IMG/VR virus record: IMGVR_UViG_3300043313_000346
Location: 1-64,000 of that record
Source: a virus
Strand: one strand, 5' to 3'
DNA: 64,000 nucleotides
The position numbers and the translations under genes were made by a program. Every line of letters begins with the position of its first letter. The first letter of the stretch is position 1. The notes below the pieces were generated by a model that was given only the letters and a program-made list of their open reading frames with translations, ran no database searches and was not told where the DNA came from. Positions 1 through 64,000 of the stretch are shown here, piece by piece.

Positions 1-360
1 TCGAGCGCCGCCGCGCCGGGCCGCAGGGAACTATTTTAATTTTTGGCACCTCCCCCCCGGGCGAGGCTTCCACGAGATAGCCCATTGGCTGCAGGAGAGG
101 CGTGGGGAGGCTCCCGCCCCTGCCCCGCCTACTGGAGAGCTTCGAGGAAAACGAACGCATTCCACGGGCTTCCCTGCGAACCACTTGTGCCGCACCTGTA
201 AGCCTTTGATATTGTTATCGTTTCAGATCAACAGATCCAACCCCCATTCAACCCATTGATCTAATTGCGCTTTTGCCCTCTCTGCTTGCTGCGGGAGAAC
301 ATCCTTCTATGCCCTGATGCATCAGGTTGTATCATGAGCGTTCCTGATCCGTGCTGACGC

Positions 361-380
361 ATCATGACGTATCATGACGT
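361..380. repeat. Tandem 10-bp repeat
   Basis: Two exact copies of ATCATGACGT stand head to tail. Related copies (ATCATGAGCG, TGACGC) lie just upstream at 331-360. The 10-bp period places each copy on the same face of the helix, as in cooperative protein-binding sites. A related triple repeat lies at 7981-8010. Confidence 0.6.
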
Positions 381-392
381 AACACCAATGCA

Positions 393-532
393 AGAAGTGC
401 CTGTGCTGCAGCCACTTCTGCGATCAAAGAAGTGCCTGTGCCACAGGGGTTTCTCGTTTCACGTGAAACAGGGGCCAGCATTGCCCTGCCTCTCATGTGT
501 GAGAAGTGCCTGCAGCACAGGGGTTTCTCACA
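393..532. repeat. Cluster of three related hairpins
   Basis: Hairpin 1 (393-419) pairs AGAAGTG with CACTTCT. Hairpin 2 (428-454) pairs AGAA with TTCT outside and CCTGTG with CACAGG inside. Hairpin 3 (498-532) pairs TGTGAGAA with TTCTCACA outside and CCTG with CAGG inside. Hairpins 2 and 3 match at about 25 of 28 central bases, and their outer and inner stems differ in compensatory ways. A further stem (CTGCAC/GTGCAG, 567-596) lies in the 3' end of the HNH-kinase gene. Confidence 0.65.
455..470. promoter_or_regulatory. parS: parS-like ParB-binding site
   Basis: CGTTTCACGTGAAACA matches the bacterial parS consensus TGTTTCACGTGAAACA at 15 of 16 bases, and its central 14 bases are a perfect palindrome. 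parS is the loading site for the CTPase ParB. No parA or parB is visible in this window, so the site would use host ParB or a phage ParB encoded elsewhere. It sits between hairpins 2 and 3. Confidence 0.65.
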
Positions 533-1370
533 TCACTGCAAGATGTCCCTGTGCTGCAGCACTTTCCTGCACTGTGCGGGGGGCCCTGCTGTGCAGAAAA
601 TGCCAGCGCTTCACGCCGTTGGTCAGGTCCGCAACAGCATGAGCCCGAGCAGGGTCAGCATGCAGTCGCTCAATGCAGACGTCGGCCGGGGTGTCGAGCA
701 CGATGACGTTTTCCCGATCGATGCCGAGCGCGTCGCACCATGCATCGCGTTCGTCCTCTTCAGCGCCACCGATCACCACGAAAGCGCGACCGCGCGCCTT
801 GAGCGCGAGGCTTCGCAGCATGCTGTCGCGATAGGCCATCGCCCGGCGGAAAATCCTGCGATCGGTGTCCCAAGCTCGACCACCGACAGCGACCTTGCAA
901 TCGTCGAGGCTGACCACGCTGTCCTCGCTGCGCTTGCGTGCGTTGACCCATGTCGTTTTGCCCGAAGCTGGTGGGCCGCAGATCAGGAAAACCGGGACGG
1001 CTGACGGTCGAATGTGGTGCGGGATGGAAAAGCCGAAGCGGCGGAAGGCTTCGCGCGGCAGGTTGGCGGGGTGCTTGGGATCGATCGGCCATCCGTCAGG
1101 ACCGAGTGCGCGATCGTAGCCGCGCGCCTCGATGAATTTTTTGCGCACTTCGTGACACTGGCGGCAGACGCTCTGCAGCTTTCCGTTCCAGAATTTTTCG
1201 ACGTCGCCGAAGTGTCGCTCGACATGGTCGACGATGGTTGCCGGCGTGATCTTGCCGCGCGGCTTGCACATCATGCACAGCGGTTCGGCCTGCAATTGCT
1301 GCAGCCGCATCCGCTTCCAGCGTCGATGGCGATACCATTTCGTCCAAGGTGCTACGCTCTCGAAGGTCAT
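528..1370 (-). CDS. HNH endonuclease fused to P-loop kinase-like ATPase
   Basis: A protein of 280 residues with two parts. Residues about 30-85 form an HNH nuclease domain (MCK...IVDHVERHFGD...LQSVCRQCHEVRK) with two metal-binding cysteine pairs. From about residue 128 a P-loop fold begins with CGPPASGKTTWV and continues in the style of polynucleotide kinase or zeta-toxin kinases. Phage HNH proteins often nick DNA or help terminase, and the kinase half could act on DNA or RNA ends; both roles are inferred. It is the last gene of the leftward operon, and its ATG overlaps the stop of a tiny membrane peptide. Confidence 0.75.
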   Translation of the reverse strand: MTFESVAPWTKWYRHRRWKRMRLQQLQAEPLCMMCKPRGKITPATIVDHVERHFGDVEKFWNGKLQSVCRQCHEVRKKFIEARGYDRALGPDGWPIDPKHPANLPREAFRRFGFSIPHHIRPSAVPVFLICGPPASGKTTWVNARKRSEDSVVSLDDCKVAVGGRAWDTDRRIFRRAMAYRDSMLRSLALKARGRAFVVIGGAEEDERDAWCDALGIDRENVIVLDTPADVCIERLHADPARAHAVADLTNGVKRWHFLHSRAPRTVQESAAAQGHLAVM

Positions 1371-1444
1371 GTCAGCACCAGCACGACGGCGATCGCGATC
1401 GTAGCGATAGCGAGCAGCCAGTACATGATGCCGCGATCAGTCAC
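1367..1444 (-). CDS. Tiny membrane peptide, 25 aa
   Basis: The frame GTG ACT GAT... encodes a short polar start followed by one strongly hydrophobic helix (YWLLAIATIAIAVVLVLT). Its GTG overlaps the stop of the upstream tiny gene, and its stop TGA overlaps the ATG of the HNH-kinase gene, so it is placed for coupled translation. It could be a small holin, spanin part or membrane regulator. Function unknown. Confidence 0.5.
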   Translation of the reverse strand: MTDRGIMYWLLAIATIAIAVVLVLT

Positions 1445-1526
1445 CGCGCAGCGGCCGGGCGGCGACAACGATGACGAAGCCGATGAGCATGGCGACGATG
1501 ATCCATGGTGCGAGGTCGGCGATCAT
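1437..1526 (-). CDS. Tiny membrane peptide, 29 aa
   Basis: The frame starts at an ATG (GTG and TTG starts lie just upstream in frame) and encodes one predicted transmembrane helix, PWIIVAMLIGFVIVVA, with a basic C-terminus (ARPLRGD). Its 3' end overlaps the next tiny membrane gene. No clear Shine-Dalgarno is seen, so the start is uncertain. Function unknown. Confidence 0.45.
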   Translation of the reverse strand: MIADLAPWIIVAMLIGFVIVVAARPLRGD

Positions 1527-1873
1527 TTTGAGCGTCAACACAAAATGATGGAAATGGTTGGGACGTGCCGGGCGCCAACACCGGGCTGGCAGTTGGTGGG
1601 CCCGAGCACGTCCCTGATCCTGCCGGCTGAACGACGCGAGACAGTTTCCCAACACGTGACGCGGAGACCGTCCGGCAGAAACGCGCTGCGCATCGGGCTC
1701 GCGCCGAATCGGCGAAGACCGTGCGGCGAAAATGCTGCGTTCGTGTTGGGATGGAACGGCTTGTACGCGCGAAGCGAAAGCCACGCAAGAGTTTGTGTGC
1801 CTTCGGGTTTCCGAATTAGCGACAATTGCCGGCAATTAGCGGCTGACGATCGGATCACGTTGTGCCTTGGCCT
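1527..1873. other. Non-coding gap with a 14-bp palindrome
   Basis: About 350 bases without a convincing gene; the open frames here read as arginine- and serine-rich noise. A perfect palindrome AATTGCCGGCAATT lies at 1824-1837 in an AT-rich patch. It has no T-run after it, so it is more likely an operator or processing site than a terminator. Confidence 0.45.
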
Positions 1874-1948
1874 TCAGTCGAGCATGGCGAGGCAGACGCC
1901 GATCGCCCATCCGATGGCGAACGCGGCGATGCTGACGTCGTCGATCAT
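1874..1948 (-). CDS. Tiny hydrophobic peptide, 24 aa
   Basis: Encodes MIDDVSIAAFAIGWAIGVCL plus four residues. Its ATG overlaps the stop of the NusG-like gene in an ATGA arrangement, which supports real coupled translation. The hydrophobic stretch is long enough for one membrane helix. Function unknown. Confidence 0.45.
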   Translation of the reverse strand: MIDDVSIAAFAIGWAIGVCLAMLD

Positions 1949-2430
1949 CGCCGCATCTCGATCGGCTCGATTGAGCCCTTGGGCATGGTGACGCTGACGC
2001 TCTGGCCGAGTAGATCGAGCAGGATGCGCTCGCGTTGTGAGCCGTTCATGCCCTGATAGATCGCGGTCCTGCCGGCGAACATCCCGGTGGTGACGCGCAC
2101 GCTCTGGCCTTCCTGCAGTGTCGCCGCCTTGGGCAGCTTGACGAAGCCGCCGCGCTCTCTGCCCTTGATCTCATCCACGATCGCATCCGCCAATTTTGCC
2201 GGTGTGTCGCCAGCCATCAACAATTTGAGCACGCCGGGGCACCAGCGGATCGGATACCAGCGCACGACCACGCGCACCATCAGATAACCGGGAAACAGCG
2301 GTGCCGCGCGTTTCTCCTCGCGCACCTTGGGCACATAGGTCTCGAAGCCCTCGCGCTTGAGATGCTCGGTGACGAGGTCTTCGCGTTGCGACATGGCAAC
2401 GGCGACGGTCCAGTAGGGTTGCTCGCTCAT
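1945..2430 (-). CDS. NusG/RfaH-family transcription elongation factor
   Basis: From MSEQPYW (preceded by the ribosome site GAGGCGAG) this is 161 residues. Residues 1-90 have the NGN pattern (WTVAVAMSQREDLVTEHL...APLFPGYLMV). The C-terminal half has a KOW segment (GQSVRVTTGMFAGRTAIYQG). NusG proteins bind RNA polymerase and set pausing, termination or coupling. RfaH-like specialised paralogues antiterminate chosen operons, so a phage copy is a candidate antiterminator for the long early or late operons. That role is inferred. Confidence 0.85.
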   Translation of the reverse strand: MSEQPYWTVAVAMSQREDLVTEHLKREGFETYVPKVREEKRAAPLFPGYLMVRVVVRWYPIRWCPGVLKLLMAGDTPAKLADAIVDEIKGRERGGFVKLPKAATLQEGQSVRVTTGMFAGRTAIYQGMNGSQRERILLDLLGQSVSVTMPKGSIEPIEMRR

Positions 2431-2610
2431 CTCGCCTCGCTGGTGGGTGATGGCTTGCACGGTTTCACGGGGCTATGCCTTGGCCCTGTCGCGGCCTGCC
2501 CGAACCATGCCTTGTTGCGCCTTGCACGCTCGCCCGTTGCCATCTCGGATGCGGGGAAAAGCCCGCGACAGGTATCTCGTCTCTCGACGTCGCTGGTGAT
2601 CTCGCTGCCC

Positions 2611-2857
2611 TTCCGCGAAACGGTTGTGCCGCGAGACGTATGGACTCTTTGCTTCCTTCGGCTGATCGCTTGGCGGTTGTGGGGCGAGCGCCGCGAATGC
2701 TTGCGTCGCCCTATAGGGCCAAAATGTGTATTGCCTTCCGCGAATGCGGAAAGGCTTTCGCGGGCCTTCCGCGAAACATTTTGGGCTATAGGCGACGATG
2801 TTTCGCGGACCGCGAAACCGCGAAAGACCGCGAAAGCAAAAACAGGGTTTCGCGGAA
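2611..2857. repeat. Iteron array, core CCGCGAAA
   Basis: Direct copies start near 2613, 2738 (last base changed), 2770, 2810, 2818 and 2828. Inverted copies lie at 2756-2763, 2801-2808 and 2848-2855. The copies at 2810-2837 are almost tandem, with 8-10 bp spacing. Arrays like this bind replication initiators or origin-binding proteins. Confidence 0.65.
2703..2796. repeat. Long imperfect inverted repeat inside the iteron array
   Basis: The left arm CGTCGCCCTATAGGG followed by CCAAAATGT mirrors the right arm ACATTTTGGGCTATAGGCG. The arms are about 24 bp and enclose about 50 bp that contain two iterons. The dyad could extrude as a cruciform or act as an origin or initiator-binding dyad. Confidence 0.6.
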
Positions 2858-2910
2858 GGGGGTTTTGCGGCCCGGAAATCCGCTCCATTTTCGGCGCTGC
2901 ACAACAGCCG

Positions 2911-3540
2911 CTAAACATGATGTTCGACTCCAGCGTGTGGGGTGATGGCGCCGATCTCGATCAGGAAAGCGTGCCGCTGCCGCTCGCTCGCGCGGCCCCA
3001 CGACGACACGATCCAGCGCGACAGGCTGTCGATCTTTGATAGCTCGCTGACATGCAGATGCTTGGTGCCGGGATCGAGCCGCTTGCCGTCGTCGGCGGTC
3101 GCGACATGGTGCCGGCGGATGAAGTCCGGCTTGGTGATCCAGCCGCCGATCTCGAACAGGTCACCGCCGAGATAGCGCACCATCACGAACACGTCGGCCC
3201 GGCACTGGTGCAGCCATTCGTTCTTGGTGATGGGCCACATCAGGAACTGCGTGCGCGTGCTCTTCACGTCGACCAGCACGCCGAGTTGCTCGACGTCCCA
3301 GCCCGGATCGAGCCGCTTCGACCAGTCGAGCTTGCGTTCAGGATCGAGCCCGAAGTGCAGGCAATAGGCGCATTCGCCGCCCTTGCCGAAAAACTGATGC
3401 GGCACGCTCTTGTCGATGCCGGGCCGCGCATAGATGCGCGAGGCTTCCTTCTCGCGCTTGTCGTAGCCGTCGACCGATTGCTCGCCGAACGCAAGCGATC
3501 GCTCCATCCATTTACGCGGCAGTTTTATAAGCGGCTTCAT
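2911..3540 (-). CDS. Possible PD-(D/E)XK nuclease-like protein
   Basis: From MKPLIKLPRKW this is 209 residues; the start lies 29 bp inside the 3' end of the methyltransferase gene. A strand with GVLVDVKSTRTQF resembles the D...(E/D)xK core of PD-(D/E)XK nucleases, followed by a helix with KNEWLHQCRADVFVMV. A CxxC pair (ECAYC) lies upstream. The nuclease reading rests on one motif and is tentative. It could act with the neighbouring methyltransferase or in replication. Confidence 0.5.
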   Translation of the reverse strand: MKPLIKLPRKWMERSLAFGEQSVDGYDKREKEASRIYARPGIDKSVPHQFFGKGGECAYCLHFGLDPERKLDWSKRLDPGWDVEQLGVLVDVKSTRTQFLMWPITKNEWLHQCRADVFVMVRYLGGDLFEIGGWITKPDFIRRHHVATADDGKRLDPGTKHLHVSELSKIDSLSRWIVSSWGRASERQRHAFLIEIGAITPHAGVEHHV

Positions 3541-4609
3541 GGCCCAACACGCTCCACCCTTCGATCTCACCACGCGCAAAAATCTCAACCCGGTTGTCGG
3601 CTGTGAAATCCGGGTACATGCGTTCGATCGCCTGCCTGATCTCTGGCGGCTTGGCGCTGTGCTTGCCGCGCCGATAGCGAAACACCGAAGACAAAAGCTC
3701 GATCGGCTTCGGCGGCGCGCCGCGCGATCCGTAGAGCAGCACTTCGTGTTGATTGCGGAAGATCAGGCCGAGCCCGATCACTTCCTTGTCCCAAACCGCA
3801 TGCGTCTTGTATTCGAAGCCGAGCCCTTCCATCACGGCGAGTGCGCGCTTGAGGTTCGACGACGTACACCACATGAACATCGCGCAGTCGTCCTGCGCGA
3901 GTTGCTCGATGGTCTGCCCGAAAAATTCGATGTCGATGATCTCTTCGTCGGTCATGACCGGGTAGTGATCGTCCGGCATGCGGTGCGTCATGTCGGGCGT
4001 GTGCGTCTCGAACGTCCAAGGCGGATCGAGATAGATCAGCGCGAACGGCCCGAGCTTCGCCGGCGCCGCGAGCTTGGCCTTCGCTGCCTGCCTGACGATG
4101 CGCTTGTGCTTGTCCTTGCGCTTTTCTTGATGCCAGAACGGGCGCGCGGCGGTGATCAGTTCGTTGTAGGTGACGAAGTCTTCAGTGCCGCGATAGTGCG
4201 CCAGCGTCGATTCCAGCTTCGGCGGCGGCAGCGCGCCGACGCGCTGGACGGCAACCGCCGTCTGTTTGGTCAGCCCGAGCTTCCCTAAAACTGATGTAAA
4301 TCCACTTGACGCCAGTTTCCCCTTGCCGGGATGTTTGGCCCGCTCGATCTTCGCCAGCATCCGGCCGAGCTTCCAGCGTGCCCTGATCTTTCCTTCGTTC
4401 GCCTCGCGCACCTGTTCAGACTTGAACAGCCCGGTGCTGCGCATCATGTGCTCGATCGATTCCAGCTTGCGTTCGATGTCGAGAACCTCTTCCGGATCGG
4501 TAGCTTTCTCCAGCGCGCGCAGCCCGGCGCTGATCATGCGCAGCACCGCCGCCGGATTCTCCGTCTTCTTCCTGACCGCATTTCCCGCCACAGTTTTTCT
4601 CCCTTTCAT
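3512..4609 (-). CDS. MT-A70 family DNA N6-adenine methyltransferase
   Basis: A 365-residue protein. The catalytic motif DPPW is at about residue 195 in LIYLDPPWTF, with later blocks typical of MT-A70 enzymes (MFMWCTSSNL, HAVWDKEVIGLG, HEVLLYGSRG, RVEIFARG). The N-terminal 170 residues are helical and basic and may bind DNA. MT-A70 enzymes transfer a methyl group from S-adenosylmethionine to adenine N6; phages use this to avoid restriction or mark replication state. Its ATG overlaps the stop of the primase-helicase gene. Confidence 0.88.
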   Translation of the reverse strand: MKGRKTVAGNAVRKKTENPAAVLRMISAGLRALEKATDPEEVLDIERKLESIEHMMRSTGLFKSEQVREANEGKIRARWKLGRMLAKIERAKHPGKGKLASSGFTSVLGKLGLTKQTAVAVQRVGALPPPKLESTLAHYRGTEDFVTYNELITAARPFWHQEKRKDKHKRIVRQAAKAKLAAPAKLGPFALIYLDPPWTFETHTPDMTHRMPDDHYPVMTDEEIIDIEFFGQTIEQLAQDDCAMFMWCTSSNLKRALAVMEGLGFEYKTHAVWDKEVIGLGLIFRNQHEVLLYGSRGAPPKPIELLSSVFRYRRGKHSAKPPEIRQAIERMYPDFTADNRVEIFARGEIEGWSVLGHEAAYKTAA

Positions 4610-6780
4610 GCCTCATCGATCGTTGTGCCGGGCAGCTTGCTCATGTTGACGCGCAGCCCCTTGCGCGACTTGCCCTTGCTGGTCGACGTCGTGACATCGA
4701 CTTCCTTCAGCACGCCGTTCTTGACCCACACGTTGAGCAGCTTCTGCGCTTCCTTGTCGGCGCACTCGACGTGCTCCTGCACCACGGTGCCGGCCCATCG
4801 CGTGGTCTTGCCGCGTCGCGTCAGCGTGTAGAGATCAGGCGTCGGATCGATCCGCGCGCCGTCGTCGGTGGCGAGACGCGGCTTGTTCTCGACGATCACG
4901 CCCTTGTCGATCGCGAGCAGGATCGTGCGCGCGAGCCCGGCGTCGATCTTGTCGAACACGTTCTTCGGCTTGAACACTTCGAGCACGCCAAGCTCGTCGG
5001 CCGGCTCGTCGTCGCCGCCCTTGTTCGGCAGCGTGAACGTGCGCTTGAAAAACCAGCGCGCCTTGAACGTCACCAAGCTCAGGTTGGCCTTGGCATCGTC
5101 GAAGCGCAGATATTCGTGGCGCCGATCCGGATCGATCTCGAACGCCTGCGCCTCGATCTCGGTCATGGTGAACAAGGTCGAGACCACGCGCGCGACACCG
5201 AGCAGCGCGCCGGCCCCACGCGAGACATCCATGTCGCCGGGCGCGTTGGCATATTTGCGCGTGTGATGCACCAGCCAGACCGCGCAGTTGGTGCGGCGCG
5301 CGATCTCGCGCCACAGCACCGCGCACCATTTCAATTCGCTGTTGCTCGACTCATCGCCCTCGAAGGTCTCAGCAAACGGATCGACGATCAGCACATCGAT
5401 CTTGTCGGCCTCGATGCGCGCGATGATGTTCTCGATCATCGGCGTGCGGACCACGGTTTTCGTGCGGCTGTTGGCGCGCGCGATCACGATGTCTTCCGGT
5501 CTGTCGGCGAGCGCGAGCCGATCGTGCAGCACCGCCTCGTCGCAGTTCATGATCTTGGCCGCCGCATAGAGCCGCCGGCGCATCTCGTCGCCGTCGTCCT
5601 CCGAGTTGATCACCAGCACCTTGAGCGGGCCGCGCGGATGCCAGCCGGCCCACGGCACCGCCGTCGTCATCATCAGCGCCATCTGCAGGGTGAGCAGCGA
5701 CTTGCCCGAGCCCGGTGGCGCCACCATCACCGAGACGTGGCGGCGCAATAACAGCCCCGGCACGACCCACGGCCGGCGCGGAATCTCTTCAGGCCGAATC
5801 GGGAACGGATAGACAACCGGCACCGGCACGATCGGCGCCGGCTTGGCCTCATCGCCCGGCGGCTGCCAGTCCTGTGCAAACGTTGACCCATCTTCGTGCT
5901 GGTCGTGGCCGTTGGTCGCCGGCATCTCTTCGATCGGCAGGCTGTCGAGCGCCTCGCGCGTGCCGCCGCGTTCGATGTACTCGCTCAAATCCTTCGCCGG
6001 CAGCTTGAGCAGCGCGACGCTCGCCGCGATCGGCTTCAGCCGCTTGGCGATGACGCGCGCAAGCTCGCCGCCCTTCATCGGATCGTCGTCCTGATCCGGC
6101 ACCAGCACGACGTTGGCGCCACGGAAAAAATCGTCGTAGGTGCCGCGCTCCCAAAAACCCTTGCCGGCGGTGCCCATCGCGGTGGTGGTCGTCACCAGCC
6201 CGAGCGCCGCGCCGTTGTCGGCATCCTTCTCGCCTTCGACCCAGTAGACCGGATGACCGTGTGCAATGCCCTCGATCAGATCGGGCAAGCGATACGGCAC
6301 CATCCGCACGCCCTGCAGGTTCTCGATCCATTGATCGGGATGCACCGGGTCCGGCCGGCGCTGCGAGAAGCTCTTCGGATCGGCATAGCGGCAGACCTGA
6401 TAGTTCACCGCGTCGTGCTCGTCGGTGTAGTCGTAGGCGCACGAGAACTTGCCGCGCGGCTTTGACTTGCCCTTGTGCGTCTTCGGCGCGTCATCCTTCG
6501 GCGGCGGCTCGCCGGTGATGATCTCGACCGCCTGCACGAAGCTGACGCCGTCGAGCGCCATCACAAGGCTGATCGCGCCGTGCCCCTTGGTGCCGCAGCC
6601 GCGACAGTTGAACACCTGCTTTTCCAGATCGACCGCGAAGCGATCCTCGCCACCGCATTTCGGACACGGGCCGGCGCGCTTGTTGCCGCGTCCCATCAGC
6701 TTGATCTGGCGGCTGCTAAGTATCGCGTTGACGTGAGCATCCCGCGCACGATCGACCCAATGGCGGAACGCGGGCGTCAT
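4606..6780 (-). CDS. Replicative primase-helicase (zinc ribbon, TOPRIM, RecA-like ATPase)
   Basis: A 724-residue fusion. Residues about 38-65 form a DnaG-type zinc finger (CPKCGGEDRFAVD...CRGCGTKGHG). Residues about 175-245 form a TOPRIM domain (YWVEGEKDADNGAA, VLVPDQDDD). From about 345 a RepA/RecA-like helicase follows, with Walker A PPGSGKS near 357, SEDDGDEMRRRL, Walker B VLIVDPFAETF near 463, and WLVHHTRK. It would prime and unwind DNA at the phage fork. It lies between the RuvC-like and MT-A70 genes, with a 4-base overlap downstream. Confidence 0.92.
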   Translation of the reverse strand: MTPAFRHWVDRARDAHVNAILSSRQIKLMGRGNKRAGPCPKCGGEDRFAVDLEKQVFNCRGCGTKGHGAISLVMALDGVSFVQAVEIITGEPPPKDDAPKTHKGKSKPRGKFSCAYDYTDEHDAVNYQVCRYADPKSFSQRRPDPVHPDQWIENLQGVRMVPYRLPDLIEGIAHGHPVYWVEGEKDADNGAALGLVTTTTAMGTAGKGFWERGTYDDFFRGANVVLVPDQDDDPMKGGELARVIAKRLKPIAASVALLKLPAKDLSEYIERGGTREALDSLPIEEMPATNGHDQHEDGSTFAQDWQPPGDEAKPAPIVPVPVVYPFPIRPEEIPRRPWVVPGLLLRRHVSVMVAPPGSGKSLLTLQMALMMTTAVPWAGWHPRGPLKVLVINSEDDGDEMRRRLYAAAKIMNCDEAVLHDRLALADRPEDIVIARANSRTKTVVRTPMIENIIARIEADKIDVLIVDPFAETFEGDESSNSELKWCAVLWREIARRTNCAVWLVHHTRKYANAPGDMDVSRGAGALLGVARVVSTLFTMTEIEAQAFEIDPDRRHEYLRFDDAKANLSLVTFKARWFFKRTFTLPNKGGDDEPADELGVLEVFKPKNVFDKIDAGLARTILLAIDKGVIVENKPRLATDDGARIDPTPDLYTLTRRGKTTRWAGTVVQEHVECADKEAQKLLNVWVKNGVLKEVDVTTSTSKGKSRKGLRVNMSKLPGTTIDEA

Positions 6781-6784
6781 GGCT

Positions 6785-7372
6785 TTAGCCCTGCTGCTTT
6801 GCTTGGCGCGCCGCCGCGACTTCCTCCCATGAGCCGAACAGCGGCGTGGTTGCCAGCGCCGAAGCCGGGTTGATCAGCCCGGCGGTGTAGCTCCACAGCG
6901 CGAGCGCGTCGGCGGCGTTGTCGTCGCTCGCGGTCCAACCCAGCATCTTGCAGCGCTCGTAGACCGCGCGCTTGGCCGCCTCGCGCTTGAGCGTGCGTTC
7001 CTGAATGAAGTGCTGGCGCACGTCGAGCACGCTGGCCGAGATCACTTCCGGAATCTGCGCATGCCGCGCCAGCCCGCGCACGATGCCGTGGAAGCCGGCG
7101 AGCTTGTGCTGCACGCCGGTGTTGGTGGTGCCAAGCCGCGCGGTCGGCGGCAGCAATTCCTCGATCGCGAGGATGTCGGGGTTGGGCTCGCGTTCGAGCG
7201 TGTCGGAAAACCATTCGAGGCAGGCGCCGAACAGCGTGTCACTGGTCGAGCCCACCGGCGCGAAGCGAACCGAGTGTGCCTTCGGCCTTTCGTTGGCGCG
7301 GCCGATCGCAAACCCGGTGACGGTGGCAATGTCGAGTGCCCAGATCAGCGGCTTGCGATCGGCTGCTGTCAT
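6785..7372 (-). CDS. RuvC-like Holliday junction resolvase
   Basis: A 195-residue RNase H-fold protein. The first acidic residue is in WALDIATVTGFAIG, a second acidic pair is in ILAIEELLPP, and the last acidic motif is DDNAADALALW. These match the catalytic carboxylates of RuvC family nucleases, which cut four-way junctions. In phages the enzyme removes branches before packaging or during recombination. The stop lies four bases before the primase-helicase start. Confidence 0.85.
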   Translation of the reverse strand: MTAADRKPLIWALDIATVTGFAIGRANERPKAHSVRFAPVGSTSDTLFGACLEWFSDTLEREPNPDILAIEELLPPTARLGTTNTGVQHKLAGFHGIVRGLARHAQIPEVISASVLDVRQHFIQERTLKREAAKRAVYERCKMLGWTASDDNAADALALWSYTAGLINPASALATTPLFGSWEEVAAARQAKQQG

Positions 7373-7653
7373 GCGCGCCGCCTCAAGCTGATGCGGTCGG
7401 ACGCGCGATCGATGCGGATGGCGAAGCCGTTGGGGGAAAGCTCGGCGTTGATCGAACCGATATAGCTTTTCAGCCGGTCGATCGTGGCGCCGTTGCGGTT
7501 CTCATATACCGCCCGAAACAGGTCCGGCGTGGTGATCCCGCCCGGGCCGGCGCGCTCGATCGCATCGATGATGCGGATCGCGAGGGGGCCGAACGTCGCA
7601 CCGTAGCGCAACGGCTTGATCGGTTTGTCGCAGTGCGGACAGCGCTGCAGCAT
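7369..7653 (-). CDS. Zinc-ribbon and winged-helix DNA-binding regulator
   Basis: From MLQRCPHCDKPI this is 94 residues; the start follows a GGGG ribosome site. A CPHC half zinc ribbon at the N-terminus is followed by a winged helix (IRIIDAIERAGPGGITTPDLFRAVY...IGSINAELSPNGFAIR). It is the first gene of the leftward operon and faces the 486-bp divergent promoter region, so it may regulate early transcription. Confidence 0.65.
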   Translation of the reverse strand: MLQRCPHCDKPIKPLRYGATFGPLAIRIIDAIERAGPGGITTPDLFRAVYENRNGATIDRLKSYIGSINAELSPNGFAIRIDRASDRISLRRRA

Positions 7654-8139
7654 CGGGTGTTTCCCCGGGCCCGGTTCAGGGTTACCCGCAAACGGCTTTT
7701 GTCGTGAGAGCATCGCGCAGAGAAAGTGCTGAGAGCGGAAAGCTCTAGCGGCATAGCGGCGTCGCGGTCGTTGAAGAGGCTCGACCATGCGCCGCTGAGC
7801 GCGACGCGCAAGCAAAAATTTTTGCGATGAGATTCTTGCAAGGCGCTCCGTCACTTACCCGGTGACAACCAAACGGCGCGATCGTGACGTCGGGTTGACG
7901 ATCGAAACCGATCGTGGTGACATCTCCTGAACGGCCAATAAGCATCTCTAAATGCTACGAAATACGGAACAAAGTTTGCGTCATAGTGCGTCACAGTGTA
8001 TCACAGCGTAAAATAGCGGATCATTTTTCGACGGGGTTGGGGAACGAAACCGAGGCACGGCACGTCAACACCAGTTAGGGTGACACAACATGACAAGCCA
8101 CGATCAAGTGGAGATTCACCGCAGCGACGAGGGGCAATT
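7654..8139. promoter_or_regulatory. Divergent early control region
   Basis: No convincing gene is seen. It separates the leftward replication operon from the rightward early operon and should hold both promoters, although I cannot assign a good -35/-10 pair. It holds a small dyad AGCAT...ATGCT (7941-7956), repeated CGATCGTG...GAC words around 7875-7920, the phased triple repeat at 7981-8010 and TGACACAACATGACA at 8081-8095. Confidence 0.6.
7981..8010. repeat. Phased triple 10-bp repeat (operator candidate)
   Basis: Three consecutive 10-mers read TCATAGTGCG, TCACAGTGTA and TCACAGCGTA. The period matches about one helical turn. The flank GTATCAnnnCGTA also occurs in the left-end repeat at 369-381. 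A TAAAAT box at 8009-8014 overlaps the last repeat, so a bound protein could block a promoter there. Confidence 0.5.
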
Positions 8140-8964
8140 ATGACCCCGATCGCGTTCCGACTATTCCGCCGGGTGATGAGCGGCGCCAAGATGTCCACCG
8201 ACGAACGCACGTTCGCGATGAAGCGCTTGATCGACGTGCGCTACTTCGAGGCCACCGAGGTCGCGCCGCTGATCTTCGATCTGACCAAGCGCCTCACTGA
8301 CCAGTGGTCGCGTGACCGCAGCATGCCGAAGCTCCAAGCGTTCTTGCCAGCACCGCGAACATGGATCGAATACGTGGTGCCGGATGATCCGCACTTCGCC
8401 AAGGGACGCCAGCAAAAAGCGGATCGCGGCGCTTTCCTGTTCGAGACTCATGACGACGGCCACGTGAGCGTCACCGGCATGCTGAAGTGGCCGGACGGAA
8501 GGGTGCAGTCTTCAGCCGGCTTTGCTGAGCCGAACCATCCGCGTGCTTTCTTCCCGTTGAGCAGCGAGGATTTTGTGCCCGAGACGCCTGTCGCGCAGAC
8601 GTTCGAGCGCCAGCATCACATCTATTTCGAGATGCACGCGATGCTCGCCGTCATCAATTCACCGCGCGTGATCGAACAGGAGAGCCGTGAGCCGCATCGC
8701 GGGCTCGTGCGCGAGATGCGCAACGCCAACATGCCGCACAAGTTCACGCCGTGGTCGGTCATCAAGTACAGCGTCACGCGTGCGGCGATCGATGCCGCAG
8801 GCGAGACCGGCGAGCACGGCGGCGAGCGCTGCCTGCATTTCGTGCGCGCTCACACCCGCTGGCTGACTCAGCAAGGACGCATCACCTTGGTCACGGCGCA
8901 CAAGCGCGGCAACCGCGAACGCGGCGATAAGACCATCGGTTCAACATACACGGTGAGCCCATGA
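8140..8964 (+). CDS. Conserved-type phage protein at start of early operon
   Basis: From MTPIAFRLF, after the strong ribosome site AGGGG, this is 274 residues. The C-terminal 45 residues (CLHFVRAHTRWLTQQGRITLV..HKRGNRERGD) resemble the end of the 38941 protein (VRGHFKLRRTGVFWWSPHERGD), so the two may share a small basic domain. No enzyme motif recognised. As first gene of the rightward operon it is probably expressed early. Stop and next start overlap. Confidence 0.65.
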   Translation: MTPIAFRLFRRVMSGAKMSTDERTFAMKRLIDVRYFEATEVAPLIFDLTKRLTDQWSRDRSMPKLQAFLPAPRTWIEYVVPDDPHFAKGRQQKADRGAFLFETHDDGHVSVTGMLKWPDGRVQSSAGFAEPNHPRAFFPLSSEDFVPETPVAQTFERQHHIYFEMHAMLAVINSPRVIEQESREPHRGLVREMRNANMPHKFTPWSVIKYSVTRAAIDAAGETGEHGGERCLHFVRAHTRWLTQQGRITLVTAHKRGNRERGDKTIGSTYTVSP

Positions 8965-9899
8965 GCGCCGATGATCATCTCAACATCCATCCGATCACCG
9001 ATGCCTGCCACGGCGAAGAGACTCTGACGATCTTCAACGCCAGCGACATGGGCAGCCTGTTCGGCGTCGGCTTCAAGTCGCTCGCCTATGTCTCGGCCAA
9101 GAAGCGCGGCATCGTTCCGCTGGCGTCCGACGATCCCGAGAATCCGCTGATGGAACGTGGGCTCGACTTCGAGGACGCCGCGCGCAAACGCGTGGCACGC
9201 AAATATCCCGCGTGGCAGATCACAAAATGCACCGATCATTATGTTGCGGATCGCATCGGCGCCAAGCCGGACAATCTGGTGATCGATCCGGCACGCGAGG
9301 GTGTCGGTGTGCTGGAGCTAAAGGTAACCGCCGAGCCGATCCACCGGCGCGAGTGGCTCGATGACACGCCACCGCTGAAATACTTGCTGCAGCTTTCGAC
9401 GCAGATGATGCTGGTGCCCGACTGCACATGGGGCGCGATCGGCGAACTGGTGGTCGGCCCGTTCACCTACGAGACCAACGTCTACATCGTCGAGCGCAAC
9501 CGCAGCGCCGAAATCCGGCTGCGCACCGCCGTTGCCGAGTTCTGGCAGACGTTCGACGCCGGCGGCGAACCGGCGATCGACTTCGAGCGCGACGGCGCGC
9601 TGATCGCGCTGATGTTCCCGCATGAAGTGCCGGGCAAGGTGATCGACCTGTCGTCCGACAATGCGATCCGCGATCTGTTGCAGCGTCGCGACATTCTCAA
9701 GGACACCGAGAAGGACGTCGTGAAGCGGCTGAAGGAATGCGAAAACGAGATCAAGGCCAAGCTCGGCGATGCCGAAGGCGCGATCGTGCCGGGCTGGCGC
9801 GTGACGCTCAAGACGCAGCACCGCAAAGGCTACACCGTCGAGCCGTCATCGTTTCGTGTGCTGCGCACCACGCGCCACGAGCAGGAGACGGCATCATGA
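8961..9899 (+). CDS. YqaJ-like viral recombinase (alkaline exonuclease)
   Basis: 312 residues. Motifs of the YqaJ/lambda-exonuclease PD-(D/E)XK family are seen: a substrate loop near residue 40, MERGLDFEDAARKRVARKYP with the helix glutamate, then KPDNLVID...VLELKVT with the catalytic E-x-K. Such enzymes resect one DNA strand to give 3' overhangs for the RecT-type annealase encoded two genes downstream. The last 60 residues form a charged helical tail. Confidence 0.88.
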   Translation: MSADDHLNIHPITDACHGEETLTIFNASDMGSLFGVGFKSLAYVSAKKRGIVPLASDDPENPLMERGLDFEDAARKRVARKYPAWQITKCTDHYVADRIGAKPDNLVIDPAREGVGVLELKVTAEPIHRREWLDDTPPLKYLLQLSTQMMLVPDCTWGAIGELVVGPFTYETNVYIVERNRSAEIRLRTAVAEFWQTFDAGGEPAIDFERDGALIALMFPHEVPGKVIDLSSDNAIRDLLQRRDILKDTEKDVVKRLKECENEIKAKLGDAEGAIVPGWRVTLKTQHRKGYTVEPSSFRVLRTTRHEQETAS

Positions 9900-10123
9900 C
9901 CGCTCTCGCAATGTGGACCGTCTACGATCACCCCACCGATTATCCCGACAAGTTTGTCGCGCGCCGCTTCGATGTCGACGGCAACGGCGCGAAGCCGTCC
10001 GAGAGCATCATCATCCATTCGGACCTGAACAAGCTGCGCGACATGCTCTGTTTCGAACTGCATCTGACCTGCTTGACGCGCAGCGAGGGTGACGATCCGA
10101 AGATCATCGAGACGTGGCTGTAA
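9896..10123 (+). CDS. Small protein between exonuclease and annealase
   Basis: 75 residues starting MTALAMWTVYDHPTDYPDKF; the ATG overlaps the exonuclease stop. The DHPTDYPDKFVARRF start is typical of small proteins in alphaproteobacterial phages. No catalytic motif. Its place inside the exonuclease-RecT pair suggests a linked but unknown role. Confidence 0.65.
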   Translation: MTALAMWTVYDHPTDYPDKFVARRFDVDGNGAKPSESIIIHSDLNKLRDMLCFELHLTCLTRSEGDDPKIIETWL

Positions 10124-10138
10124 AACGAGGGAGTCGAT

Positions 10139-11248
10139 ATGAGTACCACTCAAGTGATGGAGCGTGAGACCAAGACGCAGCCGGCGATCACCGTGCTGCG
10201 CGATCGGCTGTTGCAACGGCGCGCCGAGCTTGAGCATGCGCTGGAAGGATCAGGCATCAGCCCCGATCGCTTCATCCGCGTGGCGGTGACCGCTGCGATG
10301 ATGCAGCCCGAACTGATCAGCGACGTCAGCTTTCAATCGCTCTGGCAAGCGCTGCTCGAAGCCTGCAACGATCGGCTACTGCCCGATCGCCGGCAGGGCG
10401 TGATCTTGCCGTACAAAGGCAAGGCCAAATGGCAGCGCATGTATCACGGGATGATCGATCGGTTTCAGCAATCGGGCGAATTCAAATGGATCGGCGCCGG
10501 GCTGCACCGCGAAGACGATCGCGAGTTCGACGTCTGGCTCGATGAGCACGGCCAGCACTTTCTGCATCGCCCGGGCCCGGGCAACGGCAAGGTGGTCGAG
10601 AGCTACGCGGCAGCGCTCACCAAGGGCGGTGGATTCTTCGTCACTACGATCAACGAAACCGAGATGCAGAAAATTCGCAACGTCTCGCGCGCGCGTGGCG
10701 AGGATTCACCGTGGCAGCAATGGACCGATCAGATGCGGCTGAAGACCGCGCTGAAGCGGCTGTGCAACTTGCTGCCGGTGCCGCAGGGGCTCGACACTCT
10801 GGTGAGGGATGAGGGTGACGACGCCGGCGAGACGCCGGCCACAGGCTACACGCTGCCGACACCGAAGCCGCCGGCACGCCCGCGCGGCGCGCAGAACGCG
10901 CTCGATCATTTCGGCGGTGAGCCCGATGACGGCGCAGGCGAGCCCGACACGCGCCCGCCGCCGACGGCGAAAGGCGATCGCTTCTATCGCGAGCCCGAAC
11001 CGACTCCGGAGACCGACAAGCCCGAGCCGAAGACGGTCGACACGGTCGATCAATCCACCGGCGAGATCACCAGCCATGCGGAGATTCCGCAGGTCCGGCT
11101 CGATGTCGCCCACGAGCGCGGCGTCGAGGCCAAGCGCACCGGGCTCAAGCGCACCACACCGCCCGGCGAATATCGCGAGGCCAACCGCGAAGGCGAGCTT
11201 CGGGCATGGCTCAAGGGTTGGGACGGCGAACCGCTAGGGAGCGGGTGA
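10139..11248 (+). CDS. recT: RecT family single-strand annealing recombinase
   Basis: 369 residues. The core (residues about 25-225) follows RecT: RFIRVAVTAAMMQPEL..., LWQALLEACNDRLLPD, VILPYKGKAKWQRMYHGMI, MQKIRNVSRARGEDSPWQQW and MRLKTALKRLCNLLP. The tail is proline- and charge-rich and probably disordered. RecT coats single-stranded DNA and anneals it to complementary strands, completing the recombination route started by the YqaJ exonuclease. Confidence 0.9.
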   Translation: MSTTQVMERETKTQPAITVLRDRLLQRRAELEHALEGSGISPDRFIRVAVTAAMMQPELISDVSFQSLWQALLEACNDRLLPDRRQGVILPYKGKAKWQRMYHGMIDRFQQSGEFKWIGAGLHREDDREFDVWLDEHGQHFLHRPGPGNGKVVESYAAALTKGGGFFVTTINETEMQKIRNVSRARGEDSPWQQWTDQMRLKTALKRLCNLLPVPQGLDTLVRDEGDDAGETPATGYTLPTPKPPARPRGAQNALDHFGGEPDDGAGEPDTRPPPTAKGDRFYREPEPTPETDKPEPKTVDTVDQSTGEITSHAEIPQVRLDVAHERGVEAKRTGLKRTTPPGEYREANREGELRAWLKGWDGEPLGSG

Positions 11249-11442
11249 TGCCAACCACGGGCGACAATGCACCAGTGCTCACGCTCAAAGAGGCGTCGCA
11301 GTTTCTCGGCCTGAGCATCCCGACGCTGTATCGGCTCGGCAAGAAGGGCGACATCGAATTGATCCGCGTCGGCGAGCGCGGCACGCGCGTCACCAAGGTC
11401 AGCCTCGATCGCTACCTGAAGAACGCCAAGCGCGTGAAGTGA
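11248..11442 (+). CDS. Excisionase/MerR-type helix-turn-helix protein
   Basis: From MPTTGDNAPV this is 64 residues; ATG and the RecT stop share a base (TGATG). The fold pattern LTLKEASQFLGLSIPTLYRL followed by a wing (ELIRVGERGTRVTKVSLDRYL) matches the HTH_17 excisionase family. It may control excision or early transcription. The integrase lies 6 kb downstream in the same direction. Confidence 0.7.
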   Translation: MPTTGDNAPVLTLKEASQFLGLSIPTLYRLGKKGDIELIRVGERGTRVTKVSLDRYLKNAKRVK

Positions 11443-11452
11443 AAGGTGCGTC

Positions 11453-11911
11453 ATGGTTCGCACGGCTTTGATCGACACCGTCGCGCGGATCGTCGACGAA
11501 AAGCCGATCCGGTTTGCGTTCGTGCTGGCGATGATCCCGGTGGTGATGTTCACGATCGTGGACATCGGCCGGACCAAGACGCCGGCGCCGATCGTGCCGG
11601 CGAAAGCGCCGCCGGCCGACGTCGGGCCGCGCGTCGTGAGGACCGAGAGCATCAGCACGCTTGACGGTCGATGGAGCGCGTTCGCTTCACCGCCGCCGGC
11701 GATCGAGAAGCAAGAGGTTCGCCCCGTCACTCGCGAGCGTGACGTGGCGGGCGCGGTGTCCGGGGCGGCTGGCCTAGCCCCCCAGCCGGACAAGCCGTCC
11801 CGGCACCGTCTCAAGACCACGCGCGTGCGGCTCGATGTTTGCCAAAGGCACAACATGCGCCGCGTCGAGATCAGGCGCGGCCGATGGACCGGATGGAGAT
11901 GTCGCCGATGA
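11453..11911 (+). CDS. Single-pass membrane protein with proline-rich tail
   Basis: 152 residues. One N-terminal membrane helix (FAFVLAMIPVVMFTIVDI) is followed by a proline/alanine-rich segment and a basic cysteine-containing end (CQRHNMRRVEIRRGRWTGWRC). Function unknown; its end overlaps the next gene. Confidence 0.6.
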   Translation: MVRTALIDTVARIVDEKPIRFAFVLAMIPVVMFTIVDIGRTKTPAPIVPAKAPPADVGPRVVRTESISTLDGRWSAFASPPPAIEKQEVRPVTRERDVAGAVSGAAGLAPQPDKPSRHRLKTTRVRLDVCQRHNMRRVEIRRGRWTGWRCRR

Positions 11912-12147
11912 CCGAGATGGAAAAGTACATGACGCCGAAGGACATTCGCCGCAAGGGGATGCGCGCGAAGATTCGCAGCGTCGAGAAAGAGATCATCGAC
12001 GGGCGGCCACGACTGGTCCTGTATTTCGAGCGCCAGAAAAAAGGTCTCGTGCTCACGCGCCGGCTGGCTGACGAGATCACCCGCGCGATCGGCCCGAACC
12101 GCATGGTGCAAGAGTTCTTCGCTTCCCCCGAAGGCGCGGAGCACTGA
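11908..12147 (+). CDS. Small basic hypothetical protein
   Basis: 79 residues from MTEMEKYMTPKDIRRKG; the ATG overlaps the previous stop. The centre is a beta-like, basic stretch (RPRLVLYFERQKKGLVLTRR). Unknown function in the early operon. Confidence 0.6.
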   Translation: MTEMEKYMTPKDIRRKGMRAKIRSVEKEIIDGRPRLVLYFERQKKGLVLTRRLADEITRAIGPNRMVQEFFASPEGAEH

Positions 12148-12149
12148 CC

Positions 12150-12365
12150 ATGACCAACAATAGCGTGCTGGTGACGCCGCTGCAGCCTCCGTTCGACGGT
12201 GAGATGGTTTTCTTCACGCTCGCAGAAGGCAGGGAGTTGGCTGTTTCGAGGACTGACGGCGCCAAGATCAAGCGTCTGCTCGGTATCAACCTGATCGATC
12301 GCCACATCACTCTATCGGCACACGACGACGGCGTTCGCATCCGAGTCAGCGTGGTGCCGTCATGA
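12150..12365 (+). CDS. Small hypothetical protein
   Basis: 71 residues with alternating hydrophobic strands (EMVFFTLAEG, HITLSAHDDGVRIRVSVV), suggesting a small beta-rich domain. No motif recognised. Overlaps the next gene by four bases. Confidence 0.55.
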   Translation: MTNNSVLVTPLQPPFDGEMVFFTLAEGRELAVSRTDGAKIKRLLGINLIDRHITLSAHDDGVRIRVSVVPS

Positions 12366-12625
12366 CCGACAAAGACATTGAATGGCAGGACGCCGGCCGC
12401 GAGCCGAAGGTCGCGCCAAATCCGCTCTATCCGAACGGCATCGATCTCGACGTCTCGGACGGCATCAAGCCGGCGTGCTTCGTCAAGCTGGCATACCCTG
12501 CGCGGCGCGTCGGCCGTTACGTGATCAAGTGCAGGACGTGCGGATGGGTTGGCATCATCTCGACCGCCGGCCGTCCGGACGATCCGCGCTCGGTGACGAT
12601 CCCGTGCCTACGGGTGCTGCAATGA
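12362..12625 (+). CDS. Small CxxC hypothetical protein
   Basis: 87 residues. A single CRTCGWVG knuckle near residue 58 could bind metal with C38 and C83. The N-terminal PNPLYPNGIDLDVSDG is typical of small alphaproteobacterial phage proteins. Function unknown. Confidence 0.6.
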   Translation: MTDKDIEWQDAGREPKVAPNPLYPNGIDLDVSDGIKPACFVKLAYPARRVGRYVIKCRTCGWVGIISTAGRPDDPRSVTIPCLRVLQ

Positions 12626-13125
12626 CCGCCACGCTCAAGCAAGACTTCACGCTCACGCTGCGCGACTTCATCACTGCCATCGACAGGAATGTCGTGAAGA
12701 TTTTCGAGCGCAACGGCGTGATCGAGCCGATGTGGCACTGCATCACGGCATCCGGCGAGCACCGGATCGAGCTGTCGCCGGCAGTCGACAAGGATTTGGC
12801 TGCGATCCTGATGCGCGTCTACTTCGTGCTGCACAACGTGACGCGCTATGCCTTCATCGATGAGGCATGGACGCTGATGCTGCCGCTCGGCTTCAGCGAC
12901 GCTGAAATTCGCGAGATCGCGCGGCGCGGGCTCGCCGATCATCCCGGCCGTGTCGAAGTGCTGATGTATCAGGTCGAAGACGAGAGCGGAGCGCTCACTG
13001 CGCATCGCAACATCATCCGCGCGGGCGGCGGCAAGCCCACGCTCGGCCCGCTCACATTCTTTGAGACCAAGGAAAGCGAAGGTCGCTTCATCGGCATGTT
13101 GCCTCAACGGGGAACGATGCAATGA
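12622..13125 (+). CDS. Hypothetical protein, 167 aa
   Basis: The chosen ATG overlaps the previous stop. The sequence is soluble and mixed alpha/beta (MRVYFVLHNVTRYAFIDEAW, GRVEVLMYQVEDES, TFFETKESEGRFIGML). No recognised family. The stop overlaps the next gene in ATGA fashion. Confidence 0.6.
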   Translation: MTATLKQDFTLTLRDFITAIDRNVVKIFERNGVIEPMWHCITASGEHRIELSPAVDKDLAAILMRVYFVLHNVTRYAFIDEAWTLMLPLGFSDAEIREIARRGLADHPGRVEVLMYQVEDESGALTAHRNIIRAGGGKPTLGPLTFFETKESEGRFIGMLPQRGTMQ

Positions 13126-13340
13126 CGCGAGATGAGCATCTGGCTTGGTGCAAGCGGCGCGCTCTCGAATACGTCGACCACGGCAATCTGTTGCAAGCAT
13201 GGGCGTCGATGGGAAGCGACATGAACAAGCATCCCGAAACACGGAATCACCCGGGCCTCGAACTCGGCATGACGCTGATGATCAGCGGTGACCTATCGCG
13301 CAGGGATGCGATGAGACGTTTCATCGAGGGCTTCCAATGA
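13122..13340 (+). CDS. Small conserved-type phage protein
   Basis: 72 residues, mostly helical: AWCKRRALEYVDHGNLLQAW, then MGSDMNKHPETRNHPG. This pattern recurs widely in phages and prophages of Alphaproteobacteria. Function unknown. Overlaps both neighbours. Confidence 0.7.
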   Translation: MTRDEHLAWCKRRALEYVDHGNLLQAWASMGSDMNKHPETRNHPGLELGMTLMISGDLSRRDAMRRFIEGFQ

Positions 13341-13561
13341 CTGACCTACAGCAATTTGTCGAGAAAATGCACTTCGGCGCAATCGCGATCAGTGTCGCCG
13401 GATCATCGCCAGTCGTGCATTGCCTGAATCAACTCGCCGCCGCACAGGATGATTGGCAGCGCTGCGAGCTTGCCAACCGCATGCGCGAGTCCATCGAAGC
13501 CGATGGGCTGAAGCTCGAACACGGCGCCTATGATTTTCTGTTGGGGATGGTTGCGCCGTGA
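13337..13561 (+). CDS. Small hypothetical protein
   Basis: 74 residues, helical, starting MTDLQQFVEKMHFGAIAI. No motif recognised; ATGA overlap with the previous gene and GTGA overlap with the next. Confidence 0.55.
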   Translation: MTDLQQFVEKMHFGAIAISVAGSSPVVHCLNQLAAAQDDWQRCELANRMRESIEADGLKLEHGAYDFLLGMVAP

Positions 13562-13857
13562 GGCAGCCGTTCCACTTCGGGCCCGATCACCATCTCAAGC
13601 GCGCCGGCGCGTGCCCAAGCTGCAGCCGGCAACTCACCGGCGCGACCGCCATCGGTCAGGGCGACAAGCCGAGCGACAATCGTCCGAAACGTGGTGACGC
13701 GACGATCTGCATTTACTGCGGCGCGTTGCTGGTCTTCACGCGCGGGCTGAAGTTGCGCCACGCGACCGAAGACGAGCGCCGTGAGATCGGCGCGATGCCG
13801 ACGGTGCAAACCATCCTGATGGCGCAGGCTGCAATGAGCGGGAAGAAACCGTCATGA
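13558..13857 (+). CDS. Zinc-ribbon hypothetical protein
   Basis: 99 residues with a GTG start that overlaps the previous stop. Two cysteine pairs, CPSC near residue 19 and CIYC near residue 51, form a likely zinc ribbon. Could bind nucleic acid or protein; role unknown. Confidence 0.6.
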   Translation: MRQPFHFGPDHHLKRAGACPSCSRQLTGATAIGQGDKPSDNRPKRGDATICIYCGALLVFTRGLKLRHATEDERREIGAMPTVQTILMAQAAMSGKKPS

Positions 13858-14138
13858 CCGGAAAGTATTCGCTCGGAGATGGGCCGATCTCGCCGGAATA
13901 CGAACGGCAGATGAGCGCGCTCGCAAAAGCGCTCAACGAGATGTTCAACGGCCAGCTTAAAGGTCGCGATCGCAAGACCGGCTTCGTCCTGATGGTCTAT
14001 CCGTTCGACGACCACGGCGGCACCGACGGGCGCTGCAATTACATCAGCAACGGTGCCGATCGGCGCGACGTCGTCAAGCTGATGAAGGAAATGATCAAGC
14101 GGTTCGAGGGACAACCAGAAGCCAAGGGAAGAGCATGA
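13854..14138 (+). CDS. Conserved-type small phage protein
   Basis: 94 residues. The block TGFVLMVYPFDDHGG...GRCNYISNGADRRDVVKLMKE recurs in many proteobacterial phages. It looks like a small alpha/beta domain. Function unknown. Confidence 0.65.
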   Translation: MTGKYSLGDGPISPEYERQMSALAKALNEMFNGQLKGRDRKTGFVLMVYPFDDHGGTDGRCNYISNGADRRDVVKLMKEMIKRFEGQPEAKGRA

Positions 14139-14395
14139 CGAGTCACCCGCCGAAACGGATAGACGCACTCATGGCCTGCGACCGCTTGATGCAAGTCGCT
14201 TCCGCGCTGCGTCTCGATCTTGCGCCGCGCGATCCGGAAGGCCGCTCGCTCTCGTTGGGGGTGTGCATGTTCGTTGGCGTCTTCCTCTCAACGATCCCCG
14301 AGGAATATCGCCAGCAATTCTGTGACGCCGCGAACGGCTACGCGCTCCGCACCCGCGAGCTTCTGCAAGAGATTGAAGAGAAGGGGAAAGCGTGA
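14135..14395 (+). CDS. Small hypothetical protein
   Basis: 86 residues, helical, with hydrophobic centre (LSLGVCMFVGVFLSTIPEEY). Not clearly a membrane protein. Overlaps both neighbours. Confidence 0.55.
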   Translation: MTSHPPKRIDALMACDRLMQVASALRLDLAPRDPEGRSLSLGVCMFVGVFLSTIPEEYRQQFCDAANGYALRTRELLQEIEEKGKA

Positions 14396-14625
14396 TGGCG
14401 AGCCGCGAGTATTTCGTCGTCGACTGCGAGGGCTATATTTCCATTTCGCCTGAGACGAAGGGGCATGAGCTTGAGCCGGAAGCGTTCGCGACGCTCAAGG
14501 CGGCGACGAAGCGCGCCACCAAGCTCGCCGAGCACGAGCCCGGCCGCACCGTCGTGGTCACGCGCGCGGTCGCTTACATCACGTGCCCGGTGCTCAAACC
14601 GAAAATCGAGATTCGCAAACTGTGA
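14392..14625 (+). CDS. Small hypothetical protein
   Basis: 76 or 77 residues: GTG at 14392 is followed by ATG at 14395, which shares a base with the previous stop. The sequence SREYFVVDCEGYISIS...ATLKAATKRATKLAEHEPG looks like a small domain with strands then a helix. Unknown function. Confidence 0.55.
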   Translation: MMASREYFVVDCEGYISISPETKGHELEPEAFATLKAATKRATKLAEHEPGRTVVVTRAVAYITCPVLKPKIEIRKL

Positions 14626-14638
14626 GGACATTGTGCCG

Positions 14639-14887
14639 ATGAGACGCGCGCCGTGGAGCGATGAAGAGGTCAAGGCCCTGAACCGTTTTCAGGGATACGG
14701 ATTCGTTCACCCGTTCACGTGCGGCAACGACCACGGGACTCAGGATGACCGCGTGTTGGTCGCGACCAAAGACGGCTGGATATGCCCCGGCTGCGACTAC
14801 AAGCAAACATGGGCCTACGAAATCATGTTCGAACCGCTGGTCAACCCGCTCGACAGCCTTCAACCGGAGAAAGGAAACGACGCATGA
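14639..14887 (+). CDS. HPFTC-type zinc-binding small phage protein
   Basis: 82 residues. The pattern PWSDEEVKALNRFQGYGFVHPFTC, then ATKDGWICPGCDYKQTWA is common in alphaproteobacterial phages. C-x-x-C plus the HPFTCGNDH block probably bind zinc. The ATG is preferred over GTG at 14633 because of the spacing from AGGA at 14625. Confidence 0.65.
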   Translation: MRRAPWSDEEVKALNRFQGYGFVHPFTCGNDHGTQDDRVLVATKDGWICPGCDYKQTWAYEIMFEPLVNPLDSLQPEKGNDA

Positions 14888-15282
14888 TCATCACCGTTGA
14901 GAAGCTCGCCACCGTGCAGACATCGATCGACAAGCTGGTCGAGCAAGGGCAATCGCTGTTCACCGACATCGGCGAAACCGTGCGAGATCGCGCACGCCTT
15001 TTGCAAGAGGTTCTGAACCACGAAAAGACGATCAACGATCTCAACGGCGAGATCGCCGATCTGCAGGCGCGCAACCGTGATCTCGAACTGCGCAACAGCC
15101 GGCTGGTCGACGACCTGATGAAGTTCGAGACGCAGTACAACGAAGCGAGCGCGCTGCTCGACAACGTGCGCGCCACGGTCGCGAGGCCGAAGCCGAACGG
15201 CGGCGCGGCTAAGAACGACACGCATCCGGTGCCGCTGCGACCGCAAGGCATGCTGCCGCGCGACAACGGCACGCTGCGGTGA
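14884..15282 (+). CDS. Coiled-coil protein
   Basis: 132 residues. Residues about 8-100 are a long heptad-rich helix (DKLVEQGQSLFTDIGETVRD...LNGEIADLQARNRDLELRNS). The last 30 residues are disordered and basic. Probably oligomeric; function unknown. Confidence 0.6.
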   Translation: MIITVEKLATVQTSIDKLVEQGQSLFTDIGETVRDRARLLQEVLNHEKTINDLNGEIADLQARNRDLELRNSRLVDDLMKFETQYNEASALLDNVRATVARPKPNGGAAKNDTHPVPLRPQGMLPRDNGTLR

Positions 15283-15530
15283 CCACCATGAAAGCATCAA
15301 TCGAAGTTGAGAACCGCAACGAAGCCAAGGCGATCACCACCGGGCTCGAAGACCCGGCGACGCGCGCCTTCGTCGTCGTCATGGGCGCGCTCGCGGCGTT
15401 GCCGAGCGATCGTGCCCGCAAGCGCGTGCTGCAATACGTCACCGATTATCTCGACGAGCAGCGCGAGCAAGCCAACGCCGATTATACCGAACAGCACAGG
15501 GGAACGGCAGCGTCCGATGGTGGCACGTAA
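15279..15530 (+). CDS. Small hypothetical protein
   Basis: 83 residues from GTG (overlapping the previous stop) or 80 from ATG at 15288. Contains a helical stretch ATRAFVVVMGALAALPSDRARKR. Unknown. Its 3' end overlaps the next gene by 14 bases. Confidence 0.55.
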   Translation: MTTMKASIEVENRNEAKAITTGLEDPATRAFVVVMGALAALPSDRARKRVLQYVTDYLDEQREQANADYTEQHRGTAASDGGT

Positions 15531-15744
15531 AAACACGTTCAATACTTCGTTTCAGGGCAAGCCAAGCCAGCGCCCTGATCGCAAGGCGCTCGCGCTGATG
15601 CGCCGCGCCGACACCGAGCGCGACAGCCACGGCTTCTCGATGACCGGCGAGCGCAAGCGCGGCGTGTTCGTTGACCCGAACATGAAGGTGACGCTGCCGC
15701 GCCTGCAGTTTCTGGAAAAGCCTGACGAGGGCGACCTGCCATGA
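15517..15744 (+). CDS. Small basic hypothetical protein
   Basis: 75 residues from MVARKNTFNTSF; basic, low in hydrophobic residues, with repeated K/R. The AGGGG upstream lies about 12 bases away. Might bind nucleic acid; not shown. Confidence 0.5.
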   Translation: MVARKNTFNTSFQGKPSQRPDRKALALMRRADTERDSHGFSMTGERKRGVFVDPNMKVTLPRLQFLEKPDEGDLP

Positions 15745-16016
15745 CCGCACCGATGCGCCGCTACCTGCTCAACAAGCAGATCGCGATCGAGTCGCGGCGC
15801 ATCGCCCACGTGGCGACCAAGACATGCAAATTTGCATTTGACGGCACTGATCACGACGACGAGCACACCGGCAACTGCAACAAGCTCAAGCGCGCGATCG
15901 AGACGCTCGCGCTGCAGGTCAAGCTCGCCGCACTGCAGCCGGTGCCGGTCGAGCGTGAGGAAGCGCCGCCACTGTTCGAACAGGAGGAAGCCGATGACGA
16001 CGCACAGCGACTCTGA
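15741..16016 (+). CDS. Small hypothetical protein
   Basis: 91 residues: helical and basic at the N-terminus (MRRYLLNKQIAIESRRIAH), acidic at the end (EREEAPPLFEQEEADDDAQRL). Overlaps both neighbours. Unknown. Confidence 0.55.
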   Translation: MTAPMRRYLLNKQIAIESRRIAHVATKTCKFAFDGTDHDDEHTGNCNKLKRAIETLALQVKLAALQPVPVEREEAPPLFEQEEADDDAQRL

Positions 16017-16278
16017 AGGGCGGCAGAATTACGTTGTCGGCCTCGTCAGCCAGATCAACAACGTGCTCGCGGGTGAGGATATGGCAGAGGCTGCCACCGC
16101 TCTGACGTTGGCGGTCGTCTGCCAGATGGTCACCGTCGCACCAACCAACAGCGAGGAACGTGTGGCGCAGGCTGATGCGTTCGCCGCTCAAGTGCGCGAC
16201 TACGTGCGGCGTGACGACATCGTCGAGTGGATCAGGCACTGCACCACGCACATCCAAAGATCGGAGAGAGGGCAATGA
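15994..16278 (+). CDS. Small helical hypothetical protein
   Basis: 94 residues after a strong ribosome site (AGGAGGAAG). The helical content (LVSQINNVLAGEDMAEAATAL...) suggests a compact bundle. Its start lies within the previous gene's 3' end. Unknown function. Confidence 0.6.
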   Translation: MTTHSDSEGRQNYVVGLVSQINNVLAGEDMAEAATALTLAVVCQMVTVAPTNSEERVAQADAFAAQVRDYVRRDDIVEWIRHCTTHIQRSERGQ

Positions 16279-16532
16279 GCGATTTCGATCCGATCAAGGC
16301 GCAGCGCGAAGAGCTTGTCGGCTGGAACGACTGGCGCAAGCGGCTGAAGGTGATCGCGATGCACAAAGAGGAATTGATCGACGAAGCCACCACCGAGCGC
16401 GATGCGCTCTTGGGCACGGCTTCGCTGCTCGACGGCATGATCGAGAAGGGACAGGCCCGGCTGCGCGCTCTGGAAGATGAGCGCGACGCCAAGGCGAAGG
16501 GCGAGCCGTCGCCACAGGAAGCGCCGCCGTGA
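16275..16532 (+). CDS. Small coiled-coil hypothetical protein
   Basis: 85 residues, charged helix throughout (REELVGWNDWRKRLKVIAMHKEELIDEATTERDALL, given here in part). ATGA overlap with the previous stop and GTGA overlap with the next gene. Confidence 0.55.
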   Translation: MSDFDPIKAQREELVGWNDWRKRLKVIAMHKEELIDEATTERDALLGTASLLDGMIEKGQARLRALEDERDAKAKGEPSPQEAPP

Positions 16533-16642
16533 GCGACCGCGCCATCCGCTGGATTGCCGTGTCCGTCTCGCTGGTCGCGTGGGCGATGATCATTTGGGCG
16601 GTGGCCAGCGCCGTCAACGGTTGCGGGGTGCATGCAGCATGA
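16529..16642 (+). CDS. Tiny membrane protein, 37 aa
   Basis: GTG start overlapping the previous stop. Encodes a basic N-terminus (MSDRAIRW) and one membrane helix (IAVSVSLVAWAMIIWAVA), ending in NGCGVHAA. Function unknown; overlaps of both ends with neighbours support it being real. Confidence 0.5.
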   Translation: MSDRAIRWIAVSVSLVAWAMIIWAVASAVNGCGVHAA

Positions 16643-16658
16643 CAAGGGAGTCACACCG

Positions 16659-16880
16659 ATGAAGGGCCACAGCGTCATCCGTCTGCCCGAAGTCGAGCGG
16701 CGCACCGGCTTCTCGCGCCCGACGATCTATCGGCTGATGGACGCCGGCACGTTCCCGCGCTTCGTGCGGATCGGTGCGCGCTCGATCGGTTGGGTTGAGG
16801 AAGAAATCGACCGCTACGTCGAGAGCAAGATCGCAACGCGCGATCGCGACGCGGTCCACCGGCAAGAGCAGGACCGATGA
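16659..16880 (+). CDS. AlpA-family transcriptional regulator
   Basis: From MKGHSVIRLPEV, after AGGGAG, this is 73 residues. The pattern VERRTGFSRPTIYRLMDAGTFPR...IGWVEEEIDRYVESK matches AlpA/prophage regulatory proteins, a winged HTH that often activates excision or integrase genes. The integrase is 1 kb downstream. Confidence 0.8.
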   Translation: MKGHSVIRLPEVERRTGFSRPTIYRLMDAGTFPRFVRIGARSIGWVEEEIDRYVESKIATRDRDAVHRQEQDR

Positions 16881-17065
16881 CGTTCTCGTCGAAGTTCGCG
16901 CTGCGCGATCGCGTGTGGATCGACGGCGACGACACGATCAACGCGACCGTCGTCGGCTTCGCGTTCTATGGGCAGACCACCGAGGTGCAAATCTCATGGG
17001 TCCACGCGGGCGCGATCCAGACGGCGTGGGTCGCGGAGTGGCGGCTGACACACGCGGAGGGATGA
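16877..17065 (+). CDS. Small beta-barrel-like hypothetical protein
   Basis: 62 residues made mostly of short strands (LRDRVWIDGDD...ATVVGFAFYGQTTEVQISW), consistent with an SH3-like barrel. Unknown function. ATGA overlap with AlpA and TGATG junction with the next gene. Confidence 0.55.
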   Translation: MTFSSKFALRDRVWIDGDDTINATVVGFAFYGQTTEVQISWVHAGAIQTAWVAEWRLTHAEG

Positions 17066-17457
17066 TGAAGCCGGCTGAGATCATCGCGCACATCGAGCAC
17101 GTCGCGCGCATGGGCGGGCCCGGCGCGTGGATGCGCAACCAAGAGCTTCTCGCCGGCCGCTGGCTGGTGAAGCCGGGCTCGGTGCCGTGGCTGCCGGCGG
17201 AAGATTGGGACGATGGCAGCATCATCAGCGTCGACGCTGACGACCGCGTGCGGCTGGTCGCGCTGGCGGCCAAGCGTCCGGGGCGCGGTGCCTTCAAGCG
17301 GCTGGTCGCGCTGATCCGCGCGGCCGGGCTCTCGCCGGTGGTGGTGACGCCGACGGATCGGCTCGCGGCGCATCTCAAGCGGCGAGGCTGGCGCATGCGC
17401 GTGACCGGCAGCGGCGAGGCGGCGCAGACGATCTGGTATCCGCGCAAGCGGCGCTGA
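17062..17457 (+). CDS. Hypothetical protein, possible GNAT-like fold
   Basis: 131 residues. The second half (VRLVALAAKRPGRGAFKRLV, GLSPVVVTPTDRLAAHLKRRGWR) recalls the end of an acetyltransferase fold, where a strand-helix pair ends with a short-range partner helix. No acetyl-CoA loop is clear, so the assignment is weak. Confidence 0.55.
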   Translation: MMKPAEIIAHIEHVARMGGPGAWMRNQELLAGRWLVKPGSVPWLPAEDWDDGSIISVDADDRVRLVALAAKRPGRGAFKRLVALIRAAGLSPVVVTPTDRLAAHLKRRGWRMRVTGSGEAAQTIWYPRKRR

Positions 17458-17487
17458 AAGCTGCGTCAGAGTTGGTGGGTCTTTGTC

Positions 17488-17676
17488 ATGGGTAAAGCGA
17501 ACAGCACATTCCGCCAGCGCGACGTTGTCGCAGCGATCCGCGCGGCCAAGCGCGCGGGACAAAATGTGACATCGTTTGAAATTCTCCCAAACGGCAATAT
17601 AAAGGTCCACGTCGGCGCTCCCGCCGATGATTCCTCCAACCAGAAAACGGATGCCGATTCATGGGACGACGTTTGA
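17488..17676 (+). CDS. Integrase-associated small protein
   Basis: 62 residues (MGKANSTFRQRDVVAAIRAAKRAG...FEILPNGNIKV). Short proteins of this pattern often precede tyrosine integrases in rhizobial prophages. It overlaps the integrase start by 16 bases. It may aid recombination or set the integrase level; unknown. Confidence 0.6.
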   Translation: MGKANSTFRQRDVVAAIRAAKRAGQNVTSFEILPNGNIKVHVGAPADDSSNQKTDADSWDDV

Positions 17677-18770
17677 AACCGGGGCTGCCACACGTTGACA
17701 GCTTCCCCGACAGGCACGGCAGGCGACGCTATTTCTTTCGGCTCAATCGACAATCGAAGCGCATCCCGCTTCCTGACATCGACGATCCGAATTTCATGGC
17801 AGCCTATGAGGCCGCGAAGGCCGGCACACCGACTCAACTGCCACCGAAGCCGCTCGGCGCCTCGAAGATCAGACCGGGCTCGGTCGCCGAAGCGATGGCC
17901 GAGTTCTATGCCGATGACACGTGGACGGCGCTCGCCGACACCAGCCGTTCGCAAATCAAGTGCTACCTTGAACCGTTCCGCGAAGAGCACGGGCACCGCA
18001 TGATGCGCGAGCTTGCGACGCTCAAGCTGCAGAAGATCGTCGACAAGCTCGGCCCGCACTCGCAGCGTCATCTGGTCGCCGGCATCCGCAAGCTCACCAA
18101 GTTCTGCCGGCGCGTCGGCTACCTCGACAAGACCACGCCCGATCCGGCGCGCGATCTGGAAATGAAGGACAAGCCGAAGACCGACGGATTCTATACGTGG
18201 GTTGAGAGCGATCACGTCGCCTTCAAGCGGCGATGGGGCAAGGACACGCGTCCGCGTCTGGTCTATCAACTGATCAACAACTTCGGCCTGCGTCTGTCGG
18301 ACGTTCGCAAGGTGGCACCGCGCCACATCGTCAGCGGCGTGATGACGATCAAGCCGCAGAAGACGCAGAACAGCAGCAAGGTCGACGTCGACATCGAGGT
18401 CTGGCCCGAGACGCTGGAGATCATCGCGGCGAACCGGCAGCGGCAATTCAAAAACGTGGTGATCCTCAACGACGCGAACCTGCCGTTCGTGTTGACCAAC
18501 ACCAACGCTGCGCCGCGACCGCTGAAGGTGAAGTCGCTCGGCATGGACATGCGCGAGGCTTACGACGCGGCGGGGCTCACGCACTGCACCAGCCACGGCA
18601 TCCGCAAGTCCGGTGCTGCGGTGGCGGCCGAGCAGGGCGCGACCGTCAACGAGTTGATGGCGATGTTCGGATGGGTCACGCCGAAGGAAGCGATGCGCTA
18701 CACCGAGAAGGCTGACCGCAAGCGCATGGCCGCAAGCGGCACAAAGAAACGCGCTGCGGCAGAAGGCTGA
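17661..18770 (+). CDS. int: Tyrosine site-specific integrase
   Basis: 369 residues. Catalytic signs of the tyrosine recombinase family are visible: arginine in NFGLRLSDVRK near residue 210, HGIRKSGA (H-x-x-R) near 311 and AMRYTEKADR with the nucleophilic tyrosine near 346. The N-terminal half has a core-binding region. It would insert the phage into the host chromosome and excise it. The 3' flank has repeats expected of arm sites. Confidence 0.92.
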   Translation: MGRRLKPGLPHVDSFPDRHGRRRYFFRLNRQSKRIPLPDIDDPNFMAAYEAAKAGTPTQLPPKPLGASKIRPGSVAEAMAEFYADDTWTALADTSRSQIKCYLEPFREEHGHRMMRELATLKLQKIVDKLGPHSQRHLVAGIRKLTKFCRRVGYLDKTTPDPARDLEMKDKPKTDGFYTWVESDHVAFKRRWGKDTRPRLVYQLINNFGLRLSDVRKVAPRHIVSGVMTIKPQKTQNSSKVDVDIEVWPETLEIIAANRQRQFKNVVILNDANLPFVLTNTNAAPRPLKVKSLGMDMREAYDAAGLTHCTSHGIRKSGAAVAAEQGATVNELMAMFGWVTPKEAMRYTEKADRKRMAASGTKKRAAAEG

Positions 18771-18994
18771 ACATGCGATTCCCAAACCACAGAACAGGGT
18801 TTGGGAATGGGACAATTACCCCAATGATTTCAACGTCAATATTTGCACCAGACAATACGGCTTCTTGTCGCTGGTGCATGGAAAATCAAGGGGTTACAAA
18901 TCCCAAACCGGATAAGATGATCCCACACGCTTATTCGGTGTTCTTTCATCGTTCCCAAACCGCCGTGCCCCGTGACAGGGTGCGGCGGTTTTTT
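18771..18994. other. attP: Candidate attP region with TTCCCAAACC repeats
   Basis: The motif (T)TCCCAAACC occurs four times after the integrase: 18779-18788, inverted at 18798-18807, 18901-18908 and 18952-18961. The first two form a perfect 11-bp stem (ATTCCCAAACC/GGTTTGGGAAT). Repeats beside int are typical integrase arm sites. The segment between them (around 18865-18900) could hold the core, but I do not recognise a tRNA match. Confidence 0.45.
18957..18994 (+). terminator. Rho-independent terminator after integrase
   Basis: CCGCCG (18960-18965) pairs with CGGCGG (18983-18988), with an inner CCC/GGG pairing, and is followed by six T. It would end integrase-operon transcription. The next gene starts 14 bp later, so that gene may be read by antitermination or from its own promoter. 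Confidence 0.75.
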
Positions 18995-19008
18995 AATGGA
19001 GGATTCTG

Positions 19009-19704
19009 ATGCGCCCATTGAACGCCGCGATCGCCGACATTCCGCTGCCTGATCGGATGCGCCGGCTGCCAGTGAGCGACACCGGGTTTCCGGTCCCGTG
19101 GTTCGTCGAATGGATCGACGACAAGCCGGATTTCCGCGTGATGGATTCACGCAAATGGGTCCGCGCGGTGAAGCTCGATTTATGTTGGTTGTGCGGCGCG
19201 ACACTGGGCCGCTTCAAGGTGTTCACCGCTGGCCCGATGTGCGCCGTCAACAGGACGTCGGCCGAGCCGCCATCGCATCGTGGCTGCGCCGAATACGCCG
19301 TGAAGGCGTGCCCGTTCCTGACCAAGCCGCGCATGCGCCGCAACAACACGGACCTGCCAGAGCAGCACCAGAAGCCCGGCGGGCTCATGCTGGAGCGCAA
19401 CCCCGGCTGCACGCTGCTGTGGATTTGCCACGACTATCGGGTGATCAAGACCGACGGTGGGCCGATCATCAAGATGGGCGAGCCGGTCGAGATCGTCGCC
19501 TATGCCGGCGGCGGGCTCGCGACGCGCGCAGAAGTCGACGCCTCGATCGCGTCCGGCCTGCCGCTGCTCAAAGCTGAATGCTTCAACGAAGACGACAGGC
19601 GCGTGCTCGCGCGCCAGATGGAGCGCGCCGAAGCGGTGTTCAAAACGAAACTGAAGACGGTGGTCACCGAGAGCGATCGCGCTGCGCTGGCGGGGCGTGC
19701 ATGA
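19009..19704 (+). CDS. Cysteine-rich hypothetical phage protein
   Basis: 231 residues after a strong GGAGG. Cysteines in CWLCGATLG, RGCAEYAVKACPFL and CTLLWICHDY suggest a zinc-binding treble-clef-like domain in residues 60-150. The C-terminal part is helical. The type is common in prophages of Alphaproteobacteria and has no known role. Confidence 0.65.
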   Translation: MRPLNAAIADIPLPDRMRRLPVSDTGFPVPWFVEWIDDKPDFRVMDSRKWVRAVKLDLCWLCGATLGRFKVFTAGPMCAVNRTSAEPPSHRGCAEYAVKACPFLTKPRMRRNNTDLPEQHQKPGGLMLERNPGCTLLWICHDYRVIKTDGGPIIKMGEPVEIVAYAGGGLATRAEVDASIASGLPLLKAECFNEDDRRVLARQMERAEAVFKTKLKTVVTESDRAALAGRA

Positions 19705-19925
19705 GCGAGAAATTCACGCTCTCGCCGGCTGCGGCCGGCAACTTCGTTATCGGGCTGTCGAGTCCGATGTATTGCGCGAAGATCACCGCCGACGGTGTGG
19801 TCTTCATCGACTGGAAGGCCACCGAGAACGCCGCCGCAAATCTCAAGCCCACCGATGCGATGACGCTCGCCATCGTGCGCCTGATGCTGGCGATCCGCGA
19901 CGGCACGTTCAAGCCGTTGGAATGA
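19701..19925 (+). CDS. Small hypothetical protein
   Basis: 74 residues (MSEKFTLSPAAAGNFVIG...), alpha/beta, with ATGA overlap to the previous gene. No motif recognised. Confidence 0.55.
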   Translation: MSEKFTLSPAAAGNFVIGLSSPMYCAKITADGVVFIDWKATENAAANLKPTDAMTLAIVRLMLAIRDGTFKPLE

Positions 19926-19938
19926 AGGGAGCAAGATC

Positions 19939-20523
19939 ATGGACACGCAGAGCATCACCCTCGATCCGTCAAAGGCGCGCGAACTCTGGCGTGCCTATCG
20001 CAAGCATCAGCACTACAGCGAGCCGATCGACCGCGAGATCATGGCGGCCTATCAGAAGCTCGCGCAGGGCAAGCTGATCATCAAGGCGCTCGACTCGATC
20101 GTGAAGGCCGGGCTCGGTGCCGATCGACTGCCCAAGCTCGCGCTGGTGCGCGCCGACAAGAAGGCGTGCCGCTGCACCATGGACGCCAACGGCTCGGCGG
20201 TGATGTCGGCTGAAGGCTACGACGTGCCGTGGCGTGGTGATGCGCCGCCGAACTCCTGCTACTTTCGCTGGCCTGCGGGGACGTTCTCCGGTGCAGCCAC
20301 ACGCTACGGCGGGCGCGCGATCACACCGCTGATCCCGATCGACCATCGGCCCAAGCGCGGGCTCGCGAACTATCACATCTTGTTCGAGGCCGAATGGTCG
20401 CGCGTGCCGCCGCGCGATCCGTATCTGCTGCGCCGCATCGGCAAAAGCGATATGTGGGTTGTGCTGGCTATGTGGGACTTGACCGAGATCGAGCGCGCGG
20501 CGCTGGCGGCGCGGATCGCATGA
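19939..20523 (+). CDS. Hypothetical phage protein, 194 aa
   Basis: Begins with a helical part (KARELWRAYRKHQHYSEPIDREIMAAYQ, in part) and continues with strands around CRCTMDANGSAVM and PPNSCYFRWPAGTF. The C-terminal DMWVVLAMWDLTEIERA is helical. I do not recognise the family. ATGA overlap with the next gene. Confidence 0.6.
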   Translation: MDTQSITLDPSKARELWRAYRKHQHYSEPIDREIMAAYQKLAQGKLIIKALDSIVKAGLGADRLPKLALVRADKKACRCTMDANGSAVMSAEGYDVPWRGDAPPNSCYFRWPAGTFSGAATRYGGRAITPLIPIDHRPKRGLANYHILFEAEWSRVPPRDPYLLRRIGKSDMWVVLAMWDLTEIERAALAARIA

Positions 20524-20948
20524 GCGACGACGCCAAGGCGGGATGGGAAGTCGAAGGCTTCATCGAGCGGCTGACCCGGCGCGATGACAGCAACAGCGAG
20601 CGGCTTGTGCTCGAAGCCGTCTCGCACTTGCGCGCGTTCTCGCGCGACTGCGACGCGCTGCGCGCCGCTCGCCATACCGACTCGCAGCGCATGGTCGCAA
20701 TGGCTGATAACTACGAACGGCTCGACGACAGGGTGTCCGATCTCACCGAAGCGCTGCAGCGGATCGCGCAATGGGCCGACGCCTATCCGCTCGCCGTGTT
20801 TCCCGAACCTGATCTAGCGAAGGCTGCAGCGGTGCTGCGCATGCACGGCATGACGATCGACGGCATCAGCGCGCACGTTGCCCGCCACGTCGTCGAGGGC
20901 GTCGGCAAGATCGCGCGCGAGGCTCTAGGGGAGTCCACCAATGGCTAA
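20520..20948 (+). CDS. Helical hypothetical protein, 142 aa
   Basis: Mostly long helices (LVLEAVSHLRAFSRDCDALR, DRVSDLTEALQRIAQWADAY), probably coiled. The 3' end overlaps the next gene by eight bases. Unknown. Confidence 0.6.
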   Translation: MSDDAKAGWEVEGFIERLTRRDDSNSERLVLEAVSHLRAFSRDCDALRAARHTDSQRMVAMADNYERLDDRVSDLTEALQRIAQWADAYPLAVFPEPDLAKAAAVLRMHGMTIDGISAHVARHVVEGVGKIAREALGESTNG

Positions 20949-21123
20949 AGCATCATGGACGATCTGCCCGGGCTGCGGACGCGGTCGCGGCGAGGATCAC
21001 AAGCGCGACTGCGAGCATGGCAAGCCGCCGCCGATCCGCGACTATAGCAAGCTCGAAAACAATCGCGGGCCAGAGACAATGCGCGGCGTGCCGGTGCCGC
21101 TGCAGCCGGTGACGGAGGAATAG
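20941..21123 (+). CDS. Small zinc-knuckle protein
   Basis: 60 residues. CPGCGRGRGEDHKRDCEHG holds three cysteines and two histidines that could bind one zinc ion. The rest is polar and disordered. Unknown role. Confidence 0.55.
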   Translation: MAKASWTICPGCGRGRGEDHKRDCEHGKPPPIRDYSKLENNRGPETMRGVPVPLQPVTEE

Positions 21124-21127
21124 CCCG

Positions 21128-21721
21128 ATGGCTGAAGACACAAGCATCGAGCCGATCCGCAAGCTCAACCGAAACGAGTCGCACGACCTGTCGATGATCA
21201 TCAAGGATCGCGCGAAAGTTTTGAAGGCGTACATCGAAGAGGAAGCGGCGCGGCACATCGCGGACTTCGAGCAGCACATCTCGACGGTCTATAAATTCGA
21301 TGAGGATGAGGTCTGGCGCGAAGCCGCCGAGAAGGCGGCAGAGGTCGTCGCCGAAGCGAATAAGAAGATCATGGCGCAATGCAAAAAGCTCGGCATCCCG
21401 GCGGCGTTCGCGCCCGGGCTCTCGCTGCAATGGGCTGGCCGTGGTCAGAACATGATGCAGAGCCGGCGCCAAGAACTGCGCGCGGCTGCGATGACGCGCA
21501 TCGAGGCGATGAAGCGCCGCGCCGCCACCAAGATCGAACAGCAGTCGCTCGATCTGCGCACGCAGGTCGTCGCGATGGCGATCGTCTCACCGCAGGCAAA
21601 GATGTTTCTGGAGTCGCTCGCGCCGGTGAGCGAAGCAATGGGCTCGCTCGATTTCAAGGCGATCGAGAGCGAGATCAGCAAGCGCGACGAAGTGCGCCGG
21701 CTGCGCTACGGGGAAGACTGA
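21128..21721 (+). CDS. Coiled-coil hypothetical protein, 197 aa
   Basis: Long charged helices run through residues 20-90 and 110-160 (AEKAAEVVAEANKKIMAQCK, RQELRAAAMTRIEAMKRRA). No domain recognised. Its stop shares a base with the next ATG. Confidence 0.6.
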   Translation: MAEDTSIEPIRKLNRNESHDLSMIIKDRAKVLKAYIEEEAARHIADFEQHISTVYKFDEDEVWREAAEKAAEVVAEANKKIMAQCKKLGIPAAFAPGLSLQWAGRGQNMMQSRRQELRAAAMTRIEAMKRRAATKIEQQSLDLRTQVVAMAIVSPQAKMFLESLAPVSEAMGSLDFKAIESEISKRDEVRRLRYGED

Positions 21722-22074
21722 TGGATCACATCGACGCCATCGTGTTCGCGATCGAGGCTCTCGGCTTCAACATCGGCGACAACGATCTTGAGCGGCGCGC
21801 GAAGGCGAGCTTCGTCGTGCAGGCGTTGACGCTGGTGGGATGCAAGATCGTCACGTCAAAAGAGATCGCGGATTTGATCGAGGCGCTGCGGCCGTTCACC
21901 GAAGTCCCGCCGCATTCTCCACCGGAGCGCAAGCTGTTGGTTGTCGATGCTGGTAATGGACCGTGGCACCTAAAACAAATCGCATTCGACAACGCCCGCG
22001 CGGCGATAACCGCAGGCGCGCGCAATCCTGATCCGCCCGCCGATCATGGTTCGGTGATCCGGAAGAACCTGTGA
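21721..22074 (+). CDS. Hypothetical protein, 117 aa
   Basis: Helical N-terminal half (DAIVFAIEALGFNIGDNDLE) and a proline-rich middle. TGATG overlap with the previous gene. No motif recognised. Confidence 0.55.
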   Translation: MDHIDAIVFAIEALGFNIGDNDLERRAKASFVVQALTLVGCKIVTSKEIADLIEALRPFTEVPPHSPPERKLLVVDAGNGPWHLKQIAFDNARAAITAGARNPDPPADHGSVIRKNL

Positions 22075-22259
22075 TGAAGCATGCTTCGAACCGAAACGCT
22101 TGGGCGATCGGCACGCAGAAGCGCAACGGCTTCCATGTGCGTCGTGTCGTGTGGGGCATGCTCATGGCTAGCGTCGAGCGCCGGCCGGACGAAGAAATCC
22201 GCAAGGCCGTTATCATCGTCTCTGGAAAACGCTCGCGACCGATCAAGGTATTCGAATGA
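22071..22259 (+). CDS. Small basic hypothetical protein
   Basis: 61-62 residues from GTG at 22071 or ATG at 22074; basic, with strands at the end (RKAVIIVSGKRSRPIKVF). Unknown. Confidence 0.5.
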   Translation: MMKHASNRNAWAIGTQKRNGFHVRRVVWGMLMASVERRPDEEIRKAVIIVSGKRSRPIKVFE

Positions 22260-22468
22260 TCGAGACCCTCGCCGTCATCGAATACGAGCACACGCTTGGG
22301 CACGTCACCGCCGGCATCGTGCTGTTCGACGACGTCGTCGTCGAGGCGGCGCCGATCGTGAACTACATGAAGCGCGGCAAGTGGACACGCGCGCGCGTGC
22401 GGGCATACTGCGCCGACAAGGGATGGAAGATTAGCGTGGTTCACCAACTCGAACGGGAGAGACCGTGA
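22256..22468 (+). CDS. Small hypothetical protein
   Basis: 70 residues, beta then helix (TLAVIEYEHTLGHVTAGIVL ...). ATGA overlap with the previous gene. Unknown. Confidence 0.5.
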   Translation: MIETLAVIEYEHTLGHVTAGIVLFDDVVVEAAPIVNYMKRGKWTRARVRAYCADKGWKISVVHQLERERP

Positions 22469-22496
22469 TGCCGAGCGACCGCGACGGAGGAACAAG

Positions 22497-22739
22497 ATGA
22501 GCACCAGAGCCACGAATTTCGTGTCTTGGCTTCTTGAGGACGTTGACAGCGTTCACGCCGAGGCAGGCACCCCGCGTGATGAGCAGTTGCGCGAGTTCGA
22601 GCGCGACGGGTTTCTCCGGTTCTCGGGCTGCACACGCGGAACGAACAATTACGAAATCGTCACGGGCGGCTTCCGCGCATTTTGGGAAGCAGCCGCCGTA
22701 CACGGCCGCGCGCCACACATGGACGAGGAGCGAAAATGA
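22497..22739 (+). CDS. Small hypothetical protein
   Basis: 80 residues after GGAGG. Soluble, with FLRFSGCTRGTNNYEIVTGG in the centre. No motif recognised. Overlaps the next gene. Confidence 0.5.
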   Translation: MSTRATNFVSWLLEDVDSVHAEAGTPRDEQLREFERDGFLRFSGCTRGTNNYEIVTGGFRAFWEAAAVHGRAPHMDEERK

Positions 22740-22972
22740 TGAAGCCGAACGGAGAGGAGTTGCGCGCCTTCGATGACGCCGGGATGCCCGCCTCATGGTC
22801 GGCGGGACGGCCAACTGTCGAAATTGTCCGCAACGTTATTCAAGCAGCATGTGATGGCGTTATGAGCGCGCAATCGGCCGCAGAGGTGATGTTCTCTCTG
22901 TTCCGCCGAGAGATTGAGGCGCCCGAAATGTGCTGGCACACGAACGCCGCGCGCATGGACGAACAGCGATGA
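22736..22972 (+). CDS. Small hypothetical protein
   Basis: 78 residues starting MMKPNGEELRAFDDAG. Helical end (IQAACDGVMSAQSAAEVMFS). Unknown function. Confidence 0.5.
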   Translation: MMKPNGEELRAFDDAGMPASWSAGRPTVEIVRNVIQAACDGVMSAQSAAEVMFSLFRREIEAPEMCWHTNAARMDEQR

Positions 22973-22999
22973 CCGGGCAACGAACGGGAGAGACCATAA

Positions 23000-23266
23000 A
23001 TGCCGAGCTTGGACTTCAACCTCAACGGCGATAATTGCTGGCCCGATCTTCGCGAGAAGGAAGTGATCGAGTTGATGGGCGACGGTGCGCCACCGATCGG
23101 CGTCGCGCTGCTCGACAACGGCATGACCAGCGGCAGGCCGAGCATCACGCTGCGCCTCGATCTTCCCGATGGCCGCGTCGTGATGACCGAGACCAGCGCG
23201 CGGCTGTTCTGCACCGCTGCGCGCATGATCATGGCGAAGCATCCCGATCTGTTCGAGGGAGACTGA
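23000..23266 (+). CDS. Small hypothetical protein
   Basis: 88 residues with strands ITLRLDLPDGRVVMTETSAR and a final helix. The upstream ACGGGAGAGACC also precedes the 22.45 kb gene end, so the ribosome site may have been copied. Unknown. Confidence 0.55.
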   Translation: MPSLDFNLNGDNCWPDLREKEVIELMGDGAPPIGVALLDNGMTSGRPSITLRLDLPDGRVVMTETSARLFCTAARMIMAKHPDLFEGD

Positions 23267-23267
23267 C

Positions 23268-23549
23268 ATGCACACGAAAGATTTTCTCGCGCAGGAATTA
23301 CAGAAGGCCGGGCTCGACGAAATGGCTGCCAAGGCGGCTGATGGGTACTATCACGATTTCCTCTCGCCGCTCGACACACCGGAGCTTCAGCTATTGGCAG
23401 ACTTGCGCGCGATCGGCACGCCGGCAGCCGAAGCGCTCGCGGCTCGCCATCTCACCGGCGAGTTCGATGCGAGCAAGGAAGAGAGCGACGCATGGGCGCA
23501 GAGTCCCGAAGGACAGGACGCATTCGGCAAGCTGATGAGGGGCTCATGA
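23268..23549 (+). CDS. Small hypothetical protein
   Basis: 93 residues, helical (FLAQELQKAGLDEMAAKAAD...). Acidic. ATGA overlap with the next gene. Unknown. Confidence 0.55.
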   Translation: MHTKDFLAQELQKAGLDEMAAKAADGYYHDFLSPLDTPELQLLADLRAIGTPAAEALAARHLTGEFDASKEESDAWAQSPEGQDAFGKLMRGS

Positions 23550-23782
23550 TCTTCACCGGCAAAGTGACAGGTCTGGCCGAAGGCTCGACGTTCATTGTCC
23601 GGCGCTACTTTGACGGACGCCGCGACGGCTATCAGCACGGCTGGAGTCAAACAGGCTACCGTGTGACGCGTCGCTTGACGGACAGTGTCGAAGCCGAAAC
23701 CACGGTGATCGGCATGGGCGACGCGAGCCTGCCTATCTTTCAGGTCGTGGGTCCGGATCACAGCCGGCTGGCGCCGTGGTGA
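23546..23782 (+). CDS. Small beta-rich hypothetical protein
   Basis: 78 residues (MIFTGKVTGLAEGSTFIVRR...), mostly strands, perhaps a small barrel. Unknown. Confidence 0.5.
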   Translation: MIFTGKVTGLAEGSTFIVRRYFDGRRDGYQHGWSQTGYRVTRRLTDSVEAETTVIGMGDASLPIFQVVGPDHSRLAPW

Positions 23783-23961
23783 TCAGAACCGGCGCCGACT
23801 GGCTCAAGCTGCCGCTCAAATTGCGACAACGCTGGTGGCGTGAGACGGACTACGGTAAACGCGAGCCGAGCGACGATCTGAAAAACGAGATCGAGAAAAT
23901 CCTTTCAGCGGTTGGGGCAATCCATGAAGCTGACCAAGCGCCAAAGCGAACTGGTGTGTGA
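23779..23961 (+). CDS. Small hypothetical protein, GTG start
   Basis: 60 residues from the GTG that overlaps the previous stop (another GTG lies one codon upstream). Basic N-terminus with KLPLKLRQRWWRETDYG. Its 3' end overlaps the LuxR-type gene by 38 bases. Confidence 0.45.
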   Translation: MIRTGADWLKLPLKLRQRWWRETDYGKREPSDDLKNEIEKILSAVGAIHEADQAPKRTGV

Positions 23962-24184
23962 ACTGTCGAAGGGGCTGTCGAACAAGGCGATAGCGCGCAA
24001 CCTCAATGTCACCGAAGGCACGGTGAAAATGATGCTGCATCTTCTCTACGCCAAAACCGGCACCGCCAACCGCACCGCGCTCGTGATGCAGTGTGCGCTT
24101 GCCGAGTCCGGGAAAGCAGCCGAGCAAATCATTGCACTATCACCGGGCCAAGCAGCAACGGCCCCGGCTCGACTTGACCCGTAG
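23924..24184 (+). CDS. LuxR-type helix-turn-helix protein
   Basis: From MKLTKRQSELVCELSKGLSN this is 86 residues, essentially a lone GerE/LuxR DNA-binding domain (KAIARNLNVTEGTVKMMLHLLYAKTG). There is no receiver or ligand domain. It would bind DNA as a dimer and could activate the next operon or compete with a host LuxR factor. Confidence 0.8.
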   Translation: MKLTKRQSELVCELSKGLSNKAIARNLNVTEGTVKMMLHLLYAKTGTANRTALVMQCALAESGKAAEQIIALSPGQAATAPARLDP

Positions 24185-24365
24185 CTTCGTAGCGCTGCAG
24201 CGCGGCGAACGTGGCGGCCGATGTTGCGAAGCGGATGAACTTCGTTTCCAGTTCGATCAGGGTGAAGTGCTCGAACAGATGCACGTCGATCACGTCACCC
24301 GGGAACGTGCGCTTGATTGACTCTTCGATCGGCTCGCAGCGATAGCGCTTCCCATACTCCGTCAT
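24129..24365 (-). CDS. Leftward small protein overlapping LuxR-type gene
   Basis: 78 residues (MTEYGKRYRCEPIEESIKRTFPG, in part) with balanced composition unlike antisense noise. It converges on the LuxR-type gene and overlaps its last 56 bases. GGAG lies upstream of the start. Its promoter would be in the 24366-24669 operator region, so it may be a lysogeny-side gene. Real status uncertain. Confidence 0.4.
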   Translation of the reverse strand: MTEYGKRYRCEPIEESIKRTFPGDVIDVHLFEHFTLIELETKFIRFATSAATFAALQRYEATGQVEPGPLLLGPVIVQ

Positions 24366-24669
24366 GGCATGCTGACTCCGGTTGATGGCGCGATGCTGTC
24401 ACATGGTGTCGCAAGGCTATTATCACAAAATGTTACATCGGTGCCATACGGCTTTCTTGAATCGCACTCGCTCAAAACCGTTCAAGATGTCCAGCATCCA
24501 TCGCACCTAATGATTTTTTTCTGCGCGAGTTGTCGCTGTGCCACGCGGAGTCGCGTCGGCAAAAACGATCCGATTCCGAAAAGTTGAAAAGTCGATTTGC
24601 TATATTGCTCGTGTCGCAGTCAGAGAGCGACGGGCTGTTTGAAATGCAAAATCTGAAATGGAGACGAAC
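24366..24669. promoter_or_regulatory. Divergent operator/promoter region
   Basis: About 300 AT-richer bases between a leftward small gene and a rightward gene. Two tandem 17-bp dyads start at 24397 and 24421. An AT-rich stretch GTTGAAAAGTCGATTTGC followed by TATATT (24583-24606) is promoter-like, but its -35/-10 spacing is poor. A hairpin GTCGC/GCGAC lies near 24613-24631. Confidence 0.5.
24397..24437. promoter_or_regulatory. Two tandem 17-bp operator-like dyads
   Basis: TGTCACATGGTGTCGCA (24397-24413) and TATCACAAAATGTTACA (24421-24437) each match the perfect palindrome at 25601-25617 at 13 of 17 bases. Their centres are 24 bp apart. A repressor dimer on each site could cooperate. Confidence 0.5.
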
Positions 24670-24930
24670 ATGGCGCAAGCCATCGACACGACGAACTATG
24701 TCTACCTTGCAATGACCGCGAACTTTTGGGCGTCCTCGAAAACGAGCGAGGAAGCTGCGGTGCGATCTCTTCGGGCTCAAGCCGGATCGTCACAGGTCAC
24801 GAAGTATGGATGGGTCACCTATCACATCCATCCTGACTTCGAGGTCTGCGGGATCAACGGCGACGTGATGACGCCGATCGGTCACAAGGCGATCAAGCTC
24901 ACCGACAAGATCAAACGCAAGGCGGCATAA
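24670..24930 (+). CDS. Small hypothetical protein, first gene after operator
   Basis: 86 residues from MAQAIDTTNYVYLAM; the ribosome site lies in AAATGGAGACGAAC, the earliest example of this leader signature. A start four codons upstream (METNM) is less likely, because its ATG is part of the ribosome site. Contains SKTSEEAAVRSLRAQ...YGWVTYHIHPDFEVCG. Unknown. Confidence 0.6.
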   Translation: MAQAIDTTNYVYLAMTANFWASSKTSEEAAVRSLRAQAGSSQVTKYGWVTYHIHPDFEVCGINGDVMTPIGHKAIKLTDKIKRKAA

Positions 24931-24938
24931 AGCAAAGA

Positions 24939-24999
24939 GCCCGGGACGTGGACGCGTCCCGGGCCCCTCACTCGCAACGCAAGTACATGGAGACCTAAC
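24939..24999 (+). promoter_or_regulatory. Leader element J (hairpin, TCGCAAC, ATGGAGA)
   Basis: A perfect 10-bp hairpin (GCCCGGGACG/CGTCCCGGGC, 24939-24964) has no T tract. Next come the heptamer TCGCAAC (24972-24978) with only weak flanking pairing, and then ACATGGAGA before the ATG at 25000. It is the most divergent member of the leader family. Confidence 0.5.
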
Positions 25000-25500
25000 A
25001 TGCAGACCATACCACTACGCGAACGACGCCACCAGCAAGCGCTCAAGGATCGCGCCCGGCTGGAGCGACAACGCGACGACACGCTCGACAAGCTCAGCCG
25101 CATCGCCGCCAAGCTCAAGGCGGTGCGCCGATCGGTCGAGCGCTACGAGCGAACGCCGATGCACCCGGTGAAGCCTGAGCCTCTCGCGGTGACGATCTTC
25201 CGCGAGATGGCAAAGGACGCGCCCGCTGCATCGGTGAACGTCGAGCCGCCGGCGCCGACACCAGCGCCGCAAGCAGCCGCGCCAGTGCCCGCGCCGGCGA
25301 GCGTCGACGATGACATGCCGGACTTCCTTCGGCGCTCGAAGCCCGATGCCGTCGGTGAAGCGATCGCCGCTGAGCAGGAAGCGAGGCGCAAGGCCAAGGC
25401 GCACGGGCGCATCGCGACGCTGAAGGCCAAGAAAAGCGGCGCCACCAAGCAGATGCCGCTCGAAGGCAAGGCCGCGCTCGCCGCGATCCGGGGCGGATAA
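25000..25500 (+). CDS. Coiled-coil protein with proline/alanine linker
   Basis: 166 residues. A charged N-terminal helix (RERRHQQALKDRARLERQRD...) is followed by a P/A-rich linker and a basic C-terminal helix (EARRKAKAHGRIATLKAKKS). The pattern is frequent in phages and may be a nucleic-acid or scaffold protein. A terminator follows directly. Confidence 0.6.
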   Translation: MQTIPLRERRHQQALKDRARLERQRDDTLDKLSRIAAKLKAVRRSVERYERTPMHPVKPEPLAVTIFREMAKDAPAASVNVEPPAPTPAPQAAAPVPAPASVDDDMPDFLRRSKPDAVGEAIAAEQEARRKAKAHGRIATLKAKKSGATKQMPLEGKAALAAIRGG

Positions 25501-25521
25501 AAAACCCGCGCTACCCCAGCA

Positions 25522-25546
25522 AAGCCGCCCTTCGGGGCGGCTTTTT
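25522..25546 (+). terminator. Rho-independent terminator
   Basis: AAGCCGCCC (25522-25530), loop TTCG, GGGCGGCTT and a T-run. A canonical intrinsic terminator that ends the transcript from the 24.67 kb operon. Confidence 0.9.
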
Positions 25547-25600
25547 CTTGTGTGTTTTCAGCCGCTTGCCAAAGGCAAAAAAGATGTGGCTGGCCTCTTG

Positions 25601-25617
25601 TGTCACATCATGTGACA
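25601..25617. promoter_or_regulatory. Perfect 17-bp operator palindrome
   Basis: TGTCACATCATGTGACA is a perfect dyad about the central C. Related dyads lie at 24397, 24421 and 34024, each next to a likely promoter. This is the best candidate for the consensus site of a phage repressor. Confidence 0.6.
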
Positions 25618-25916
25618 TGCCATATACGTCTCTCGTTACTTGATTGGTTGCTCCCCTGCGGTGCCTTCGGGCGCTCACTTGACGAGGGGGGTCCGGCACC
25701 AGACCCGGTTGATTGATGAGCATCGCTCTCACAGCCGCACCGCTCCCCTCAGAAGGATCGGCTCAGTCACTGCCCGGGGTACCAGTAAAATGGCCACACC
25801 AATTTCACTGCAGAACATGCGGACGCAACGCGTCGCGCGAACACTGCAGCCACCTCCCCGACGAATAGCGGCGCGCACGCACGATGCGCGCACGGTGCGA
25901 GGACAGACGACGCAAT

Positions 25917-25980
25917 GGTCAAGAGCGCGAGGGCGCGGCCATGACGAAGACGACACGGTCAAGAGCACGAGGGTGCGACC
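25917..25980. repeat. 24-bp direct repeat, 40-bp period
   Basis: GGTCAAGAGCGCGAGGGCG then CGGCC (25917-25940) recurs as GGTCAAGAGCACGAGGGTG then CGACC (25957-25980), with three mismatches. Both lie in the presumed 5' leader upstream of the MoxR gene. Confidence 0.6.
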
Positions 25981-26021
25981 CTGTTGATGCTGACACTGCG
26001 CGGCGCCACGCGCCGCAGTGA

Positions 26022-26114
26022 CCACTGAAGAGCGGCGACCAGACGAAGGCGCGCCGCTTCACAGTGTTCATGCACTCGCGCCTCGCAACGGCGCGCCAAC
26101 AAATGGAGAATGCA
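26022..26114 (+). promoter_or_regulatory. Leader element A, upstream of MoxR gene
   Basis: In order: CACTG (26023-26027) paired with CAGTG (26062-26066) around a GCGGCG/CGCCGC stem; AGTG/CACT alternative stem (26063-26076); hairpin CGCGCC-TCGCAAC-GGCGCG (26077-26095); and AAATGGAGA (26101-26109) six bases before the ATG. Confidence 0.65.
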
Positions 26115-27140
26115 ATGACTGCTCTTCTGAACGAAGTTGAATGCACGATCGCGGAAGCGGCTGTGCTGCTCGAAAGGCAACTTGCCAAGGGCAAGCCCGT
26201 GATGATGTGGGGCGCGCCCGGGCTCGGCAAGTCGGCGATCGTCTGGCAGCTTGGCGCCAAGCAGGGCCGCAAGGTGATCGAGTATCGCGCCAACCTGCGC
26301 GAGCCGGTCGACGTGCGCGGCATCCCGGTGCCCGATCTGGTGAGCGGCACGACACGCTGGCTTGTGCCGGAAGACCTGCCGAACGCCGAGCGCGACGGCG
26401 AGTTCGGTTACCTGTTCCTCGACGAGATCAACACGGCGTCGCCGCAGATGATGGCGGTGCTGTTCGGTCTCGTGCTCGATCGGCGCATCGGTGACTACGT
26501 GCTGCCGGCTGGCTGGCAGATCATCGCTGCCGGCAACCGCGTGAGCGATCGCGCGGCGGCTCAACGGATGCCGACGGCGCTGCGCAACCGCTTCTCGCAT
26601 CTGACCGTACTGCCCGACGTCAACGCGTGGGCGGTGTGGGCGAACGCGAACGGTGTGGCGCCTGAGATGGTGGCGTTCGTCCGCTTGCGGCGCGAACTGA
26701 TCCACCGGATGCCGCGCGGCGATGAGAACGCATTCCCGACGCCGCGCTCGCTGACGGCGGCTGCGGAGTTCGTTGACGAGCCGAGCATCGCGCTGCGGCA
26801 AAAGCTGTTCGCCATGCACGTCGGCAATGACGTCGCCGGCGAGTTGAACGGCTTCATCGAGCTTTATCAATCGCTCGGTTCGCTCGACGACATCGTCGCC
26901 GATCCTGCCAATGCGAAGGTGCCCACCGAACCTTCGCAACTCTACGCGGTCTGCACCGGGCTCGCGCGTCTCGCGACGCGAAAGAACTGGTCGCAGATCG
27001 TGACCTATGCCGAGCGGCTGCGCGGCGAGCATCAAGTTCTGCTCGTGCATGACGCCGTGATGCGTGACCCGAAGCTGAAAGAGACGTCGGCCTATTCCAA
27101 GTGGGCCGTCGCCAATCAGGGCGCGCTGATGCAATCGTGA
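26115..27140 (+). CDS. MoxR-like AAA+ ATPase
   Basis: 341 residues from MTALLNEVE, chosen because it follows GGAGA at normal spacing. Walker A GAPGLGKS near residue 34, Walker B YLFLDEIN near 104 and sensor 1 AAGN near 138 are intact, followed by RMPTALRNRFSHL with the arginine finger. MoxR ATPases act as chaperones with VWA proteins to insert metals or remodel complexes. The gene two places downstream encodes a VWA partner. Confidence 0.9.
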   Translation: MTALLNEVECTIAEAAVLLERQLAKGKPVMMWGAPGLGKSAIVWQLGAKQGRKVIEYRANLREPVDVRGIPVPDLVSGTTRWLVPEDLPNAERDGEFGYLFLDEINTASPQMMAVLFGLVLDRRIGDYVLPAGWQIIAAGNRVSDRAAAQRMPTALRNRFSHLTVLPDVNAWAVWANANGVAPEMVAFVRLRRELIHRMPRGDENAFPTPRSLTAAAEFVDEPSIALRQKLFAMHVGNDVAGELNGFIELYQSLGSLDDIVADPANAKVPTEPSQLYAVCTGLARLATRKNWSQIVTYAERLRGEHQVLLVHDAVMRDPKLKETSAYSKWAVANQGALMQS

Positions 27141-27230
27141 GCAGTAAGGGCGGCGCCGTGTGCGCCGCCCCATAGTGCCCATGCACTGCGCCGTCGCAAC
27201 CGGCGCCAACCTTTCAAATGGAGATTCCCA
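27141..27230 (+). promoter_or_regulatory. Leader element B
   Basis: Perfect 9-bp hairpin GGGCGGCGC/GCGCCGCCC (27148-27170), then AGTGC-CCAT-GCACT (27174-27187), hairpin GCGCCG-TCGCAAC-CGGCGC (27188-27206) and AAATGGAGA (27216-27224). It starts directly after the MoxR stop codon. Confidence 0.7.
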
Positions 27231-28127
27231 ATGAACGCGAAAACGAAAGTGATCGCCTCGCCGCTGTCGCGGAAGGCAACGCTGGTGTCGGTCGACATCA
27301 GCCAATGGACGGCACGCAAGCTCGACAAGCGGGTGACGGACAAGGTCAACCGCGAGCACAACGCGGCCGACGACGCCGGCCGCTATCACAAGCTGCTGAT
27401 CGAGGCCAAGCGGCTCGAAGCGATCAACTCGCTGGTCGCGCAGGCACGCCGGCTGCACTACACGATGACGAAGCCGTGGGCCGACGAAGGCTTGCGCATC
27501 CTGCCGAACAAGCTGCACGAAAAGTTCGCCAGCGAGTTTCGCAAATTGAAGCGCGAGTTCGACGTGGCTGCTGATGACTTCTGCCGCGAATATCCGACGT
27601 TCATTGCCGAGCGCAAGAAAGCTCTCAACGGCTTGTTCAACGCGTCGGACTATCCGCCGGCCGATGAGATCAGGAGCAAGTTCCGGCTGACGACGAAGAC
27701 GTTCCCACTGCCTGAGTCGGATGACTTTCGCTCGGACGTGCTCGACGCGGACACGGTCGAAGACATCAAGCGCGAGCTTGCCGAGACGAACGAAGCGGTG
27801 CTTGCCGATGCGATGAAGCACACGGCCAAGCAGATCACCGAAGTCGTCGGGCACATGGCCGAGAAGCTGAAGGCGTACAAAAAGCCGGGCAAAGGTTCGC
27901 GCAGCTTTTTCTCGCACACGCTGGTCGAGAACGTGCGGCAGCTTGCCGAGCTTCTGCCGGCCTTCAATCTCGACAACGATCCGGCGCTCGACGCGATCGC
28001 CGATCGCATCAACAAAGAACTTTGCGTCGAAGACGCAGAGACACTGAGACACGACGACAACGCGAGGAAGTCGGTGGCCAAGAGCGCCGACGACATCCTG
28101 CGCGATGTCGAAAGCCTGCTCGGCTGA
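27231..28127 (+). CDS. Middle protein of MoxR-VWA module (DUF3150-like)
   Basis: 298 residues, helical and charged. The start ATLVSVDISQWTARKLDKRV and the place between a MoxR ATPase and a VWA protein recall the DUF3150 proteins found in phage MoxR-VWA modules. I infer this from pattern and position, not from a clear motif. It may be an adaptor or substrate of the ATPase. Confidence 0.6.
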   Translation: MNAKTKVIASPLSRKATLVSVDISQWTARKLDKRVTDKVNREHNAADDAGRYHKLLIEAKRLEAINSLVAQARRLHYTMTKPWADEGLRILPNKLHEKFASEFRKLKREFDVAADDFCREYPTFIAERKKALNGLFNASDYPPADEIRSKFRLTTKTFPLPESDDFRSDVLDADTVEDIKRELAETNEAVLADAMKHTAKQITEVVGHMAEKLKAYKKPGKGSRSFFSHTLVENVRQLAELLPAFNLDNDPALDAIADRINKELCVEDAETLRHDDNARKSVAKSADDILRDVESLLG

Positions 28128-28174
28128 GAGCGCGCCCGGCCGCAACCCGGGCGCTTTTCAAAATGGAGATGACA
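28128..28174 (+). promoter_or_regulatory. Leader element C (short form)
   Basis: Only the second hairpin is present, and it is the most stable of the family: GCGCCCGG-CCGCAAC-CCGGGCGC (28132-28154), eight perfect pairs. TTTT and AAAATGGAGA follow before the ATG at 28175. The lack of the first hairpin suggests the two halves are separable modules. Confidence 0.7.
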
Positions 28175-29614
28175 ATGCAGACGATCGACACGGTGACGGC
28201 ACAAGCCGCCGAGCGCGTGAGCAAGGCGCGCCAAGAACTGATCCTTGAGCGCACGTTCTACGGCGTGCTGGTCAGCCAAGTCGAGGCCAAGCCGTCGCGC
28301 GACTTCCCGACGATGGCGACGAACGGCCGGACGCACTTTTTCAATCCGGACTTCATCGCCTCTCTGTCGCAGGTCGAAGTGCTCGGCGTGCAGGCGCACG
28401 AGACCGAGCACGATGCGCGCCGCCATCACACGCGGCGCGGTAACCGCGATCCGCAAGAATGGAACGTGTGCTGCGATCTCGCGATCAACCCTGACCTGAT
28501 CCGCGCGGGCTTCAAGCTGCCGGAAGGCGCCCTGCTCGACTGGCGCTTCGAGGGCATGTCAGCCGAAGACATCTATCGGACGCGCGAGCTTGAGCGGCAG
28601 CCGCCGCAACAGCCGCAGCCCGAATCGGACAAATCGGACAAAGCGGACAAAGCGGACAAATCGGACAAATCGGACAAATCGGACGGAACCGATGGAACCG
28701 ACGGCGACGATGCCGACGGCGACGAAGGCGCTGGCGAGGGCGCTGGTGAAGCCGGCGAAGAGCCGGGCGACACTGGCACCGGCGAAGGCGCCGGCGACGC
28801 TGGCGAGCCCGGTGAGGGCACCGGCGAGGGCTCTGGCGAGGGCGAAGGCTCGGACGCTGGCAGCGATGCCGGCGAGGCCAAGCCGGGGCCGTCTTCGGGC
28901 GATCCCGGCCGCTGCGGCGAAGTGCTCGACGCGGCGGTTGATGCCGCCGAGCGGGCCGACGTCGACGCCAAATGGGAACGTGTCGTGCGCGAGGCCGCAA
29001 GCCTCGCACGCAAGCGCGGCGACGCTCCCGGGCACGTGTCGCGCGAGATCGAGCGGAACGATCATCCCCCGCAAGACTGGCGCGAGACTTTGCGTGCCTT
29101 TTTCGACGGCGGCGCGGTGACCACCGAAACGTGGTCGCGTCCGAACCGGCGCTTCATCGGCGGCGGGCTCTATCTGCCCGGCCGCGAGCGTGACGGCGTC
29201 AACCGCGTCGCCATGCTGGTCGACACGTCCGGTTCGATGGATGATGTCGCGCTTGCGGCGATCGGCGTCGAAGTGCAAGCGGCGCTCGATGAGAACATCA
29301 TCGACGAGCTTGTCGTGATCTACGGCGACACGCGGGTGACGCGCGTCGACACGTATCGCGGCGGCGACGAGATCGAGTTCGATCCGCGTGGCGGTGGCGG
29401 CACCCGGTTGATGCCGCTGTTCGATCACGTGGCGAACGAAGTCGATGCTTCGCTGATCGTGTGCTTCACCGACGGTGAGCACGAGATCACCAGCGCGCAC
29501 GCTGAGCCGGCTTGCCCGGTCCTGTTTGCGATCACCGGCTTCCCGCAGGACGTTCGCCACTACGTCGCGAATGCACCGTGGGGCGCCACCGCGATCGACG
29601 TCGGATCGCACTGA
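28175..29614 (+). CDS. Metallopeptidase-VWA protein (DUF2201-like)
   Basis: 479 residues. The N-terminal domain has a zinc-peptidase HExxH (HETEH, about residue 75) in LGVQAHETEHDARRHH, and WNVCCDLAINPDLI. A low-complexity linker (about 145-245) is rich in SDK, then DG and GE. The C-terminal VWA-like domain has the metal-site motif DTSGSMDD near residue 350 and a later FTDGEHE. This is the DUF2201 layout. With the MoxR ATPase it forms a likely chaperone pair. Confidence 0.85.
   Translation: MQTIDTVTAQAAERVSKARQELILERTFYGVLVSQVEAKPSRDFPTMATNGRTHFFNPDFIASLSQVEVLGVQAHETEHDARRHHTRRGNRDPQEWNVCCDLAINPDLIRAGFKLPEGALLDWRFEGMSAEDIYRTRELERQPPQQPQPESDKSDKADKADKSDKSDKSDGTDGTDGDDADGDEGAGEGAGEAGEEPGDTGTGEGAGDAGEPGEGTGEGSGEGEGSDAGSDAGEAKPGPSSGDPGRCGEVLDAAVDAAERADVDAKWERVVREAASLARKRGDAPGHVSREIERNDHPPQDWRETLRAFFDGGAVTTETWSRPNRRFIGGGLYLPGRERDGVNRVAMLVDTSGSMDDVALAAIGVEVQAALDENIIDELVVIYGDTRVTRVDTYRGGDEIEFDPRGGGGTRLMPLFDHVANEVDASLIVCFTDGEHEITSAHAEPACPVLFAITGFPQDVRHYVANAPWGATAIDVGSH
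28625..28687 (+). repeat. Seven tandem 9-bp units in coding sequence
   Basis: Units TCGGACAAA (four), GCGGACAAA (two) and TCGGACGGA (one) encode repeated SDK/ADK/SDG tripeptides in the linker of the metallopeptidase-VWA protein. Units this similar can vary in number by slippage, changing linker length without frameshift. Confidence 0.85.
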
Positions 29615-29705
29615 CCACTGCAGGGCGGCGTCGCAAGGCGCCGCCTCACAGTGTTCATGACGAACACCCGGCCCGCAACGCCGGATCACAAATGGAGTAA
29701 TGACA
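29615..29705 (+). promoter_or_regulatory. Leader element D
   Basis: CACTG (29616-29620), stem GGCGGCG/CGCCGCC (29624-29645), CACAGTG, alternative stem GTGTTC/GAACAC (29651-29667), hairpin CCGGC-CCGCAAC-GCCGG (29668-29684), then AAATGGAGT before the ATG at 29706. Confidence 0.7.
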
Positions 29706-30104
29706 ATGAAAAAGCTTGGTGGAGTTCTGATCATCATCGTCGGCCTGATCTGGCTGAGCAACGGCAAGCCCGCCGACACGACGCCGGCATCGCCGTGCAA
29801 ATCCGATTGGACAAAATGCACCGACAACGCCGACATGGCGAACAACTTCGGCGGCTGGTCCGGCGTGCAATATGACTGCAAAAAACAGGCGGAAGAACTC
29901 GCCAAATACGGCACGCCAGAATGGCCGTGGTTCGCCTTCTCATCCTTCCGCCCCGGCAGCAACTACAGCACCGGCACCGTCACGGTGATCGAGCCCGATG
30001 CCAAATTCCAGAACGGCTTCGGCGCGATGGTGCGCTCGCGCGTGGTCTGTGAATACGATCTGCGCAGCAAGAAGGTGACCAACGTCGACATCAGCGCGCG
30101 ATGA
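29706..30104 (+). CDS. Exported or membrane-anchored small protein
   Basis: 132 residues from MKKLGGVLIIIVGLIWLSNG, an N-terminal membrane helix or uncleaved signal. The rest (CKSDWTKCTDNADMANNFGG, YDCKKQAEELAKYGTPEWP) has four cysteines and resembles small periplasmic proteins common in Rhizobiales genomes. Probably envelope-located in the lysogen. Confidence 0.65.
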   Translation: MKKLGGVLIIIVGLIWLSNGKPADTTPASPCKSDWTKCTDNADMANNFGGWSGVQYDCKKQAEELAKYGTPEWPWFAFSSFRPGSNYSTGTVTVIEPDAKFQNGFGAMVRSRVVCEYDLRSKKVTNVDISAR

Positions 30105-30193
30105 GCACCACCGAGCGGCGCTTCGGCGCCGTTCCATAGTGCCCACGACGGACACTGCCGGCGCAACCGGCGCATCAAATGGAGACTTTCAAA
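30105..30193 (+). promoter_or_regulatory. Leader element E
   Basis: Stem GGCGC-TTCG-GCGCC (30117-30130), a very stable UUCG tetraloop hairpin; AGTG..CC/GG..CACT stem (30138-30156); hairpin GCCG-GCGCAAC-CGGC (30157-30171), the only copy with G at the first loop position; AAATGGAGA, then the ATG at 30194. Confidence 0.65.
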
Positions 30194-30403
30194 ATGGCGA
30201 ATCTCTACACCTACGAATGCCGCGCTTGCGGCTTCGCTCAAGTCTTCCGCGAAGACAACAGCATGCATTGCCCGCACTGCCGCGCGTGGCCGATGCGCGA
30301 GGCGCTGCCGAGCGTCGACGCGATGCTCGCGACGATCGACACCGTGATCGGCTGCGATGATACCGAGATGGCCGACAAGGCAACCCGGAGGGCAGCACGA
30401 TGA
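30194..30403 (+). CDS. Zinc-ribbon small protein
   Basis: 69 residues from MANLYTYECRACGF. CRAC near residue 9 and CPHC near 28 form a rubredoxin-like zinc ribbon (FmdB-like spacing). Could be a regulator or metal-handling protein. ATGA overlap with the next gene. Confidence 0.65.
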   Translation: MANLYTYECRACGFAQVFREDNSMHCPHCRAWPMREALPSVDAMLATIDTVIGCDDTEMADKATRRAAR

Positions 30404-30567
30404 GCCGGAAGACCGAAAGCAAGAAGGCCGCGCGCGTGCTGCGCGAAGTCTTCGACGCCAAGCTGCCAGTGCCCGGCGTGACCACGCGTGATCGCGACGC
30501 GGCGCTGTGGCTGGCGATCACGATCCTTGAAGCCCGCGCGCAAGATGCAGACAGTGAGGAAGGATAA
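30400..30567 (+). CDS. Small hypothetical protein, 55 aa
   Basis: Encodes MSRKTESKKAARVLREVFDA and a further 35 residues ending in an acidic tail. The ATGA overlap upstream, and the next gene's start four bases after its stop, support it. Unknown. Confidence 0.55.
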   Translation: MSRKTESKKAARVLREVFDAKLPVPGVTTRDRDAALWLAITILEARAQDADSEEG

Positions 30568-30570
30568 AAA

Positions 30571-30987
30571 ATGAAACATCTGACCAAGGCACAGGTAGCA
30601 ACGCGCGACGAACTGATCGCCGCGCTGCGCGGGAAAGACAAGGCGATCGATGATGCCATCATCGAGATCAACAACAAGATCGACGAAGTCAACGTGCTGA
30701 TCGAAGAGAACCTCAAGCCCGCGATCGACGACTACAACGGTGCGCTCGGCGATCTCGAAGAACTGCGCAATGAGATCGTCGGCCAGATGGACGACTATGT
30801 TAACGCGCGCTCTGAGAAGTGGAGCAACAGCGATGCCGGCGCGAACTATTCGTCGTGGAAGGACGAATGGGAAGGCATCGACATGAGCCCGCTCGACGAC
30901 ATCGAGCCGCTTGCACATCTCGAAGCATCGGACCCGGCACACGCCAACGAGTTCGAAGCGCTGTCGAGCGAGGTTCAAGAAGACTGA
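30571..30987 (+). CDS. Acidic coiled-coil protein, 138 aa
   Basis: Long heptad-like acidic helix (AIIEINNKIDEVNVLIEENL), then aromatic residues (WSNSDAGANYSSWKDEWEG). GGAAGGA precedes the start. Unknown; acidic helices of this kind occur in DNA mimics, but nothing specific points there. Confidence 0.6.
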   Translation: MKHLTKAQVATRDELIAALRGKDKAIDDAIIEINNKIDEVNVLIEENLKPAIDDYNGALGDLEELRNEIVGQMDDYVNARSEKWSNSDAGANYSSWKDEWEGIDMSPLDDIEPLAHLEASDPAHANEFEALSSEVQED

Positions 30988-31086
30988 GTGCTGCCAGAGC
31001 GGCGCGGGACAACTCGCGCCGCTTCACAGTGTTCATGCTGAGCACTCCCGCCGCAACGCGGGCAAAAATCCAAATGGAGAAAAACG
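30988..31086 (+). promoter_or_regulatory. Leader element F
   Basis: Perfect 9-bp hairpin AGCGGCGCG/CGCGCCGCT (30998-31023); CACAGTG; AGTGTTC-ATGCT-GAGCACT (31028-31046), with one G-T wobble replacing A-T of other copies; hairpin CCCGC-CGCAAC-GCGGG (31047-31062); AAATGGAGA (31072-31080); ATG at 31087. Confidence 0.7.
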
Positions 31087-31434
31087 ATGAAGTATCTACT
31101 GCCTCTTGCCGTCGCGCTTGCAATGACATCCGGCGCGAATGCCGGCTACACCGCCGGCGAGCTATTGAAGGAATGCAAGGCCGACTCGAAGAAAGCGGCT
31201 TGCGCGACCTATGTGACGGCTACATGGGATACATTCGAGGCACTGGCTTGGACTCATAAAGAGCTTGTCATTGCCAACATCTGCATCCCGCACGGCATCA
31301 CGGTCGTGCCGGCCGAGATGATCAAGCTCGCTGAAACGCGGATTCAGGAACAGAAGGCGACGCCGGATATGTCCGCTGCGGCGGTGCTGCTTGCTGGCCT
31401 GCGATCCAAGTTCAATTGTTTCGATCGACGCTGA
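31087..31434 (+). CDS. Secreted Rap1a/Tai-like protein
   Basis: 115 residues. A cleavable signal peptide (MKYLLPLAVALAMTSGANAG) is followed by TAGELLKECKADSKKAACATYVTATWDTFEAL, the cysteine-helix pattern of Rap1a/Tai-type periplasmic proteins, with C in NICIPHG and FNC. Rap1a proteins protect against type VI effectors in Serratia. Relatives in phages and Rhizobiales are uncharacterised, so immunity is only a guess. Confidence 0.65.
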   Translation: MKYLLPLAVALAMTSGANAGYTAGELLKECKADSKKAACATYVTATWDTFEALAWTHKELVIANICIPHGITVVPAEMIKLAETRIQEQKATPDMSAAAVLLAGLRSKFNCFDRR

Positions 31435-31510
31435 TCACTGCAGAGCGGTGCCAAATCTGGCGCCGCTTTTCATGCCGGTCGCAACCCGGCTCAACAAATG
31501 GAGAACTGAA
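31435..31510 (+). promoter_or_regulatory. Leader element G
   Basis: CACTG, stem AGCGGTGCC/GGCGCCGCT (31444-31467) followed by TTTT, so this copy could terminate transcription. The AGTG alternative stem is missing. Hairpin GCCGG-TCGCAAC-CCGGC (31474-31490) and AAATGGAGA precede the ATG at 31511. Confidence 0.7.
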
Positions 31511-32164
31511 ATGAAGACGCTGAAATGCGTCGCGCTCGCTGCCGCACTGCTCGCCAGTGCTTCGAGCGCGCACGCTGCAATGAAGGCCTACCAGACATCC
31601 GGCCTTTGGTCCGCGAATGCCGGCACGGCCAACGACGGCACGCCGATGTGCTCGATGAGCATCCAAGACAAGGAACGCGCGGCCTTCATCAAGTGGCAGG
31701 CGGGAAGCGAAAATCTGTTCGTGCAGGTTTATAAGTCAAGCTGGAATATCCCGATCGGCACAACGATGCCGATGACGATCCAGTTTGATCGCGCCGAGCC
31801 GTTCAAGGGGACCGCGACATCGATTCCCGGTGGCAACGGGCAGATGATCGAAGTGTCTCTCAAAAACGAGGAAGGCAGCACGATCCCCCGGTCGTTCATG
31901 GAGGAATTCGCATCGGCGGTGAAGATGTACTTCATCTTTCCCGGCGGCAACGAAACGCTATGGTCCGCACCGATGGAAGGCTCGCGCATCATCGCCGGAT
32001 CGTTTGCGAAATGCGTGATCGACTATTCCAAATATGCGACGCCCAAGACGCAGCCGCACAAGGGCGGTGGCGGCGGCGGGGCGACGCAGCCGCACAACAG
32101 CACCCCGGCTGAGCCGGTGGCGCCACCACCACTGAGCGGCAGCGCCAAACGCAACGACATCTAA
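31511..32164 (+). CDS. Secreted protein with proline-rich tail
   Basis: 217 residues. Signal peptide MKTLKCVALAAALLASASSA then HA. The mature part is beta-rich (GTPMCSMSIQDKERAAFIKW, MTIQFDRAEPF, CVIDYSKY). The last 45 residues are glycine-, then proline-rich. Likely periplasmic or surface-exposed; function unknown. Confidence 0.65.
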   Translation: MKTLKCVALAAALLASASSAHAAMKAYQTSGLWSANAGTANDGTPMCSMSIQDKERAAFIKWQAGSENLFVQVYKSSWNIPIGTTMPMTIQFDRAEPFKGTATSIPGGNGQMIEVSLKNEEGSTIPRSFMEEFASAVKMYFIFPGGNETLWSAPMEGSRIIAGSFAKCVIDYSKYATPKTQPHKGGGGGGATQPHNSTPAEPVAPPPLSGSAKRNDI

Positions 32165-32267
32165 AGGTGACCACTGCAGAGCGGCGTGCCACAAGCGCGC
32201 CGCTCGACAGTGTTCATGCGAACACTCGCCCGCCGCAACCGGGCGCAAAAAAATGGAGAACCTTACA
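32165..32267 (+). promoter_or_regulatory. Leader element H
   Basis: CACTG (32172-32176) pairs with CAGTG (32208-32212) around GAGCGGCG/CGCCGCTC. The competing stem AGTGTTC-ATGC-GAACACT (32209-32226) has seven perfect pairs. Hairpin CGCCCG-CCGCAAC-CGGGCG (32227-32245) and AAATGGAGA (32251-32259) follow, then the ATG at 32268. This is the clearest full-length copy. Confidence 0.75.
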
Positions 32268-32498
32268 ATGACGATAAAGTCCCTCATCCTGACGGCGGCG
32301 CTCTTGCTCGCCGGCCCGCACATGCTGCGCGCCGATGACGCCAAGGGCGCGGCCGATGACGCATCCCGCGAATGGAGTCCGATCGAGGTTGTCTACTTCT
32401 GCAATCTTCCTCTGGCCGAAGCCAAGATCGAGAACTGCACGGCAGCGCAGCCGAAGCGACAGCGACAAGCGCGCTTGCGCAAGAAGGTGATCCGATGA
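32268..32498 (+). CDS. Small secreted protein
   Basis: 76 residues: signal peptide (MTIKSLILTAALLLAGPHML), then a short mature part with two cysteines (YFCNLPLAEAKIENC) and a basic end. Stop and next start overlap in ATGA. Unknown. Confidence 0.6.
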   Translation: MTIKSLILTAALLLAGPHMLRADDAKGAADDASREWSPIEVVYFCNLPLAEAKIENCTAAQPKRQRQARLRKKVIR

Positions 32499-32905
32499 AA
32501 CCCACCAAGCGCGAATGCGGCGGCTGCACGCTGTGCTGCAAGTTGTTGGCTGTGCCGGCGATCGAGAAGCCGCAAGACAAGTGGTGCAAGCACTGCACCA
32601 TCGGTGTCGGCTGCGCGATCAACGGCAGCGAGCAGCGACCAGAGGCTTGCGGCCTGTTCGATTGCCTCTGGCTGCAAGGCTACGGCGACGACAACATGCG
32701 GCCCGACAAATCGAAGGTCGTCATGGGCATGACGTCGGACGGCAAAAGCCTCGTGCTCTATGTCGATCCGTCGCGGCCGGAAGCGTTCCGCGAACCGGCG
32801 ATCGACAAGACGATCGACAAGCTGATCGCGAACGGCATGAAGGTGTTCGTCGTATGCGGCGACAAGCGCCGGATGATCTCAAACCAAAATGGAGAACCGA
32901 CATGA
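32495..32905 (+). CDS. YkgJ-like cysteine-cluster protein
   Basis: 136 residues. CGGCTLCCKLLAVP near residue 8, CKHC near 31, C near 39, and C...FDCLWLQG near 52-58 match the CxxCxxxCC...C pattern of the YkgJ family, thought to bind zinc or an iron-sulfur centre. A paralogue lies at 37086. The role in phage is unknown. Confidence 0.75.
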   Translation: MKPTKRECGGCTLCCKLLAVPAIEKPQDKWCKHCTIGVGCAINGSEQRPEACGLFDCLWLQGYGDDNMRPDKSKVVMGMTSDGKSLVLYVDPSRPEAFREPAIDKTIDKLIANGMKVFVVCGDKRRMISNQNGEPT

Positions 32906-33147
32906 CGAACGAAGAGAAAGACCTGCTGCGCCGAATCGCAACGGTGCTGCAACAGCCGCGCAATCGCTTCGGCTGCATTCAAGGCGGGGCGTCGCACGCG
33001 CGCGACGCTGCGCCGGCTGATCTGGTGAAGCGCCTGCCGCACGGCGGCGTCGACGCTGCTGATCAGTGCGCCATGCTCCTGCAGTCGCTGATCGGCGATC
33101 CGGTGATGTCGATCGGCGACATGGGCAACATGAGGACTCGGGCATGA
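32902..33147 (+). CDS. Small hypothetical protein
   Basis: 81 residues; the ribosome site AAAATGGAGAACCGAC lies in the 3' end of the previous gene, without hairpins. Helical start (EEKDLLRRIATVLQQP). Unknown. Confidence 0.55.
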   Translation: MTNEEKDLLRRIATVLQQPRNRFGCIQGGASHARDAAPADLVKRLPHGGVDAADQCAMLLQSLIGDPVMSIGDMGNMRTRA

Positions 33148-33803
33148 CCGACATTTGGCCCGTGATCCATCTCTCAACCGTCGACAAGCTCACGGTCGAG
33201 AACGCCAGCATGGCCGCGCGCTGCGGCTGTCCCGGCGTGTTTCTCATCTCGATGAGCGGCTACGACGACGCGGTCGATCCTGCGGCGGCGCTGATCCGGC
33301 GCGAAGTGCCGGGGCTCAAGATCGGCATCAACCTGCTGACCAAGTCGCCATCGTGGGCGGTGTGCCACAGCATGAACCAAGGCTATGACGCGACATGGTC
33401 CGACTTTGCGTGGCAGGGCACCGGCGTTGATGCCTACATCGAGAAGGCCGGCGTCGATCACAAGTTCTTCGCCGCCGTCGCGTTCAAGGGCGAGACGCAC
33501 AACGAGCCGGACCCGCACGCGAGCGCGCGCGAGGCCGTGGCGCGCGGATTTATTCCGATGACGAGCGGCAGCGGCACCGGCGTCACCGCGCCGTTCGAGA
33601 AGATCGAGCGGCTGCGCAAGGCGATCGGTCCCGCCGCGCCTCTCGCGATGAGCGGCGTGCATCCACCGCACGCCGATCGGTTGGTGCCGCTGGTGACGCA
33701 CTTCCTCGTCGCCACGTGCATCAGCCGGGACTTCTACACGTTCGATGAAGCGATGCTGCAATACTTGATCGGCAAGACTGCCGGCGCTTCTGTTGTTGCC
33801 TGA
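33144..33803 (+). CDS. TIM-barrel-like protein (BtpA-like)
   Basis: 219 residues. Repeated strand-helix units include VIHLSTVDKLTVENASMAAR, GVFLISMSGYDDAVDPAAAL, LKIGINLLTKSP, FFAAVAFKGE, GFIPMTSGSGTG and PLAMSGVHPP. This is the layout of a (beta/alpha)8 barrel, and the first strands recall BtpA or phosphoribosyl-binding barrels. Substrate unknown. It may be an auxiliary metabolic gene. Last gene before leader element I. Confidence 0.6.
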   Translation: MTDIWPVIHLSTVDKLTVENASMAARCGCPGVFLISMSGYDDAVDPAAALIRREVPGLKIGINLLTKSPSWAVCHSMNQGYDATWSDFAWQGTGVDAYIEKAGVDHKFFAAVAFKGETHNEPDPHASAREAVARGFIPMTSGSGTGVTAPFEKIERLRKAIGPAAPLAMSGVHPPHADRLVPLVTHFLVATCISRDFYTFDEAMLQYLIGKTAGASVVA

Positions 33804-34108
33804 ATCAAAATCCCCGGCCGAGCTTCACGCTCGACCGGGGACTCTTGCTCGTGCGATCGCAACTTCGGCAACGAGCCTCGCGATCGGACCAAATGGAGAA
33901 AGCCCCGATTCGCGAGTGGGTGTCATTTAAGCGCACTTGGAACTTTTTTCAACTTTTGGCCGCTTCGAAGGCACGTGCGGTCTTCATCGCTTTTGCTTCA
34001 ATAGCTTGGGGCTGGAAGCATCATGTAACAAGTTGTGACAAATTTTTGCGAACGCCCAACGGAGGTTAGAATTTCGACAGGCAAAAAATACAGTTTCCCA
34101 AGGCGGCT
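33804..34108. promoter_or_regulatory. Orphan leader element I and regulator promoter region
   Basis: A long hairpin (CCCCGG.CGAGC/GCTCG.CCGGGG, 33812-33840), a GCTCGT/ACGAGC stem holding TCGCAAC (33857-33863) and AAATGGAGA (33891-33899) are present, but no clear gene starts at normal spacing. A dyad TGTAACAAGTTGTGACA follows at 34024-34040, then AT-rich DNA likely to hold the promoter for the XRE gene at 34109. Confidence 0.55.
34024..34040. promoter_or_regulatory. 17-bp operator-like dyad
   Basis: TGTAACAAGTTGTGACA is an imperfect dyad matching the palindrome at 25601 at 13 of 17 bases. It lies 69 bp upstream of an XRE repressor gene, a position suited to autoregulation. Confidence 0.5.
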
Positions 34109-34333
34109 ATGCGAAGACGAACGGCTCAATTTGTTAGACTCGCGCGCGCTAAGCTCAAGATGACACAAGCAGAATTTGCGAAACGGCTTGGGCTCGAACG
34201 TCGCAGCATCTTGCGATACGAGAAGGGCGAACCGTTGCCACCGACGGTGTACTTCGCGATCAAATTTCTGGTCGCGCGTGACAGGCTCAACAAGCAACGA
34301 GCCAAAGAGCGGATCAACAAAAGAGCCAATTAA
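34109..34333 (+). CDS. XRE-family HTH regulator 1
   Basis: 74 residues: KLKMTQAEFAKRLGLERRSI then LRYEKGEPLPPTVYFAIKFL is a complete Cro/CI-type HTH, with a basic tail (NKQRAKERINKRAN). No dimerisation or cleavage domain, so it is Cro-like in size. About 80% identical in the core to regulator 2. Confidence 0.8.
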   Translation: MRRRTAQFVRLARAKLKMTQAEFAKRLGLERRSILRYEKGEPLPPTVYFAIKFLVARDRLNKQRAKERINKRAN

Positions 34334-34493
34334 AGCGCTCTGCCCTCCCCTTCTCTAGCTTCCTTCCCCTCCCCAAAGCTGTGCAAGAACTTGCACACCT
34401 TCAAAGGTGTTGCGGTGCGACCTTGCGCACTCACGCGGCTTAGTGACATCTTATGACTCGCAAATGCCGGGAGCCCCCGGAAAAATACCTGCG
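34334..34493. promoter_or_regulatory. Three dyads between the XRE paralogues
   Basis: TGTGCAAGAACTTGCACA (34380-34397) is a perfect dyad. CACCTTCAAAGGTG (34396-34409) is a second, overlapping it. GTGCG/CGCAC (34415-34430) is a third. TAGTGACATCTTATGACT follows at 34441. A pyrimidine-rich stretch precedes them. The density suggests an operator complex for XRE regulator 2. Confidence 0.6.
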
Positions 34494-34769
34494 ATGAAAA
34501 GAGGCGAGATGACTACGACGGACTTCGCTACCGACACGATGACTCCAATGAAGAGCACTGCAGGCTTCGTGAAGCGTGCGCGTGCGAAGCTCCAGATGAC
34601 TCAGGGTGAATTCGCTGAGCGTCTCGGGCTCGAACGCCGCACCATCATAAGATACGAGAAAGGCGAGCCTCTGCCTCCGACGGTTTACTTCGCAATCAAG
34701 CATCTGGTCTCACGTCATAAGCTCAACAAGCAAAGAGCCAAAGACCGAGCGACCGCCAAGGAAGACTAA
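34494..34769 (+). CDS. XRE-family HTH regulator 2
   Basis: 91 residues from ATG 34494 (or 86 from ATG 34509, which sits closer to AGAGG). The HTH core KLQMTQGEFAERLGLERRTI then IRYEKGEPLPPTVYFAIKHL nearly repeats regulator 1, and the basic tail is also shared. Arose by tandem duplication; the two may act as opposing or heterodimeric regulators. Confidence 0.8.
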   Translation: MKRGEMTTTDFATDTMTPMKSTAGFVKRARAKLQMTQGEFAERLGLERRTIIRYEKGEPLPPTVYFAIKHLVSRHKLNKQRAKDRATAKED

Positions 34770-34861
34770 CGCGCCTGATTTTTCGTTCACCTAACCGCCC
34801 GTGCTTCACCGCTTGAAGCGCGACGCGGGACAACGCTGTCTCAGAGAGGACAAAAGCCATT

Positions 34862-35338
34862 ATGCCGAAACCCTTCTTGATCGGAATCGAAGTCGAGGAA
34901 GTCGCGCTCGGGCTGGTGATGCGCAAGCTCAACAGCCTGCCCGGCGTCGTCAAGCTGCACATGGACTTGGACCTGATAGGACCGAAGGCGAAGTCGAACG
35001 GCGCGGACCCGCACGGCAAGCGACGCGGGCGCCCGCCGGGCCGCCCGCACCGAACCTTCGACATGACCGGAGAGCAGGCAATCATCGCCATGCTGAAGGG
35101 CAAGACGATGTCGATCGGCGAGATGAAGGATGTGTTCGCGGCACAAGGCCGCGCGCCGGGCTCGGTCAACTCGTGCCTGTTCAAAGTTCAGAAGCAAGGC
35201 GCGGTTGTTCGCACGGCCCCGAACACTTACGCGCTGGCGAAGTCGAAGAGCAAGCCGAAGCCGAAGACGAAGGCGAAGAACAAGCCCAAGCCGAAGACAC
35301 CGAAGACGAAGCCCACGACAGCACCAGAGGGAGCGTAA
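34862..35338 (+). CDS. DNA-binding protein with AT-hook, winged helix and histone-like tail
   Basis: 158 residues. KRRGRPPGRPHR near residue 53 is an AT-hook. Residues about 68-128 form a winged-helix (AIIAMLKGKTMSIGEMKDVF, GSVNSCLFKVQKQGAVVR). The last 30 residues are lysine/proline repeats (KPKPKTKAKNKPKPKTPK). It is likely to coat or organise DNA or regulate transcription, like a small xenogeneic silencer; inferred. Confidence 0.7.
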   Translation: MPKPFLIGIEVEEVALGLVMRKLNSLPGVVKLHMDLDLIGPKAKSNGADPHGKRRGRPPGRPHRTFDMTGEQAIIAMLKGKTMSIGEMKDVFAAQGRAPGSVNSCLFKVQKQGAVVRTAPNTYALAKSKSKPKPKTKAKNKPKPKTPKTKPTTAPEGA

Positions 35339-35341
35339 CCT

Positions 35342-35722
35342 ATGGCCCGCGTGCATCTGTATCGGACCTATCGATGGATCGACAAAGACCCGATCATAGG
35401 GGCGGTGAAGACGATCGTGCAGGATGAGAAGCTGAAGAACAACGCGGTCCACGAAATCACGGGGATCGCGACAGCCACGCTCGACGGATGGTTCAACGGC
35501 GGCACGCGCAAGCCGCAGAACGTCACGGTGACAGCGGTTGCGTCGGGGCTCGGCTACGTGCGGCGCGATCGATTGTTGCCCGATGGCACGGTCGAGGTTG
35601 GCTTCGAGAAGGCACGCAAGCTCGACTGGAAAGAGGAAGCCGAGAAACAGACGAAGTTCATGCTGAAGTATAACCCGAAGAAAAAGCGCAAGGCGAAGCG
35701 CAAGAAAAATGGTGCCGGGTGA
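35342..35722 (+). CDS. HTH protein with lysine-rich tail
   Basis: 126 residues. NAVHEITGIATATLDGWFNGGTRKPQNVTV (in part) resembles an XRE-type HTH. The C-terminus KYNPKKKRKAKRKKNG is strongly basic. Directly downstream of another basic-tailed DNA binder, so the two may act together. Confidence 0.65.
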   Translation: MARVHLYRTYRWIDKDPIIGAVKTIVQDEKLKNNAVHEITGIATATLDGWFNGGTRKPQNVTVTAVASGLGYVRRDRLLPDGTVEVGFEKARKLDWKEEAEKQTKFMLKYNPKKKRKAKRKKNGAG

Positions 35723-36078
35723 TGAGCGATACAGACATGGGACGAACACCAATGACCGATGGCGACATGAAGCGTCTGCTCGATTACGTGGCGTTCGTCC
35801 CGATCCCGGTGACGGTGAAGGCGAACGACTACGCCTATGACGGCTGGCTGATCGGCGGCGGCGAGAAGCGTCACGGCGAGTTTCGGGTGATGGTCGAGGA
35901 CAGCTTCGGCCGCATCTACATCCACAACTGCGGTCAGGTCCGCGTGCGCGACGAGGCCGAGCCGCGCTCGCGCGAGATCGTCATGCGCGACGTGATCGCG
36001 CTGCTGCCGAACGACCGCGAGGCCGGGCTGGCGGTTCTCGATCTGGCGCGACGCATGGTGGAGAGGTTCAAGCGATGA
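35722..36078 (+). CDS. Hypothetical protein, 118 aa
   Basis: ATG shares a base with the previous stop. Strand-rich centre (WLIGGGEKRHGEFRVMVED, IYIHNCGQVRVRDE) and a helical end. Unknown. Confidence 0.55.
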   Translation: MSDTDMGRTPMTDGDMKRLLDYVAFVPIPVTVKANDYAYDGWLIGGGEKRHGEFRVMVEDSFGRIYIHNCGQVRVRDEAEPRSREIVMRDVIALLPNDREAGLAVLDLARRMVERFKR

Positions 36079-36335
36079 GCGATACAGACACGAAGCATCT
36101 CGACTGGATCGCCGTGCCCTTGCTGGTCGCCGGCCAGCCGCGATCGTGGGGCGCCGGCGTGTGGCCGTGGACGTTCGCCGTCACCTTCAACGGCACCACC
36201 TACGCGGCGAGCGCTAACGACAGCCGGGCGCGCGGGACCGGGCACACCAAGCTCGGCGCCGATTTCACGACGCTGGAGTCGGCCCAGAAGGCGTGCGCGG
36301 CGTTTCTCCGCGAGCAGAAGGACGCGCGGTCATGA
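36075..36335 (+). CDS. Small hypothetical protein
   Basis: 86 residues (MSDTDTKHLDWIAVPLLVAG...), starts with MSDTD like the gene before it. Tryptophan-rich strands (WGAGVWPWTFAVTFNG). Unknown. Confidence 0.5.
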   Translation: MSDTDTKHLDWIAVPLLVAGQPRSWGAGVWPWTFAVTFNGTTYAASANDSRARGTGHTKLGADFTTLESAQKACAAFLREQKDARS

Positions 36336-36613
36336 CCGGCGACCAGCTTCCGCAGCACGCGCTCGACACACTCACGCGCGGGCACTGTCCCGCGTGCGAG
36401 TCGCGCGGCTTCATCATCGGCCCGCAGGGCGGTGCGGCGATCAACATCGAATGCGCGTTCCTCGACTGCCGCGCGCGGTTTAACGTCGTGATGTTCGGCG
36501 GGCGCTGCCTGATGGCGCAGGAGATCGAGCGCGAGGCGCAAGGCGGCAGCGTGTGGCCCAGCGCACCAGCATCCGCCGGTGAGGGCTCAGGCCACAGCGG
36601 GAGCTTCTCATGA
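36332..36613 (+). CDS. Zinc-finger small protein
   Basis: 93 residues from MTGDQLPQHALDTL. CPACESRGF and CAFLDCRARF form a C-x2-C...C-x4-C set typical of a zinc ribbon. The tail is polar. ATGA overlap on both sides. Confidence 0.6.
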   Translation: MTGDQLPQHALDTLTRGHCPACESRGFIIGPQGGAAINIECAFLDCRARFNVVMFGGRCLMAQEIEREAQGGSVWPSAPASAGEGSGHSGSFS

Positions 36614-37089
36614 GCGGCATCGGTCGCGTGCATGAACGCATCAACGCCGACATCAACCGCGTCGGGCGGTCGCTGATGGGCGTCGGCGACGATCCGCCGT
36701 TCTGCTATTCGATCGGCAATTACTTCCAGCGCTGGACCGTTGGTCCTCCCCCGGGCAATGTTGTGATCATGCCCGAACTGCTGGTGATCGGCACCGCCAA
36801 GGGTAACTTCCTCAACGATCTATCAAACATGATGATCGAAGCGCGCCAGCCGTTCGATGATGGTCAGGTCGTCCTGATGCACGGCGCGCGGCAGCCGGTG
36901 AGGATCATCCGCGCCAACAACGACGCGCGCACCAAGTATATGATCCAAGCCGGCGTGATCTTGCGCGTCAACGACTATCCGGTCATGCAGGTTCTGATCC
37001 CCGACACCGCCGGCAAATTTCCCGGCGAGTCTGGATGCGCGCCGCCGTATTCCTTATGGCCCGTTCTGCACGAGAGGCTGCTGCAATGA
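36610..37089 (+). CDS. DUF4262-like protein
   Basis: 159 residues. The core VGDDPPFCYSIGNYFQRW, PELLVIGTAKGNFLNDLSNM resembles DUF4262 proteins, small domains of unknown function found in bacteria and phages. Overlaps both neighbours. Confidence 0.7.
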   Translation: MSGIGRVHERINADINRVGRSLMGVGDDPPFCYSIGNYFQRWTVGPPPGNVVIMPELLVIGTAKGNFLNDLSNMMIEARQPFDDGQVVLMHGARQPVRIIRANNDARTKYMIQAGVILRVNDYPVMQVLIPDTAGKFPGESGCAPPYSLWPVLHERLLQ

Positions 37090-37628
37090 ATCGCACGTGC
37101 GGCGGCTGCACGCTGTGCTGCAAGTTGCTCGCCGTCAACGAGCTTGGCAAGCTCGCCGGCCAGCACTGCCAGCACCAGAGCGCGGCAAAGGGCTGCAAGG
37201 TCTATCACGACTCTCGCCGCATGCCGGGATCGTGCCGGCTGTGGAATTGCCAATGGATCATCGGGCAACTGCCGCGTGATCTGCGCCGGCCCGATCGCGC
37301 GCACTACGTCGTCGACATGATACCCGACTATGTGAACACCGTGTTCGACAACGAGACGATCAACATCCCGGTGGTGCAGGTCTGGTGCGATCCGGATTTT
37401 CCGAACGCGCACCGTGATCCGGCGCTGCGTGCGTGGCTCGATGCCGAGCGCACGTGCGCGCTGATCCGTTTCAGCGCCAGCTATGCGCTCTTCATCGCGC
37501 CGCCGTCGGTCAACAGCGAAGGCGTCTGGTACGAAGACGTCCCCCGCGAGAGCGGAGAGAAGCAACACGCGCTCGATGACATCCTCGCCGTCACCGGCGC
37601 GCGCGTGCGCGTGGAGATCGAGCCATGA
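37086..37628 (+). CDS. YkgJ-like cysteine-cluster protein, second copy
   Basis: 180 residues. CGGCTLCCKLLAVNELGKLA is nearly identical to the 32495 protein at its N-terminus, followed by C-x3-H, C near 36, and CRLWNCQW. The C-terminal 100 residues differ and are longer. Two diverged copies in one phage imply selected roles, perhaps in metal handling or protein modification. Confidence 0.75.
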   Translation: MNRTCGGCTLCCKLLAVNELGKLAGQHCQHQSAAKGCKVYHDSRRMPGSCRLWNCQWIIGQLPRDLRRPDRAHYVVDMIPDYVNTVFDNETINIPVVQVWCDPDFPNAHRDPALRAWLDAERTCALIRFSASYALFIAPPSVNSEGVWYEDVPRESGEKQHALDDILAVTGARVRVEIEP

Positions 37629-37921
37629 TCAGCCACGGCAACGCACCGATCCCGCCCGGCAAAGGCATGTTCGTGTTTGCAGAACTTGGCGCGGTGTCGT
37701 GCTCGATCTGCGCGCCGGCCGCCGTCACCAAGGATGAGGTTGAAGCCTTCGCGACCGCGACGCTCGGCCGGCCGTTCGGCGGTTGGGAAGCGGTCGACAA
37801 ATCGAAGATCAGCATGGGCCAGCCCACACCGAATCCGTGCAACGTCGCGGCCGATCGCAAGCACTGGTTTCTGCTCAACGGCGCCACGGCGGCCGGGCTC
37901 GGGCTGGAGACGAAGGCATGA
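37625..37921 (+). CDS. Small hypothetical protein
   Basis: 98 residues; CSIC near residue 26 and a beta-rich middle. ATGA overlaps upstream and downstream. Unknown. Confidence 0.5.
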   Translation: MISHGNAPIPPGKGMFVFAELGAVSCSICAPAAVTKDEVEAFATATLGRPFGGWEAVDKSKISMGQPTPNPCNVAADRKHWFLLNGATAAGLGLETKA

Positions 37922-38130
37922 TCGGCCCGGGAAACACACGCCCGACTGACGGCGATCACAGCCCAACCGCGAAGGCGGCGCGGCGTCATGCGGTTGCCAG
38001 TATGGCCTGTCCGAAATGCGGTTCACTGGCTGGTGATGCCTGCAAGGCGAAGGGCGGCGGCACCTACGATCCGGCTTACACAGTGCATGCGGCGCGGCTC
38101 GATCTCGCCGTGCAAAAGGCATCAATATGA
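37918..38130 (+). CDS. Phage zinc-finger protein
   Basis: 70 residues. ACPKCGSLAGDACKAKGGGTY then HAARLD matches the short phage zinc-finger pattern CPxC..xxGxxC...HxxR. Possibly nucleic-acid binding. Confidence 0.65.
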   Translation: MIGPGNTRPTDGDHSPTAKAARRHAVASMACPKCGSLAGDACKAKGGGTYDPAYTVHAARLDLAVQKASI

Positions 38131-38348
38131 TCGGCCCCGGGAAATACGACGACGCCTGCACCGCCGCGCGCGAGATGGCGCAAGCCGAAGCGGCGATCGT
38201 GATCATCCTCAACGGCAACAAGGGCTCGGGCTTCTCGATCCAAGGTGACGTCAAGGCCAGCGCCAGCCTCACCGTCGAGAAGGTCGCCGCCTTGCTGCAG
38301 CACGTCGCCGCTGAGATGCTGCGCGATGCCGAGAGGCTGCGGACATGA
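38127..38348 (+). CDS. Small hypothetical protein
   Basis: 73 residues starting MIGPGKYDDACTAAREMAQA; the MIGPG start is shared with the previous gene. Alpha/beta with a C-terminal helix. Unknown. Confidence 0.55.
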   Translation: MIGPGKYDDACTAAREMAQAEAAIVIILNGNKGSGFSIQGDVKASASLTVEKVAALLQHVAAEMLRDAERLRT

Positions 38349-38611
38349 GCGAGCGTAAGCGCATTCGCGACAAGCCGATGCGTGGGCGCTTCTGGCGCGT
38401 GAGCGAACTGCGCCACTTCAGGCCACGACAGCGCAAGGCAATGATCGCAGAGACGCACGACGAAAATCTGCGACGGTTCGAAGCGGCGGCTGAGTATGTC
38501 GAATGGGCCAAAGACGAGCGACCATTCGGTGAGATGTTCCACAGGCAGCAGATCATTTTGTGCTGCATCGGATTTATCTATCTGTTGAAGCGAGAGCGGC
38601 TCAGGACGTGA
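38345..38611 (+). CDS. Small basic hypothetical protein
   Basis: 88 residues, strongly basic (MSERKRIRDKPMRGRFWRVS), with a hydrophobic patch near the end (IILCCIGFIYLL) that may be a membrane helix. Unknown. Confidence 0.55.
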   Translation: MSERKRIRDKPMRGRFWRVSELRHFRPRQRKAMIAETHDENLRRFEAAAEYVEWAKDERPFGEMFHRQQIILCCIGFIYLLKRERLRT

Positions 38612-38615
38612 TGCC

Positions 38616-38954
38616 ATGCTGCGCTATTACGTGCTCGACGAAGAGAACCACCCGGTGCGCGTCAGAGACGTGATCGCGTGGGCGCAGCAATTCGAGAACC
38701 TGAGCAACCGCATTGTCGCATGGACGCAGGTCACCAGCGAGATCACGGTGAGCACGGTTTTTCTCGGGCTCGATCACCGGCACTTCGGCAAGGGCCCGCC
38801 GATCCTGTTTGAAACGATGGTGTTCGGTGGGCCGCTCGATCAGGCGTGCGTGCGCTATGCGTCATGGGACGATGCGCAGACCGGCCACGCGATCTCGGTG
38901 CGCAAGGTGCGCGAGGCGATCGGACAGAAGGTGAAGACCGATGAGACTTGCTGA
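38616..38954 (+). CDS. Conserved-type phage protein
   Basis: 112 residues. The pattern TEITVSTVFLGLDHRHFGKG, PPILFETMVFGGPLD is widespread in phages of diverse bacteria. Function unknown. Overlaps the next gene by 14 bases. Confidence 0.7.
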   Translation: MLRYYVLDEENHPVRVRDVIAWAQQFENLSNRIVAWTQVTSEITVSTVFLGLDHRHFGKGPPILFETMVFGGPLDQACVRYASWDDAQTGHAISVRKVREAIGQKVKTDETC

Positions 38955-40047
38955 TCAGATCGCGGCGGTGTGCGGCACCGATCTCGATCTCGACGACATC
39001 ATGACGAAGCTCGCGTCGGGCATCGCGCGGGCGCAGCGCTTCAAGATCGACGACGACGTTGCGCGCGCAGCCGTGGGCGTGGTGCGCTCGAAGCCGTCTT
39101 CGCTGGTCGCCGCGCTGCCGCTGTGCCGCCTGCCCTATCCCGTCATGTGGCTCGAATGGGACTGTGCGTCGATGCTTGGGACACGCGGCAACGAGCGTGA
39201 CGAAGACGCACCGACGCCACAGAAGATGGGCGTGCTGATCGAGGCGCTAAGCAACGATCAATTGCAGGTCGGACAAATGACGTGGGCGTGGGTCCACGCC
39301 GATCGTCCGGACGAAAATGTTCTGCCCGGTCTGCCGAACATGACCGTCTGCCCGTTCTCGATCATCTTCGACTGGCGCGAGGACGGTAATTTGCTGGAGA
39401 CGCTTGGCCCGGCCTTCGACAAGATTCACAAGGAACGGCCGAATTCGTTCACGGCCTTCCTTGCGATCCTGCGTGACACGTTCCTGCGCGAAGGCTCGCT
39501 CGATCTGACCGCCAAGATTATGCGCTCGGCCGCAATGACGCGCGGTTGGGACAAGCTCGCGGACAACCCGCGCGAAGTCGAAGCCGTCCATGAACTGATA
39601 AGGCATGCGACGCCGTGGGTCTCGACGCACGCGCAGCGCTTTCTGATGCGCCTTCTCGCGACAATCCCGATCGAGCGGGCGAAGCATATGCTTGCTTCGT
39701 GGCAAGCAGACCTGCAAGGCGAAGAGCCGTTCGCGGCGGCCCTGATCACGATGATGAACTCGCGCAACTGCGTCGACCACGAGCCGGCCAACCTCGACAA
39801 GCTCAATCGGTCACGCCGGCGCGGCGGCAAGCCGGAATTCCTTGCCTATTCGACGACGCGGCTGCGGCTATCGCAGCATCTCGATCGCGCCGTCGGCGCT
39901 GGCCACATGACACGCGCGCAGGCGCGCGGGACGCTGGTGCGCGGACATTTCAAGCTGCGCAGGACCGGCGTGTTCTGGTGGTCGCCGCACGAACGCGGCG
40001 ATCAATCGCATCGCGTCCCACGGCGTGAATATGAGGTTGTGCCGTGA
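38941..40047 (+). CDS. Large conserved-type phage protein
   Basis: 368 residues, mostly helical. The end LRLSQHLDRAVGAG, LVRGHFKLRRTGVFWWSPHE is typical of a family seen in many alphaproteobacterial phages. No enzymatic motif recognised. The C-terminal basic domain may be shared with the 8140 protein. Confidence 0.7.
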   Translation: MRLADQIAAVCGTDLDLDDIMTKLASGIARAQRFKIDDDVARAAVGVVRSKPSSLVAALPLCRLPYPVMWLEWDCASMLGTRGNERDEDAPTPQKMGVLIEALSNDQLQVGQMTWAWVHADRPDENVLPGLPNMTVCPFSIIFDWREDGNLLETLGPAFDKIHKERPNSFTAFLAILRDTFLREGSLDLTAKIMRSAAMTRGWDKLADNPREVEAVHELIRHATPWVSTHAQRFLMRLLATIPIERAKHMLASWQADLQGEEPFAAALITMMNSRNCVDHEPANLDKLNRSRRRGGKPEFLAYSTTRLRLSQHLDRAVGAGHMTRAQARGTLVRGHFKLRRTGVFWWSPHERGDQSHRVPRREYEVVP

Positions 40048-40160
40048 TACCCGGTGAGCATCATGACGCGCACGTGCGGCTGTGGCGGGCGTGGCTGATC
40101 CTGCGTGATGTGCCGCCTCATCTCCTGCGGGTGCTGCGCTTGTTGCGCGAAAGGCGGTGA
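40044..40160 (+). CDS. Tiny basic protein, 38 aa
   Basis: GTG start overlapping the previous stop. Encodes MIPGEHHDAHVRLWRAWLIL and an arginine-rich amphipathic end. Unknown; could bind membrane or nucleic acid. Confidence 0.4.
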   Translation: MIPGEHHDAHVRLWRAWLILRDVPPHLLRVLRLLRERR

Positions 40161-40163
40161 CCA

Positions 40164-40607
40164 ATGACAGCGCTTGTAATCACACCGGAGAAGGAATCCG
40201 AGATCAAGGCGGCGATCGTCAAGGCGCGCGCGAACGTGATCCCGTGGGCAAAGACGCGCCACACCGCAGCCGACGCCGACACGTTCATGCTGACTCTCGC
40301 TGACCGCAAACCGGGCAGCGAGAAGCGTCCGGAGTCCGTGGGCGTCATCTTCGAAGGCGGCGTCACCGCCGCGATCAGCTTCGAAGAGCAGCCCGCCGGC
40401 ATCATGCGCCACGTCTCGTTTGCGACCGGCAAGCCCGGCAAGAACCATCTCATGAATCCGATCATGGTCGCCGCGCTCTGCGAACTGTTCGGCATCCGCG
40501 AATTCCCGCCGACGCATGGCAAGGTCTGGATCGAAGAATACAAGCCGAACCATTTTGCGGTGAACGTCATCGAGCTTGAGCACGAGCGCGAGGCGGGCCA
40601 CGCATGA
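40164..40607 (+). CDS. Hypothetical protein, 147 aa
   Basis: Alpha/beta protein (VIFEGGVTAAISFEEQPAGI, VNVIELEHERE). ATGA overlap with the next gene. The type recurs in alphaproteobacterial phages. Unknown. Confidence 0.6.
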   Translation: MTALVITPEKESEIKAAIVKARANVIPWAKTRHTAADADTFMLTLADRKPGSEKRPESVGVIFEGGVTAAISFEEQPAGIMRHVSFATGKPGKNHLMNPIMVAALCELFGIREFPPTHGKVWIEEYKPNHFAVNVIELEHEREAGHA

Positions 40608-40870
40608 GCACGACGCCGACACCAGAGCAGATGCTGCGCGACGTGCGCCGGTGGGTCTGGCTCGGCTATGCCGCGCAATCGATGGCCGCGCTCGCCGGCG
40701 CGCTTTGCCTGTGGGCCGCGATCGACGATTGGCTGACCGGGCATCCGTTCCGCTCGGCCGTGTTCACCGTCGTCGCGTTCTGGAACGGCTACAACTTCGT
40801 GAACAGCCGGCTGACGCACCGCAACACTAAGCGCTTGCTGCACAAGCTGCGCGACCTGATCGGGAAATAA
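40604..40870 (+). CDS. Small two-helix membrane protein
   Basis: 88 residues with two hydrophobic stretches (YAAQSMAALAGALCLWAAI and AVFTVVAFWNGYNFV) and a basic tail. Could be a membrane accessory or holin-like protein, but it is in the early-direction operon. Confidence 0.6.
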   Translation: MSTTPTPEQMLRDVRRWVWLGYAAQSMAALAGALCLWAAIDDWLTGHPFRSAVFTVVAFWNGYNFVNSRLTHRNTKRLLHKLRDLIGK

Positions 40871-40872
40871 AG

Positions 40873-41172
40873 ATGATGCCGAAACTGAAGATCACCACCG
40901 ACAAGAAAGAAATGGCGAGCGCCGACGTGCTGGTCTGCATGCCGGTGACGATGCCGCTGGTGATGCCCGACAACAAGGTCGGCGACTGCGCCGCGTGCGG
41001 GCGGCGCATCCAGTATCGCCCCTATGCGCCGAAGAAAGTGACGCGGATGTGCGTCGATTGCGTCAAGGAGATCGTCGCCGAGAAGGAAGCACATGGCATC
41101 AAGACCGAGATGCTGGCGACGCCGACGGCGATCGCGGAGTTGATCGACGAATTGAAGAAAGACCGGCAATAA
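40873..41172 (+). CDS. Zinc-binding small protein
   Basis: 99 residues. CAACGRRIQYRPYAPKKVTR then MCVDC makes a four-cysteine zinc site. Last gene of the rightward block; the intergenic hairpin follows. Confidence 0.6.
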   Translation: MMPKLKITTDKKEMASADVLVCMPVTMPLVMPDNKVGDCAACGRRIQYRPYAPKKVTRMCVDCVKEIVAEKEAHGIKTEMLATPTAIAELIDELKKDRQ

Positions 41173-41198
41173 AAAAGGCGCCGGGGTGAGCCGGCGCC
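41171..41198 (-). terminator. Terminator of the late operon
   Basis: GGCGCCGG (41177-41184) pairs with CCGGCGCC (41191-41198). On the minus strand the hairpin is followed by six T (41176-41171), so it is an intrinsic terminator for the leftward late operon. For rightward transcription there is no T tract. Confidence 0.85.
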
Positions 41199-41224
41199 CA
41201 AAGGCGTGCAAGGTGTGGCTGGCC

Positions 41225-41893
41225 TTAGCCGAGCGTCACCGGCACCCGGTTGACCGTCACGACCACGGGCCCGCTGATCTCGATGTCGACGTGCGCGACG
41301 ATCGCCGGCTTCACCGGCTGCGGTGGCGGTGTCGTCTCGCCCACCGGCGGCGGCTCGGGCTCGGTGGTGTCCTGCTTGCCGCTGAGCACGCCGGCGAGCG
41401 CGCGGCAGATCGCATCGAACTGTTGCCCGTAGATGTCGGCATCGGCTTCGCTGTCGACGAAGCACACTTCGAGCAGCACGCACGGCATCTCGGTGTTGTT
41501 CAGCACATAAAGATCGTCGCGATACTTGCCGCCGCGATCGATGAAGCCGCACGACGCGATCGCGGCCGACAGTTCGCTCGCGAGCGCTGACTGCGTCACG
41601 TAGAGAACCTCACAGCCCATCGGCTTCTCGGTCTCGACGTAGGCGTTGAAGTGGACGCTGATGTCGAGATCACGCGTGCGGCTGTTGTGGAAGTTGGTGA
41701 TGGTCGCGAGGTTGGTGCTCTGATCGTGGCTCGTGTCGTCGTGGAAGATGTCGACGGCGACGCCCCGGTTCTCAAGCTCATCGGCGAGATGCTCGACCAC
41801 GCGGCGGGCTTCGTCGACTTCGTCGAGCACGCCGCTCGCGCCGCGCACGTGCATCCCGTGGCCGGAAGATATGACAACCCTGCCATAGCTCAT
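41225..41893 (-). CDS. N-acetylmuramoyl-L-alanine amidase (endolysin)
   Basis: 222 residues. Amidase_3 fold: VVISSGHGMHVRG (zinc histidine), DEVDEARRVVEHLA (zinc glutamate), LDISVHFNA (zinc histidine) and MPCVLLEVCFVDSE (catalytic glutamate). The C-terminal 55 residues are a proline-rich linker and a small beta region that may bind cell wall. It cuts the bond between muramic acid and the peptide stem. No signal peptide, so it needs the holin. Confidence 0.9.
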   Translation of the reverse strand: MSYGRVVISSGHGMHVRGASGVLDEVDEARRVVEHLADELENRGVAVDIFHDDTSHDQSTNLATITNFHNSRTRDLDISVHFNAYVETEKPMGCEVLYVTQSALASELSAAIASCGFIDRGGKYRDDLYVLNNTEMPCVLLEVCFVDSEADADIYGQQFDAICRALAGVLSGKQDTTEPEPPPVGETTPPPQPVKPAIVAHVDIEISGPVVVTVNRVPVTLG

Positions 41894-42120
41894 GATGGTG
41901 GTCCTTGCTTACAGTCGCGGATGTCTTTGACCAGCGTGCTGATCAATTCGTTCTGCGTCTTGTTGCGTTCAGATGCATTCGCCGCGACCTGCCCCAACAC
42001 ATAGGCCGCGAACGAAAGGAAGCCGATGTTGACGAGCAACAGCGCGATCGCGAGCGGCGTCGACTTCATCGCCGACAGCGCTTCGGTAGCGACCTTCCCG
42101 GTGGTGTCGATGACCATCAT
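41890..42120 (-). CDS. Holin candidate
   Basis: 76 residues from MMVIDTTGK after GAGGG. One membrane helix (LAIALLLVNIGFLSFAAYVL) with a charged C-terminus (NKTQNELISTLVKDIRD). Size, position directly before the amidase and ATGA overlap suit a class III-type holin. No biochemical motif proves it. Confidence 0.65.
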   Translation of the reverse strand: MMVIDTTGKVATEALSAMKSTPLAIALLLVNIGFLSFAAYVLGQVAANASERNKTQNELISTLVKDIRDCKQGPPS

Positions 42121-42135
42121 GGCAGCCCTCACCAG

Positions 42136-42303
42136 TTAGAGCGCGGCGTGCTCTTTGCTGTCGTCATCGTCGTCTTCATCTTCGTCGGCGGGCTTGGGCT
42201 TCGGCGGCACCGGGGTTTGTCCCGGCTGCGGCGGGTCCATGATCGGCGGTCGCTCGCGTGGCGTTGGTGCTTGGCCGGGTGTCTGGCCGGGGCTGCTTGC
42301 CAT
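42136..42303 (-). CDS. Acidic proline-rich small protein, 55 aa
   Basis: Encodes MASSPGQTPGQAPTPRERPP, then a proline/lysine part and a run of aspartates (DEDEDDDDD). Disordered by composition. Lies between the tail-fibre genes and the lysis genes. Unknown. Confidence 0.5.
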   Translation of the reverse strand: MASSPGQTPGQAPTPRERPPIMDPPQPGQTPVPPKPKPADEDEDDDDDSKEHAAL

Positions 42304-42390
42304 CGTGGTGTCCTCCTGTTCTGGGTTGGATCAGGCCGCGCAAAGCTGCGGCAAGTCTGGCTCGCCTCTCAGCGCAAGCGCGGCATGGCA

Positions 42391-42627
42391 TCAGGTCTTC
42401 TCTTGCCCTGCTGCCTTTCGCTTCGCCGCGTCGGCTTCCGCGCGCCGGCGCATCTCGACGCCATCCATGTGCGCGCGCCACGGCGCAGCGAACACGCCGA
42501 AGTTTCTCATGTTGTCCGGCGTCACCAGTTGCGTGCGCTGTTGCTCTGCCGCCGGATAGAGCGCGATGAATTCCACCATCTCGGGGACGGGCGGCGGCGG
42601 TGGCGGGCGCAGGTCTTCATCAGCCAT
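42391..42627 (-). CDS. Small late protein, 78 aa
   Basis: Starts MADEDLRPPPPPPVPEMVEF; the rest is helical and charged. Sits directly downstream of the tail-fibre gene, where fibre-assembly helpers often lie. Unknown. Confidence 0.55.
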   Translation of the reverse strand: MADEDLRPPPPPPVPEMVEFIALYPAAEQQRTQLVTPDNMRNFGVFAAPWRAHMDGVEMRRRAEADAAKRKAAGQEKT

Positions 42628-42639
42628 GATGATGCTCCT

Positions 42640-44949
42640 TTATGCCTTGGCCTCAAGCGCCTCGATGCGCGCCTGTGCTTCCTGCAATGCCTTGGTGAGC
42701 GCAGCGATCACCGTCCACGGGTTTGGCTGCTGCACGGTTGCTGGATCATCCTTCACGCCAGTGGCGGCGCTCCCGGTCAAGGTTTCCTGAAGCTCATGTG
42801 CGATGAAGCCCCAGCGCTCGATGTCGTCGGCAGGGATAAATGGCTTGCCTGCCTCGGCCGCGCGGACTCTTTCTCCCGGCGGTGTGTATTCGGCCTGCGT
42901 GAATTTGACCGGGCGCAGCGCCTTGACTGTCTCCCACTTGTCGGGGAGATCGGCGACGTCCTTCTTGATGCGATAGTCTGACTGATACGCGATGACGCCA
43001 AGATAGGTAGCGTCGACAAAAGCCTCCAGTTGGCCGCTCCACCAGAAATTGACCGCGTTGTTGCTCGTTCCACCAGCCGCCCCCTGCTTAGAGCCAAGCC
43101 CGCTGTGCAGATGGACCGGACCACCGCTCTGGTTCTGCACTCGAACCTCGCCCGATGGCGCGTTCCAGTAGAAGATGGCTCTGGAAGTGTTGGTGTCCGA
43201 CAAATAAACGTGGGCGCTTGTGTTGGCTGGCGCCTTGCTGACGATGACGCCGCTGTTGCACGTGATGTCATAGTTACTGGTGATCTGGTTGACGATCGTC
43301 TGGCCGCCGATGGTCGCGCCGCCGGGGAAAGTGACCGCGCCGTTGGCGGTCAGGCCGTTGTTGATCGTGACGAGCCCGGTCAGCCGGGCGATCGTGAGCG
43401 GCGCGCCGATGGAGTTGCCGTTGTTGTCGTAGTTGTGGAAGTTGAAGCCGCTGGTGTCGTTGCGCAGAAGCCACTGCGCCTTGTTGCTGACGTAAAACCA
43501 AATGTCGCTCAGACTGCCAGCGGCCCCCGCTGTGGCATGGATTTGAATGCCCGGATACTGCGGCGCGTTGATTCCCAAAGTGTTGGTGACGCTAATTCCT
43601 CCGCTGAACGTGCCGCCGGTCACCGGCATCTTGGTGTCAGCATATTGCTTGGTCGCGATGCCGAGCGGCGCAGTCGGATCGCCCTTGATCGTCGCCAGTC
43701 CGGTCGAGCGGCTGATGGTCAAAGGAATGTCGATCGCCGCACCGCTGTCGTTGTAGCGTTGCAGCATGTAATCGCCGCCGAGATATTCGACCCAGCGTTC
43801 CAGACCGTTCACCCGGCCGATCACCACGGGGACGCTGCCGGTCGGCGCATTCAGATAAACCCGCGCGTTGCCCGCCGCCTTGTTGACGTACACATCGCCA
43901 GAGAAGGTTGCATCTGCGGTCGCGCGATTGATCCTGAACGGCTTGTCGATGAGCGCGCCCGCATCGGCATAGCGCGCGAGCGCGAAGTCCGATCCGGTAT
44001 TGCCCGACGTCTCTGTCGCACCGTCACCAAGCTGCAAGCCCCAGCGCGGCACCAGCGCGTTCGCACCGATCAATGGCGGGATGATTGACGGCGAGCTTCC
44101 GCTGAGCACCAGCTTGATCTGCGTCCCCGGCTTATTGAGGATCACATCGCCCGCGAAGGTGTCACCCTCGCGCGAGGCGAAGTTGAGCCGATCGCGCATC
44201 AGCAATTGCTTCGGCGCCGTGTCGGCGTCGAGCAGGTTCGGCGTGATCTGGTCGTCGACGATCGACGCGCTGCCGGCCTGCGCGAGCAAATCCCAATTCG
44301 CGCTCGGCGGCTGCGAGTTGGTGTTGACCGCCTTCGCGATATAGCTCGCGCCCGCGAGCGCGACGCCGTCGAGTGTCTGATAGGTGTCGGTGCTGTTCCA
44401 GTTGCCCTTCCAGATCAAGCCAGCCGGGCCGGCTGCGCCGGGCGTGCCGGGCGTGCCGGCCGGACCCGTTGCGCCCGTCGGTCCTACGGCGCCGGTGTTG
44501 CCCTGCGGACCCTGCGGCCCGGTTGCGCCGGTTGCGCCGGTTGCGCCTTGCGGCCCCACCGGACCAATCGGCCCCTGCGGGCCGCCCTCGATGCCCTGCG
44601 GACCTTGCGGGCCTGCGGGCCCGATCGCGCCCGGTTCGCCCGCCACACTGATCGACCAACCCGCGAGCGTGCCGACGCCATGCACCAGATCGATGTTCAC
44701 GATCAGGTCTTGATTTGAGTACGACGTGACGACGCCTTCCTGCCACGAAGCCGCGTCGTGGCTCGCGCGCACGCGCACGCCGGGCAGGAAGCCGAGACCG
44801 AATTGCTGCATCACGTACAGCTTCGGGCCGAGCGAGAACGTCACGGTCGACTGCGACGTGCCGGCGACGATCGGACCACGCGGCGCGAACGGCGCAGCGA
44901 CCACCGTTGCGCTCGGAAGCTCGACATCGTTGATTGCGATTATGGCCAC
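42640..44949 (-). CDS. Tail fibre with collagen-like region and S74 chaperone
   Basis: 769 residues. N-terminal virion-binding part (1-100), collagen-like Gly-X-Y region (about 103-180), a binding module ([20 protein letters not shown]), then beta-rich repeats ending in units like [14 protein letters not shown]. The C-terminal Peptidase_S74 domain begins near [13 protein letters not shown] with the Ser-Lys pair used for self-cleavage, and ends in a coiled coil ([19 protein letters not shown]). Such fibres trimerise with this chaperone and bind host surface sugars. Confidence 0.9.
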
Positions 44950-45341
44950 TTCGTCACCCCTTCGATGATCTCAAGCGTCATCTGGATCACGACTCGATCG
45001 ATGTTGTCGGCCGATGCCACGACGTCGCCGACATAGATGCCGGCGAACTTTGCCTTCATCGTCTCATAGGGAATGTTGATGATCAGGAAGCCGTAGTCGG
45101 GCGCCGAGCCGATCGACAGGCTGCCGTCGTCGGTCGACGCACTCAGGATCACTTCGTGATCGTCAGCCTCGCGACGCACTTCCATCTCGAAGCGGATGCC
45201 GCGCAGATCAAGCTGCGGATAGGTGTCGATCGTACCGCCGTCGACCTCGACAAGATATTTGAGACTGTCGATCCAGTCTTCGTTGTTGCCGGTCACCGCA
45301 TCCAAGGTGACTTTCGGAATAGCGAGGATGTTCGTCGGCAT
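44940..45341 (-). CDS. Baseplate/fibre-associated protein
   Basis: 133 residues, beta-rich: [40 protein letters not shown] resembles the small BppU-like or fibre-attachment proteins found beside tail fibres. Overlaps the fibre start by ten bases. Confidence 0.6.
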
Positions 45342-45352
45342 CGGTTAATGCC

Positions 45353-46951
45353 TCACGCGTAGACGCTGCTGGCATCGATGCTCCCGGGGATATTGCCGGG
45401 CAGGAAGTCGGAGCCGCCGCCGCCAACCTTGATGATGGAATTGAACGCGGCGTTGTAGCGCTTGCCGTAGGCGCTGCCGGTGAACGTCATCCAGCCATAG
45501 GACATGGTGATCAGCCCGCCGTCATAGGCTTGGCAGAACGCGCCATCAAACGAAATGCCGTGCATATTCCACAGATGGAACCAAAGCGGCGCGACGAATG
45601 AACCGCCAAAGCACACGACGCAGTTGCCGATGTTGCTGTACCAGTGGATATAATTTCCCGTGACCACCGAGCCGCCGAACACCGCAATTCCGATGCCCAT
45701 CGGAATGCCGGTGAAGGCGATGTCCGAAATGTTGAGCGACGCCTGATCATGACACTCGATGATGTTGGACGCCGAAGCCTGCCCAGCGACCGAGAGCCCG
45801 CTGAGCGTCACGTTCGCGCCGGACCCGGAGACGCTGAGCGTGACCGGATAGGACGACGATTGCGGAAACACCGGGTTGTTTGACAGCGTCGGCCCCAACA
45901 GCAGATAGGAGAGCATGTTCGCCGGATCGCCGCGAATGACGACACTGCCCGGCATGTTCTGGATGACGACTTGCCCCTGATAGGTGCCGGGCGTGCCAAG
46001 CTGGATCGTGACGGTGCGACCGCCGATCAGAAAGCTGTTCGCAACGTAGGTGACTGCAGCCTGAACCGTGCGGAACGCGGACGCGGCGGTGTTCGCCGAT
46101 CCATCGTTCGCGTCGTTGCCGTCGGTGCGAACGTACAGCGTCAGGTCCGCTGTCAGCTTCATGTAGACCTGACTGCGCACCATACGCATCACTTGGAAAT
46201 AGCTGACGTTCCAATTCAGCAAGAGGATTTCGTTGGCGACCAAATCCTGCGACTGCAGATGCGTGCCGTCATTGCGCATCACATAGTAGGGCGTGTTCGC
46301 GCCAACCTTGAGCGTGACCGGGCCCGTGTTCTTGCTGGCGACGCGGATCAAAAACAGATCGCCGGTGACCCAACTGGTGACGGCGGGTGCGAAGTTGCCA
46401 ACCATCGCATTGGCCGCGCCAGTGTCCTGCGCATAGGGAATGTCGACGGTGTAATTGTTGACCGTGCTGGCGACCGCGCCGAGATAATTCGTAAGCTGGA
46501 ACGACGTGCCGTCGTCGACCAGCACCGCGACTTGGCCGGCGCGCATATCGTTCGCTTCAAGCTGCGAACCTGAGCCGCGCTTGATCGGGCGGTTGCCGAG
46601 CGAGTTGACGTTGATGGTCGACGGGCCCGTGTTGTTGTGCGCCACCAGCACGCGCAGCGGCAGCCCCTGCCGGTATGCCGTGAGCGACGGATCGAGCATC
46701 GTCTGCAGCGCGTTCGCGGCGCCCGTGTCGATGCAGAAGTTGACGCCCTGAGAGCGCACGCCGCGCGTCAGTTGCTTCAGGTCGGCATCATCCGGCACAA
46801 GGCTGCTCGCCTTGATCAGATTGACGATCTCGCGTTGTGGATATTCGATCGAGGCTGCCGGCGGGATGCTGCCTTGCTGACCGATCGACGGATCGCCGTT
46901 GATGTAAGGATCATCGGCCCCGGGCGAACCGTATGGCGGTTGATATTTCAT
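45353..46951 (-). CDS. Tail spike or fibre protein with beta-helix
   Basis: 532 residues from MKYQPPYGSPGADDPYINGD. Two similar halves of beta repeats carry TGPSTINVNSLGNRPIKRGS and TGPVTLKVGANTPYYVMRND. A right-handed beta-helix follows (TVTIQLGTPGTYQGQVVIQN, VTLSGLSVAGQASASNIIEC). Likely a second receptor-binding protein or fibre adaptor. Confidence 0.75.
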   Translation of the reverse strand: MKYQPPYGSPGADDPYINGDPSIGQQGSIPPAASIEYPQREIVNLIKASSLVPDDADLKQLTRGVRSQGVNFCIDTGAANALQTMLDPSLTAYRQGLPLRVLVAHNNTGPSTINVNSLGNRPIKRGSGSQLEANDMRAGQVAVLVDDGTSFQLTNYLGAVASTVNNYTVDIPYAQDTGAANAMVGNFAPAVTSWVTGDLFLIRVASKNTGPVTLKVGANTPYYVMRNDGTHLQSQDLVANEILLLNWNVSYFQVMRMVRSQVYMKLTADLTLYVRTDGNDANDGSANTAASAFRTVQAAVTYVANSFLIGGRTVTIQLGTPGTYQGQVVIQNMPGSVVIRGDPANMLSYLLLGPTLSNNPVFPQSSSYPVTLSVSGSGANVTLSGLSVAGQASASNIIECHDQASLNISDIAFTGIPMGIGIAVFGGSVVTGNYIHWYSNIGNCVVCFGGSFVAPLWFHLWNMHGISFDGAFCQAYDGGLITMSYGWMTFTGSAYGKRYNAAFNSIIKVGGGGSDFLPGNIPGSIDASSVYA

Positions 46952-46965
46952 TTTGTGCTTCCCCT

Positions 46966-47655
46966 TTACGGTGTCCCTGCCATCGGATCGTCGCCGCTCA
47001 GCCCGCTGTAGTCGTAGACGATGTCGGTGTGCGCGGGCTTCCAGCGATCGAGCAGACATTCCAAGTCTTCGGCGATGCCGATGCGCAGATGCGGATCGAC
47101 GCCGCATTCGGCTTCAGCGCATCGAAACCAAGTGAGCCGCGCGTTGGCGACCGAGACTTCCCAATAGAACCGCATCTCGGGAGGACCGATCTCCCAGCGC
47201 GGCTTGCCGTTTTCGTCTGGCGTGTTGCCACAGCGCGAGATGCCCACCATGAACGGCGAATGCTCGCTCACGTGGATGGTGACGCCGAGCCATGACGCGA
47301 CTTGCTGAAACCACGCTTCCGATTGACCGCCGATCAGCGTCATCCAGAACACGAGGAAGCGCTGCCGCTCGCCGATGCTCATCCCGCCTTCAAGACACGG
47401 ATCGGGCAGGCCCCATGCTCTTTCCCAATCGGGCAGAAGCTCGATCGTCTTGCGCGGATCGCTCTCGCGTTCGAGCAGATCGCCGGCGCGTCCGTCGACA
47501 TAACCCCAATACTGCGCCAGCCCGTTGCACGCGCGCTCCAGCGTCGAGCCCGGCGATCGCGGCCACGCTTGCCCTTGTGGCAACAGGCTGAGAAACGAAA
47601 CGGCGTAATCATCACCGGATCGTCGCACATGCCGATCAGGGGGCGGTGATGGCAT
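46966..47655 (-). CDS. YmfQ-like (Mu gp48-type) baseplate protein
   Basis: 229 residues. VSFLSLLPQGQAWPRSPGST near the start, then RKTIELLPDWERAWGLPDPC is the signature of YmfQ/DUF2313 proteins. It joins fibres to the baseplate in Mu-like tails. Directly follows the gp47-type protein. Confidence 0.85.
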   Translation of the reverse strand: MPSPPPDRHVRRSGDDYAVSFLSLLPQGQAWPRSPGSTLERACNGLAQYWGYVDGRAGDLLERESDPRKTIELLPDWERAWGLPDPCLEGGMSIGERQRFLVFWMTLIGGQSEAWFQQVASWLGVTIHVSEHSPFMVGISRCGNTPDENGKPRWEIGPPEMRFYWEVSVANARLTWFRCAEAECGVDPHLRIGIAEDLECLLDRWKPAHTDIVYDYSGLSGDDPMAGTP

Positions 47656-48745
47656 AAACGATGTCCCCCAACACGCCCATGTGGCCCGGGCTCGGCATCA
47701 CGTCGTCGGTGGCGATGCGCAGATTGAACGACACGACTCCCGGCGTGTTCATGATCGCCTGATATTTCCACGCGGCGTAAATCGTCTGTCCCGGCGCGGC
47801 CAAGCGAAACATCATGTCGATCAGGCTTTGCTCGATGCCGGCGCGGATCGCCGGCGTGTCGGGCGACAGGTCGTTGATGTAGACGTCGACGCGTCGCGGG
47901 ATCGGCGCCACGACGAACACATCTTTCACCGCGACCGGGCGCACCGTTTCGAGATAGGCCGCAACCGCTTGCACGTCCGCGCCGGTCGGGAAGCCTTGGT
48001 TGGCGGCGCGCAGTTCATCCATCATGAAGCGCACGGTCACCGTGCCGATGCCCATCTCCAGCGGATAGCACCACGCGCGCGTGACGCCCGGGACCGCCAG
48101 CGTCCAGTTGACGTAGTCGTGCGCGGCGCCGCCCATCGGCGGCTGTTGGATGCGCAACAGGACGCGCGCGCGCAGATACTCATCGGTCTCGGTGTCGGTG
48201 CCACCGGCGAGCGTGCCCGCCGTCACGGTGACTTCGAATTCGCCGATCTGGTTGACCAGCGTCATCGCAGTGCCGGCCGGCAGGTTGCCGATCGTGCCGG
48301 CGTCGAGCGCGCGCACCGCCGCTTCCGTCGGCGCTGCCCCGATGATGAACTCGGTCAGCGTCTCATAGCCGACGTTCGCACCAAGCCCGGGCGCTGTCGC
48401 GGTCAGTTCGGTGCCGGCCGGCACAGTGACGCCGGCGGCGATGCTCTCGAAGATTGCGGTGCCGGTGGCAAACGTTGCGACCTTGCGGCCGATCGAGCCG
48501 TCGGCGTTCACCAACCAGATGTCACCGTGACGATCCAGCCATTCGGTTTCGGCAGTGTCGGGCAGAAGCTGCAGCGCGAGCCAATCGACATATTGCAGCG
48601 TGAGATGACAGAGCGCGCCCTGATTGTCCGAGAGCACGCGTAGCACGCTGTTGGGGATCGACGCATCGGCGCCCGGCAACGACGCGCGGATATAGTCGCG
48701 CACGACGCCGCGCACTTCCCGAAGCGTGGGTGTTGCCCAAGGCAT
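47636..48745 (-). CDS. Baseplate wedge protein J (Mu gp47-type)
   Basis: 369 residues. Baseplate J pattern: VVRDYIRASLPGADASIPNS, LALQLLPDTAETEWLDRHGD, VTVPAGTELTA and TDTETDEYLRARVLLRIQQP. Gene order gp46-gp47-gp48 matches phage Mu. Confidence 0.92.
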   Translation of the reverse strand: MPWATPTLREVRGVVRDYIRASLPGADASIPNSVLRVLSDNQGALCHLTLQYVDWLALQLLPDTAETEWLDRHGDIWLVNADGSIGRKVATFATGTAIFESIAAGVTVPAGTELTATAPGLGANVGYETLTEFIIGAAPTEAAVRALDAGTIGNLPAGTAMTLVNQIGEFEVTVTAGTLAGGTDTETDEYLRARVLLRIQQPPMGGAAHDYVNWTLAVPGVTRAWCYPLEMGIGTVTVRFMMDELRAANQGFPTGADVQAVAAYLETVRPVAVKDVFVVAPIPRRVDVYINDLSPDTPAIRAGIEQSLIDMMFRLAAPGQTIYAAWKYQAIMNTPGVVSFNLRIATDDVMPSPGHMGVLGDIVYAITAP

Positions 48746-48771
48746 ATTTCAAATGTCCTGAAAGTGTTGGC

Positions 48772-49278
48772 TCAGCTTTCGATGATGCCGGCCCACAGCA
48801 CCTGATAGCGAAGATCGACCGCGAGATCGGGCCCGCGATAGAGTCTGATCAGCGCCTGTATGCGCTCGCGCCCGACTTGCTCGACCTTGATGTCCATGCG
48901 CGACGCGATGCGCCGATCGATGAACGGCTGGATCGCCTCGCGAATGTAGTGATCGACGCGCGCGATCGTCGCGCCCTGTTCAGCGCCAGCGCCGGTGATC
49001 TTCTCGCGCTTGAGCAGCCACAGCCGCGTGCCGATCGGCCAGCCGTTCCAGATCGTTTCGGTTTCGTGGTCGCCCCACCAGCCCCGCCGGTCGGTCGAGT
49101 CGGGATCGGGCAGGCGATCGTTGCGCGTCGCCAGTCGATCGGTGCCGAGCGCGACGATCACGGCGGTAGCCAGCGCCTCGCTGCTGTCGAGCGTGCCGTC
49201 GTCCTGCAACAGCCAGTCGACCGACACTTCGGTCTGATAGGGAAAGATGCCCTGTTGAACTAGCCGGATGTCGGTCAT
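48772..49278 (-). CDS. Baseplate protein, Mu gp46-type
   Basis: 168 residues. ATAVIVALGTDRLATRNDRL, RRGWWGDHETETIWN and LWLLKREKITG match the Gp46 family (related to the gp25-like wedge). ATGA overlap with the spike gene. Confidence 0.85.
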   Translation of the reverse strand: MTDIRLVQQGIFPYQTEVSVDWLLQDDGTLDSSEALATAVIVALGTDRLATRNDRLPDPDSTDRRGWWGDHETETIWNGWPIGTRLWLLKREKITGAGAEQGATIARVDHYIREAIQPFIDRRIASRMDIKVEQVGRERIQALIRLYRGPDLAVDLRYQVLWAGIIES

Positions 49279-50351
49279 GCGATCCGCGCCTCAAGCTCGG
49301 CGAGGCGCGCTTCCATCTTCGCAAGACGGGCTTCGAGCGCGTCAGCCTGCGCCTGCTTGCGCGCGACATACGCCTGCACATCGGGCGGAAGCTCAGCCGG
49401 CTCGCCGGCAACTGCAGGGTCGAATAATGACGGCCCGCTGCTCGGCGTGCCGGTGCCCCAATCGCCGTTGCCGGGCTTGAGACCATCCATCGCGATCACA
49501 CGCTTCATCACATGGATGTCTTCGTCGAAATACTGCACGCCCTTGTGGCTGATGCTGCTCGCTTCGTTCTTGATGGTCTTGGCCTTGTGCTGCCATTCGT
49601 CTTTCTGCACGTCGTAATAGCCGACGACCTTGTCGCCGGCGCGAAACTCGATGCGGTTTTTGGTGCAGCGAATCTCGGTGTTGACCGTCTCGCCCTCGTG
49701 CTTGAAGTCCTCGTTTTTCTTCTTGATCCCGGCGACCTGTGCCGCCCATTGCTCGACGCTCAACGGCGGCTCGCCTCGCGCCTGTCGCGCCTCGTTGGTC
49801 TTTTGCTGCGACTTCTGGCGTTCCTGCTTTTTCTTCTCGACATGGCGCAGCGAAACCATGCGCTCCACTTTTTTCTTTTCGCCGCCGCCGCCGCCGCTCT
49901 CGGCGTGCTGCGTCGCTGTCGCCCCACCACCGCTGCCGCTGCTTTCCTCTTCGCTGTCGAGCGACAACAGGAACAGCCCGGTGCGGCGCATCAACGTCAT
50001 CTGCCCGTTGTCGTCATACTGCGAATTCTCGCCCGGCTTGAGACCGAGCGGGCGGAAGCGGCGATCATCCATCATGGCGGCGATCGGATGCGAGCGGTTG
50101 CCTCCGATGAACGACATGATCGCTTCGGCGCTTTCCTCGATCTGTCCGTCTTTGCCTTTCTTCGCCGGCATCACGACGCTGGAAAAGCCGTAGTTCTGCG
50201 GCGCCTCGACCTTGTCGCGCGTCTCGCCTTTCATGAAGTTGCCGGCCATCTCCTGCATCAGCGTGCCGTCGTCGACCTTGTCGACGATCGAGCGGGCGCC
50301 GCCGGCGCTGAAGGCGCGGAAGGATGTCATCAGTGGCGTGTAGCGATGCAT
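49275..50351 (-). CDS. Baseplate spike, Mu gp45-type
   Basis: 358 residues. Residues about 30-135 follow Mu Gp45 (FSSVVMPAKKGKDGQIEESA, SHPIAAMMDDRRFRP). Residues 140-215 form an unusually long charged insertion (GGGGEKKKVERM, KKQERQKSQQKTNEAR). A beta segment and a C-terminal coiled coil follow (QADALEARLAKMEARLAELE). The insertion looks disordered or coiled. Confidence 0.8.
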   Translation of the reverse strand: MHRYTPLMTSFRAFSAGGARSIVDKVDDGTLMQEMAGNFMKGETRDKVEAPQNYGFSSVVMPAKKGKDGQIEESAEAIMSFIGGNRSHPIAAMMDDRRFRPLGLKPGENSQYDDNGQMTLMRRTGLFLLSLDSEEESSGSGGGATATQHAESGGGGGEKKKVERMVSLRHVEKKKQERQKSQQKTNEARQARGEPPLSVEQWAAQVAGIKKKNEDFKHEGETVNTEIRCTKNRIEFRAGDKVVGYYDVQKDEWQHKAKTIKNEASSISHKGVQYFDEDIHVMKRVIAMDGLKPGNGDWGTGTPSSGPSLFDPAVAGEPAELPPDVQAYVARKQAQADALEARLAKMEARLAELEARIA

Positions 50352-50358
50352 GGCGTCC

Positions 50359-51516
50359 TCAAGCGCTGCTCAGTTGTTCGGGCGGGGGCTCTGCCACCTT
50401 GGCCGCCGATGGCGATGCCGGCGGCTTGGTATCGGCTTTAGCTTCCTCGGGCGGTGCCGGGGCAGCCCCTACCCTGAAGTCGCTATGATCCTTGAGCAGT
50501 CGCGGCGACACCAGTTCGAGCGTCGTCAGCGTGCCGCTGTTGCTGTCCTGCGTGAACGTTGCGGTCTCGATCTTCAGCCCCATGTCGAGCATCGCCATCG
50601 GCGACTTGACCGCGATCAGTGAGCCGGCGCGCCACAACCCGCCGCCCGGCATCATCCAGCCCTGCACGGTGATGGTCGCGCGAATATCGGTGTACTCGTG
50701 CCAGACCGATTCATTCTTGGCGCGATCCTGAAGCTCGGCTTGCGTCTTGACCGGCTGTTCGGCCGGCGTGAGCAATGGGCTGTAGCGCAACGCGGTGCCG
50801 GCGATCCGCGCGCGCATCTCGGTCGCCTGCCGGCCGTGCTGGTCGTCACCCTGTGGCGGCTGCCCGTCGACGATATAGTCGGAGTGCATCTGCTCTTTGG
50901 AGATCGTCGCCTGACACTTCAGGATATTGTCGCCTTCGACAAGCTCGGCCGCGACGTTCGAATTGTGATTGTCGATCAACAGCAGATTGCCGAGATGATC
51001 GCTGCCCATCACGATCCCGCGCGGGCGCGCGATGCGCTCCAGAAAATTCCACAGGTTCTCGCCGTGCTCGACCTGCAGTTTCTCGAACGGTTCCGCGTTC
51101 AGCTTGCCGATCGTCTTCACGCCGACACCGAACGGCGCGATCACCTTGCGCGCAACTTCCTCGAACGTCTTGCCGTCGAAGTTGCCCTTCTCGTCGATGA
51201 TGCTGCCGCGTGACGCATACCACGTCATGCCGACGCCCTGCAGCATGACGCCGTGCGCGTTGGCATCGTAGGATGCCTGCCGCAACAGGATCACGCCGGT
51301 GATCGCGAGGATGCCGCCGAGATAGATCGCGCATTCATCGCCCGGCTGGAATTGCAGTTTCTCCCACAGCGTCGCCGGGCGATCGCGCTCGGCTGCGGTG
51401 AAGCGAAACAACGGAAAGGCTTCCGCCCAGCGGTGCTGCACGAACACCGATTCCCAATCGTAGAACCGGCGCCCGCGAACCACGAGCGTTGCTGTTTCTT
51501 CTGGCTTGATCGTCAT
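50359..51516 (-). CDS. Baseplate hub protein, Mu gpP (gp44)-type
   Basis: 385 residues. TATLVVRGRRFYDWESVFVQ, WEKLQFQPGDECAIYLGGIL, NLWNFLERIARPRGIVMGSD match the Gp44/late-control D hub family. The last 50 residues are proline/alanine-rich. ATGA overlap with the upstream gene. Confidence 0.88.
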   Translation of the reverse strand: MTIKPEETATLVVRGRRFYDWESVFVQHRWAEAFPLFRFTAAERDRPATLWEKLQFQPGDECAIYLGGILAITGVILLRQASYDANAHGVMLQGVGMTWYASRGSIIDEKGNFDGKTFEEVARKVIAPFGVGVKTIGKLNAEPFEKLQVEHGENLWNFLERIARPRGIVMGSDHLGNLLLIDNHNSNVAAELVEGDNILKCQATISKEQMHSDYIVDGQPPQGDDQHGRQATEMRARIAGTALRYSPLLTPAEQPVKTQAELQDRAKNESVWHEYTDIRATITVQGWMMPGGGLWRAGSLIAVKSPMAMLDMGLKIETATFTQDSNSGTLTTLELVSPRLLKDHSDFRVGAAPAPPEEAKADTKPPASPSAAKVAEPPPEQLSSA

Positions 51517-52181
51517 GCCGACAAAGCCCAGCCGCTCGCTTTCATGAAGGCCGGATGCACGACCTTGTTCTCATCGCGCAGTTCGTCGGCACGGCCGGCG
51601 TCGTCATAGAGCCGATGCGCTGCCACCAGCGTGGTCAGCGGCGCGGCAAACCGAAACATCAGCATGCGCGGCAACGGGCGCGCGGTCTCGATCAGGAAGC
51701 GCATGGTCGCGGCGTGCAGCCGCACCAGCGCCAGATAGGTCGCGCTGTCCATCGCATCGGCGGCGATCTCTTCGACTGTGGCGAACTCTTGGTTCACCCG
51801 CTGCCTGATCGCCTCGACGTCTTCCCGGCTGGTGAACGTCAGATCGGCGATGATGCGCGCGCCGGTGCCAAAGCAGAAGTTGGTCAGCCCGTTCTTGATC
51901 AGCGTTGCACCGAGCGTCACCGGCGTCTCGGCGGCAACGCCATCATAGATGCGAACGATGCCGGGGAGCTTGGCGCCAGCCTCGCGCGCCAGATCGAAAC
52001 AATCCGCGAGCGGCTCGCCGATCTCATCGTTTTGCAGCAGCGCCTTCACGTTGGCCAACAGCGAGCCGACAGCCGCGCGCACGTCCGAGCCCGGGCGCCC
52101 GCGATCAGACACCGTCGACAACAGGATTTTCATCGCCCGTTCGACGATCGGCTCGGCTTCCTCTGCATCATGCTTGAACAT
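51513..52181 (-). CDS. DNA circularisation protein, C-terminal half
   Basis: 222 residues, helical. It holds the region that follows the N-terminal domain in Mu gpN (GTGARIIADLTFTSREDVEA, LPRMLMFRFAAPLTTLVAAH). In Mu one gene encodes both parts; here the N-terminal domain is a separate gene just upstream with a TGATG junction. Confidence 0.7.
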   Translation of the reverse strand: MFKHDAEEAEPIVERAMKILLSTVSDRGRPGSDVRAAVGSLLANVKALLQNDEIGEPLADCFDLAREAGAKLPGIVRIYDGVAAETPVTLGATLIKNGLTNFCFGTGARIIADLTFTSREDVEAIRQRVNQEFATVEEIAADAMDSATYLALVRLHAATMRFLIETARPLPRMLMFRFAAPLTTLVAAHRLYDDAGRADELRDENKVVHPAFMKASGWALSA

Positions 52182-52795
52182 CAGGTCGCCGCGCCGGCGT
52201 CGGTGGTCGCGCTCGCGCCCGGGCTCTGCTGGATGCCGCGCGTGAGAATGTCGACGTTGCGATCGCGCAGTTCCTGAAAATACTTGAGCATCTCATCGCG
52301 GCTGCTCGGGGCCGGCTGCTTTGGCGGCGCGCCAAGCTCGACGAACGTCATGTCGAACACGCAATGGCCGCCGGCGCGTTCTTCCTCGGTGAGCCGATAG
52401 CGCGGGCACATCACCAACATCTCGTTGGTCATCGTGCCCCGGCCGGTCGGCAGCCGCAGCGGCAGCGGATCGCCGCTCGACAGCGCCGCCGACAGGATGT
52501 CGCGCGCGACGCGGTAGTCGCGCTGCTTAAGCTGTGGGCCATCGTTGCCGACGCGATCGTGCGGATACTGAATGCAATAGCCGCGCACGGTGAACTCGAA
52601 CGCGCGCCGCCCCATGTCCTCGGCATAGGGCAGATTCTTTTTCGGGAATTCGTGCATCACGATGCGTCGACCGTTCTCGATCGCGTTCGCCTCACAATAG
52701 AAATAAGCGTCGCCGATCTGCGCCTGCTGTAGCGCGGCGCGCCACGGGCTTTTGATCTTGCCTTCGCTGTCATAAGCCAGTTCGGTGATCAGCAT
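52181..52795 (-). CDS. DNA circularisation N-domain protein
   Basis: 204 residues from MLITELAYDSEGKIKSPWRA. RIVMHEFPKKNLPYAEDMGR, YCIQYPHDRVGNDGPQLKQR is the N-terminal domain of Mu gpN/DNA circularisation proteins, a tail and baseplate component. It ends where the next domain would begin, so the gene is split. Confidence 0.8.
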   Translation of the reverse strand: MLITELAYDSEGKIKSPWRAALQQAQIGDAYFYCEANAIENGRRIVMHEFPKKNLPYAEDMGRRAFEFTVRGYCIQYPHDRVGNDGPQLKQRDYRVARDILSAALSSGDPLPLRLPTGRGTMTNEMLVMCPRYRLTEEERAGGHCVFDMTFVELGAPPKQPAPSSRDEMLKYFQELRDRNVDILTRGIQQSPGASATTDAGAAT

Positions 52796-52802
52796 GCTTG
52801 CC

Positions 52803-55625
52803 TCAGATCGAAAGCTGTTCGTCGTCGCCGCCGCGACGCGGCGCTGACTGCGCCGGTTCCATCTGCGTCTGGCGGTCGATCTCGGTTTTCTTGAACAGCC
52901 CGCCGCCTTCGGCTTCGACCTTGGTGCCACGCGGCGCCTTCACGTCGACGCTGAGCTTGCCGGTGCCGGTGACGCGGGTTTCGTTGCTGGCGTTGCTATC
53001 GAGCACGCTGCGATCGAACGACGATTGCCCTTCGATCCCGCGCGCCATAGCTGAGCGAAACGCGCGCGAGCCCGCATAGGCGCCGCGCTGGCCACCGCGC
53101 CCGCCCGCGATGTCGAGATGAATCTTGTTCGGATCGCTCATGTAGCTGGCGCCGCCACCGATCACGCCGGCGCGCGCCGCTTCCTCGGTGAACTTCAACG
53201 CACGCGGATCATCCGGTGAGACGACGTTGCCCTTCTCATCGAGCAGATTGAAGTCGCCGGCCTTGCCGAAGTTGTGCCGATGGCTGCCGGTGCGCGGGCC
53301 GTGCGGGTCTTGCCCGCCTGACGTGACACGCGCCGTCAATCCGGTCTGCGCCCCCGCATAGTCGAGCGCGCTTCTCAGCCTTGGATCGAGCGCGAGCTTG
53401 CGAATCCCCGCGACCCTTCCCTGCGCTTCGACGACGTGGCCTGTGTCGCGTCCCGCACCGCCGCCGCTCGCCGGTGTATCGCCCGCGCCCGCGCCTGTGC
53501 CGGGTCCGACGCTCGACGCTTGCGGCGGGGCGGGCTGAGCGGCGAACTGTTCGGCCTGAGCACCGCGCACCGCCATCTCGTGCCCGGTGCGTTGCGGCCG
53601 TTCGTAATAACGGCTGACTGCAGCGCCGGCTTCGCGCGCCGTCTTCGTGCCGCGCAATTTATCGCCGGCGCCCTTCTCGGTGTTGTTCAATTCCCAATTA
53701 ACGGCGGCGAGTTGCTCCTGATAGGACATCTGCGAGATCGACTTGCCGAACTGCCGCTCGATCGCGCGCTGTCGATCCGGATGCCATTGCGCGATGCCGC
53801 TCGCTCGGCCGCCGTCGCCTCTCGCCCCGGTCTGGAATTTGCTTTCGGCGTGCAGGTTCGCCGCGATGCCGGCAGCCTGTTCGTGCGACCAGCCCTGACT
53901 CTTGAAGTATTCGATCGCCTCCTGCGCGCGGCTGCCGGGAGCGGCGCCACCACCGCGCGCGCCTGCCGGCGTGTTGCCCGCGCCCGCGCCCGTGCCGGGT
54001 CCGACGCTGCTGCCATTCGGAGCGCCACCACCGCCACCACCGCCACCGCCGCGCCCGCCTTCGCCCGGGATATTGATGTTGCTCGGCAGACCGCCGCCGC
54101 CCGGCATCTGGAAGCCGCTGCTGCCGCCACCGTCCGGTGAATACGATGCGCGCTGGAAGCCGGCCGGCGCACCACCACCACCGCCGCCACCACCACCGCC
54201 GCTCAGATAATTCTTGAAGTCGACCATGCCCTCGAACACGCCGGTGCGGATCGCGCGCGTGAATGCCGACGCGCCGCCGCTGCTACTGCTGTAGCCGCCG
54301 TCGCCGCCGCTGTAGGACATGCGGTGAAAGTTCGGCGACGTGCTGCCGGGCGCATCGCGTCGCGATGGATCGCTTCCGACGCCGGGCGGCAACGTGGGGA
54401 AACGTTCGTTGAACGATGCCGCTGGCGGTGCGGCTGGCGCGTCTGACTTGGGAAACATCGGCGTGCCCCAGTCAGGCCGCTTGGTAAACGTATCCAAGAC
54501 GTTGTAATCGCCGGACGCCCATTTCTCTTCCCACTTTTTCTTGTTCTCTTCCGACGTCTCGACGCCCATCAACTTCTGCCATCGCGGGTCCATGCCTTCG
54601 GCGATGGTCTGCTTGGGATTCGTGATCAGCTTATAAATATAGAGGATTTCCTTCGCGACCTTGGCGATTTCCTTCGATGCGTTCTCACCGAACGCCTTAC
54701 CCCAACTTTCGCCGGTGGTGCCAAGCTCGCGGTTCAGCGCTTGCAGCAACGGGATCAGGCCAGCCTGCAGCGCGGTGATGAACTCGTTATATTCGCGGTC
54801 GACCTTCCGCATTTCGGCGTTGAAGCTCTTCGCGATGTCGAGCCGCTTTTTGTATTCCGCTTCCTCGGCTGCGGTCGCGCCCGCAAAGTTCTCGTTGATG
54901 ATTTGCGCGGCAACGCTCGGATCGAGCTTCAGGGTGCTCAGGAAGCGATTGGTCAATTCGGCGGCCATTGCCATGTTGGCTGTGCCGGTCTCCCTTCTGG
55001 TGCGCTCCATCTCTGCGGCGTAGACGCTGCGCGCAGCGCGCAGGGCTTCGGTGAGCGCTTGGGCCGTTTCGCCCCGGCCGGCCATGCCGGTGATGTTCCG
55101 GAGGAACGCTTCCATCGCGGCCGGATCGCTGGTCGTTCGCAGCAAGTCTTCACGCGCCTTGCTGCCGATCCGACTGATTTCGGCCAGCGCGGTCTGGAAG
55201 TTCGCAACGGCTTGCGAGGCGGCATTGGGATCGACGCCCGCTATTTTCATCTGCTCGACGATCGCCTTCAGGTTTGCGCCGCCGATGCCGAACGTCCTCG
55301 CCGTGTTGTCGAGCCGGATCACTTCGTCGGTGAACTTGCGCAGCCCTTCGATCATGAAGTTGCTGATCAAGCCGCCCGCATAAGCCGCCATCGCGGCGCC
55401 CATCGAACGCGCCATCGACTGCACCGCGCTCGATGTCTTGGCCGCATGCTCGCGCGTTTGGCCCATCTTGACGCCCAGCGCTTCGACCTCCTTTTGCATC
55501 CGCGCGAGCGCATCGCGGTTCTCCTGCCCGCCCAAGGCGCGCAAGTTCTGACGCAGCGTTGCCAGCCCGGTCGACGCATTGTCGATCAGGGTGACTGTCA
55601 GCCTCAGTTCTTCGAATTCAGGCAT
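52803..55625 (-). CDS. Tape measure protein with two lysin domains
   Basis: 940 residues from MPEFEELRLTVTLIDNASTG. The first 420 residues are the helical tape-measure part, with a hydrophobic patch near 80-100. A glycine/serine/proline linker follows (about 430-560). Residues about 565-690 are a tail lysozyme domain (QGWSHEQAAGIAANLHAESK). Residues about 730-860 are an M15/VanY-like peptidase domain (TGSHRHNFGKAGDFNLLDEK, KIHLDIAG). It sets tail length and probably opens the cell wall at injection. Confidence 0.9.
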   Translation of the reverse strand: MPEFEELRLTVTLIDNASTGLATLRQNLRALGGQENRDALARMQKEVEALGVKMGQTREHAAKTSSAVQSMARSMGAAMAAYAGGLISNFMIEGLRKFTDEVIRLDNTARTFGIGGANLKAIVEQMKIAGVDPNAASQAVANFQTALAEISRIGSKAREDLLRTTSDPAAMEAFLRNITGMAGRGETAQALTEALRAARSVYAAEMERTRRETGTANMAMAAELTNRFLSTLKLDPSVAAQIINENFAGATAAEEAEYKKRLDIAKSFNAEMRKVDREYNEFITALQAGLIPLLQALNRELGTTGESWGKAFGENASKEIAKVAKEILYIYKLITNPKQTIAEGMDPRWQKLMGVETSEENKKKWEEKWASGDYNVLDTFTKRPDWGTPMFPKSDAPAAPPAASFNERFPTLPPGVGSDPSRRDAPGSTSPNFHRMSYSGGDGGYSSSSGGASAFTRAIRTGVFEGMVDFKNYLSGGGGGGGGGGAPAGFQRASYSPDGGGSSGFQMPGGGGLPSNINIPGEGGRGGGGGGGGGAPNGSSVGPGTGAGAGNTPAGARGGGAAPGSRAQEAIEYFKSQGWSHEQAAGIAANLHAESKFQTGARGDGGRASGIAQWHPDRQRAIERQFGKSISQMSYQEQLAAVNWELNNTEKGAGDKLRGTKTAREAGAAVSRYYERPQRTGHEMAVRGAQAEQFAAQPAPPQASSVGPGTGAGAGDTPASGGGAGRDTGHVVEAQGRVAGIRKLALDPRLRSALDYAGAQTGLTARVTSGGQDPHGPRTGSHRHNFGKAGDFNLLDEKGNVVSPDDPRALKFTEEAARAGVIGGGASYMSDPNKIHLDIAGGRGGQRGAYAGSRAFRSAMARGIEGQSSFDRSVLDSNASNETRVTGTGKLSVDVKAPRGTKVEAEGGGLFKKTEIDRQTQMEPAQSAPRRGGDDEQLSI
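53478..54016 (-). repeat. Duplicated linker around the tail lysozyme domain
   Basis: SSVGPGTGAGAGNTPAG (near 53967-54016) and SSVGPGTGAGAGDTPAS (near 53478-53527) are almost identical in protein and DNA. They lie on each side of the tape-measure lysozyme domain, suggesting a domain inserted or duplicated by recombination at repeated linkers. Confidence 0.8.
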
Positions 55626-55824
55626 CGTCGCTGTCAGCCGCTTGCTGTTGCCGGCGCATGATCTCGGCAAGCTCGATCGTGCGGCTCAAGTGAAGCTGCA
55701 CTTCATCGAGTGGCATGTTCAGGAAAACATCCGGCGCTTGGTGGTAGTGGCGCGCGAGCCGGTAGCAATCGAGAATCAAGTCTTTCTCGTCGCCTACCAA
55801 GCGTCCGGATCGGGAAGAAAAAAA
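55618..55824 (-). CDS. Tail chaperone frameshift extension (gpT-like)
   Basis: An open frame with no start of its own, encoding SSRSGRLVGDEKDLILDCYR, then LARHYHQAPDVFLNMPLDEV to the stop at 55618. It is reached by a -1 slip on seven T (see 55818-55824), giving a fusion of about 199 residues with the upstream chaperone. This is the lambda G/GT logic used to assemble tails around the tape measure. Confidence 0.8.
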   Translation of the reverse strand, partial: FFSSRSGRLVGDEKDLILDCYRLARHYHQAPDVFLNMPLDEVQLHLSRTIELAEIMRRQQQAADSDDA

Positions 55825-56216
55825 TTGCGTAGCCGATACGCGCACGATGCCCAATCGCGCGGGTCCATCGTATCGAGAAACGGAGACATCACGCCGCTCA
55901 GCGCGGTCATCATCAACGTCATCTTGCGTTCGTCCATGATGACATCGCCGCCAGCATCGATGCGAACCGGCAGACCGTTGCGGTTGATGTCCGCGCCGGT
56001 TGGCTGCCGGAATGACAGTTCGCGAATCTCGTTGCCCTTGTTGTCGCGGATTGGCTTGCGCGTCAGCTTGACCTTGATCGGCCACGTCTCGACATACGGC
56101 TCGGGCTCGGGCGGTGCGGACGGCGCCGCCGGCTCGGCCACAGCATCGATGACGACACCTTCCGGCTTCGCCGCCTCATCGACGGCGACGAAGCCCTCAC
56201 GAACAGGCTTATTCAT
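55794..56216 (-). CDS. Tail assembly chaperone (gpG-like, Mu gp41-type)
   Basis: 140 residues. KVKLTRKPIRDNKGNEIREL, SFRQPTGADI and the MTLMMTALSG region match phage tail assembly chaperones. The unslipped product ends DPDAW at the TAG at 55794. It lies between tube and tape measure as in other contractile phages. Confidence 0.85.
   Translation of the reverse strand: MNKPVREGFVAVDEAAKPEGVVIDAVAEPAAPSAPPEPEPYVETWPIKVKLTRKPIRDNKGNEIRELSFRQPTGADINRNGLPVRIDAGGDVIMDERKMTLMMTALSGVMSPFLDTMDPRDWASCAYRLRNFFLPDPDAW
55818..55824 (-). promoter_or_regulatory. Programmed -1 frameshift slippery site
   Basis: On the minus strand the zero frame reads AAT TTT TTT CTT, a run of seven T eight codons before the stop. 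Slipping back one base lets tRNA-Phe re-pair perfectly on TTT TTT and continue as TCT TCC CGA. The joined frame stays open for 66 codons. Confidence 0.8.
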
Positions 56217-56578
56217 AGCTGGATTTCCTCACACCACAGGCCTTCCCATCGCACGCGCGCCTGCCCGTCGCGGGTGTTGCCCTCCAGCGCACTTTTGCAA
56301 GTCGCGCCGGCGAGCGTGTACTGCTTGTTGTTGGCAAGCTGTGCGACGACGGTGACATCCGTCTGCGCATCTAGGTCTTCGAGGTTGACTTCCGGCGTGA
56401 GCGAGATGTCGCCCTCGATGTACGGGACGCGCGGCAATTCCTGATAGCCGTGAACGCCATCCTGCCCGGCGATCATCGTGCGTTCCGTCGGGCTCGGCGA
56501 AACGGTGAAGTTGCCTCGCAATGGAAGCTGGTTGCCGTCGACCATCACGAAGGCAATGCCAGCAAAGCGCTGTGCCAT
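56213..56578 (-). CDS. Tail tube protein (Mu gpM-type)
   Basis: 121 residues. IAFVMVDGNQLPLRGNFTVS, ERTMIAGQDGVHGYQELPRV and YIEGDISLTPEVNLEDLDA match the Mu-type tail tube family. Placed directly after the sheath gene. Confidence 0.88.
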   Translation of the reverse strand: MAQRFAGIAFVMVDGNQLPLRGNFTVSPSPTERTMIAGQDGVHGYQELPRVPYIEGDISLTPEVNLEDLDAQTDVTVVAQLANNKQYTLAGATCKSALEGNTRDGQARVRWEGLWCEEIQL

Positions 56579-56618
56579 TTTAGACTCCTGATTTTAGAGA
56601 GGGATGAGCGCGAGGGGA

Positions 56619-58178
56619 TCAGGCCGCGCGCCCGGTGATGCCGACGGTGGGGCCGATGATCTCGGCGTCGATGCCGCGATCGTATTGCAGCCGGAATTGC
56701 GCCAGCACCGCGAACACACGAAGCTGGTTGATCAGGTCCGGCGGGTACAGCACGTTGAGCCGGTTCGGATCGTTCGGGTCACGCTCGACGATCAGATGCT
56801 TTTTGAAGTTGCGCGTGTCCTCGACGAGCCCGTTGTACTCATCCATGCGGTACTGCGCGATCAGTTCGGCCTTCGCGATGCCGGGAGTGATGATCGCCTG
56901 CCCGGGACCGAAGCGCGTGCCGTCGTTGGCCAGCTTGTGCCTCGGGAATTTGCTGGTGATGGCATGGCGCTGATTGCGCAACAGCCGCGCCAGCGTCGCC
57001 AGCGTGGTGACAAGCTCATAAGCATCGTCGGGGTTGCCATAGAGATTGCGCTGGTAGGTCGTCTGCTCTCGGGCGAGCATCGGCTGATTGTCCGATCCGG
57101 TCTTCTGGATCGCGATGCCGCTGAGCGCGAGGCTGTTAAGCTCGGCGAACTTGAAGCGCTCTTGCAACGCCGCCGGCTTGATCTGGTTGAGCGAGAGCGA
57201 CTGCAGCGGACGCGCCGGATCGTTGATCAGTGCGCGCTGTGCCTTCGCCGCATAGGCCGCCGCCCATTCGAACGCCGGCGACGGGCTGCCGACTTCGAAG
57301 CCAAGGATCGAGACCACGCCGGAATTGCGCGTGCCGCCGAACGTGAGCAGATCGGCGTAGATGCCGCGCTTGGCCGAGAAGATGTGGCCGAACAACTGGC
57401 GCTGCCAGCCCCACCGTCCGGAATCCGAGAAGCCGTATTCAAGCTCCCATGCCTGCAGCGACGTCGAGTCGGTGTAGGGCATCGCGACATATTCGAATTC
57501 CATCTCACCGAGATTGTCGATCGCGTCATCCATCTCGGGGACGCCGACGCCGCCGGTGAGGACGCCGCCAACCGGCAACGTGAGCGCGAGCCCGGGCGGC
57601 AGGATTTCACCGCCGATCGAACCGAAGTAGTTCACGCCGACAGCGATCTCGTTGCCGCTGACGCCCTTGAACACCGCAGTGAGCGTCACGTCGGTCGGCG
57701 AACCGACGCTCGTCACCGGCAGATCGATTTGCTCGTTGATCGCGGCCGAGATCGCGACATGGATTTCGTTCACCGTGTCGCTTGCGCCGACGTTGATCGG
57801 GATGTGGTTGCCGCCGACGTAGAGATGGATCGTGCCGGCTTCGGTCGGTGCCGACGCCACCGTGATGACGCCGCTTGCGGCGGTGCCGGCGGCGGGCTCG
57901 GCGAGTGGCAAGCCGTAGACGAGTCCCGACGTGTTGTTGTTGTAGAACGCGCGAAACATGCGGGCCAGTTCAGAGCCGGGCCCGAACGCTTCATCGGCCT
58001 GCGCCTGTGAACCGATCGCGAGCGGGATGTCGATCGGCGCGGCGCCGGCGGTGATCTTGGTGCCGACGAGCAGGGCCGGCTGCTTGAGCACCGGCAAGCC
58101 CGCCTTCGACGGATCGACCTCGACCCAGTAGAGCGGCACTTTGATTTCAGCGGGGATTTGCGAGAACGAAATAGGCAT
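56619..58178 (-). CDS. Tail sheath protein (Mu gpL-type)
   Basis: 519 residues from MPISFSQIPAEIKVPLYWVE, the usual N-terminus of this sheath family. AFGPGSELARMFRAFYNNN, YVAMPYTDSTSLQAWELEY and DPARPLQSLSLNQIKPAA are typical. It forms the contractile outer tube, so the phage is a myovirus type. Confidence 0.92.
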   Translation of the reverse strand: MPISFSQIPAEIKVPLYWVEVDPSKAGLPVLKQPALLVGTKITAGAAPIDIPLAIGSQAQADEAFGPGSELARMFRAFYNNNTSGLVYGLPLAEPAAGTAASGVITVASAPTEAGTIHLYVGGNHIPINVGASDTVNEIHVAISAAINEQIDLPVTSVGSPTDVTLTAVFKGVSGNEIAVGVNYFGSIGGEILPPGLALTLPVGGVLTGGVGVPEMDDAIDNLGEMEFEYVAMPYTDSTSLQAWELEYGFSDSGRWGWQRQLFGHIFSAKRGIYADLLTFGGTRNSGVVSILGFEVGSPSPAFEWAAAYAAKAQRALINDPARPLQSLSLNQIKPAALQERFKFAELNSLALSGIAIQKTGSDNQPMLAREQTTYQRNLYGNPDDAYELVTTLATLARLLRNQRHAITSKFPRHKLANDGTRFGPGQAIITPGIAKAELIAQYRMDEYNGLVEDTRNFKKHLIVERDPNDPNRLNVLYPPDLINQLRVFAVLAQFRLQYDRGIDAEIIGPTVGITGRAA

Positions 58179-58218
58179 GACGGTGCTCCTGTGAAAGCTG
58201 TGCGAATACTGGCTGGCC

Positions 58219-58533
58219 TTAGGCCGGCTCGTGCGCCTGCGCCCGGCGAGAGCCACTGCGCTCGCCTTCCTTGGACTTCTCTTCACGCTTCGGTTCGGCG
58301 GTCACCGAGCCTTCCTTGATGCGGCGGCGGGTGAACTGATCGAGTGGCCATTCGACCGAGCCCTCTTTCGGGAAGGCGATGCCGCCCGACGGATGCTTGA
58401 GCGCACGGCGCAGGTCGTCGTTTGCCGGATTGACACGCACGCGCGGTGCGGGCGGGTTGAGCTTCGCCATGTGTTCCTTGCGCGCTGCGACTTGCTGTTC
58501 GCGCAAGCTCTTCTCGCCTTCGTTGCTGGCCAT
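58219..58533 (-). CDS. DUF2635-like tail protein (Mu gp38-type)
   Basis: 104 residues from MASNEGEKSLREQQ. VRVNPANDDLRRALKHPSGGIAFPKEGSVEW (in part), FTRRRIKEGSV matches DUF2635, a small gene just upstream of the sheath in Mu-like phages. The N- and C-terminal charged extensions are unusual. Confidence 0.7.
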   Translation of the reverse strand: MASNEGEKSLREQQVAARKEHMAKLNPPAPRVRVNPANDDLRRALKHPSGGIAFPKEGSVEWPLDQFTRRRIKEGSVTAEPKREEKSKEGERSGSRRAQAHEPA

Positions 58534-58635
58534 TGGTCGTGTCCTCACGCGGTTCGCGTGCCGACAGGACGCCGGCGCGCTTCGGTTGCTTCGGTGGTTG
58601 GGGGAAAAGTGAAGTTAAGCGGCTTTACTTCAGAA

Positions 58636-59286
58636 TTACGCGGCGGCCTTCAGCTTGGCCGGCGTGAACTCGTATTCGGTGATGATGCGCAGCACTTCGT
58701 CGACCGGAGGGATGGTGCCGTCGTGGCGCAATGGCACGGTCTCCTGATGGATGCGCAACAGGTCGTCGGTGATGATCGGCGGGAAAGCGGCGCGGAAGAC
58801 CACGACCGCCTCATATTGCAGTTCGGCGATCGGCGTTTCGTTCGCCCCGATCTGATCCCAATTGATCTTGTAGCTGCCGCCCTTGATGCCCTCGATGATG
58901 ATGCCGTCGGGCAGCGTCACCACGCCGGCGGGCGCGCTCGTGTCGATCAGGTTCATGATGTACTGATCGCGCCACAGCCCGTTCATGATCTGCCAAAAAG
59001 CCGCGTCAAGTTTTCGCTGGCTCTCGACCGGATCGTTGTTCTGGATCACCACCGAGAAGCCGACGGTCATGTCGTTGATGAAGCGCACGTCGCCGGCATT
59101 GATGTCGCCGTCGGCGCTCATGCTCTGGCGCACGAAGTAGACACCGAGATAGGGCAGCACTTCGGGGATCAGCGGCAGCGCCTTGGTGCGCCGCGACTTG
59201 AAGCCGACGAAGAACGGCAGCGTCACGGTCTTCGCATAGAGCGTGTCGCAGATCACCATGCCGTAGCTTTGCGTGTCGGTGATCAC
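58636..59286 (-). CDS. Putative tail terminator/neck protein (Mu gp37 position)
   Basis: 216 residues, alpha/beta. FINDMTVGFSVVIQNNDPVE, FRAAFPPIITDDLLRIHQET. Sits where Mu gp37 lies, between neck genes and sheath. Not recognised by motif; role inferred from place. Confidence 0.6.
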   Translation of the reverse strand: MITDTQSYGMVICDTLYAKTVTLPFFVGFKSRRTKALPLIPEVLPYLGVYFVRQSMSADGDINAGDVRFINDMTVGFSVVIQNNDPVESQRKLDAAFWQIMNGLWRDQYIMNLIDTSAPAGVVTLPDGIIIEGIKGGSYKINWDQIGANETPIAELQYEAVVVFRAAFPPIITDDLLRIHQETVPLRHDGTIPPVDEVLRIITEYEFTPAKLKAAA

Positions 59287-59642
59287 GGTTTGGCCGCCTC
59301 ATACTTGCGCAGCGCGCACGTGGTCTGCCCGCCGCCGTCCTGATCGGTGTCGGTGATCTCGAACTCGCCGAGCGGCGCGCCATTGCAGTCGAACGGGATG
59401 GTGACGCGATCGCCCTGCATCGGGACCACGGTGTATTCGGCGTCGCGGATGTCGAGGATGGTGCGCTGATCGGAGAACACCGAACCATCTTCCATCGTCA
59501 CGTTGGTGTCGCCAGTGTTGAAGATGCCGCGCGCGCCATACGCGGGCACGCCCGGCTGCGACGCGAGCGGCGTCACAGTGATCGGCACCGAGAACATATC
59601 CTGACACGGCAGCTTCGCCATCGTTGAGAAGTTCACCGACAT
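59283..59642 (-). CDS. Putative head closure protein
   Basis: 119 residues, beta-rich (ITVTPLASQPGVPAYGARGI, YTVVPMQGDRVTIPFDCNG). Similar to small head-tail stopper proteins in size, fold pattern and position. ATGA overlap with the next gene. Confidence 0.6.
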   Translation of the reverse strand: MSVNFSTMAKLPCQDMFSVPITVTPLASQPGVPAYGARGIFNTGDTNVTMEDGSVFSDQRTILDIRDAEYTVVPMQGDRVTIPFDCNGAPLGEFEITDTDQDGGGQTTCALRKYEAAKP

Positions 59643-59646
59643 CGCG

Positions 59647-59985
59647 TCACCATTTGATCTCGCGCGTCATCATCAGGTTCATGCGCGCACGCAGCACGTT
59701 GAAAAGCTCGGGCCGCAGGATCGGACGCTTGCCCGGCATCCGCTGCACGCGGCGGCTGATGATGCGCTGGCGCGTGCGTAGCTGCCGCGTCGTGCGCCCG
59801 CGCGGCCATATCCGCGTCTCGGCTGTCGTCGGGTTGATCACTTCGGTGATCGGATGCTTGCGATTCATGTCTTCGGTCTGCCACGCCGTCAGTTCGGCCG
59901 GCACCGGCACGACCTGCAGCTTCGCCTGCATCTTCTCGATGCGTTCCTCGATCGCCCACGTCTCGATCAGGATTTCGAAACCCAT
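59647..59985 (-). CDS. Putative neck protein (HK97 gp10-like position)
   Basis: 112 residues: helical acidic start (IETWAIEERIEKMQAKLQVV) and a very basic C-terminus (RTTRQLRTRQRIISRRVQRM). The ATG shares a base with the upstream stop. Function inferred from position. Confidence 0.5.
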   Translation of the reverse strand: MGFEILIETWAIEERIEKMQAKLQVVPVPAELTAWQTEDMNRKHPITEVINPTTAETRIWPRGRTTRQLRTRQRIISRRVQRMPGKRPILRPELFNVLRARMNLMMTREIKW

Positions 59986-60623
59986 CACACTTCCAATCGG
60001 CTGTAGTGATAGAGCAGCGCATGCACGGCGCGGATCGCTTCGCTGCTGCTGCCGCCGCTCTCGTTGGCGCTCCCCGCTGACTGGTTCGGATCGAAGAACA
60101 TCACGCGCGAGTCCTTGTGGCTGATCGAGCGGATGCCGGCGGTGGCCTCGCGCTGCGCCTCGGTGCGGCCCTTGCGCACGAGCAGCGATGCGGCGTTCTT
60201 CAGATCGGCCGGCGCCTCATAGGGTAGATCGAATCCGCCGGTGTAGGTGACGACGATCTGCGCGCCGATCGGCCCGAAGATCGAGAGCTTGCCGGATGCT
60301 TCCTCAAGTTCGTAGCCGGTGACCGGCAACAGCGCGCCGCTCGGTGACTCGACGCTCTCGATGTCCTCTTCTTTCACAGGCCAGTGCGACAGGAACACGC
60401 GCCGATCGTTGGTGTCGCGCCACGTCTCGCGCACGCGCTCGCGCGCGAACACGCGGTTGGTGACCTCGGACACATAGGCCGAATACCAGTCGATCATCTG
60501 GCGCAGTTGCGGATCGCTCGACACGTCGGCGGCGCCGATGCCGAGCATGACTTTCAATTCGTCGAGCGACAGCAACGCGAAGCTGTCGGCCGGCGTGAGA
60601 ATCTTGATGGTGCGGTCTGCCAT
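59985..60623 (-). CDS. Head-tail connector (gp6-like)
   Basis: 212 residues. LDELKVMLGIGAADVSSDPQ, LRQMIDWYSAYVSEVTNRVF and a later PYEAPADLKNAASLLVRKGR match the gp6/DNA-packaging connector family. Joins portal and neck. Confidence 0.8.
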   Translation of the reverse strand: MADRTIKILTPADSFALLSLDELKVMLGIGAADVSSDPQLRQMIDWYSAYVSEVTNRVFARERVRETWRDTNDRRVFLSHWPVKEEDIESVESPSGALLPVTGYELEEASGKLSIFGPIGAQIVVTYTGGFDLPYEAPADLKNAASLLVRKGRTEAQREATAGIRSISHKDSRVMFFDPNQSAGSANESGGSSSEAIRAVHALLYHYSRLEV

Positions 60624-60627
60624 GTGT

Positions 60628-62043
60628 TCAGCCGCCGTCGTTCTGGAATTGCTCGAACAGTTCGCGCAGATCGAGCGGGGCGCCTTCGGTGCCGTCGCTC
60701 AGCACCGGCTTGGCCTCATAGCTGCGCCGATCGATCAGCCAGCGCGCGATGCCCGGGCCGGCGGGCCCGCGCTCGCCGCGCGGACCCTGCACGCCCTTCT
60801 CGCCCTTGGTGCCGTGCGCCACGAGCAGTTGCCAATCATCGCCCGGGATCGGGCCCGGGTTGTCCTTGCGCGCGACGAAGCTGCCCTTGTTGAACGCCAC
60901 GATGTCGAGCGCGCGATATTTCTCGCTCTCGCTATAGGTGCCGCGCACATCCGGCGACGCGCCATCGCGGCCGCCGCGCGCGAGACAAATCCAGTCGGCA
61001 TGCGGCGGCGCATGGCCGGTGTCCTTGGTCGCCTGCCACAGCCCGCCGCCATGCGCGACGACCTGCGCCGCGTAGTGAACCGCGCCGAGCGCGTAGAGCT
61101 TGACGATCGGCAACATCCCGGGCGCGCCTCGATCGCCGACGTCGCCCTTGTCGCCCTTCTCGCCGGGCTCGCCGCGTGGGCCGACGTCGCCGGCTTTGCC
61201 GACAAGGCCAGCCACACCTTGCTCACCTTTTTCGCCGCGATCGCCGGTGGGTCCGACGTCGCCCTTCAATCCCATTTCGCCACGCTCGCCGGGCTCGCCG
61301 ATGAGCCCGCGTTCGCCGGCAGGACCGGAGGGACCGACAGCGCCGGGCTCGCCAGCGAGGCCCGGATCGCCGGCAGGGCCGGGATCGCCCTTCAGCCCAA
61401 TATCGCCTTGCGGACCTGTTCCGCCGTCAGCGCCGCGCTCGCCGGCAGGTCCGGCGGGTCCAGCAGGTCCGATGTCGCCTGCGGCGCCACGTTCGCCGGT
61501 GGGGCCGGCTGGCCCGGCAGGACCGGCTTCGCCGACGGCGCCACGTTCGCCTGCGGGTCCGGCGGGTCCGACGGCACCGATGGCGCCGCGTTCGCCTGCG
61601 GGTCCGCGCTGTCCGATGATTCCGCGCTCGCCCTGCAATCCTTTTTCGCCGCGTTCGCCGGCTGGTCCGGTGGGTCCGGTCTCGCCGGCCGGGCCGGGCT
61701 GTCCGATGATTCCGCGCTCACCTTGCAATCCTTTCTCGCCAGCCGGGCCGGCGGGCCCGCGCTCGCCGTCTTTCACTTCGGCGAGCCGCGCGCGCACCAT
61801 GTCGAGCACTTCACCGCGCAGCGTCACGATCGCGGCCTGCATCTTGTCGATCGTGCCATGCGCCTTGGCGATCGCGCTTTGCGCCTGCGCCTCGATCAGC
61901 GCGCGCTCGCGTTCCCAATGCCGGCGCTCTTGCACCAGCACTTCGCCGAGCGCCTCGCGCCATGCATCAAGCAGATCGTCGGCGGCCAATCCTTGAGGCG
62001 GCGCGTAGGATGTTTCTGACTTCCCGTTGGACGTTGTCGTCAT
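60628..62043 (-). CDS. Collagen-like virion protein in head-neck module
   Basis: 471 residues from MTTTSNGKSE. A coiled region (20-90, EALGEVLVQERRHWERERAL), a Gly-X-Y collagen-like region of more than 210 residues (about 93-311, with KGD and RGE triplets), then two small binding modules (GGLWQATKDTGHAPPHADWI; YRALDIVAFNKGSFVARKDN) and a short GPxG region. It overlaps the portal gene by 77 bases. Possibly a head or neck fibre. Confidence 0.8.
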   Translation of the reverse strand: MTTTSNGKSETSYAPPQGLAADDLLDAWREALGEVLVQERRHWERERALIEAQAQSAIAKAHGTIDKMQAAIVTLRGEVLDMVRARLAEVKDGERGPAGPAGEKGLQGERGIIGQPGPAGETGPTGPAGERGEKGLQGERGIIGQRGPAGERGAIGAVGPAGPAGERGAVGEAGPAGPAGPTGERGAAGDIGPAGPAGPAGERGADGGTGPQGDIGLKGDPGPAGDPGLAGEPGAVGPSGPAGERGLIGEPGERGEMGLKGDVGPTGDRGEKGEQGVAGLVGKAGDVGPRGEPGEKGDKGDVGDRGAPGMLPIVKLYALGAVHYAAQVVAHGGGLWQATKDTGHAPPHADWICLARGGRDGASPDVRGTYSESEKYRALDIVAFNKGSFVARKDNPGPIPGDDWQLLVAHGTKGEKGVQGPRGERGPAGPGIARWLIDRRSYEAKPVLSDGTEGAPLDLRELFEQFQNDGG

Positions 62044-63421
62044 GGCCTTTGCCTTCGACTGGTGACGCGGGCGGCTCGGACGGTTTCTTTTCGTCGGGCT
62101 TGGCGAGCAGCGCAGTCGGCGCGCCGGGCACCGACGGCGGCGCGCCGGGACCGGGCGCTGCCGGGATCGCGCCGGCTGCGGAGAGCGGCACGACTTGTTG
62201 TTGCACGCGCGGCTCGTCGCCGAACTTGACCTCGTCGAATCCTTCACGCACGCGCGCTTCATTCGGAGCCATCACGCCGCCCTGCACGGCTTTGACCAAA
62301 CCGTCGATGCGGTCTTTGAAGGCCGAGCGCAGGAGGGCGGCGGTGTCGAATTCGAGATACTCTTCAGGCTGCCCCTTCAATTGAAACAGCAACCCGAACG
62401 CCTCTTCGATGTGGTTGAGCGCAAAGCCGAGCCCGGTGGCGATCCATTGCTGCATCAACGCTTCAGTCGACGTGACGCCGGTGCCGCCGAGACCGAGCAG
62501 CGATAGCGGGATGCGATAGGCCAGCGCGACGTTCTGCCCCGACAACTTCATGATCTCGGCAAGCTCGGCATCCTTCGCGCCCATCGCCCACGGCTGCACC
62601 TTCAGGCCGGCGGTGAGGATCGGCGTGCCGCCTTGCTGCAGCCCGCGCACCTGTTCGTTCCAGCGATCGCGCAGCGCCTGCACCTGATCCTTGTCAAGCT
62701 GCAGGTCGGTCGACAGCACGGCGCTCGGCCGCGCTTGGTTCATGTAGAAATTGATCTGTTGCTTCAGCATCGCGTTGCCTGCCGCGATGTCGTTCGCCGC
62801 CGCCTCGATCGGTGAAGCGCCGATCAGCGGAAACGGATAGCGCCGCGAGGGATGCAAGCGCACGTGCAGCACGTCGCGCTGCGGCACCAGCACTTCGCCC
62901 AAGCGCTCCATCACGTCATTGCCGCCGAGCCGATAGAACACATCTCCGGTCGAGCGCACGACCTGCGGCGCCGACTCGCGCGGGCTCATCAGATGAAGCT
63001 CGTCGATCTCGTAGCGATCGTTGCGCAGCGCCAGCGCGTAGGCATTGCCGTCGAGAAACAGCGAACGCGTCAGGCTCAGCATGAAATCGCTGATCGTCTG
63101 ATACAGGTTTGGCCTGCGCAGAATGCGCGACAGCGCCGATGTGGAGATGCGATCGCGACCGTTCTTGACGTTCATCCGCCAGTGATCGCCCGGGCACATC
63201 GCCACGGTCTGGCTGTAGGCCGAGAGCGCGGCTTCGACCATCGCCGATGAGCCCGACATATCGATCGGGTCATAGCCAAGCTGCCACCAGTTGATGTTCT
63301 CGCCGACATAGGCAGGCAGAATCCCGCCCGTGACAGGTAGCTGCCACGGGCCGGGATGATAATCGCCCTCGCCCTTCGTGACGGGCGAGGGCGCGCGGCC
63401 TACGAGCGGAACGTGCCTCAT
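61967..63421 (-). CDS. HK97-type portal protein
   Basis: 484 residues. SAMVEAALSAYSQTVAMCPG, LYQTISDFMLSLTRSLFLDG, RLHPSRRYPFPLIGASPIEA, SGQNVALAYRIPLSLLGLGG are portal family signatures. The dodecameric portal forms the DNA entry channel. The N-terminal APSPVTKGEGDYHPGPW is encoded by a palindrome (see 63364-63393). The proline-rich C-terminus lies in the collagen-gene overlap. Confidence 0.92.
   Translation of the reverse strand: MRHVPLVGRAPSPVTKGEGDYHPGPWQLPVTGGILPAYVGENINWWQLGYDPIDMSGSSAMVEAALSAYSQTVAMCPGDHWRMNVKNGRDRISTSALSRILRRPNLYQTISDFMLSLTRSLFLDGNAYALALRNDRYEIDELHLMSPRESAPQVVRSTGDVFYRLGGNDVMERLGEVLVPQRDVLHVRLHPSRRYPFPLIGASPIEAAANDIAAGNAMLKQQINFYMNQARPSAVLSTDLQLDKDQVQALRDRWNEQVRGLQQGGTPILTAGLKVQPWAMGAKDAELAEIMKLSGQNVALAYRIPLSLLGLGGTGVTSTEALMQQWIATGLGFALNHIEEAFGLLFQLKGQPEEYLEFDTAALLRSAFKDRIDGLVKAVQGGVMAPNEARVREGFDEVKFGDEPRVQQQVVPLSAAGAIPAAPGPGAPPSVPGAPTALLAKPDEKKPSEPPASPVEGKGHDDNVQREVRNILRAASRIGRRRSA
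63364..63393. repeat. 11-bp stem palindrome inside portal gene
   Basis: CGCCCTCGCCC (63364-63374), loop of eight, GGGCGAGGGCG (63383-63393): a perfect stem at the 5' end of the portal gene. Short GC-rich palindromes of this look are dispersed in rhizobial genomes and can insert in frame. It may also slow translation initiation. Confidence 0.6.
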
Positions 63422-63423
63422 GT

Positions 63424-63765
63424 TCAGCTTGTCGGTTCAGCCGGCCTCGATTGACGCGTCTGATACCCGCCCGGTGCCGGGCGCTTCGCTTCCGACTGCT
63501 TGGTCTGCTTGGGCGGGAAGCTCTGATCCTGCTCAGGGCTGCCGTCGGGCTCGTGCTCGGGCACATGAACGCCCATCGCAGCGAGATCGTTTTCCTCCTG
63601 CGTCGGTGTCGGCTTGCCGGCTTCCGGCGCTTCCTTGGCTGCCGCCTCGCGAGCTTGGCGCTGCTCGGCGACGACCTTCTTTGCGTTTTCTTGGCGCTCC
63701 TTATCCGCCTTCTGGGCTTCCTGTGCCCGCGCCTGTGCTGCTTGGTCGCTTGATTGATCGGTCAC
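63424..63765 (-). CDS. Gln/Ala-rich late protein before portal
   Basis: 113 residues from GTG after a full GGAGGT. A charged helix (QAAQARAQEAQKADKERQEN) then a polar disordered half. Composition resembles scaffold or head-accessory proteins; assigned only by place between capsid and portal. Confidence 0.6.
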   Translation of the reverse strand: MTDQSSDQAAQARAQEAQKADKERQENAKKVVAEQRQAREAAAKEAPEAGKPTPTQEENDLAAMGVHVPEHEPDGSPEQDQSFPPKQTKQSEAKRPAPGGYQTRQSRPAEPTS

Positions 63766-63803
63766 GATGGACCTCCTTGTTTCAACGGTGGGGAGTTGAA
63801 AGC

Positions 63804-63821
63804 CCCGCCAGAGTTGGCGGG
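63804..63821 (-). terminator. Weak terminator or attenuator after capsid gene
   Basis: CCCGCCA (63804-63810) pairs with TGGCGGG (63815-63821). On the minus strand it is followed by GCTTTC, a poor T tract. It could lower expression of downstream genes relative to the capsid. Confidence 0.4.
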
Positions 63822-63845
63822 ACTCTCAGACGTCAACGCGTGAGA

Positions 63846-64000
63846 TCACCAAGTGACGCCGGCCATCCACGCGACCACGCCAGTGCGGCGCAGCGTCCAG
63901 TTCAGCGGCATGATCAACCGCAGGGCCAAGCTGTCGGTCTGGTAGAGCGACCGCACCGGAGCGGCGACAACGGCGGGCGTGCCCGGCGTGCCGATCGCGA
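63846..64000 (-). CDS. Major capsid protein, HK97 type (C-terminal part)
   Basis: Only the last 50 codons lie in the window. The frame ends VRSLYQTDSLALRLIMPLNW then TLRRTGVVAWMAGVTW and a stop, the usual end of HK97-fold capsid proteins (xxDSxxLRxxxxxxWxxRRxGxVxWxxGxxW). The rest extends past 64000. Confidence 0.85.
   Translation of the reverse strand, partial: AIGTPGTPAVVAAPVRSLYQTDSLALRLIMPLNWTLRRTGVVAWMAGVTW

Follow-up and report, generated by a model that had tools for sequence, protein, structure and literature searches.

Mixed-orientation word array and hairpins downstream of an AAA_25 primase-helicase gene: a probable replication origin in a temperate tailed phage

SaPIs and SCC elements have iteron origins situated downstream of the gene for their initiator helicase (PMC7581432). 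In the rep-ori of SaPIs and SCCmec (Rep, Cch and Cch2), the repeats are recognized by the C-terminal domain of the helicase, according to a passage of that source which cites Ubeda et al. 2007 (PMC7581432). In pRN1, a stem-loop that is conserved in structure lies downstream of the primase-helicase, and the same has been proposed for BIP-1-like phages (PMC4234260). A study from 2022 on a related phage helicase termed the AAA_25 proteins a family without described function (PMC8965321), and a literature search that left many subscription papers outside its reach found no description of arrays adjoining AAA_25 helicases. What appears to be new here is the occurrence of such arrays with AAA_25 helicases, for which comparison between phages provides good support.

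The locus described here lies in a window comprising bases 1 to 64,000 of a 76,884-bp (76.9-kb) virus record. Judged by its other genes, which encode a tail sheath, portal, head protein, large terminase, integrase and RecE/RecT-like proteins, the record is that of a temperate tailed phage with a contractile tail. The SaPI and SCCmec rep-ori has its short repeats immediately after the initiator helicase gene, an arrangement that recurs at most of the AAA_25 loci compared below; in the window the array is displaced by two genes, and no AT-rich core is seen. Moreover, the SaPI and SCCmec helicases are of the DUF927 or D5 type, whereas the present one is an AAA_25, RSF1010-RepA-like RecA-fold helicase fused to a primase. 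By both sequence and fold it is of the RSF1010 RepA type, matching 1g8y by profile (E 2e-27) and 1nlf by structure (E 2.9e-13, TM 0.77 by target; also 1g8y). The helicase of the phage P4 alpha protein is of the SF3 type, whereas that of the window has the AAA_25/RecA fold. Alpha combines a primase, a helicase and a winged helix for the binding of origin repeats (PMC4234260), a combination that the window protein may share. RSF1010 (IncQ) oriV resembles the locus in its RepA-like hexameric helicase and its iterons and stem-loops for priming (PMC4234260). However, in RSF1010 the work is split among RepA, RepB' and RepC, of which RepC binds the iterons, whereas the window phage unites the primase and the helicase, with a putative winged helix, in a single polypeptide; no RepC-like iteron-binding protein was recognized among the neighbouring genes scanned, a subset of the ORFs. 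With pRN1 the locus shares a structure downstream of the replication gene that is conserved while its sequence is not (PMC4234260), but the pRN1 origin is one large stem-loop without iterons, and the primase of pRN1 is of the archaeal type and its helicase of the SF3 type. PLE RepA of Vibrio cholerae satellites offers a phage-related iteron origin with changing iterons that is attacked by an origin-directed nuclease (PMC8263062); it differs in having a RepA_N-family initiator (PMC7145576) and longer iterons (~30 bp).

Table 1. Genes, words and dyads around the array, in window coordinates
Feature	Position	Strand	Remarks
RuvC-like resolvase	6785-7372	-	
Primase-helicase	4606..6780	-	CHC2 zinc finger (PF01807); AAA_25 (PF13481), residues 331-509; predicted C-terminal winged helix, ~610-712
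MT-A70 family DNA methyltransferase	3512..4609	-	
Unknown-family protein	2911..3588	-	between methyltransferase and array
Open frame, 163 codons	2427..2918	-	spans whole array; coding status doubtful
Iteron-like array	2613..2855 (243 bp)	.	word CCGCGAAA plus shorter CCGCGAA copies
CCGCGAAA, plus-strand copies	2613-2620, 2769-2776, 2810-2817, 2818-2825, 2828-2835	+	
CCGCGAAA, minus-strand copies	2756-2763, 2801-2808, 2848-2855	-	
Shorter CCGCGAA copies	2691-2697, 2738-2744		
Palindrome CCCTATAGGG	2709..2718	.	one arm of larger dyad
Larger dyad	2710-2727 pairs with 2776-2792		surrounds mid-array
Imperfect inverted repeat TCCGCGAAACATTTTGGGCTA / TAGGCGACGATGTTTCGCGGA	2768-2788/2789-2809	.	21 bp, 81% complementary, no spacer
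Perfect 9-1-9 palindrome GTTTCGCGG-A-CCGCGAAAC	2800..2818	.	built from two words
NusG-like protein (PF02357)	1945..2430	-	ATG at 2430
HNH + AAA_33 protein	528-1370	-	matches phrog_4581, labelled terminase small subunit by PHROG

The genes around the array are all on the minus strand (Table 1). The original prediction was of about nine copies of a word, in both orientations, within 250 bp, and this holds: there are eight exact copies of CCGCGAAA, five on the plus and three on the minus strand, all inside the array and with none elsewhere in the 64-kb window or in 60.0-76.9 kb of the record. The total for the window is close to chance (8 vs 6.9 expected), and it is the clustering that is non-random. 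The densest 300 bp contain 10 copies of CCGCGAA (7 and 3 by strand), against at most 5 in 12 order-2, genome-sized nulls, and 8 copies of the 8-mer, against at most 4 in such nulls. CCGCGAAA is thus a clustered short word unique to the replicon, as is typical of iteron origins. An AT-rich unwinding element is not seen, the lowest 30-mer in the array having 40% GC; the hairpins of the region may take the place of such an element.

The imperfect inverted repeat that had been predicted together with the words is also present, and it is one of several dyads (Table 1). In the window, CCTATAG..CCAAAATG pairs with CATTTTGG..CTATAGG on the flanks of the array, and in the relative L007 CCCTACGGGGG pairs with CCCCCGTAGGG; the two flanking dyads are unlike in sequence, with pairing kept inside each phage. 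Palindromes of the CCCTATAGGG type recur in L007 (CCCCCTACGGGGG) and in a further relative, L009 (CCCTATAGGG). The window palindrome at 2709-2718 is a copy of CCCYNNRGGG, which at AAA_25 loci has 12 copies in 18.6 kb of array DNA vs 5 copies in 257.6 kb of control DNA and is frequently the core of a long near-perfect hairpin, e.g., CAGGGGAACCCCTAAAGGGGTTTCCCCTG. Long hairpins with CCCC-TAAA-GGGG or CCCC-TTTA-GGGG cores adjoin the word arrays of L057, L058, L062, L063, L068 and L084.

The window phage, L007 and L009 are the only three members found of their subgroup. All three carry an array at the corresponding position ahead of the NusG-like gene, and the word varies from one phage to the next: TTCCGCGAAA in the window, TTCCGCAATT in L007 and GGAACGG in L009. 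The L007 primase-helicase is 75% identical to that of the window, and its array (word CCGCAATT), which sits between an upstream gene and a short ORF followed by the NusG-like gene, aligns in layout with that of the window, AATTGCGG replacing TTTCGCGG. The common layout runs AAAACCCC-TTCCGC[AATT or GAAA]C, a T-rich spacer, forward words and then TCCGC[AATT or GAAA]C. In L009, the array lies after the stop of the primase-helicase gene and ahead of the start of the NusG-like gene, with 7 GGAACG in 260 bp vs at most 6 in 500 nulls. The L009 primase-helicase gene (2708-4741) encodes a primase part 76% identical to that of the window, but a helicase of only 26% and a C-terminus of only 19% identity, and the L009 word has no obvious similarity to the window word. 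By these comparisons L009 is a natural chimera, in which the primase part is as in the window, the helicase and C-terminus are replaced and the word array is new. L007 keeps the helicase (81%), and its word still shares TTCCGC with that of the window.

A wider comparison used 80 viral loci picked solely for an AAA_25 helicase by a helicase-domain search of viral contigs. In most of them, the best mixed-orientation 7-mer array of the locus adjoined the helicase gene at its 3' end. With one locus taken per 80%-identity cluster (41 clusters) and an array defined as at least 5 copies, 29 of the 41 segments that immediately follow the helicase gene on its 3' side carried one, compared with 1 of 282 segments from other parts of these loci (Fisher p ~1e-30); none of 123 shuffles reached 5 copies. 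The lone array among the control segments belongs to L100, where an array of the word type found in its relatives is displaced. No clear array was seen for 12 of the 41 helicase clusters at the sensitivity used, and none near the related helicase of Rhizobium phage RHph_X2_26. Named phages with an array near a RepA-like helicase are Rhodoferax phage P26218, Microcystis phage Mae-Yong1326-1 and podovirus ctfPj964. Arrays of this kind thus occur in dozens of unrelated phages, and their words differ. The words of the survey, found in both orientations, include TTGCGCCACC, TTGCGCCATT, TTGCTCCACC, TTGCACCACC, TTGCCCCAGT, TGCTCCAGTT, TCCACAGTT and TTCCGCAGTT, and by eye TTCCGCGAAA of the window and TTCCGCAATT of L007 fit this series. 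The array was originally described as beside the primase-helicase, which is loose for the window, since the two are 1.7 kb apart with the MT-A70 methyltransferase and 2911-3588 genes between them; in L009, as in the 29 clusters, the array is directly downstream of the helicase gene. L013, L016, L018 and L022 have similar mixed-orientation arrays behind helicase genes of the D5 type or DUF3987, and that of L018 surrounds an AT-rich spacer, as in SaPI origins. L020 has two different arrays (9000-9250 and 12550-12860), with the word GTTAGTCAC after an AAA_25 gene and GGTGACGATA after another gene without a Pfam match.

Two candidates had been named as binder of the words, a protein at 2911-3540 and the primase-helicase. 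The 2911-3588 protein has no match in Pfam or PHROG, and in the relatives the 2911-3588 gene does not adjoin the array, which speaks against it. The primase-helicase is favoured, and the reader of the words is best placed in its helicase half, because on the single swap event in L009 a replaced helicase and C-terminus go with a new word, while L007 keeps both the helicase and TTCCGC. About 110 residues beyond the RepA core are modelled as three helices and two strands (HHH-EE), resembling a winged helix; the structure matches of this extension are mostly winged-helix proteins, although weak (E 0.04-0.3). From the model we infer that the winged helix may read the words. Over 64 loci, however, word similarity correlates with the RecA domain (rho 0.37) about as well as with the C-terminus (rho 0.32), and the winged helix is therefore not singled out.

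The frame at 2427-2918 could be a real small gene whose coding sequence happens to be repetitive: it has 163 open codons, its ATG overlaps the upstream stop, its end overlaps the ATGA of the NusG-like gene, and the L007 and L009 arrays are likewise spanned by open frames. Composition-matched nulls leave this particular frame open in 2.5% of cases and at least one frame in 22%, which makes the open frame a mild surprise at most, and the predicted non-coding status is likely but not certain. Against a gene, the product has no family match, the L007 and window peptides are dissimilar, and of 33 arrays 27 are open in the forward direction and a similar number, 23, in reverse, on which ground we treat the array as probably non-coding and a small gene as very improbable. 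At array loci such as L012 (2860-3150), the array is often spanned by an open frame that begins shortly ahead of the helicase stop, probably due to words without stop codons.

It might also be argued that the array is a structured leader or control region of the downstream NusG-like antiterminator gene, with the words acting as RNA hairpins or operators. The array ends at this gene in the window and L009 and shortly before it in L007 (where one short ORF intervenes), the NusG-like proteins of the three phages share 76-79% identity (79% between L009 and the window), and the array transcript would fold strongly (z -2.2 for the window, median -2.9 over arrays). However, inverted words fold stem-like whatever their function, no Rfam family matches the array, and the words are wholly different despite the well-conserved protein. 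The other AAA_25 loci mostly have their array behind the helicase, with no NusG-like gene seen adjoining, and L039 has it at the helicase stop, with the NusG-like gene 1.5 kb beyond; a leader is therefore unlikely. Searches with the NusG-like protein gave no match in INPHARED and one weak, irrelevant match in GTDB genomes. Phage-specific words in both orientations would equally suit immunity or partition specificity, i.e., operators or sites for a repressor, a ParB-like protein or another phage regulator unrelated to initiation. We consider this improbable, as the position of the array is tied to the 3' end of the helicase gene and not to promoters or par genes; no promoter-like site was found near it, scans for promoters and terminators in 1900-4700 being at or below chance, no ParB_N protein was found in the record, and the parS-like site of the phage is elsewhere (456-469). 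A packaging (pac/cos) site is very unlikely: terminase-like genes do lie 1-3 kb from the array in some relatives, but the large terminase of this phage is at 75.4-76.9 kb, the association found is with the helicase, and another repeat cluster (300-560) sits between the large-terminase end of the record and the HNH/AAA_33 gene. This second cluster, also seen in L007 at 17280-17530, has 35-bp repeats (AGAAGTGCCTGTGCTGCAG..) and 10-bp steps (TGACGTATCA), and a perfect parS-like GTTTCACGTGAAAC, at 456-469 in the window, is also perfect in L007 at 17393; it is possibly a partition or packaging site.

We therefore consider it quite likely that the region 2461-2910 is an iteron-plus-hairpin replication origin, with the helicase half of the primase-helicase as its putative initiator, acting via a predicted C-terminal winged helix. 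The original reading as an origin gains support from arrays 3' of the same helicase class in most loci and from words that diverge as cognate sites would. Under this replication-origin reading, an initiator of the phage's own, most likely the helicase half through its winged helix, would bind several TTCCGCGAAA copies in both orientations. Binding would load or assemble RepA-like helicase hexamers on the words, and the hairpins and dyad would be opened, exposed or extruded. The fused primase would then lay primers on the exposed strands and start DNA synthesis, in a manner comparable to RepA and RepB' at the RSF1010 stem-loops. The cumulative GC skew, proposed earlier as a check, is mildly favourable, with a minimum at ~7 kb, ~4 kb from the array, and a maximum at ~47 kb of 76.9 kb; these extremes fit an origin in the array's part of the genome but are confounded by gene direction, which switches at the minimum. 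The Microcystis phage has a skew extreme ~0.5 kb from its array, and the skew of the Rhodoferax phage gives no clear picture.

More tentatively, we suggest that AAA_25 phage helicases could make up a large class, so far undescribed, of initiators that load themselves, each with its own DNA-reading domain and a cognate 3' array made up of a fast-changing word and a CCCC-TAAA-GGGG-type hairpin, word and reader co-evolving. If this holds, AAA_25 proteins would acquire a likely role, and there would be an easy rule to locate replication origins in many phages without a known origin; indeed, origins and initiator specificity would be predictable from phage sequence alone. Origin-directed nuclease arms races, as between PLE and ICP1 (PMC8263062), may drive the change of words, and the word series of the relatives, TTGCGCCA.., TTGCTCCA.., TTCCGCAGTT, TTCCGCAATT and TTCCGCGAAA, together with the sequenced helicases, would provide a data set for changes in initiator specificity.

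Follow-up and report, generated by a model that had tools for sequence, protein, structure and literature searches.

The 64,000-nucleotide stretch analysed here (the window) carries three intact plus-strand genes at 26115-29614 that encode a MoxR-type AAA+ ATPase, a DUF3150 protein and a DUF2201 protein joining an HExxH domain to a VWA domain. The module is not specific to phages: conjugative plasmids carry the same trio, the three genes are linked in both kinds of element, the ATPase, zincin and MIDAS residues are intact, and replication and recombination genes are frequent neighbours. These facts point to a three-part remodelling and clipping machine acting on early nucleoprotein complexes rather than on the virion, a reading that is quite possible though short of probable. 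A wider and more tentative reading is that of a ternary AAA+ remodelling protease common to temperate phages, cyanophages and large conjugative plasmids or ICEs, which would work with annealing-recombination and replication enzymes at entry and establishment.

The trio-bearing record (76.9 kb) is viral and belongs to a contractile-tailed, integrase-bearing phage, in which sheath, baseplate, portal, terminase and integrase genes were identified. RecE/RecT genes lie at 8961-11248, 15 kb from the trio and outside its operon. The three-gene set and its MoxR-VWA character, both proposed by an earlier sequence-only reading, were borne out by the Pfam and phrog matches of the encoded proteins (Table 1).

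Table 1. Coordinates of the trio and of its leader elements in the window.
Feature	Position	Strand	Evidence
MoxR-type AAA+ ATPase, 341 aa	26115..27140	+	PF07728 and phrog_1297
DUF3150 protein, 298 aa, mostly helical	27231..28127	+	PF11348, AF2, hhalign
DUF2201_N metallopeptidase (HETEH), acidic linker (low-confidence) and DUF2201 VWA (DTSGS MIDAS), 479 aa	28175..29614	+	PF13203, PF09967, A6, AF2
Leader RNA element, 5' of MoxR	26010..26105	+	Model R1, 59.8 bits, E 2.9e-15; a row used in building R1
Leader RNA element, 5' of DUF3150	27129..27219	+	Model R1, 57.7 bits, E 1.2e-14; a row used in building R1
Short leader, 5' of HExxH-VWA gene	28130..28168	+	Final hairpin (about 28130-28155) with GCAA and AAATGGAG ribosome site only
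Five more leader copies, before genes downstream of the trio	29603, 30093, 30976, 31423, 32159 (span 29603..32255)	+	R1, E 2e-20 to 2.5e-6

The MoxR protein matches PF07728 (AAA_5) at 32.8 bits (cut-off 22), which places it in this class, and phrog_1297 at E 5e-82. Its Walker A, Walker B and sensor motif positions are invariant in alignment A3, and the bpMoxR model scores below its cut-off. The third protein matches PF13203 (146.2 bits) and PF09967 (53.8 bits), both above cut-off, as well as phrog_1314 (E 3e-81), and contains both class-defining motifs, HExxH and MIDAS. With the putative zincin residues H75, E76, H79, H84 and D101 conserved in alignment A6, it is a candidate zinc metallopeptidase. 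The HNH endonuclease label attached to phrog_1314 was rejected for this protein, for which Pfam at E≤1 shows DUF2201_N and DUF2201 only. The middle part of its AF2 model is disordered, and the matches from structure searches fall largely on VWA domains and barely cover the peptidase half. In the relative encoded on P. dioscoreae pIII the HExxH motif is lost while the VWA motif is retained, so proteolysis may be dispensable.

The middle protein passes PF11348 marginally (25.6 bits, cut-off 24.9), and the DUF3150 profiles of the window branch and of the plasmids are homologous (hhalign 96.4% over 153 columns). Its AF2 model is mainly helix with a mean pLDDT of 93.1, in agreement with the helical protein foreseen by the sequence-only reading. 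A Foldseek search of the whole model against the PDB gave no match at E≤0.001 (386 at E≤10), and the DUF3150 profile found no PDB sequence at E≤0.1. VIA-align rows, mostly covering C-terminal helices (best Z 9.9, rmsd 3.4, 105 residues aligned), are uninformative for what is modelled as a helical bundle. In BFVD, all significant matches are to phage proteins, of which one is named DUF3150 and the others are unnamed or uncharacterized.

A separate leader had also been claimed for each of the three genes. This holds for MoxR (E 3e-15) and DUF3150 (E 1e-14) but not for the third gene, before which the covariance model R1 has no match at E≤1 in this phage and only the final hairpin is present. An R1 match does lie directly upstream of the third gene in several relatives (eight loci). 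The leaders are covarying RNA elements restricted to this operon and close relatives; an Rfam search returned four chance-level matches, none above the gathering score. Behind the trio, these leaders also precede genes whose products look exported, which would be compatible with an envelope role too, and Rap1a-like genes are among them.

Linkage of the trio was scored on contigs retrieved by the DUF2201 profile alone, namely the best 80 of 348 phage and the best 80 of 326 cellular relatives. All three genes are present in 73 of these phage contigs and 54 of these cellular ones, which disposes of the notion that relatives have the genes only separately. DUF3150 was found by tblastn in 4 of 50,697 phage records versus 77 of the 80 DUF2201-fetched phage contigs, a co-occurrence far above chance. 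The order MoxR-DUF3150-DUF2201 was seen in 62 and DUF3150-MoxR-DUF2201 in nine of the 71 viral loci scored, and the 54 cellular loci scored divide into orders of 49, 4 and 1; since the genes stay adjacent while their order varies, they are likely to be functionally linked. Among 149 proteins flanking phage trios, the commonest Pfam families are Toprim/DnaB primase-helicase (10), terminase (8), PD-(D/E)XK (4) and Sak (3). Of 28 phage records with the trio, 16 contain RecT or Sak, against none of five lacking the trio, a comparison confined to these 33 records, many of which are fragments. PF11348 detected only one of four genomes drawn from trio loci, below cut-off, and Pfam was therefore left out of the census of Pseudomonadota, in which one of 398 genomes was positive, namely the centre genome itself.

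Outside phages, a DUF3150 search was positive for 1139 of 72,556 plasmids. Each of pCAR1, IncC and six other plasmids encodes MoxR, DUF3150 and a VWA protein, the last bearing HExxH in all eight cases viewed, and the window trio has the same gene content. The pCAR1 DUF3150 protein matches PF11348 at E 8e-92, and the VWA profiles of the phage and plasmid branches are homologous (hhalign 96.5%). A lambda-exonuclease gene lies in the trio gene run at six of the eight pCAR1-type loci viewed, joined by RecT/Bet in five of those six; pCAR1 and locus L190 have neither an exonuclease nor an annealing protein within the stretch viewed, and the four DUF2201-type plasmids viewed (L007-L010) have none annotated. 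ORF100-103 of pCAR1 are reported to have relatives in R478, Rts1, SXT and R391 (PMC2642839), and ICEs also carry the module according to a published statement. Deletion of SXT bet, exo, s067, s068 or s070 is reported to lower transfer at most 10-fold (PMC2791158), which speaks against their being the transfer machinery itself. Judged from IncC gene order, s067 and s068 would correspond to DUF3150 and VWA. IncC DNA matched 91 of 5426 E. coli genomes, with one place chromosomal, and the sole chromosome-sized record among the matches listed is 99.7% identical to IncC; the SXT assignment thus continues to be drawn from gene order.

The proposed machine would be cytosolic and would belong to mobile genetic elements. 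Briefly, MoxR would form an ATP-driven AAA+ ring, on which the VWA domain of the third protein would dock through its MIDAS metal site while gripping a target, the fused HExxH domain would clip the gripped target, and DUF3150 would act as an adaptor or scaffold linking ring, VWA protein and substrate. The likeliest targets would be nucleoprotein complexes met early after entry of the element or at the start of replication; candidates are the element's SSB, annealing-protein, exonuclease and replisome complexes, or host proteins blocking them. Such an ATP-driven remodelling and processing machine would serve early DNA metabolism or establishment of the element. A deep-profile search for diverged DUF3150 found none in the N4, LIT1, phiFa, SABI, phage G and RCIP0023 loci, while in phage Tunturi_3 DUF3150 occurs with neither MoxR nor DUF2201; the three parts are accordingly not obligate everywhere.

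Host takeover, one of the options listed by the sequence-only reading, would agree with the gene neighbourhoods, as would an early role in DNA metabolism. In its counter-defence form, the machine would take apart complexes of the host (for instance restriction, RecBCD or further defence proteins) as soon as the element has entered, a need shared by phages, plasmids and, by the published statement already mentioned, ICEs; the rarity of the trio in cellular genomes points the same way. The flanks, scanned with Pfam only, have no known counter-defence gene adjoining the trio, however, and the modest SXT deletion effects, though measured in laboratory hosts, also speak against this reading, which is considered unlikely. 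Virion maturation, a further option, would mean that phage structural proteins are folded, assembled and clipped with the help of MoxR and the metallopeptidase-VWA protein. Such a role has been proposed for the two-gene form in group 2.2 jumbo phages on the model of tail assembly in the Acidianus two-tailed virus (PMC7824862), and roseophage RPP1 is reported to encode four virion proteins near its N4 gp24/gp25 homologues (PMC4193335). Against it, N4 gp24/gp25 are described as middle genes in the latter paper, the structural genes of the present phage lie on the other strand at 42-77 kb, and non-viral carriers, conjugative plasmids that form no virion, argue against a pure assembly role. Virion maturation is therefore disfavoured as a general function and appears decidedly improbable.

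The last option of the sequence-only reading, defence against other phages, here of a lysogen or a plasmid-bearing host, gained no positive evidence. Three-gene MoxR-vWA ternary conflict systems do exist in bacteria (PMC7159879), and the exported and Rap1a-like downstream genes could be lysogenic conversion genes, but PADLOC found no match for the three proteins at E≤0.01 (the one weaker hit, E 0.049, is to a methyltransferase model), the identical three domains recur with no effector domain swapping seen, and the trio also occurs in phages without known lysogeny. The chance of a defence role is accordingly small. Slighter still is that of metal-cofactor maturation, in which the trio would serve an element or host enzyme such as ribonucleotide reductase in the manner of CbbQ/NorQ-type MoxR proteins. 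This would be in line with the CbbQ_C domain of the pCAR1 MoxR, the NorD annotation of its VWA protein, a yfaE-annotated gene downstream of the module on IncC and pVAS19, and the dCTP deaminase gene that follows N4 gp25; yet no metalloenzyme is constantly beside the trio, and none is among the 25 commonest families of the 149 phage neighbours.

Should the remodelling and clipping machine prove real, it would give a function to conserved core genes that adjoin bet/exo on elements such as SXT and IncC, and its action on recombination or replication complexes would represent a new step in the establishment of mobile DNA. MoxR-VWA pairs are widespread and poorly understood, and once the N4/jumbo pair is connected with conjugative-plasmid core genes, the virion no longer serves as a general explanation. 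The question can now be addressed in simple laboratory settings, namely Pseudomonas putida carrying pCAR1 and E. coli K-12 infected with N4. The term DUF3150 is absent from the literature searched, which lacks most subscription journals, nor was DUF3150 found in print there as a third component marking a ternary class common to phages and conjugative plasmids.

Among known systems, Midasin (Rea1/Mdn1) is the closest solved relative of the MoxR protein by profile search. It is an AAA+ protein whose remodelling of assembly complexes involves a MIDAS domain of its own; unlike the trio, it is a single giant eukaryotic chain of ribosome assembly without a protease. A RavA-ViaA pair would be recognised by a VWA partner of ViaA type and a LARA domain in RavA. 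N4 gp24/gp25 of the Schitoviridae (phrog_1297, phrog_1314) are a homologous MoxR and DUF2201 metallopeptidase-VWA protein side by side, whereas the window has DUF3150 between both genes; the relatives listed share about 28-37% identity with the window proteins. A search of the CRISPRi-ART paper on the essentiality of this pair yielded no passage on N4. The MoxR and metallopeptidase-vWA pair described in group 2.2 jumbo phages (Iyer 2021, PMC7824862) is the same as N4 gp24/gp25; its VWA partner likewise carries an N-terminal peptidase fusion, but it is presented as a pair without DUF3150. The MoxR-vWA-VMAP/ternary conflict systems (PMC7159879) share with the trio a MoxR, a vWA and a third conserved protein, while the third part in the window is DUF3150, its only Pfam name, with no effector variation seen and a sub-threshold bpMoxR score. 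In Synechococcus phage MinM2, genes for MoxR, DUF3150 and a VWA-like protein follow one another in this order, with four small genes intervening and about 30% identity. In pCAR1 ORF100-103 and IncC, the MoxR, DUF3150 and VWA genes stand together as in the window and the VWA protein is also HExxH-bearing, although the plasmid VWA branch is larger and NorD-like, DUF2201 models are not reported for the pCAR1 protein, and the modules often lie in or beside an ssb-recT/bet-exo run (annealing protein and exonuclease in five of eight viewed), unlike the module of the window phage.

The virus record is 76,884 bases long, and the window covers its bases 1-64000. By gene calling and PHROGs annotation of the record, the phage is contractile-tailed, with the MoxR, DUF3150, and metallopeptidase-VWA genes sitting inside a long plus-strand stretch of mainly small genes.

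Features of the record (coordinates in window bases)
Feature	Position	Strand	Source
Helicase-primase	4606-6780	minus	
RecE	8961-9899	plus	PHROGs
RecT	10139-11248	plus	PHROGs
Integrase	17796-18770	plus	PHROGs
MoxR	26115-27140	plus	
DUF3150	27231-28127	plus	
Metallopeptidase-VWA	28175-29614	plus	
Endolysin	41225-41854		PHROGs
Tail sheath	56619-58178	minus	PHROGs
Portal	61967-63421	minus	PHROGs
Baseplate proteins, tape measure, capsid, large terminase		minus	PHROGs

The sequence-only reading had proposed that these genes form a three-gene set, and their co-occurrence bears this out. When a DUF2201 alignment was searched against viral contigs and the best 80 of 348 relatives were scanned with profiles, all three genes were present in 73 phage contigs, DUF3150 and DUF2201 in four where the contig start falls at that point, and MoxR and DUF2201 without DUF3150 in three (L037, L083, and L095). 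This phage set is redundant, the 70 trio loci of later gene calls collapsing to 30 lineages at 60% identity. Repeated on genomes (best 80 of 326 relatives), the search recovered all three genes in 54 cellular contigs, the others carrying MoxR and DUF2201 (17), DUF3150 and DUF2201 (3), or DUF2201 alone (6), several at contig ends; DUF3150 is missing from loci of Kribbella, Mastigocoleus, and Thermoflexus, among others. The order of the trio genes differs between loci. Since the phage-branch DUF3150 profile matched only one of 398 Pseudomonadota genomes, namely the search centre itself, the module belongs mostly to mobile elements, although Acidobacteria and other cellular contigs nevertheless carry it.

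DUF3150 was found in only four of 50,697 phage records (Tunturi_3 and three of equal length that may be one phage), as against 479 records with DUF2201 relatives and 792 with MoxR relatives, so that the module occurs in two forms, a two-gene form without detectable DUF3150 and a three-gene form that includes it. A deep profile detected no DUF3150 in the two-gene form of N4 (gp24/gp25), LIT1, phiFa, and the jumbo phages. Tunturi_3 is the exception in possessing DUF3150, and both MoxR and DUF2201 are absent from its whole record; an AAA-domain protein of 531 aa is encoded about 2 kb upstream of its DUF3150 gene. In the Thermus phage phiFa, an annotated ribonuclease H gene (L003:4282-4779) lies between the ATPase and VWA genes.

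The window MoxR retains intact Walker and sensor residues, and its closest solved relatives in a profile search are Midasin chains (E 3.5e-33). In the third protein, alignment of 37 phage sequences including that of the window revealed invariant H75, H79, H84, R87, N97, D101, and N105 in the peptidase half, where E76 is conserved at 90% or more, and invariant D350, S352, S354, T410, and D433 in the VWA half. Among frames longer than 330 codons, HExxH was found in 92 of the 95 taken from phage or plasmid loci and in 74 of the 76 that are cellular; the narrower DxSGS pattern is absent from 27 more phage or plasmid frames and four more cellular frames, which retain other residues. The protein encoded by Paraburkholderia dioscoreae plasmid pIII (L008:8935-10212) carries ALKVMQ at the HExxH position and retains the VWA motif, and is perhaps a natural protease-dead form. 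The linker of the window protein contains a tandem repeat of a 9-base unit encoding SDK-type residues (28614-28693). The PHROGs label "HNH endonuclease" for this protein was rejected, as Pfam at E<=1 yielded DUF2201_N and DUF2201 alone and no HNH domain. The same label is attached to N4 gp25 (L100:3165-4307), a metallopeptidase-VWA protein, and to Tunturi_3 gp96 (L004:4875-5834), a DUF3150 protein; on these and on phrog_1314 it looks like a propagated misannotation.

The leader elements were aligned as 31 copies from the window and its relatives, chosen by eye out of 55 core matches, the other 24 being chance matches, near-identical L012 copies, and some true copies. All 31 carry a TGA at the 5′ end, and their GC-rich hairpin is paired in 96% of cells, with six of nine pairs varying on both sides. 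The AGTGTTC segment has alternative partners, upstream TGANCACT (86.7% of cells) or downstream GAACACT (93.0%), giving two mutually exclusive helices; taken as wholes, the two structures score 0.309 and 0.357 for covariation, versus shuffle means of 0.140 and 0.169. In four of six aligned window copies the preceding gene uses this TGA as its stop codon; of the other two, one is preceded a few bases upstream by a TAA stop, and the first copy has no called gene before it. The leader possibly couples each gene to translation of the preceding one. A model built from the alignment finds seven plus-strand copies in the record, all inside 26.0-32.3 kb. Of the 67 loci searched, those of the closely related phages (L011-L043 and L058) contain many copies, and outside them the model gives a single weak match (L150, E 0.034). 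The leader is thus an operon-specific, intergenic RNA element, repeated in the window over 26010-32255. Minus-strand matches are weaker and overlie the same hairpins, and the element has no Rfam match. Downstream of the trio (29706-32498), four leader-bearing genes, at 29706, 31087, 31511, and 32268, each encode a hydrophobic N-terminus, and their products are likely exported; that at 31087-31434 is Rap1a-like below threshold (27.3 bits against a cut-off of 27.7). Further on, 34142-34311 and 34578-34747 form a tandem pair of related genes, 79% identical over 170 nt and helix-turn-helix-like by eye.

Around the trio in phage lineages, the 149 neighbouring proteins analyzed (149 of 183 passing the length filter; 222 listed) belong most often to Toprim/DnaB primase-helicase (10) and terminase (8) families, followed by Helicase_C (5), ResIII (5), SNF2 (4), PD-(D/E)XK (4), Sak (3), and sliding clamp (2). 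Across 33 whole records, RecT occurs in nine and Sak in seven, never together, and the YqaJ exonuclease in six, every one also with RecT. RecT or Sak is present in 16 of 28 trio-bearing records versus none of five without the trio, an association that is suggestive only.

Midasin pulls on assembly factors by means of its MIDAS domain. MoxR-vWA pairs have been described as chaperone and co-chaperone, the vWA protein binding the substrate peptide and the ATPase freeing the altered substrate (PMC7159879). Based on this model and the likeness to Midasin, MoxR would form an AAA+ ring, the VWA protein an arm that grips the target and bears the putative protease, and DUF3150 an adaptor. Gene neighbourhoods suggest that such a machine may act on DNA-metabolism targets. 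In SXT, transfer fell at most 10-fold on deletion of bet, exo, s067, s068, and s070, and these genes were excluded from the minimal set (PMC2791158); the operon starting with s089 is SetCD-activated and said to encode RecA-independent recombination (PMC4344509). Judging from IncC gene order, s067 and s068 would correspond to DUF3150 and VWA.

The window DUF3150 matches 44 plasmids, chiefly of Burkholderiales; all four regions viewed show the order ATPase, DUF3150, VWA-like, and type IV secretion genes adjoin the trio in two (L008 and L010). In pCAR1, MoxR and DUF3150 (PF11348, 8e-92) accompany a VWA protein annotated NorD, and the pCAR1 DUF3150 matches 1139 of 72,556 plasmids by tblastn, 983 of them typed conjugative. 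The two branches are related in DUF3150 (hhalign 96.4%, E 1.4e-9) and in VWA (96.5%, E 9e-10), the latter alignment covering the VWA half. All eight plasmid VWA proteins bear an N-terminal HExxH (seven as annotated, L187 from an open frame), which a Ser/Gly/Asp-rich linker joins to the VWA domain. The IncC genes run AAA ATPase, hypothetical, ssb, bet, exo, DUF3150, VWA. The pCAR1-type loci L186, L187, and L191 share the order recT, exo, hypothetical, MoxR, DUF3150, VWA, and two of the three also have ssb upstream. L189 has bet and exo, and L188 has exo; pCAR1 and L190 have neither recT/bet nor exo within the stretch viewed. A yfaE gene (annotated ribonucleotide reductase maintenance protein) or a 2Fe-2S gene lies 3′ of the plasmid trio at L185:14954-15178, L189:15001-15225, and L190:9880-10332.

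Taken together, these results confirm the module, whose phage MoxR-VWA pair was already known. The pCAR1 transcriptome paper had pointed out MoxR and VWA genes and reported that ORF100-103 are conserved in R478, Rts1, SXT, and R391 (PMC2642839). So far as the literature searched shows, what is new is the ternary form with DUF3150, the leaders, and a design identical to that of core genes of conjugative plasmids.
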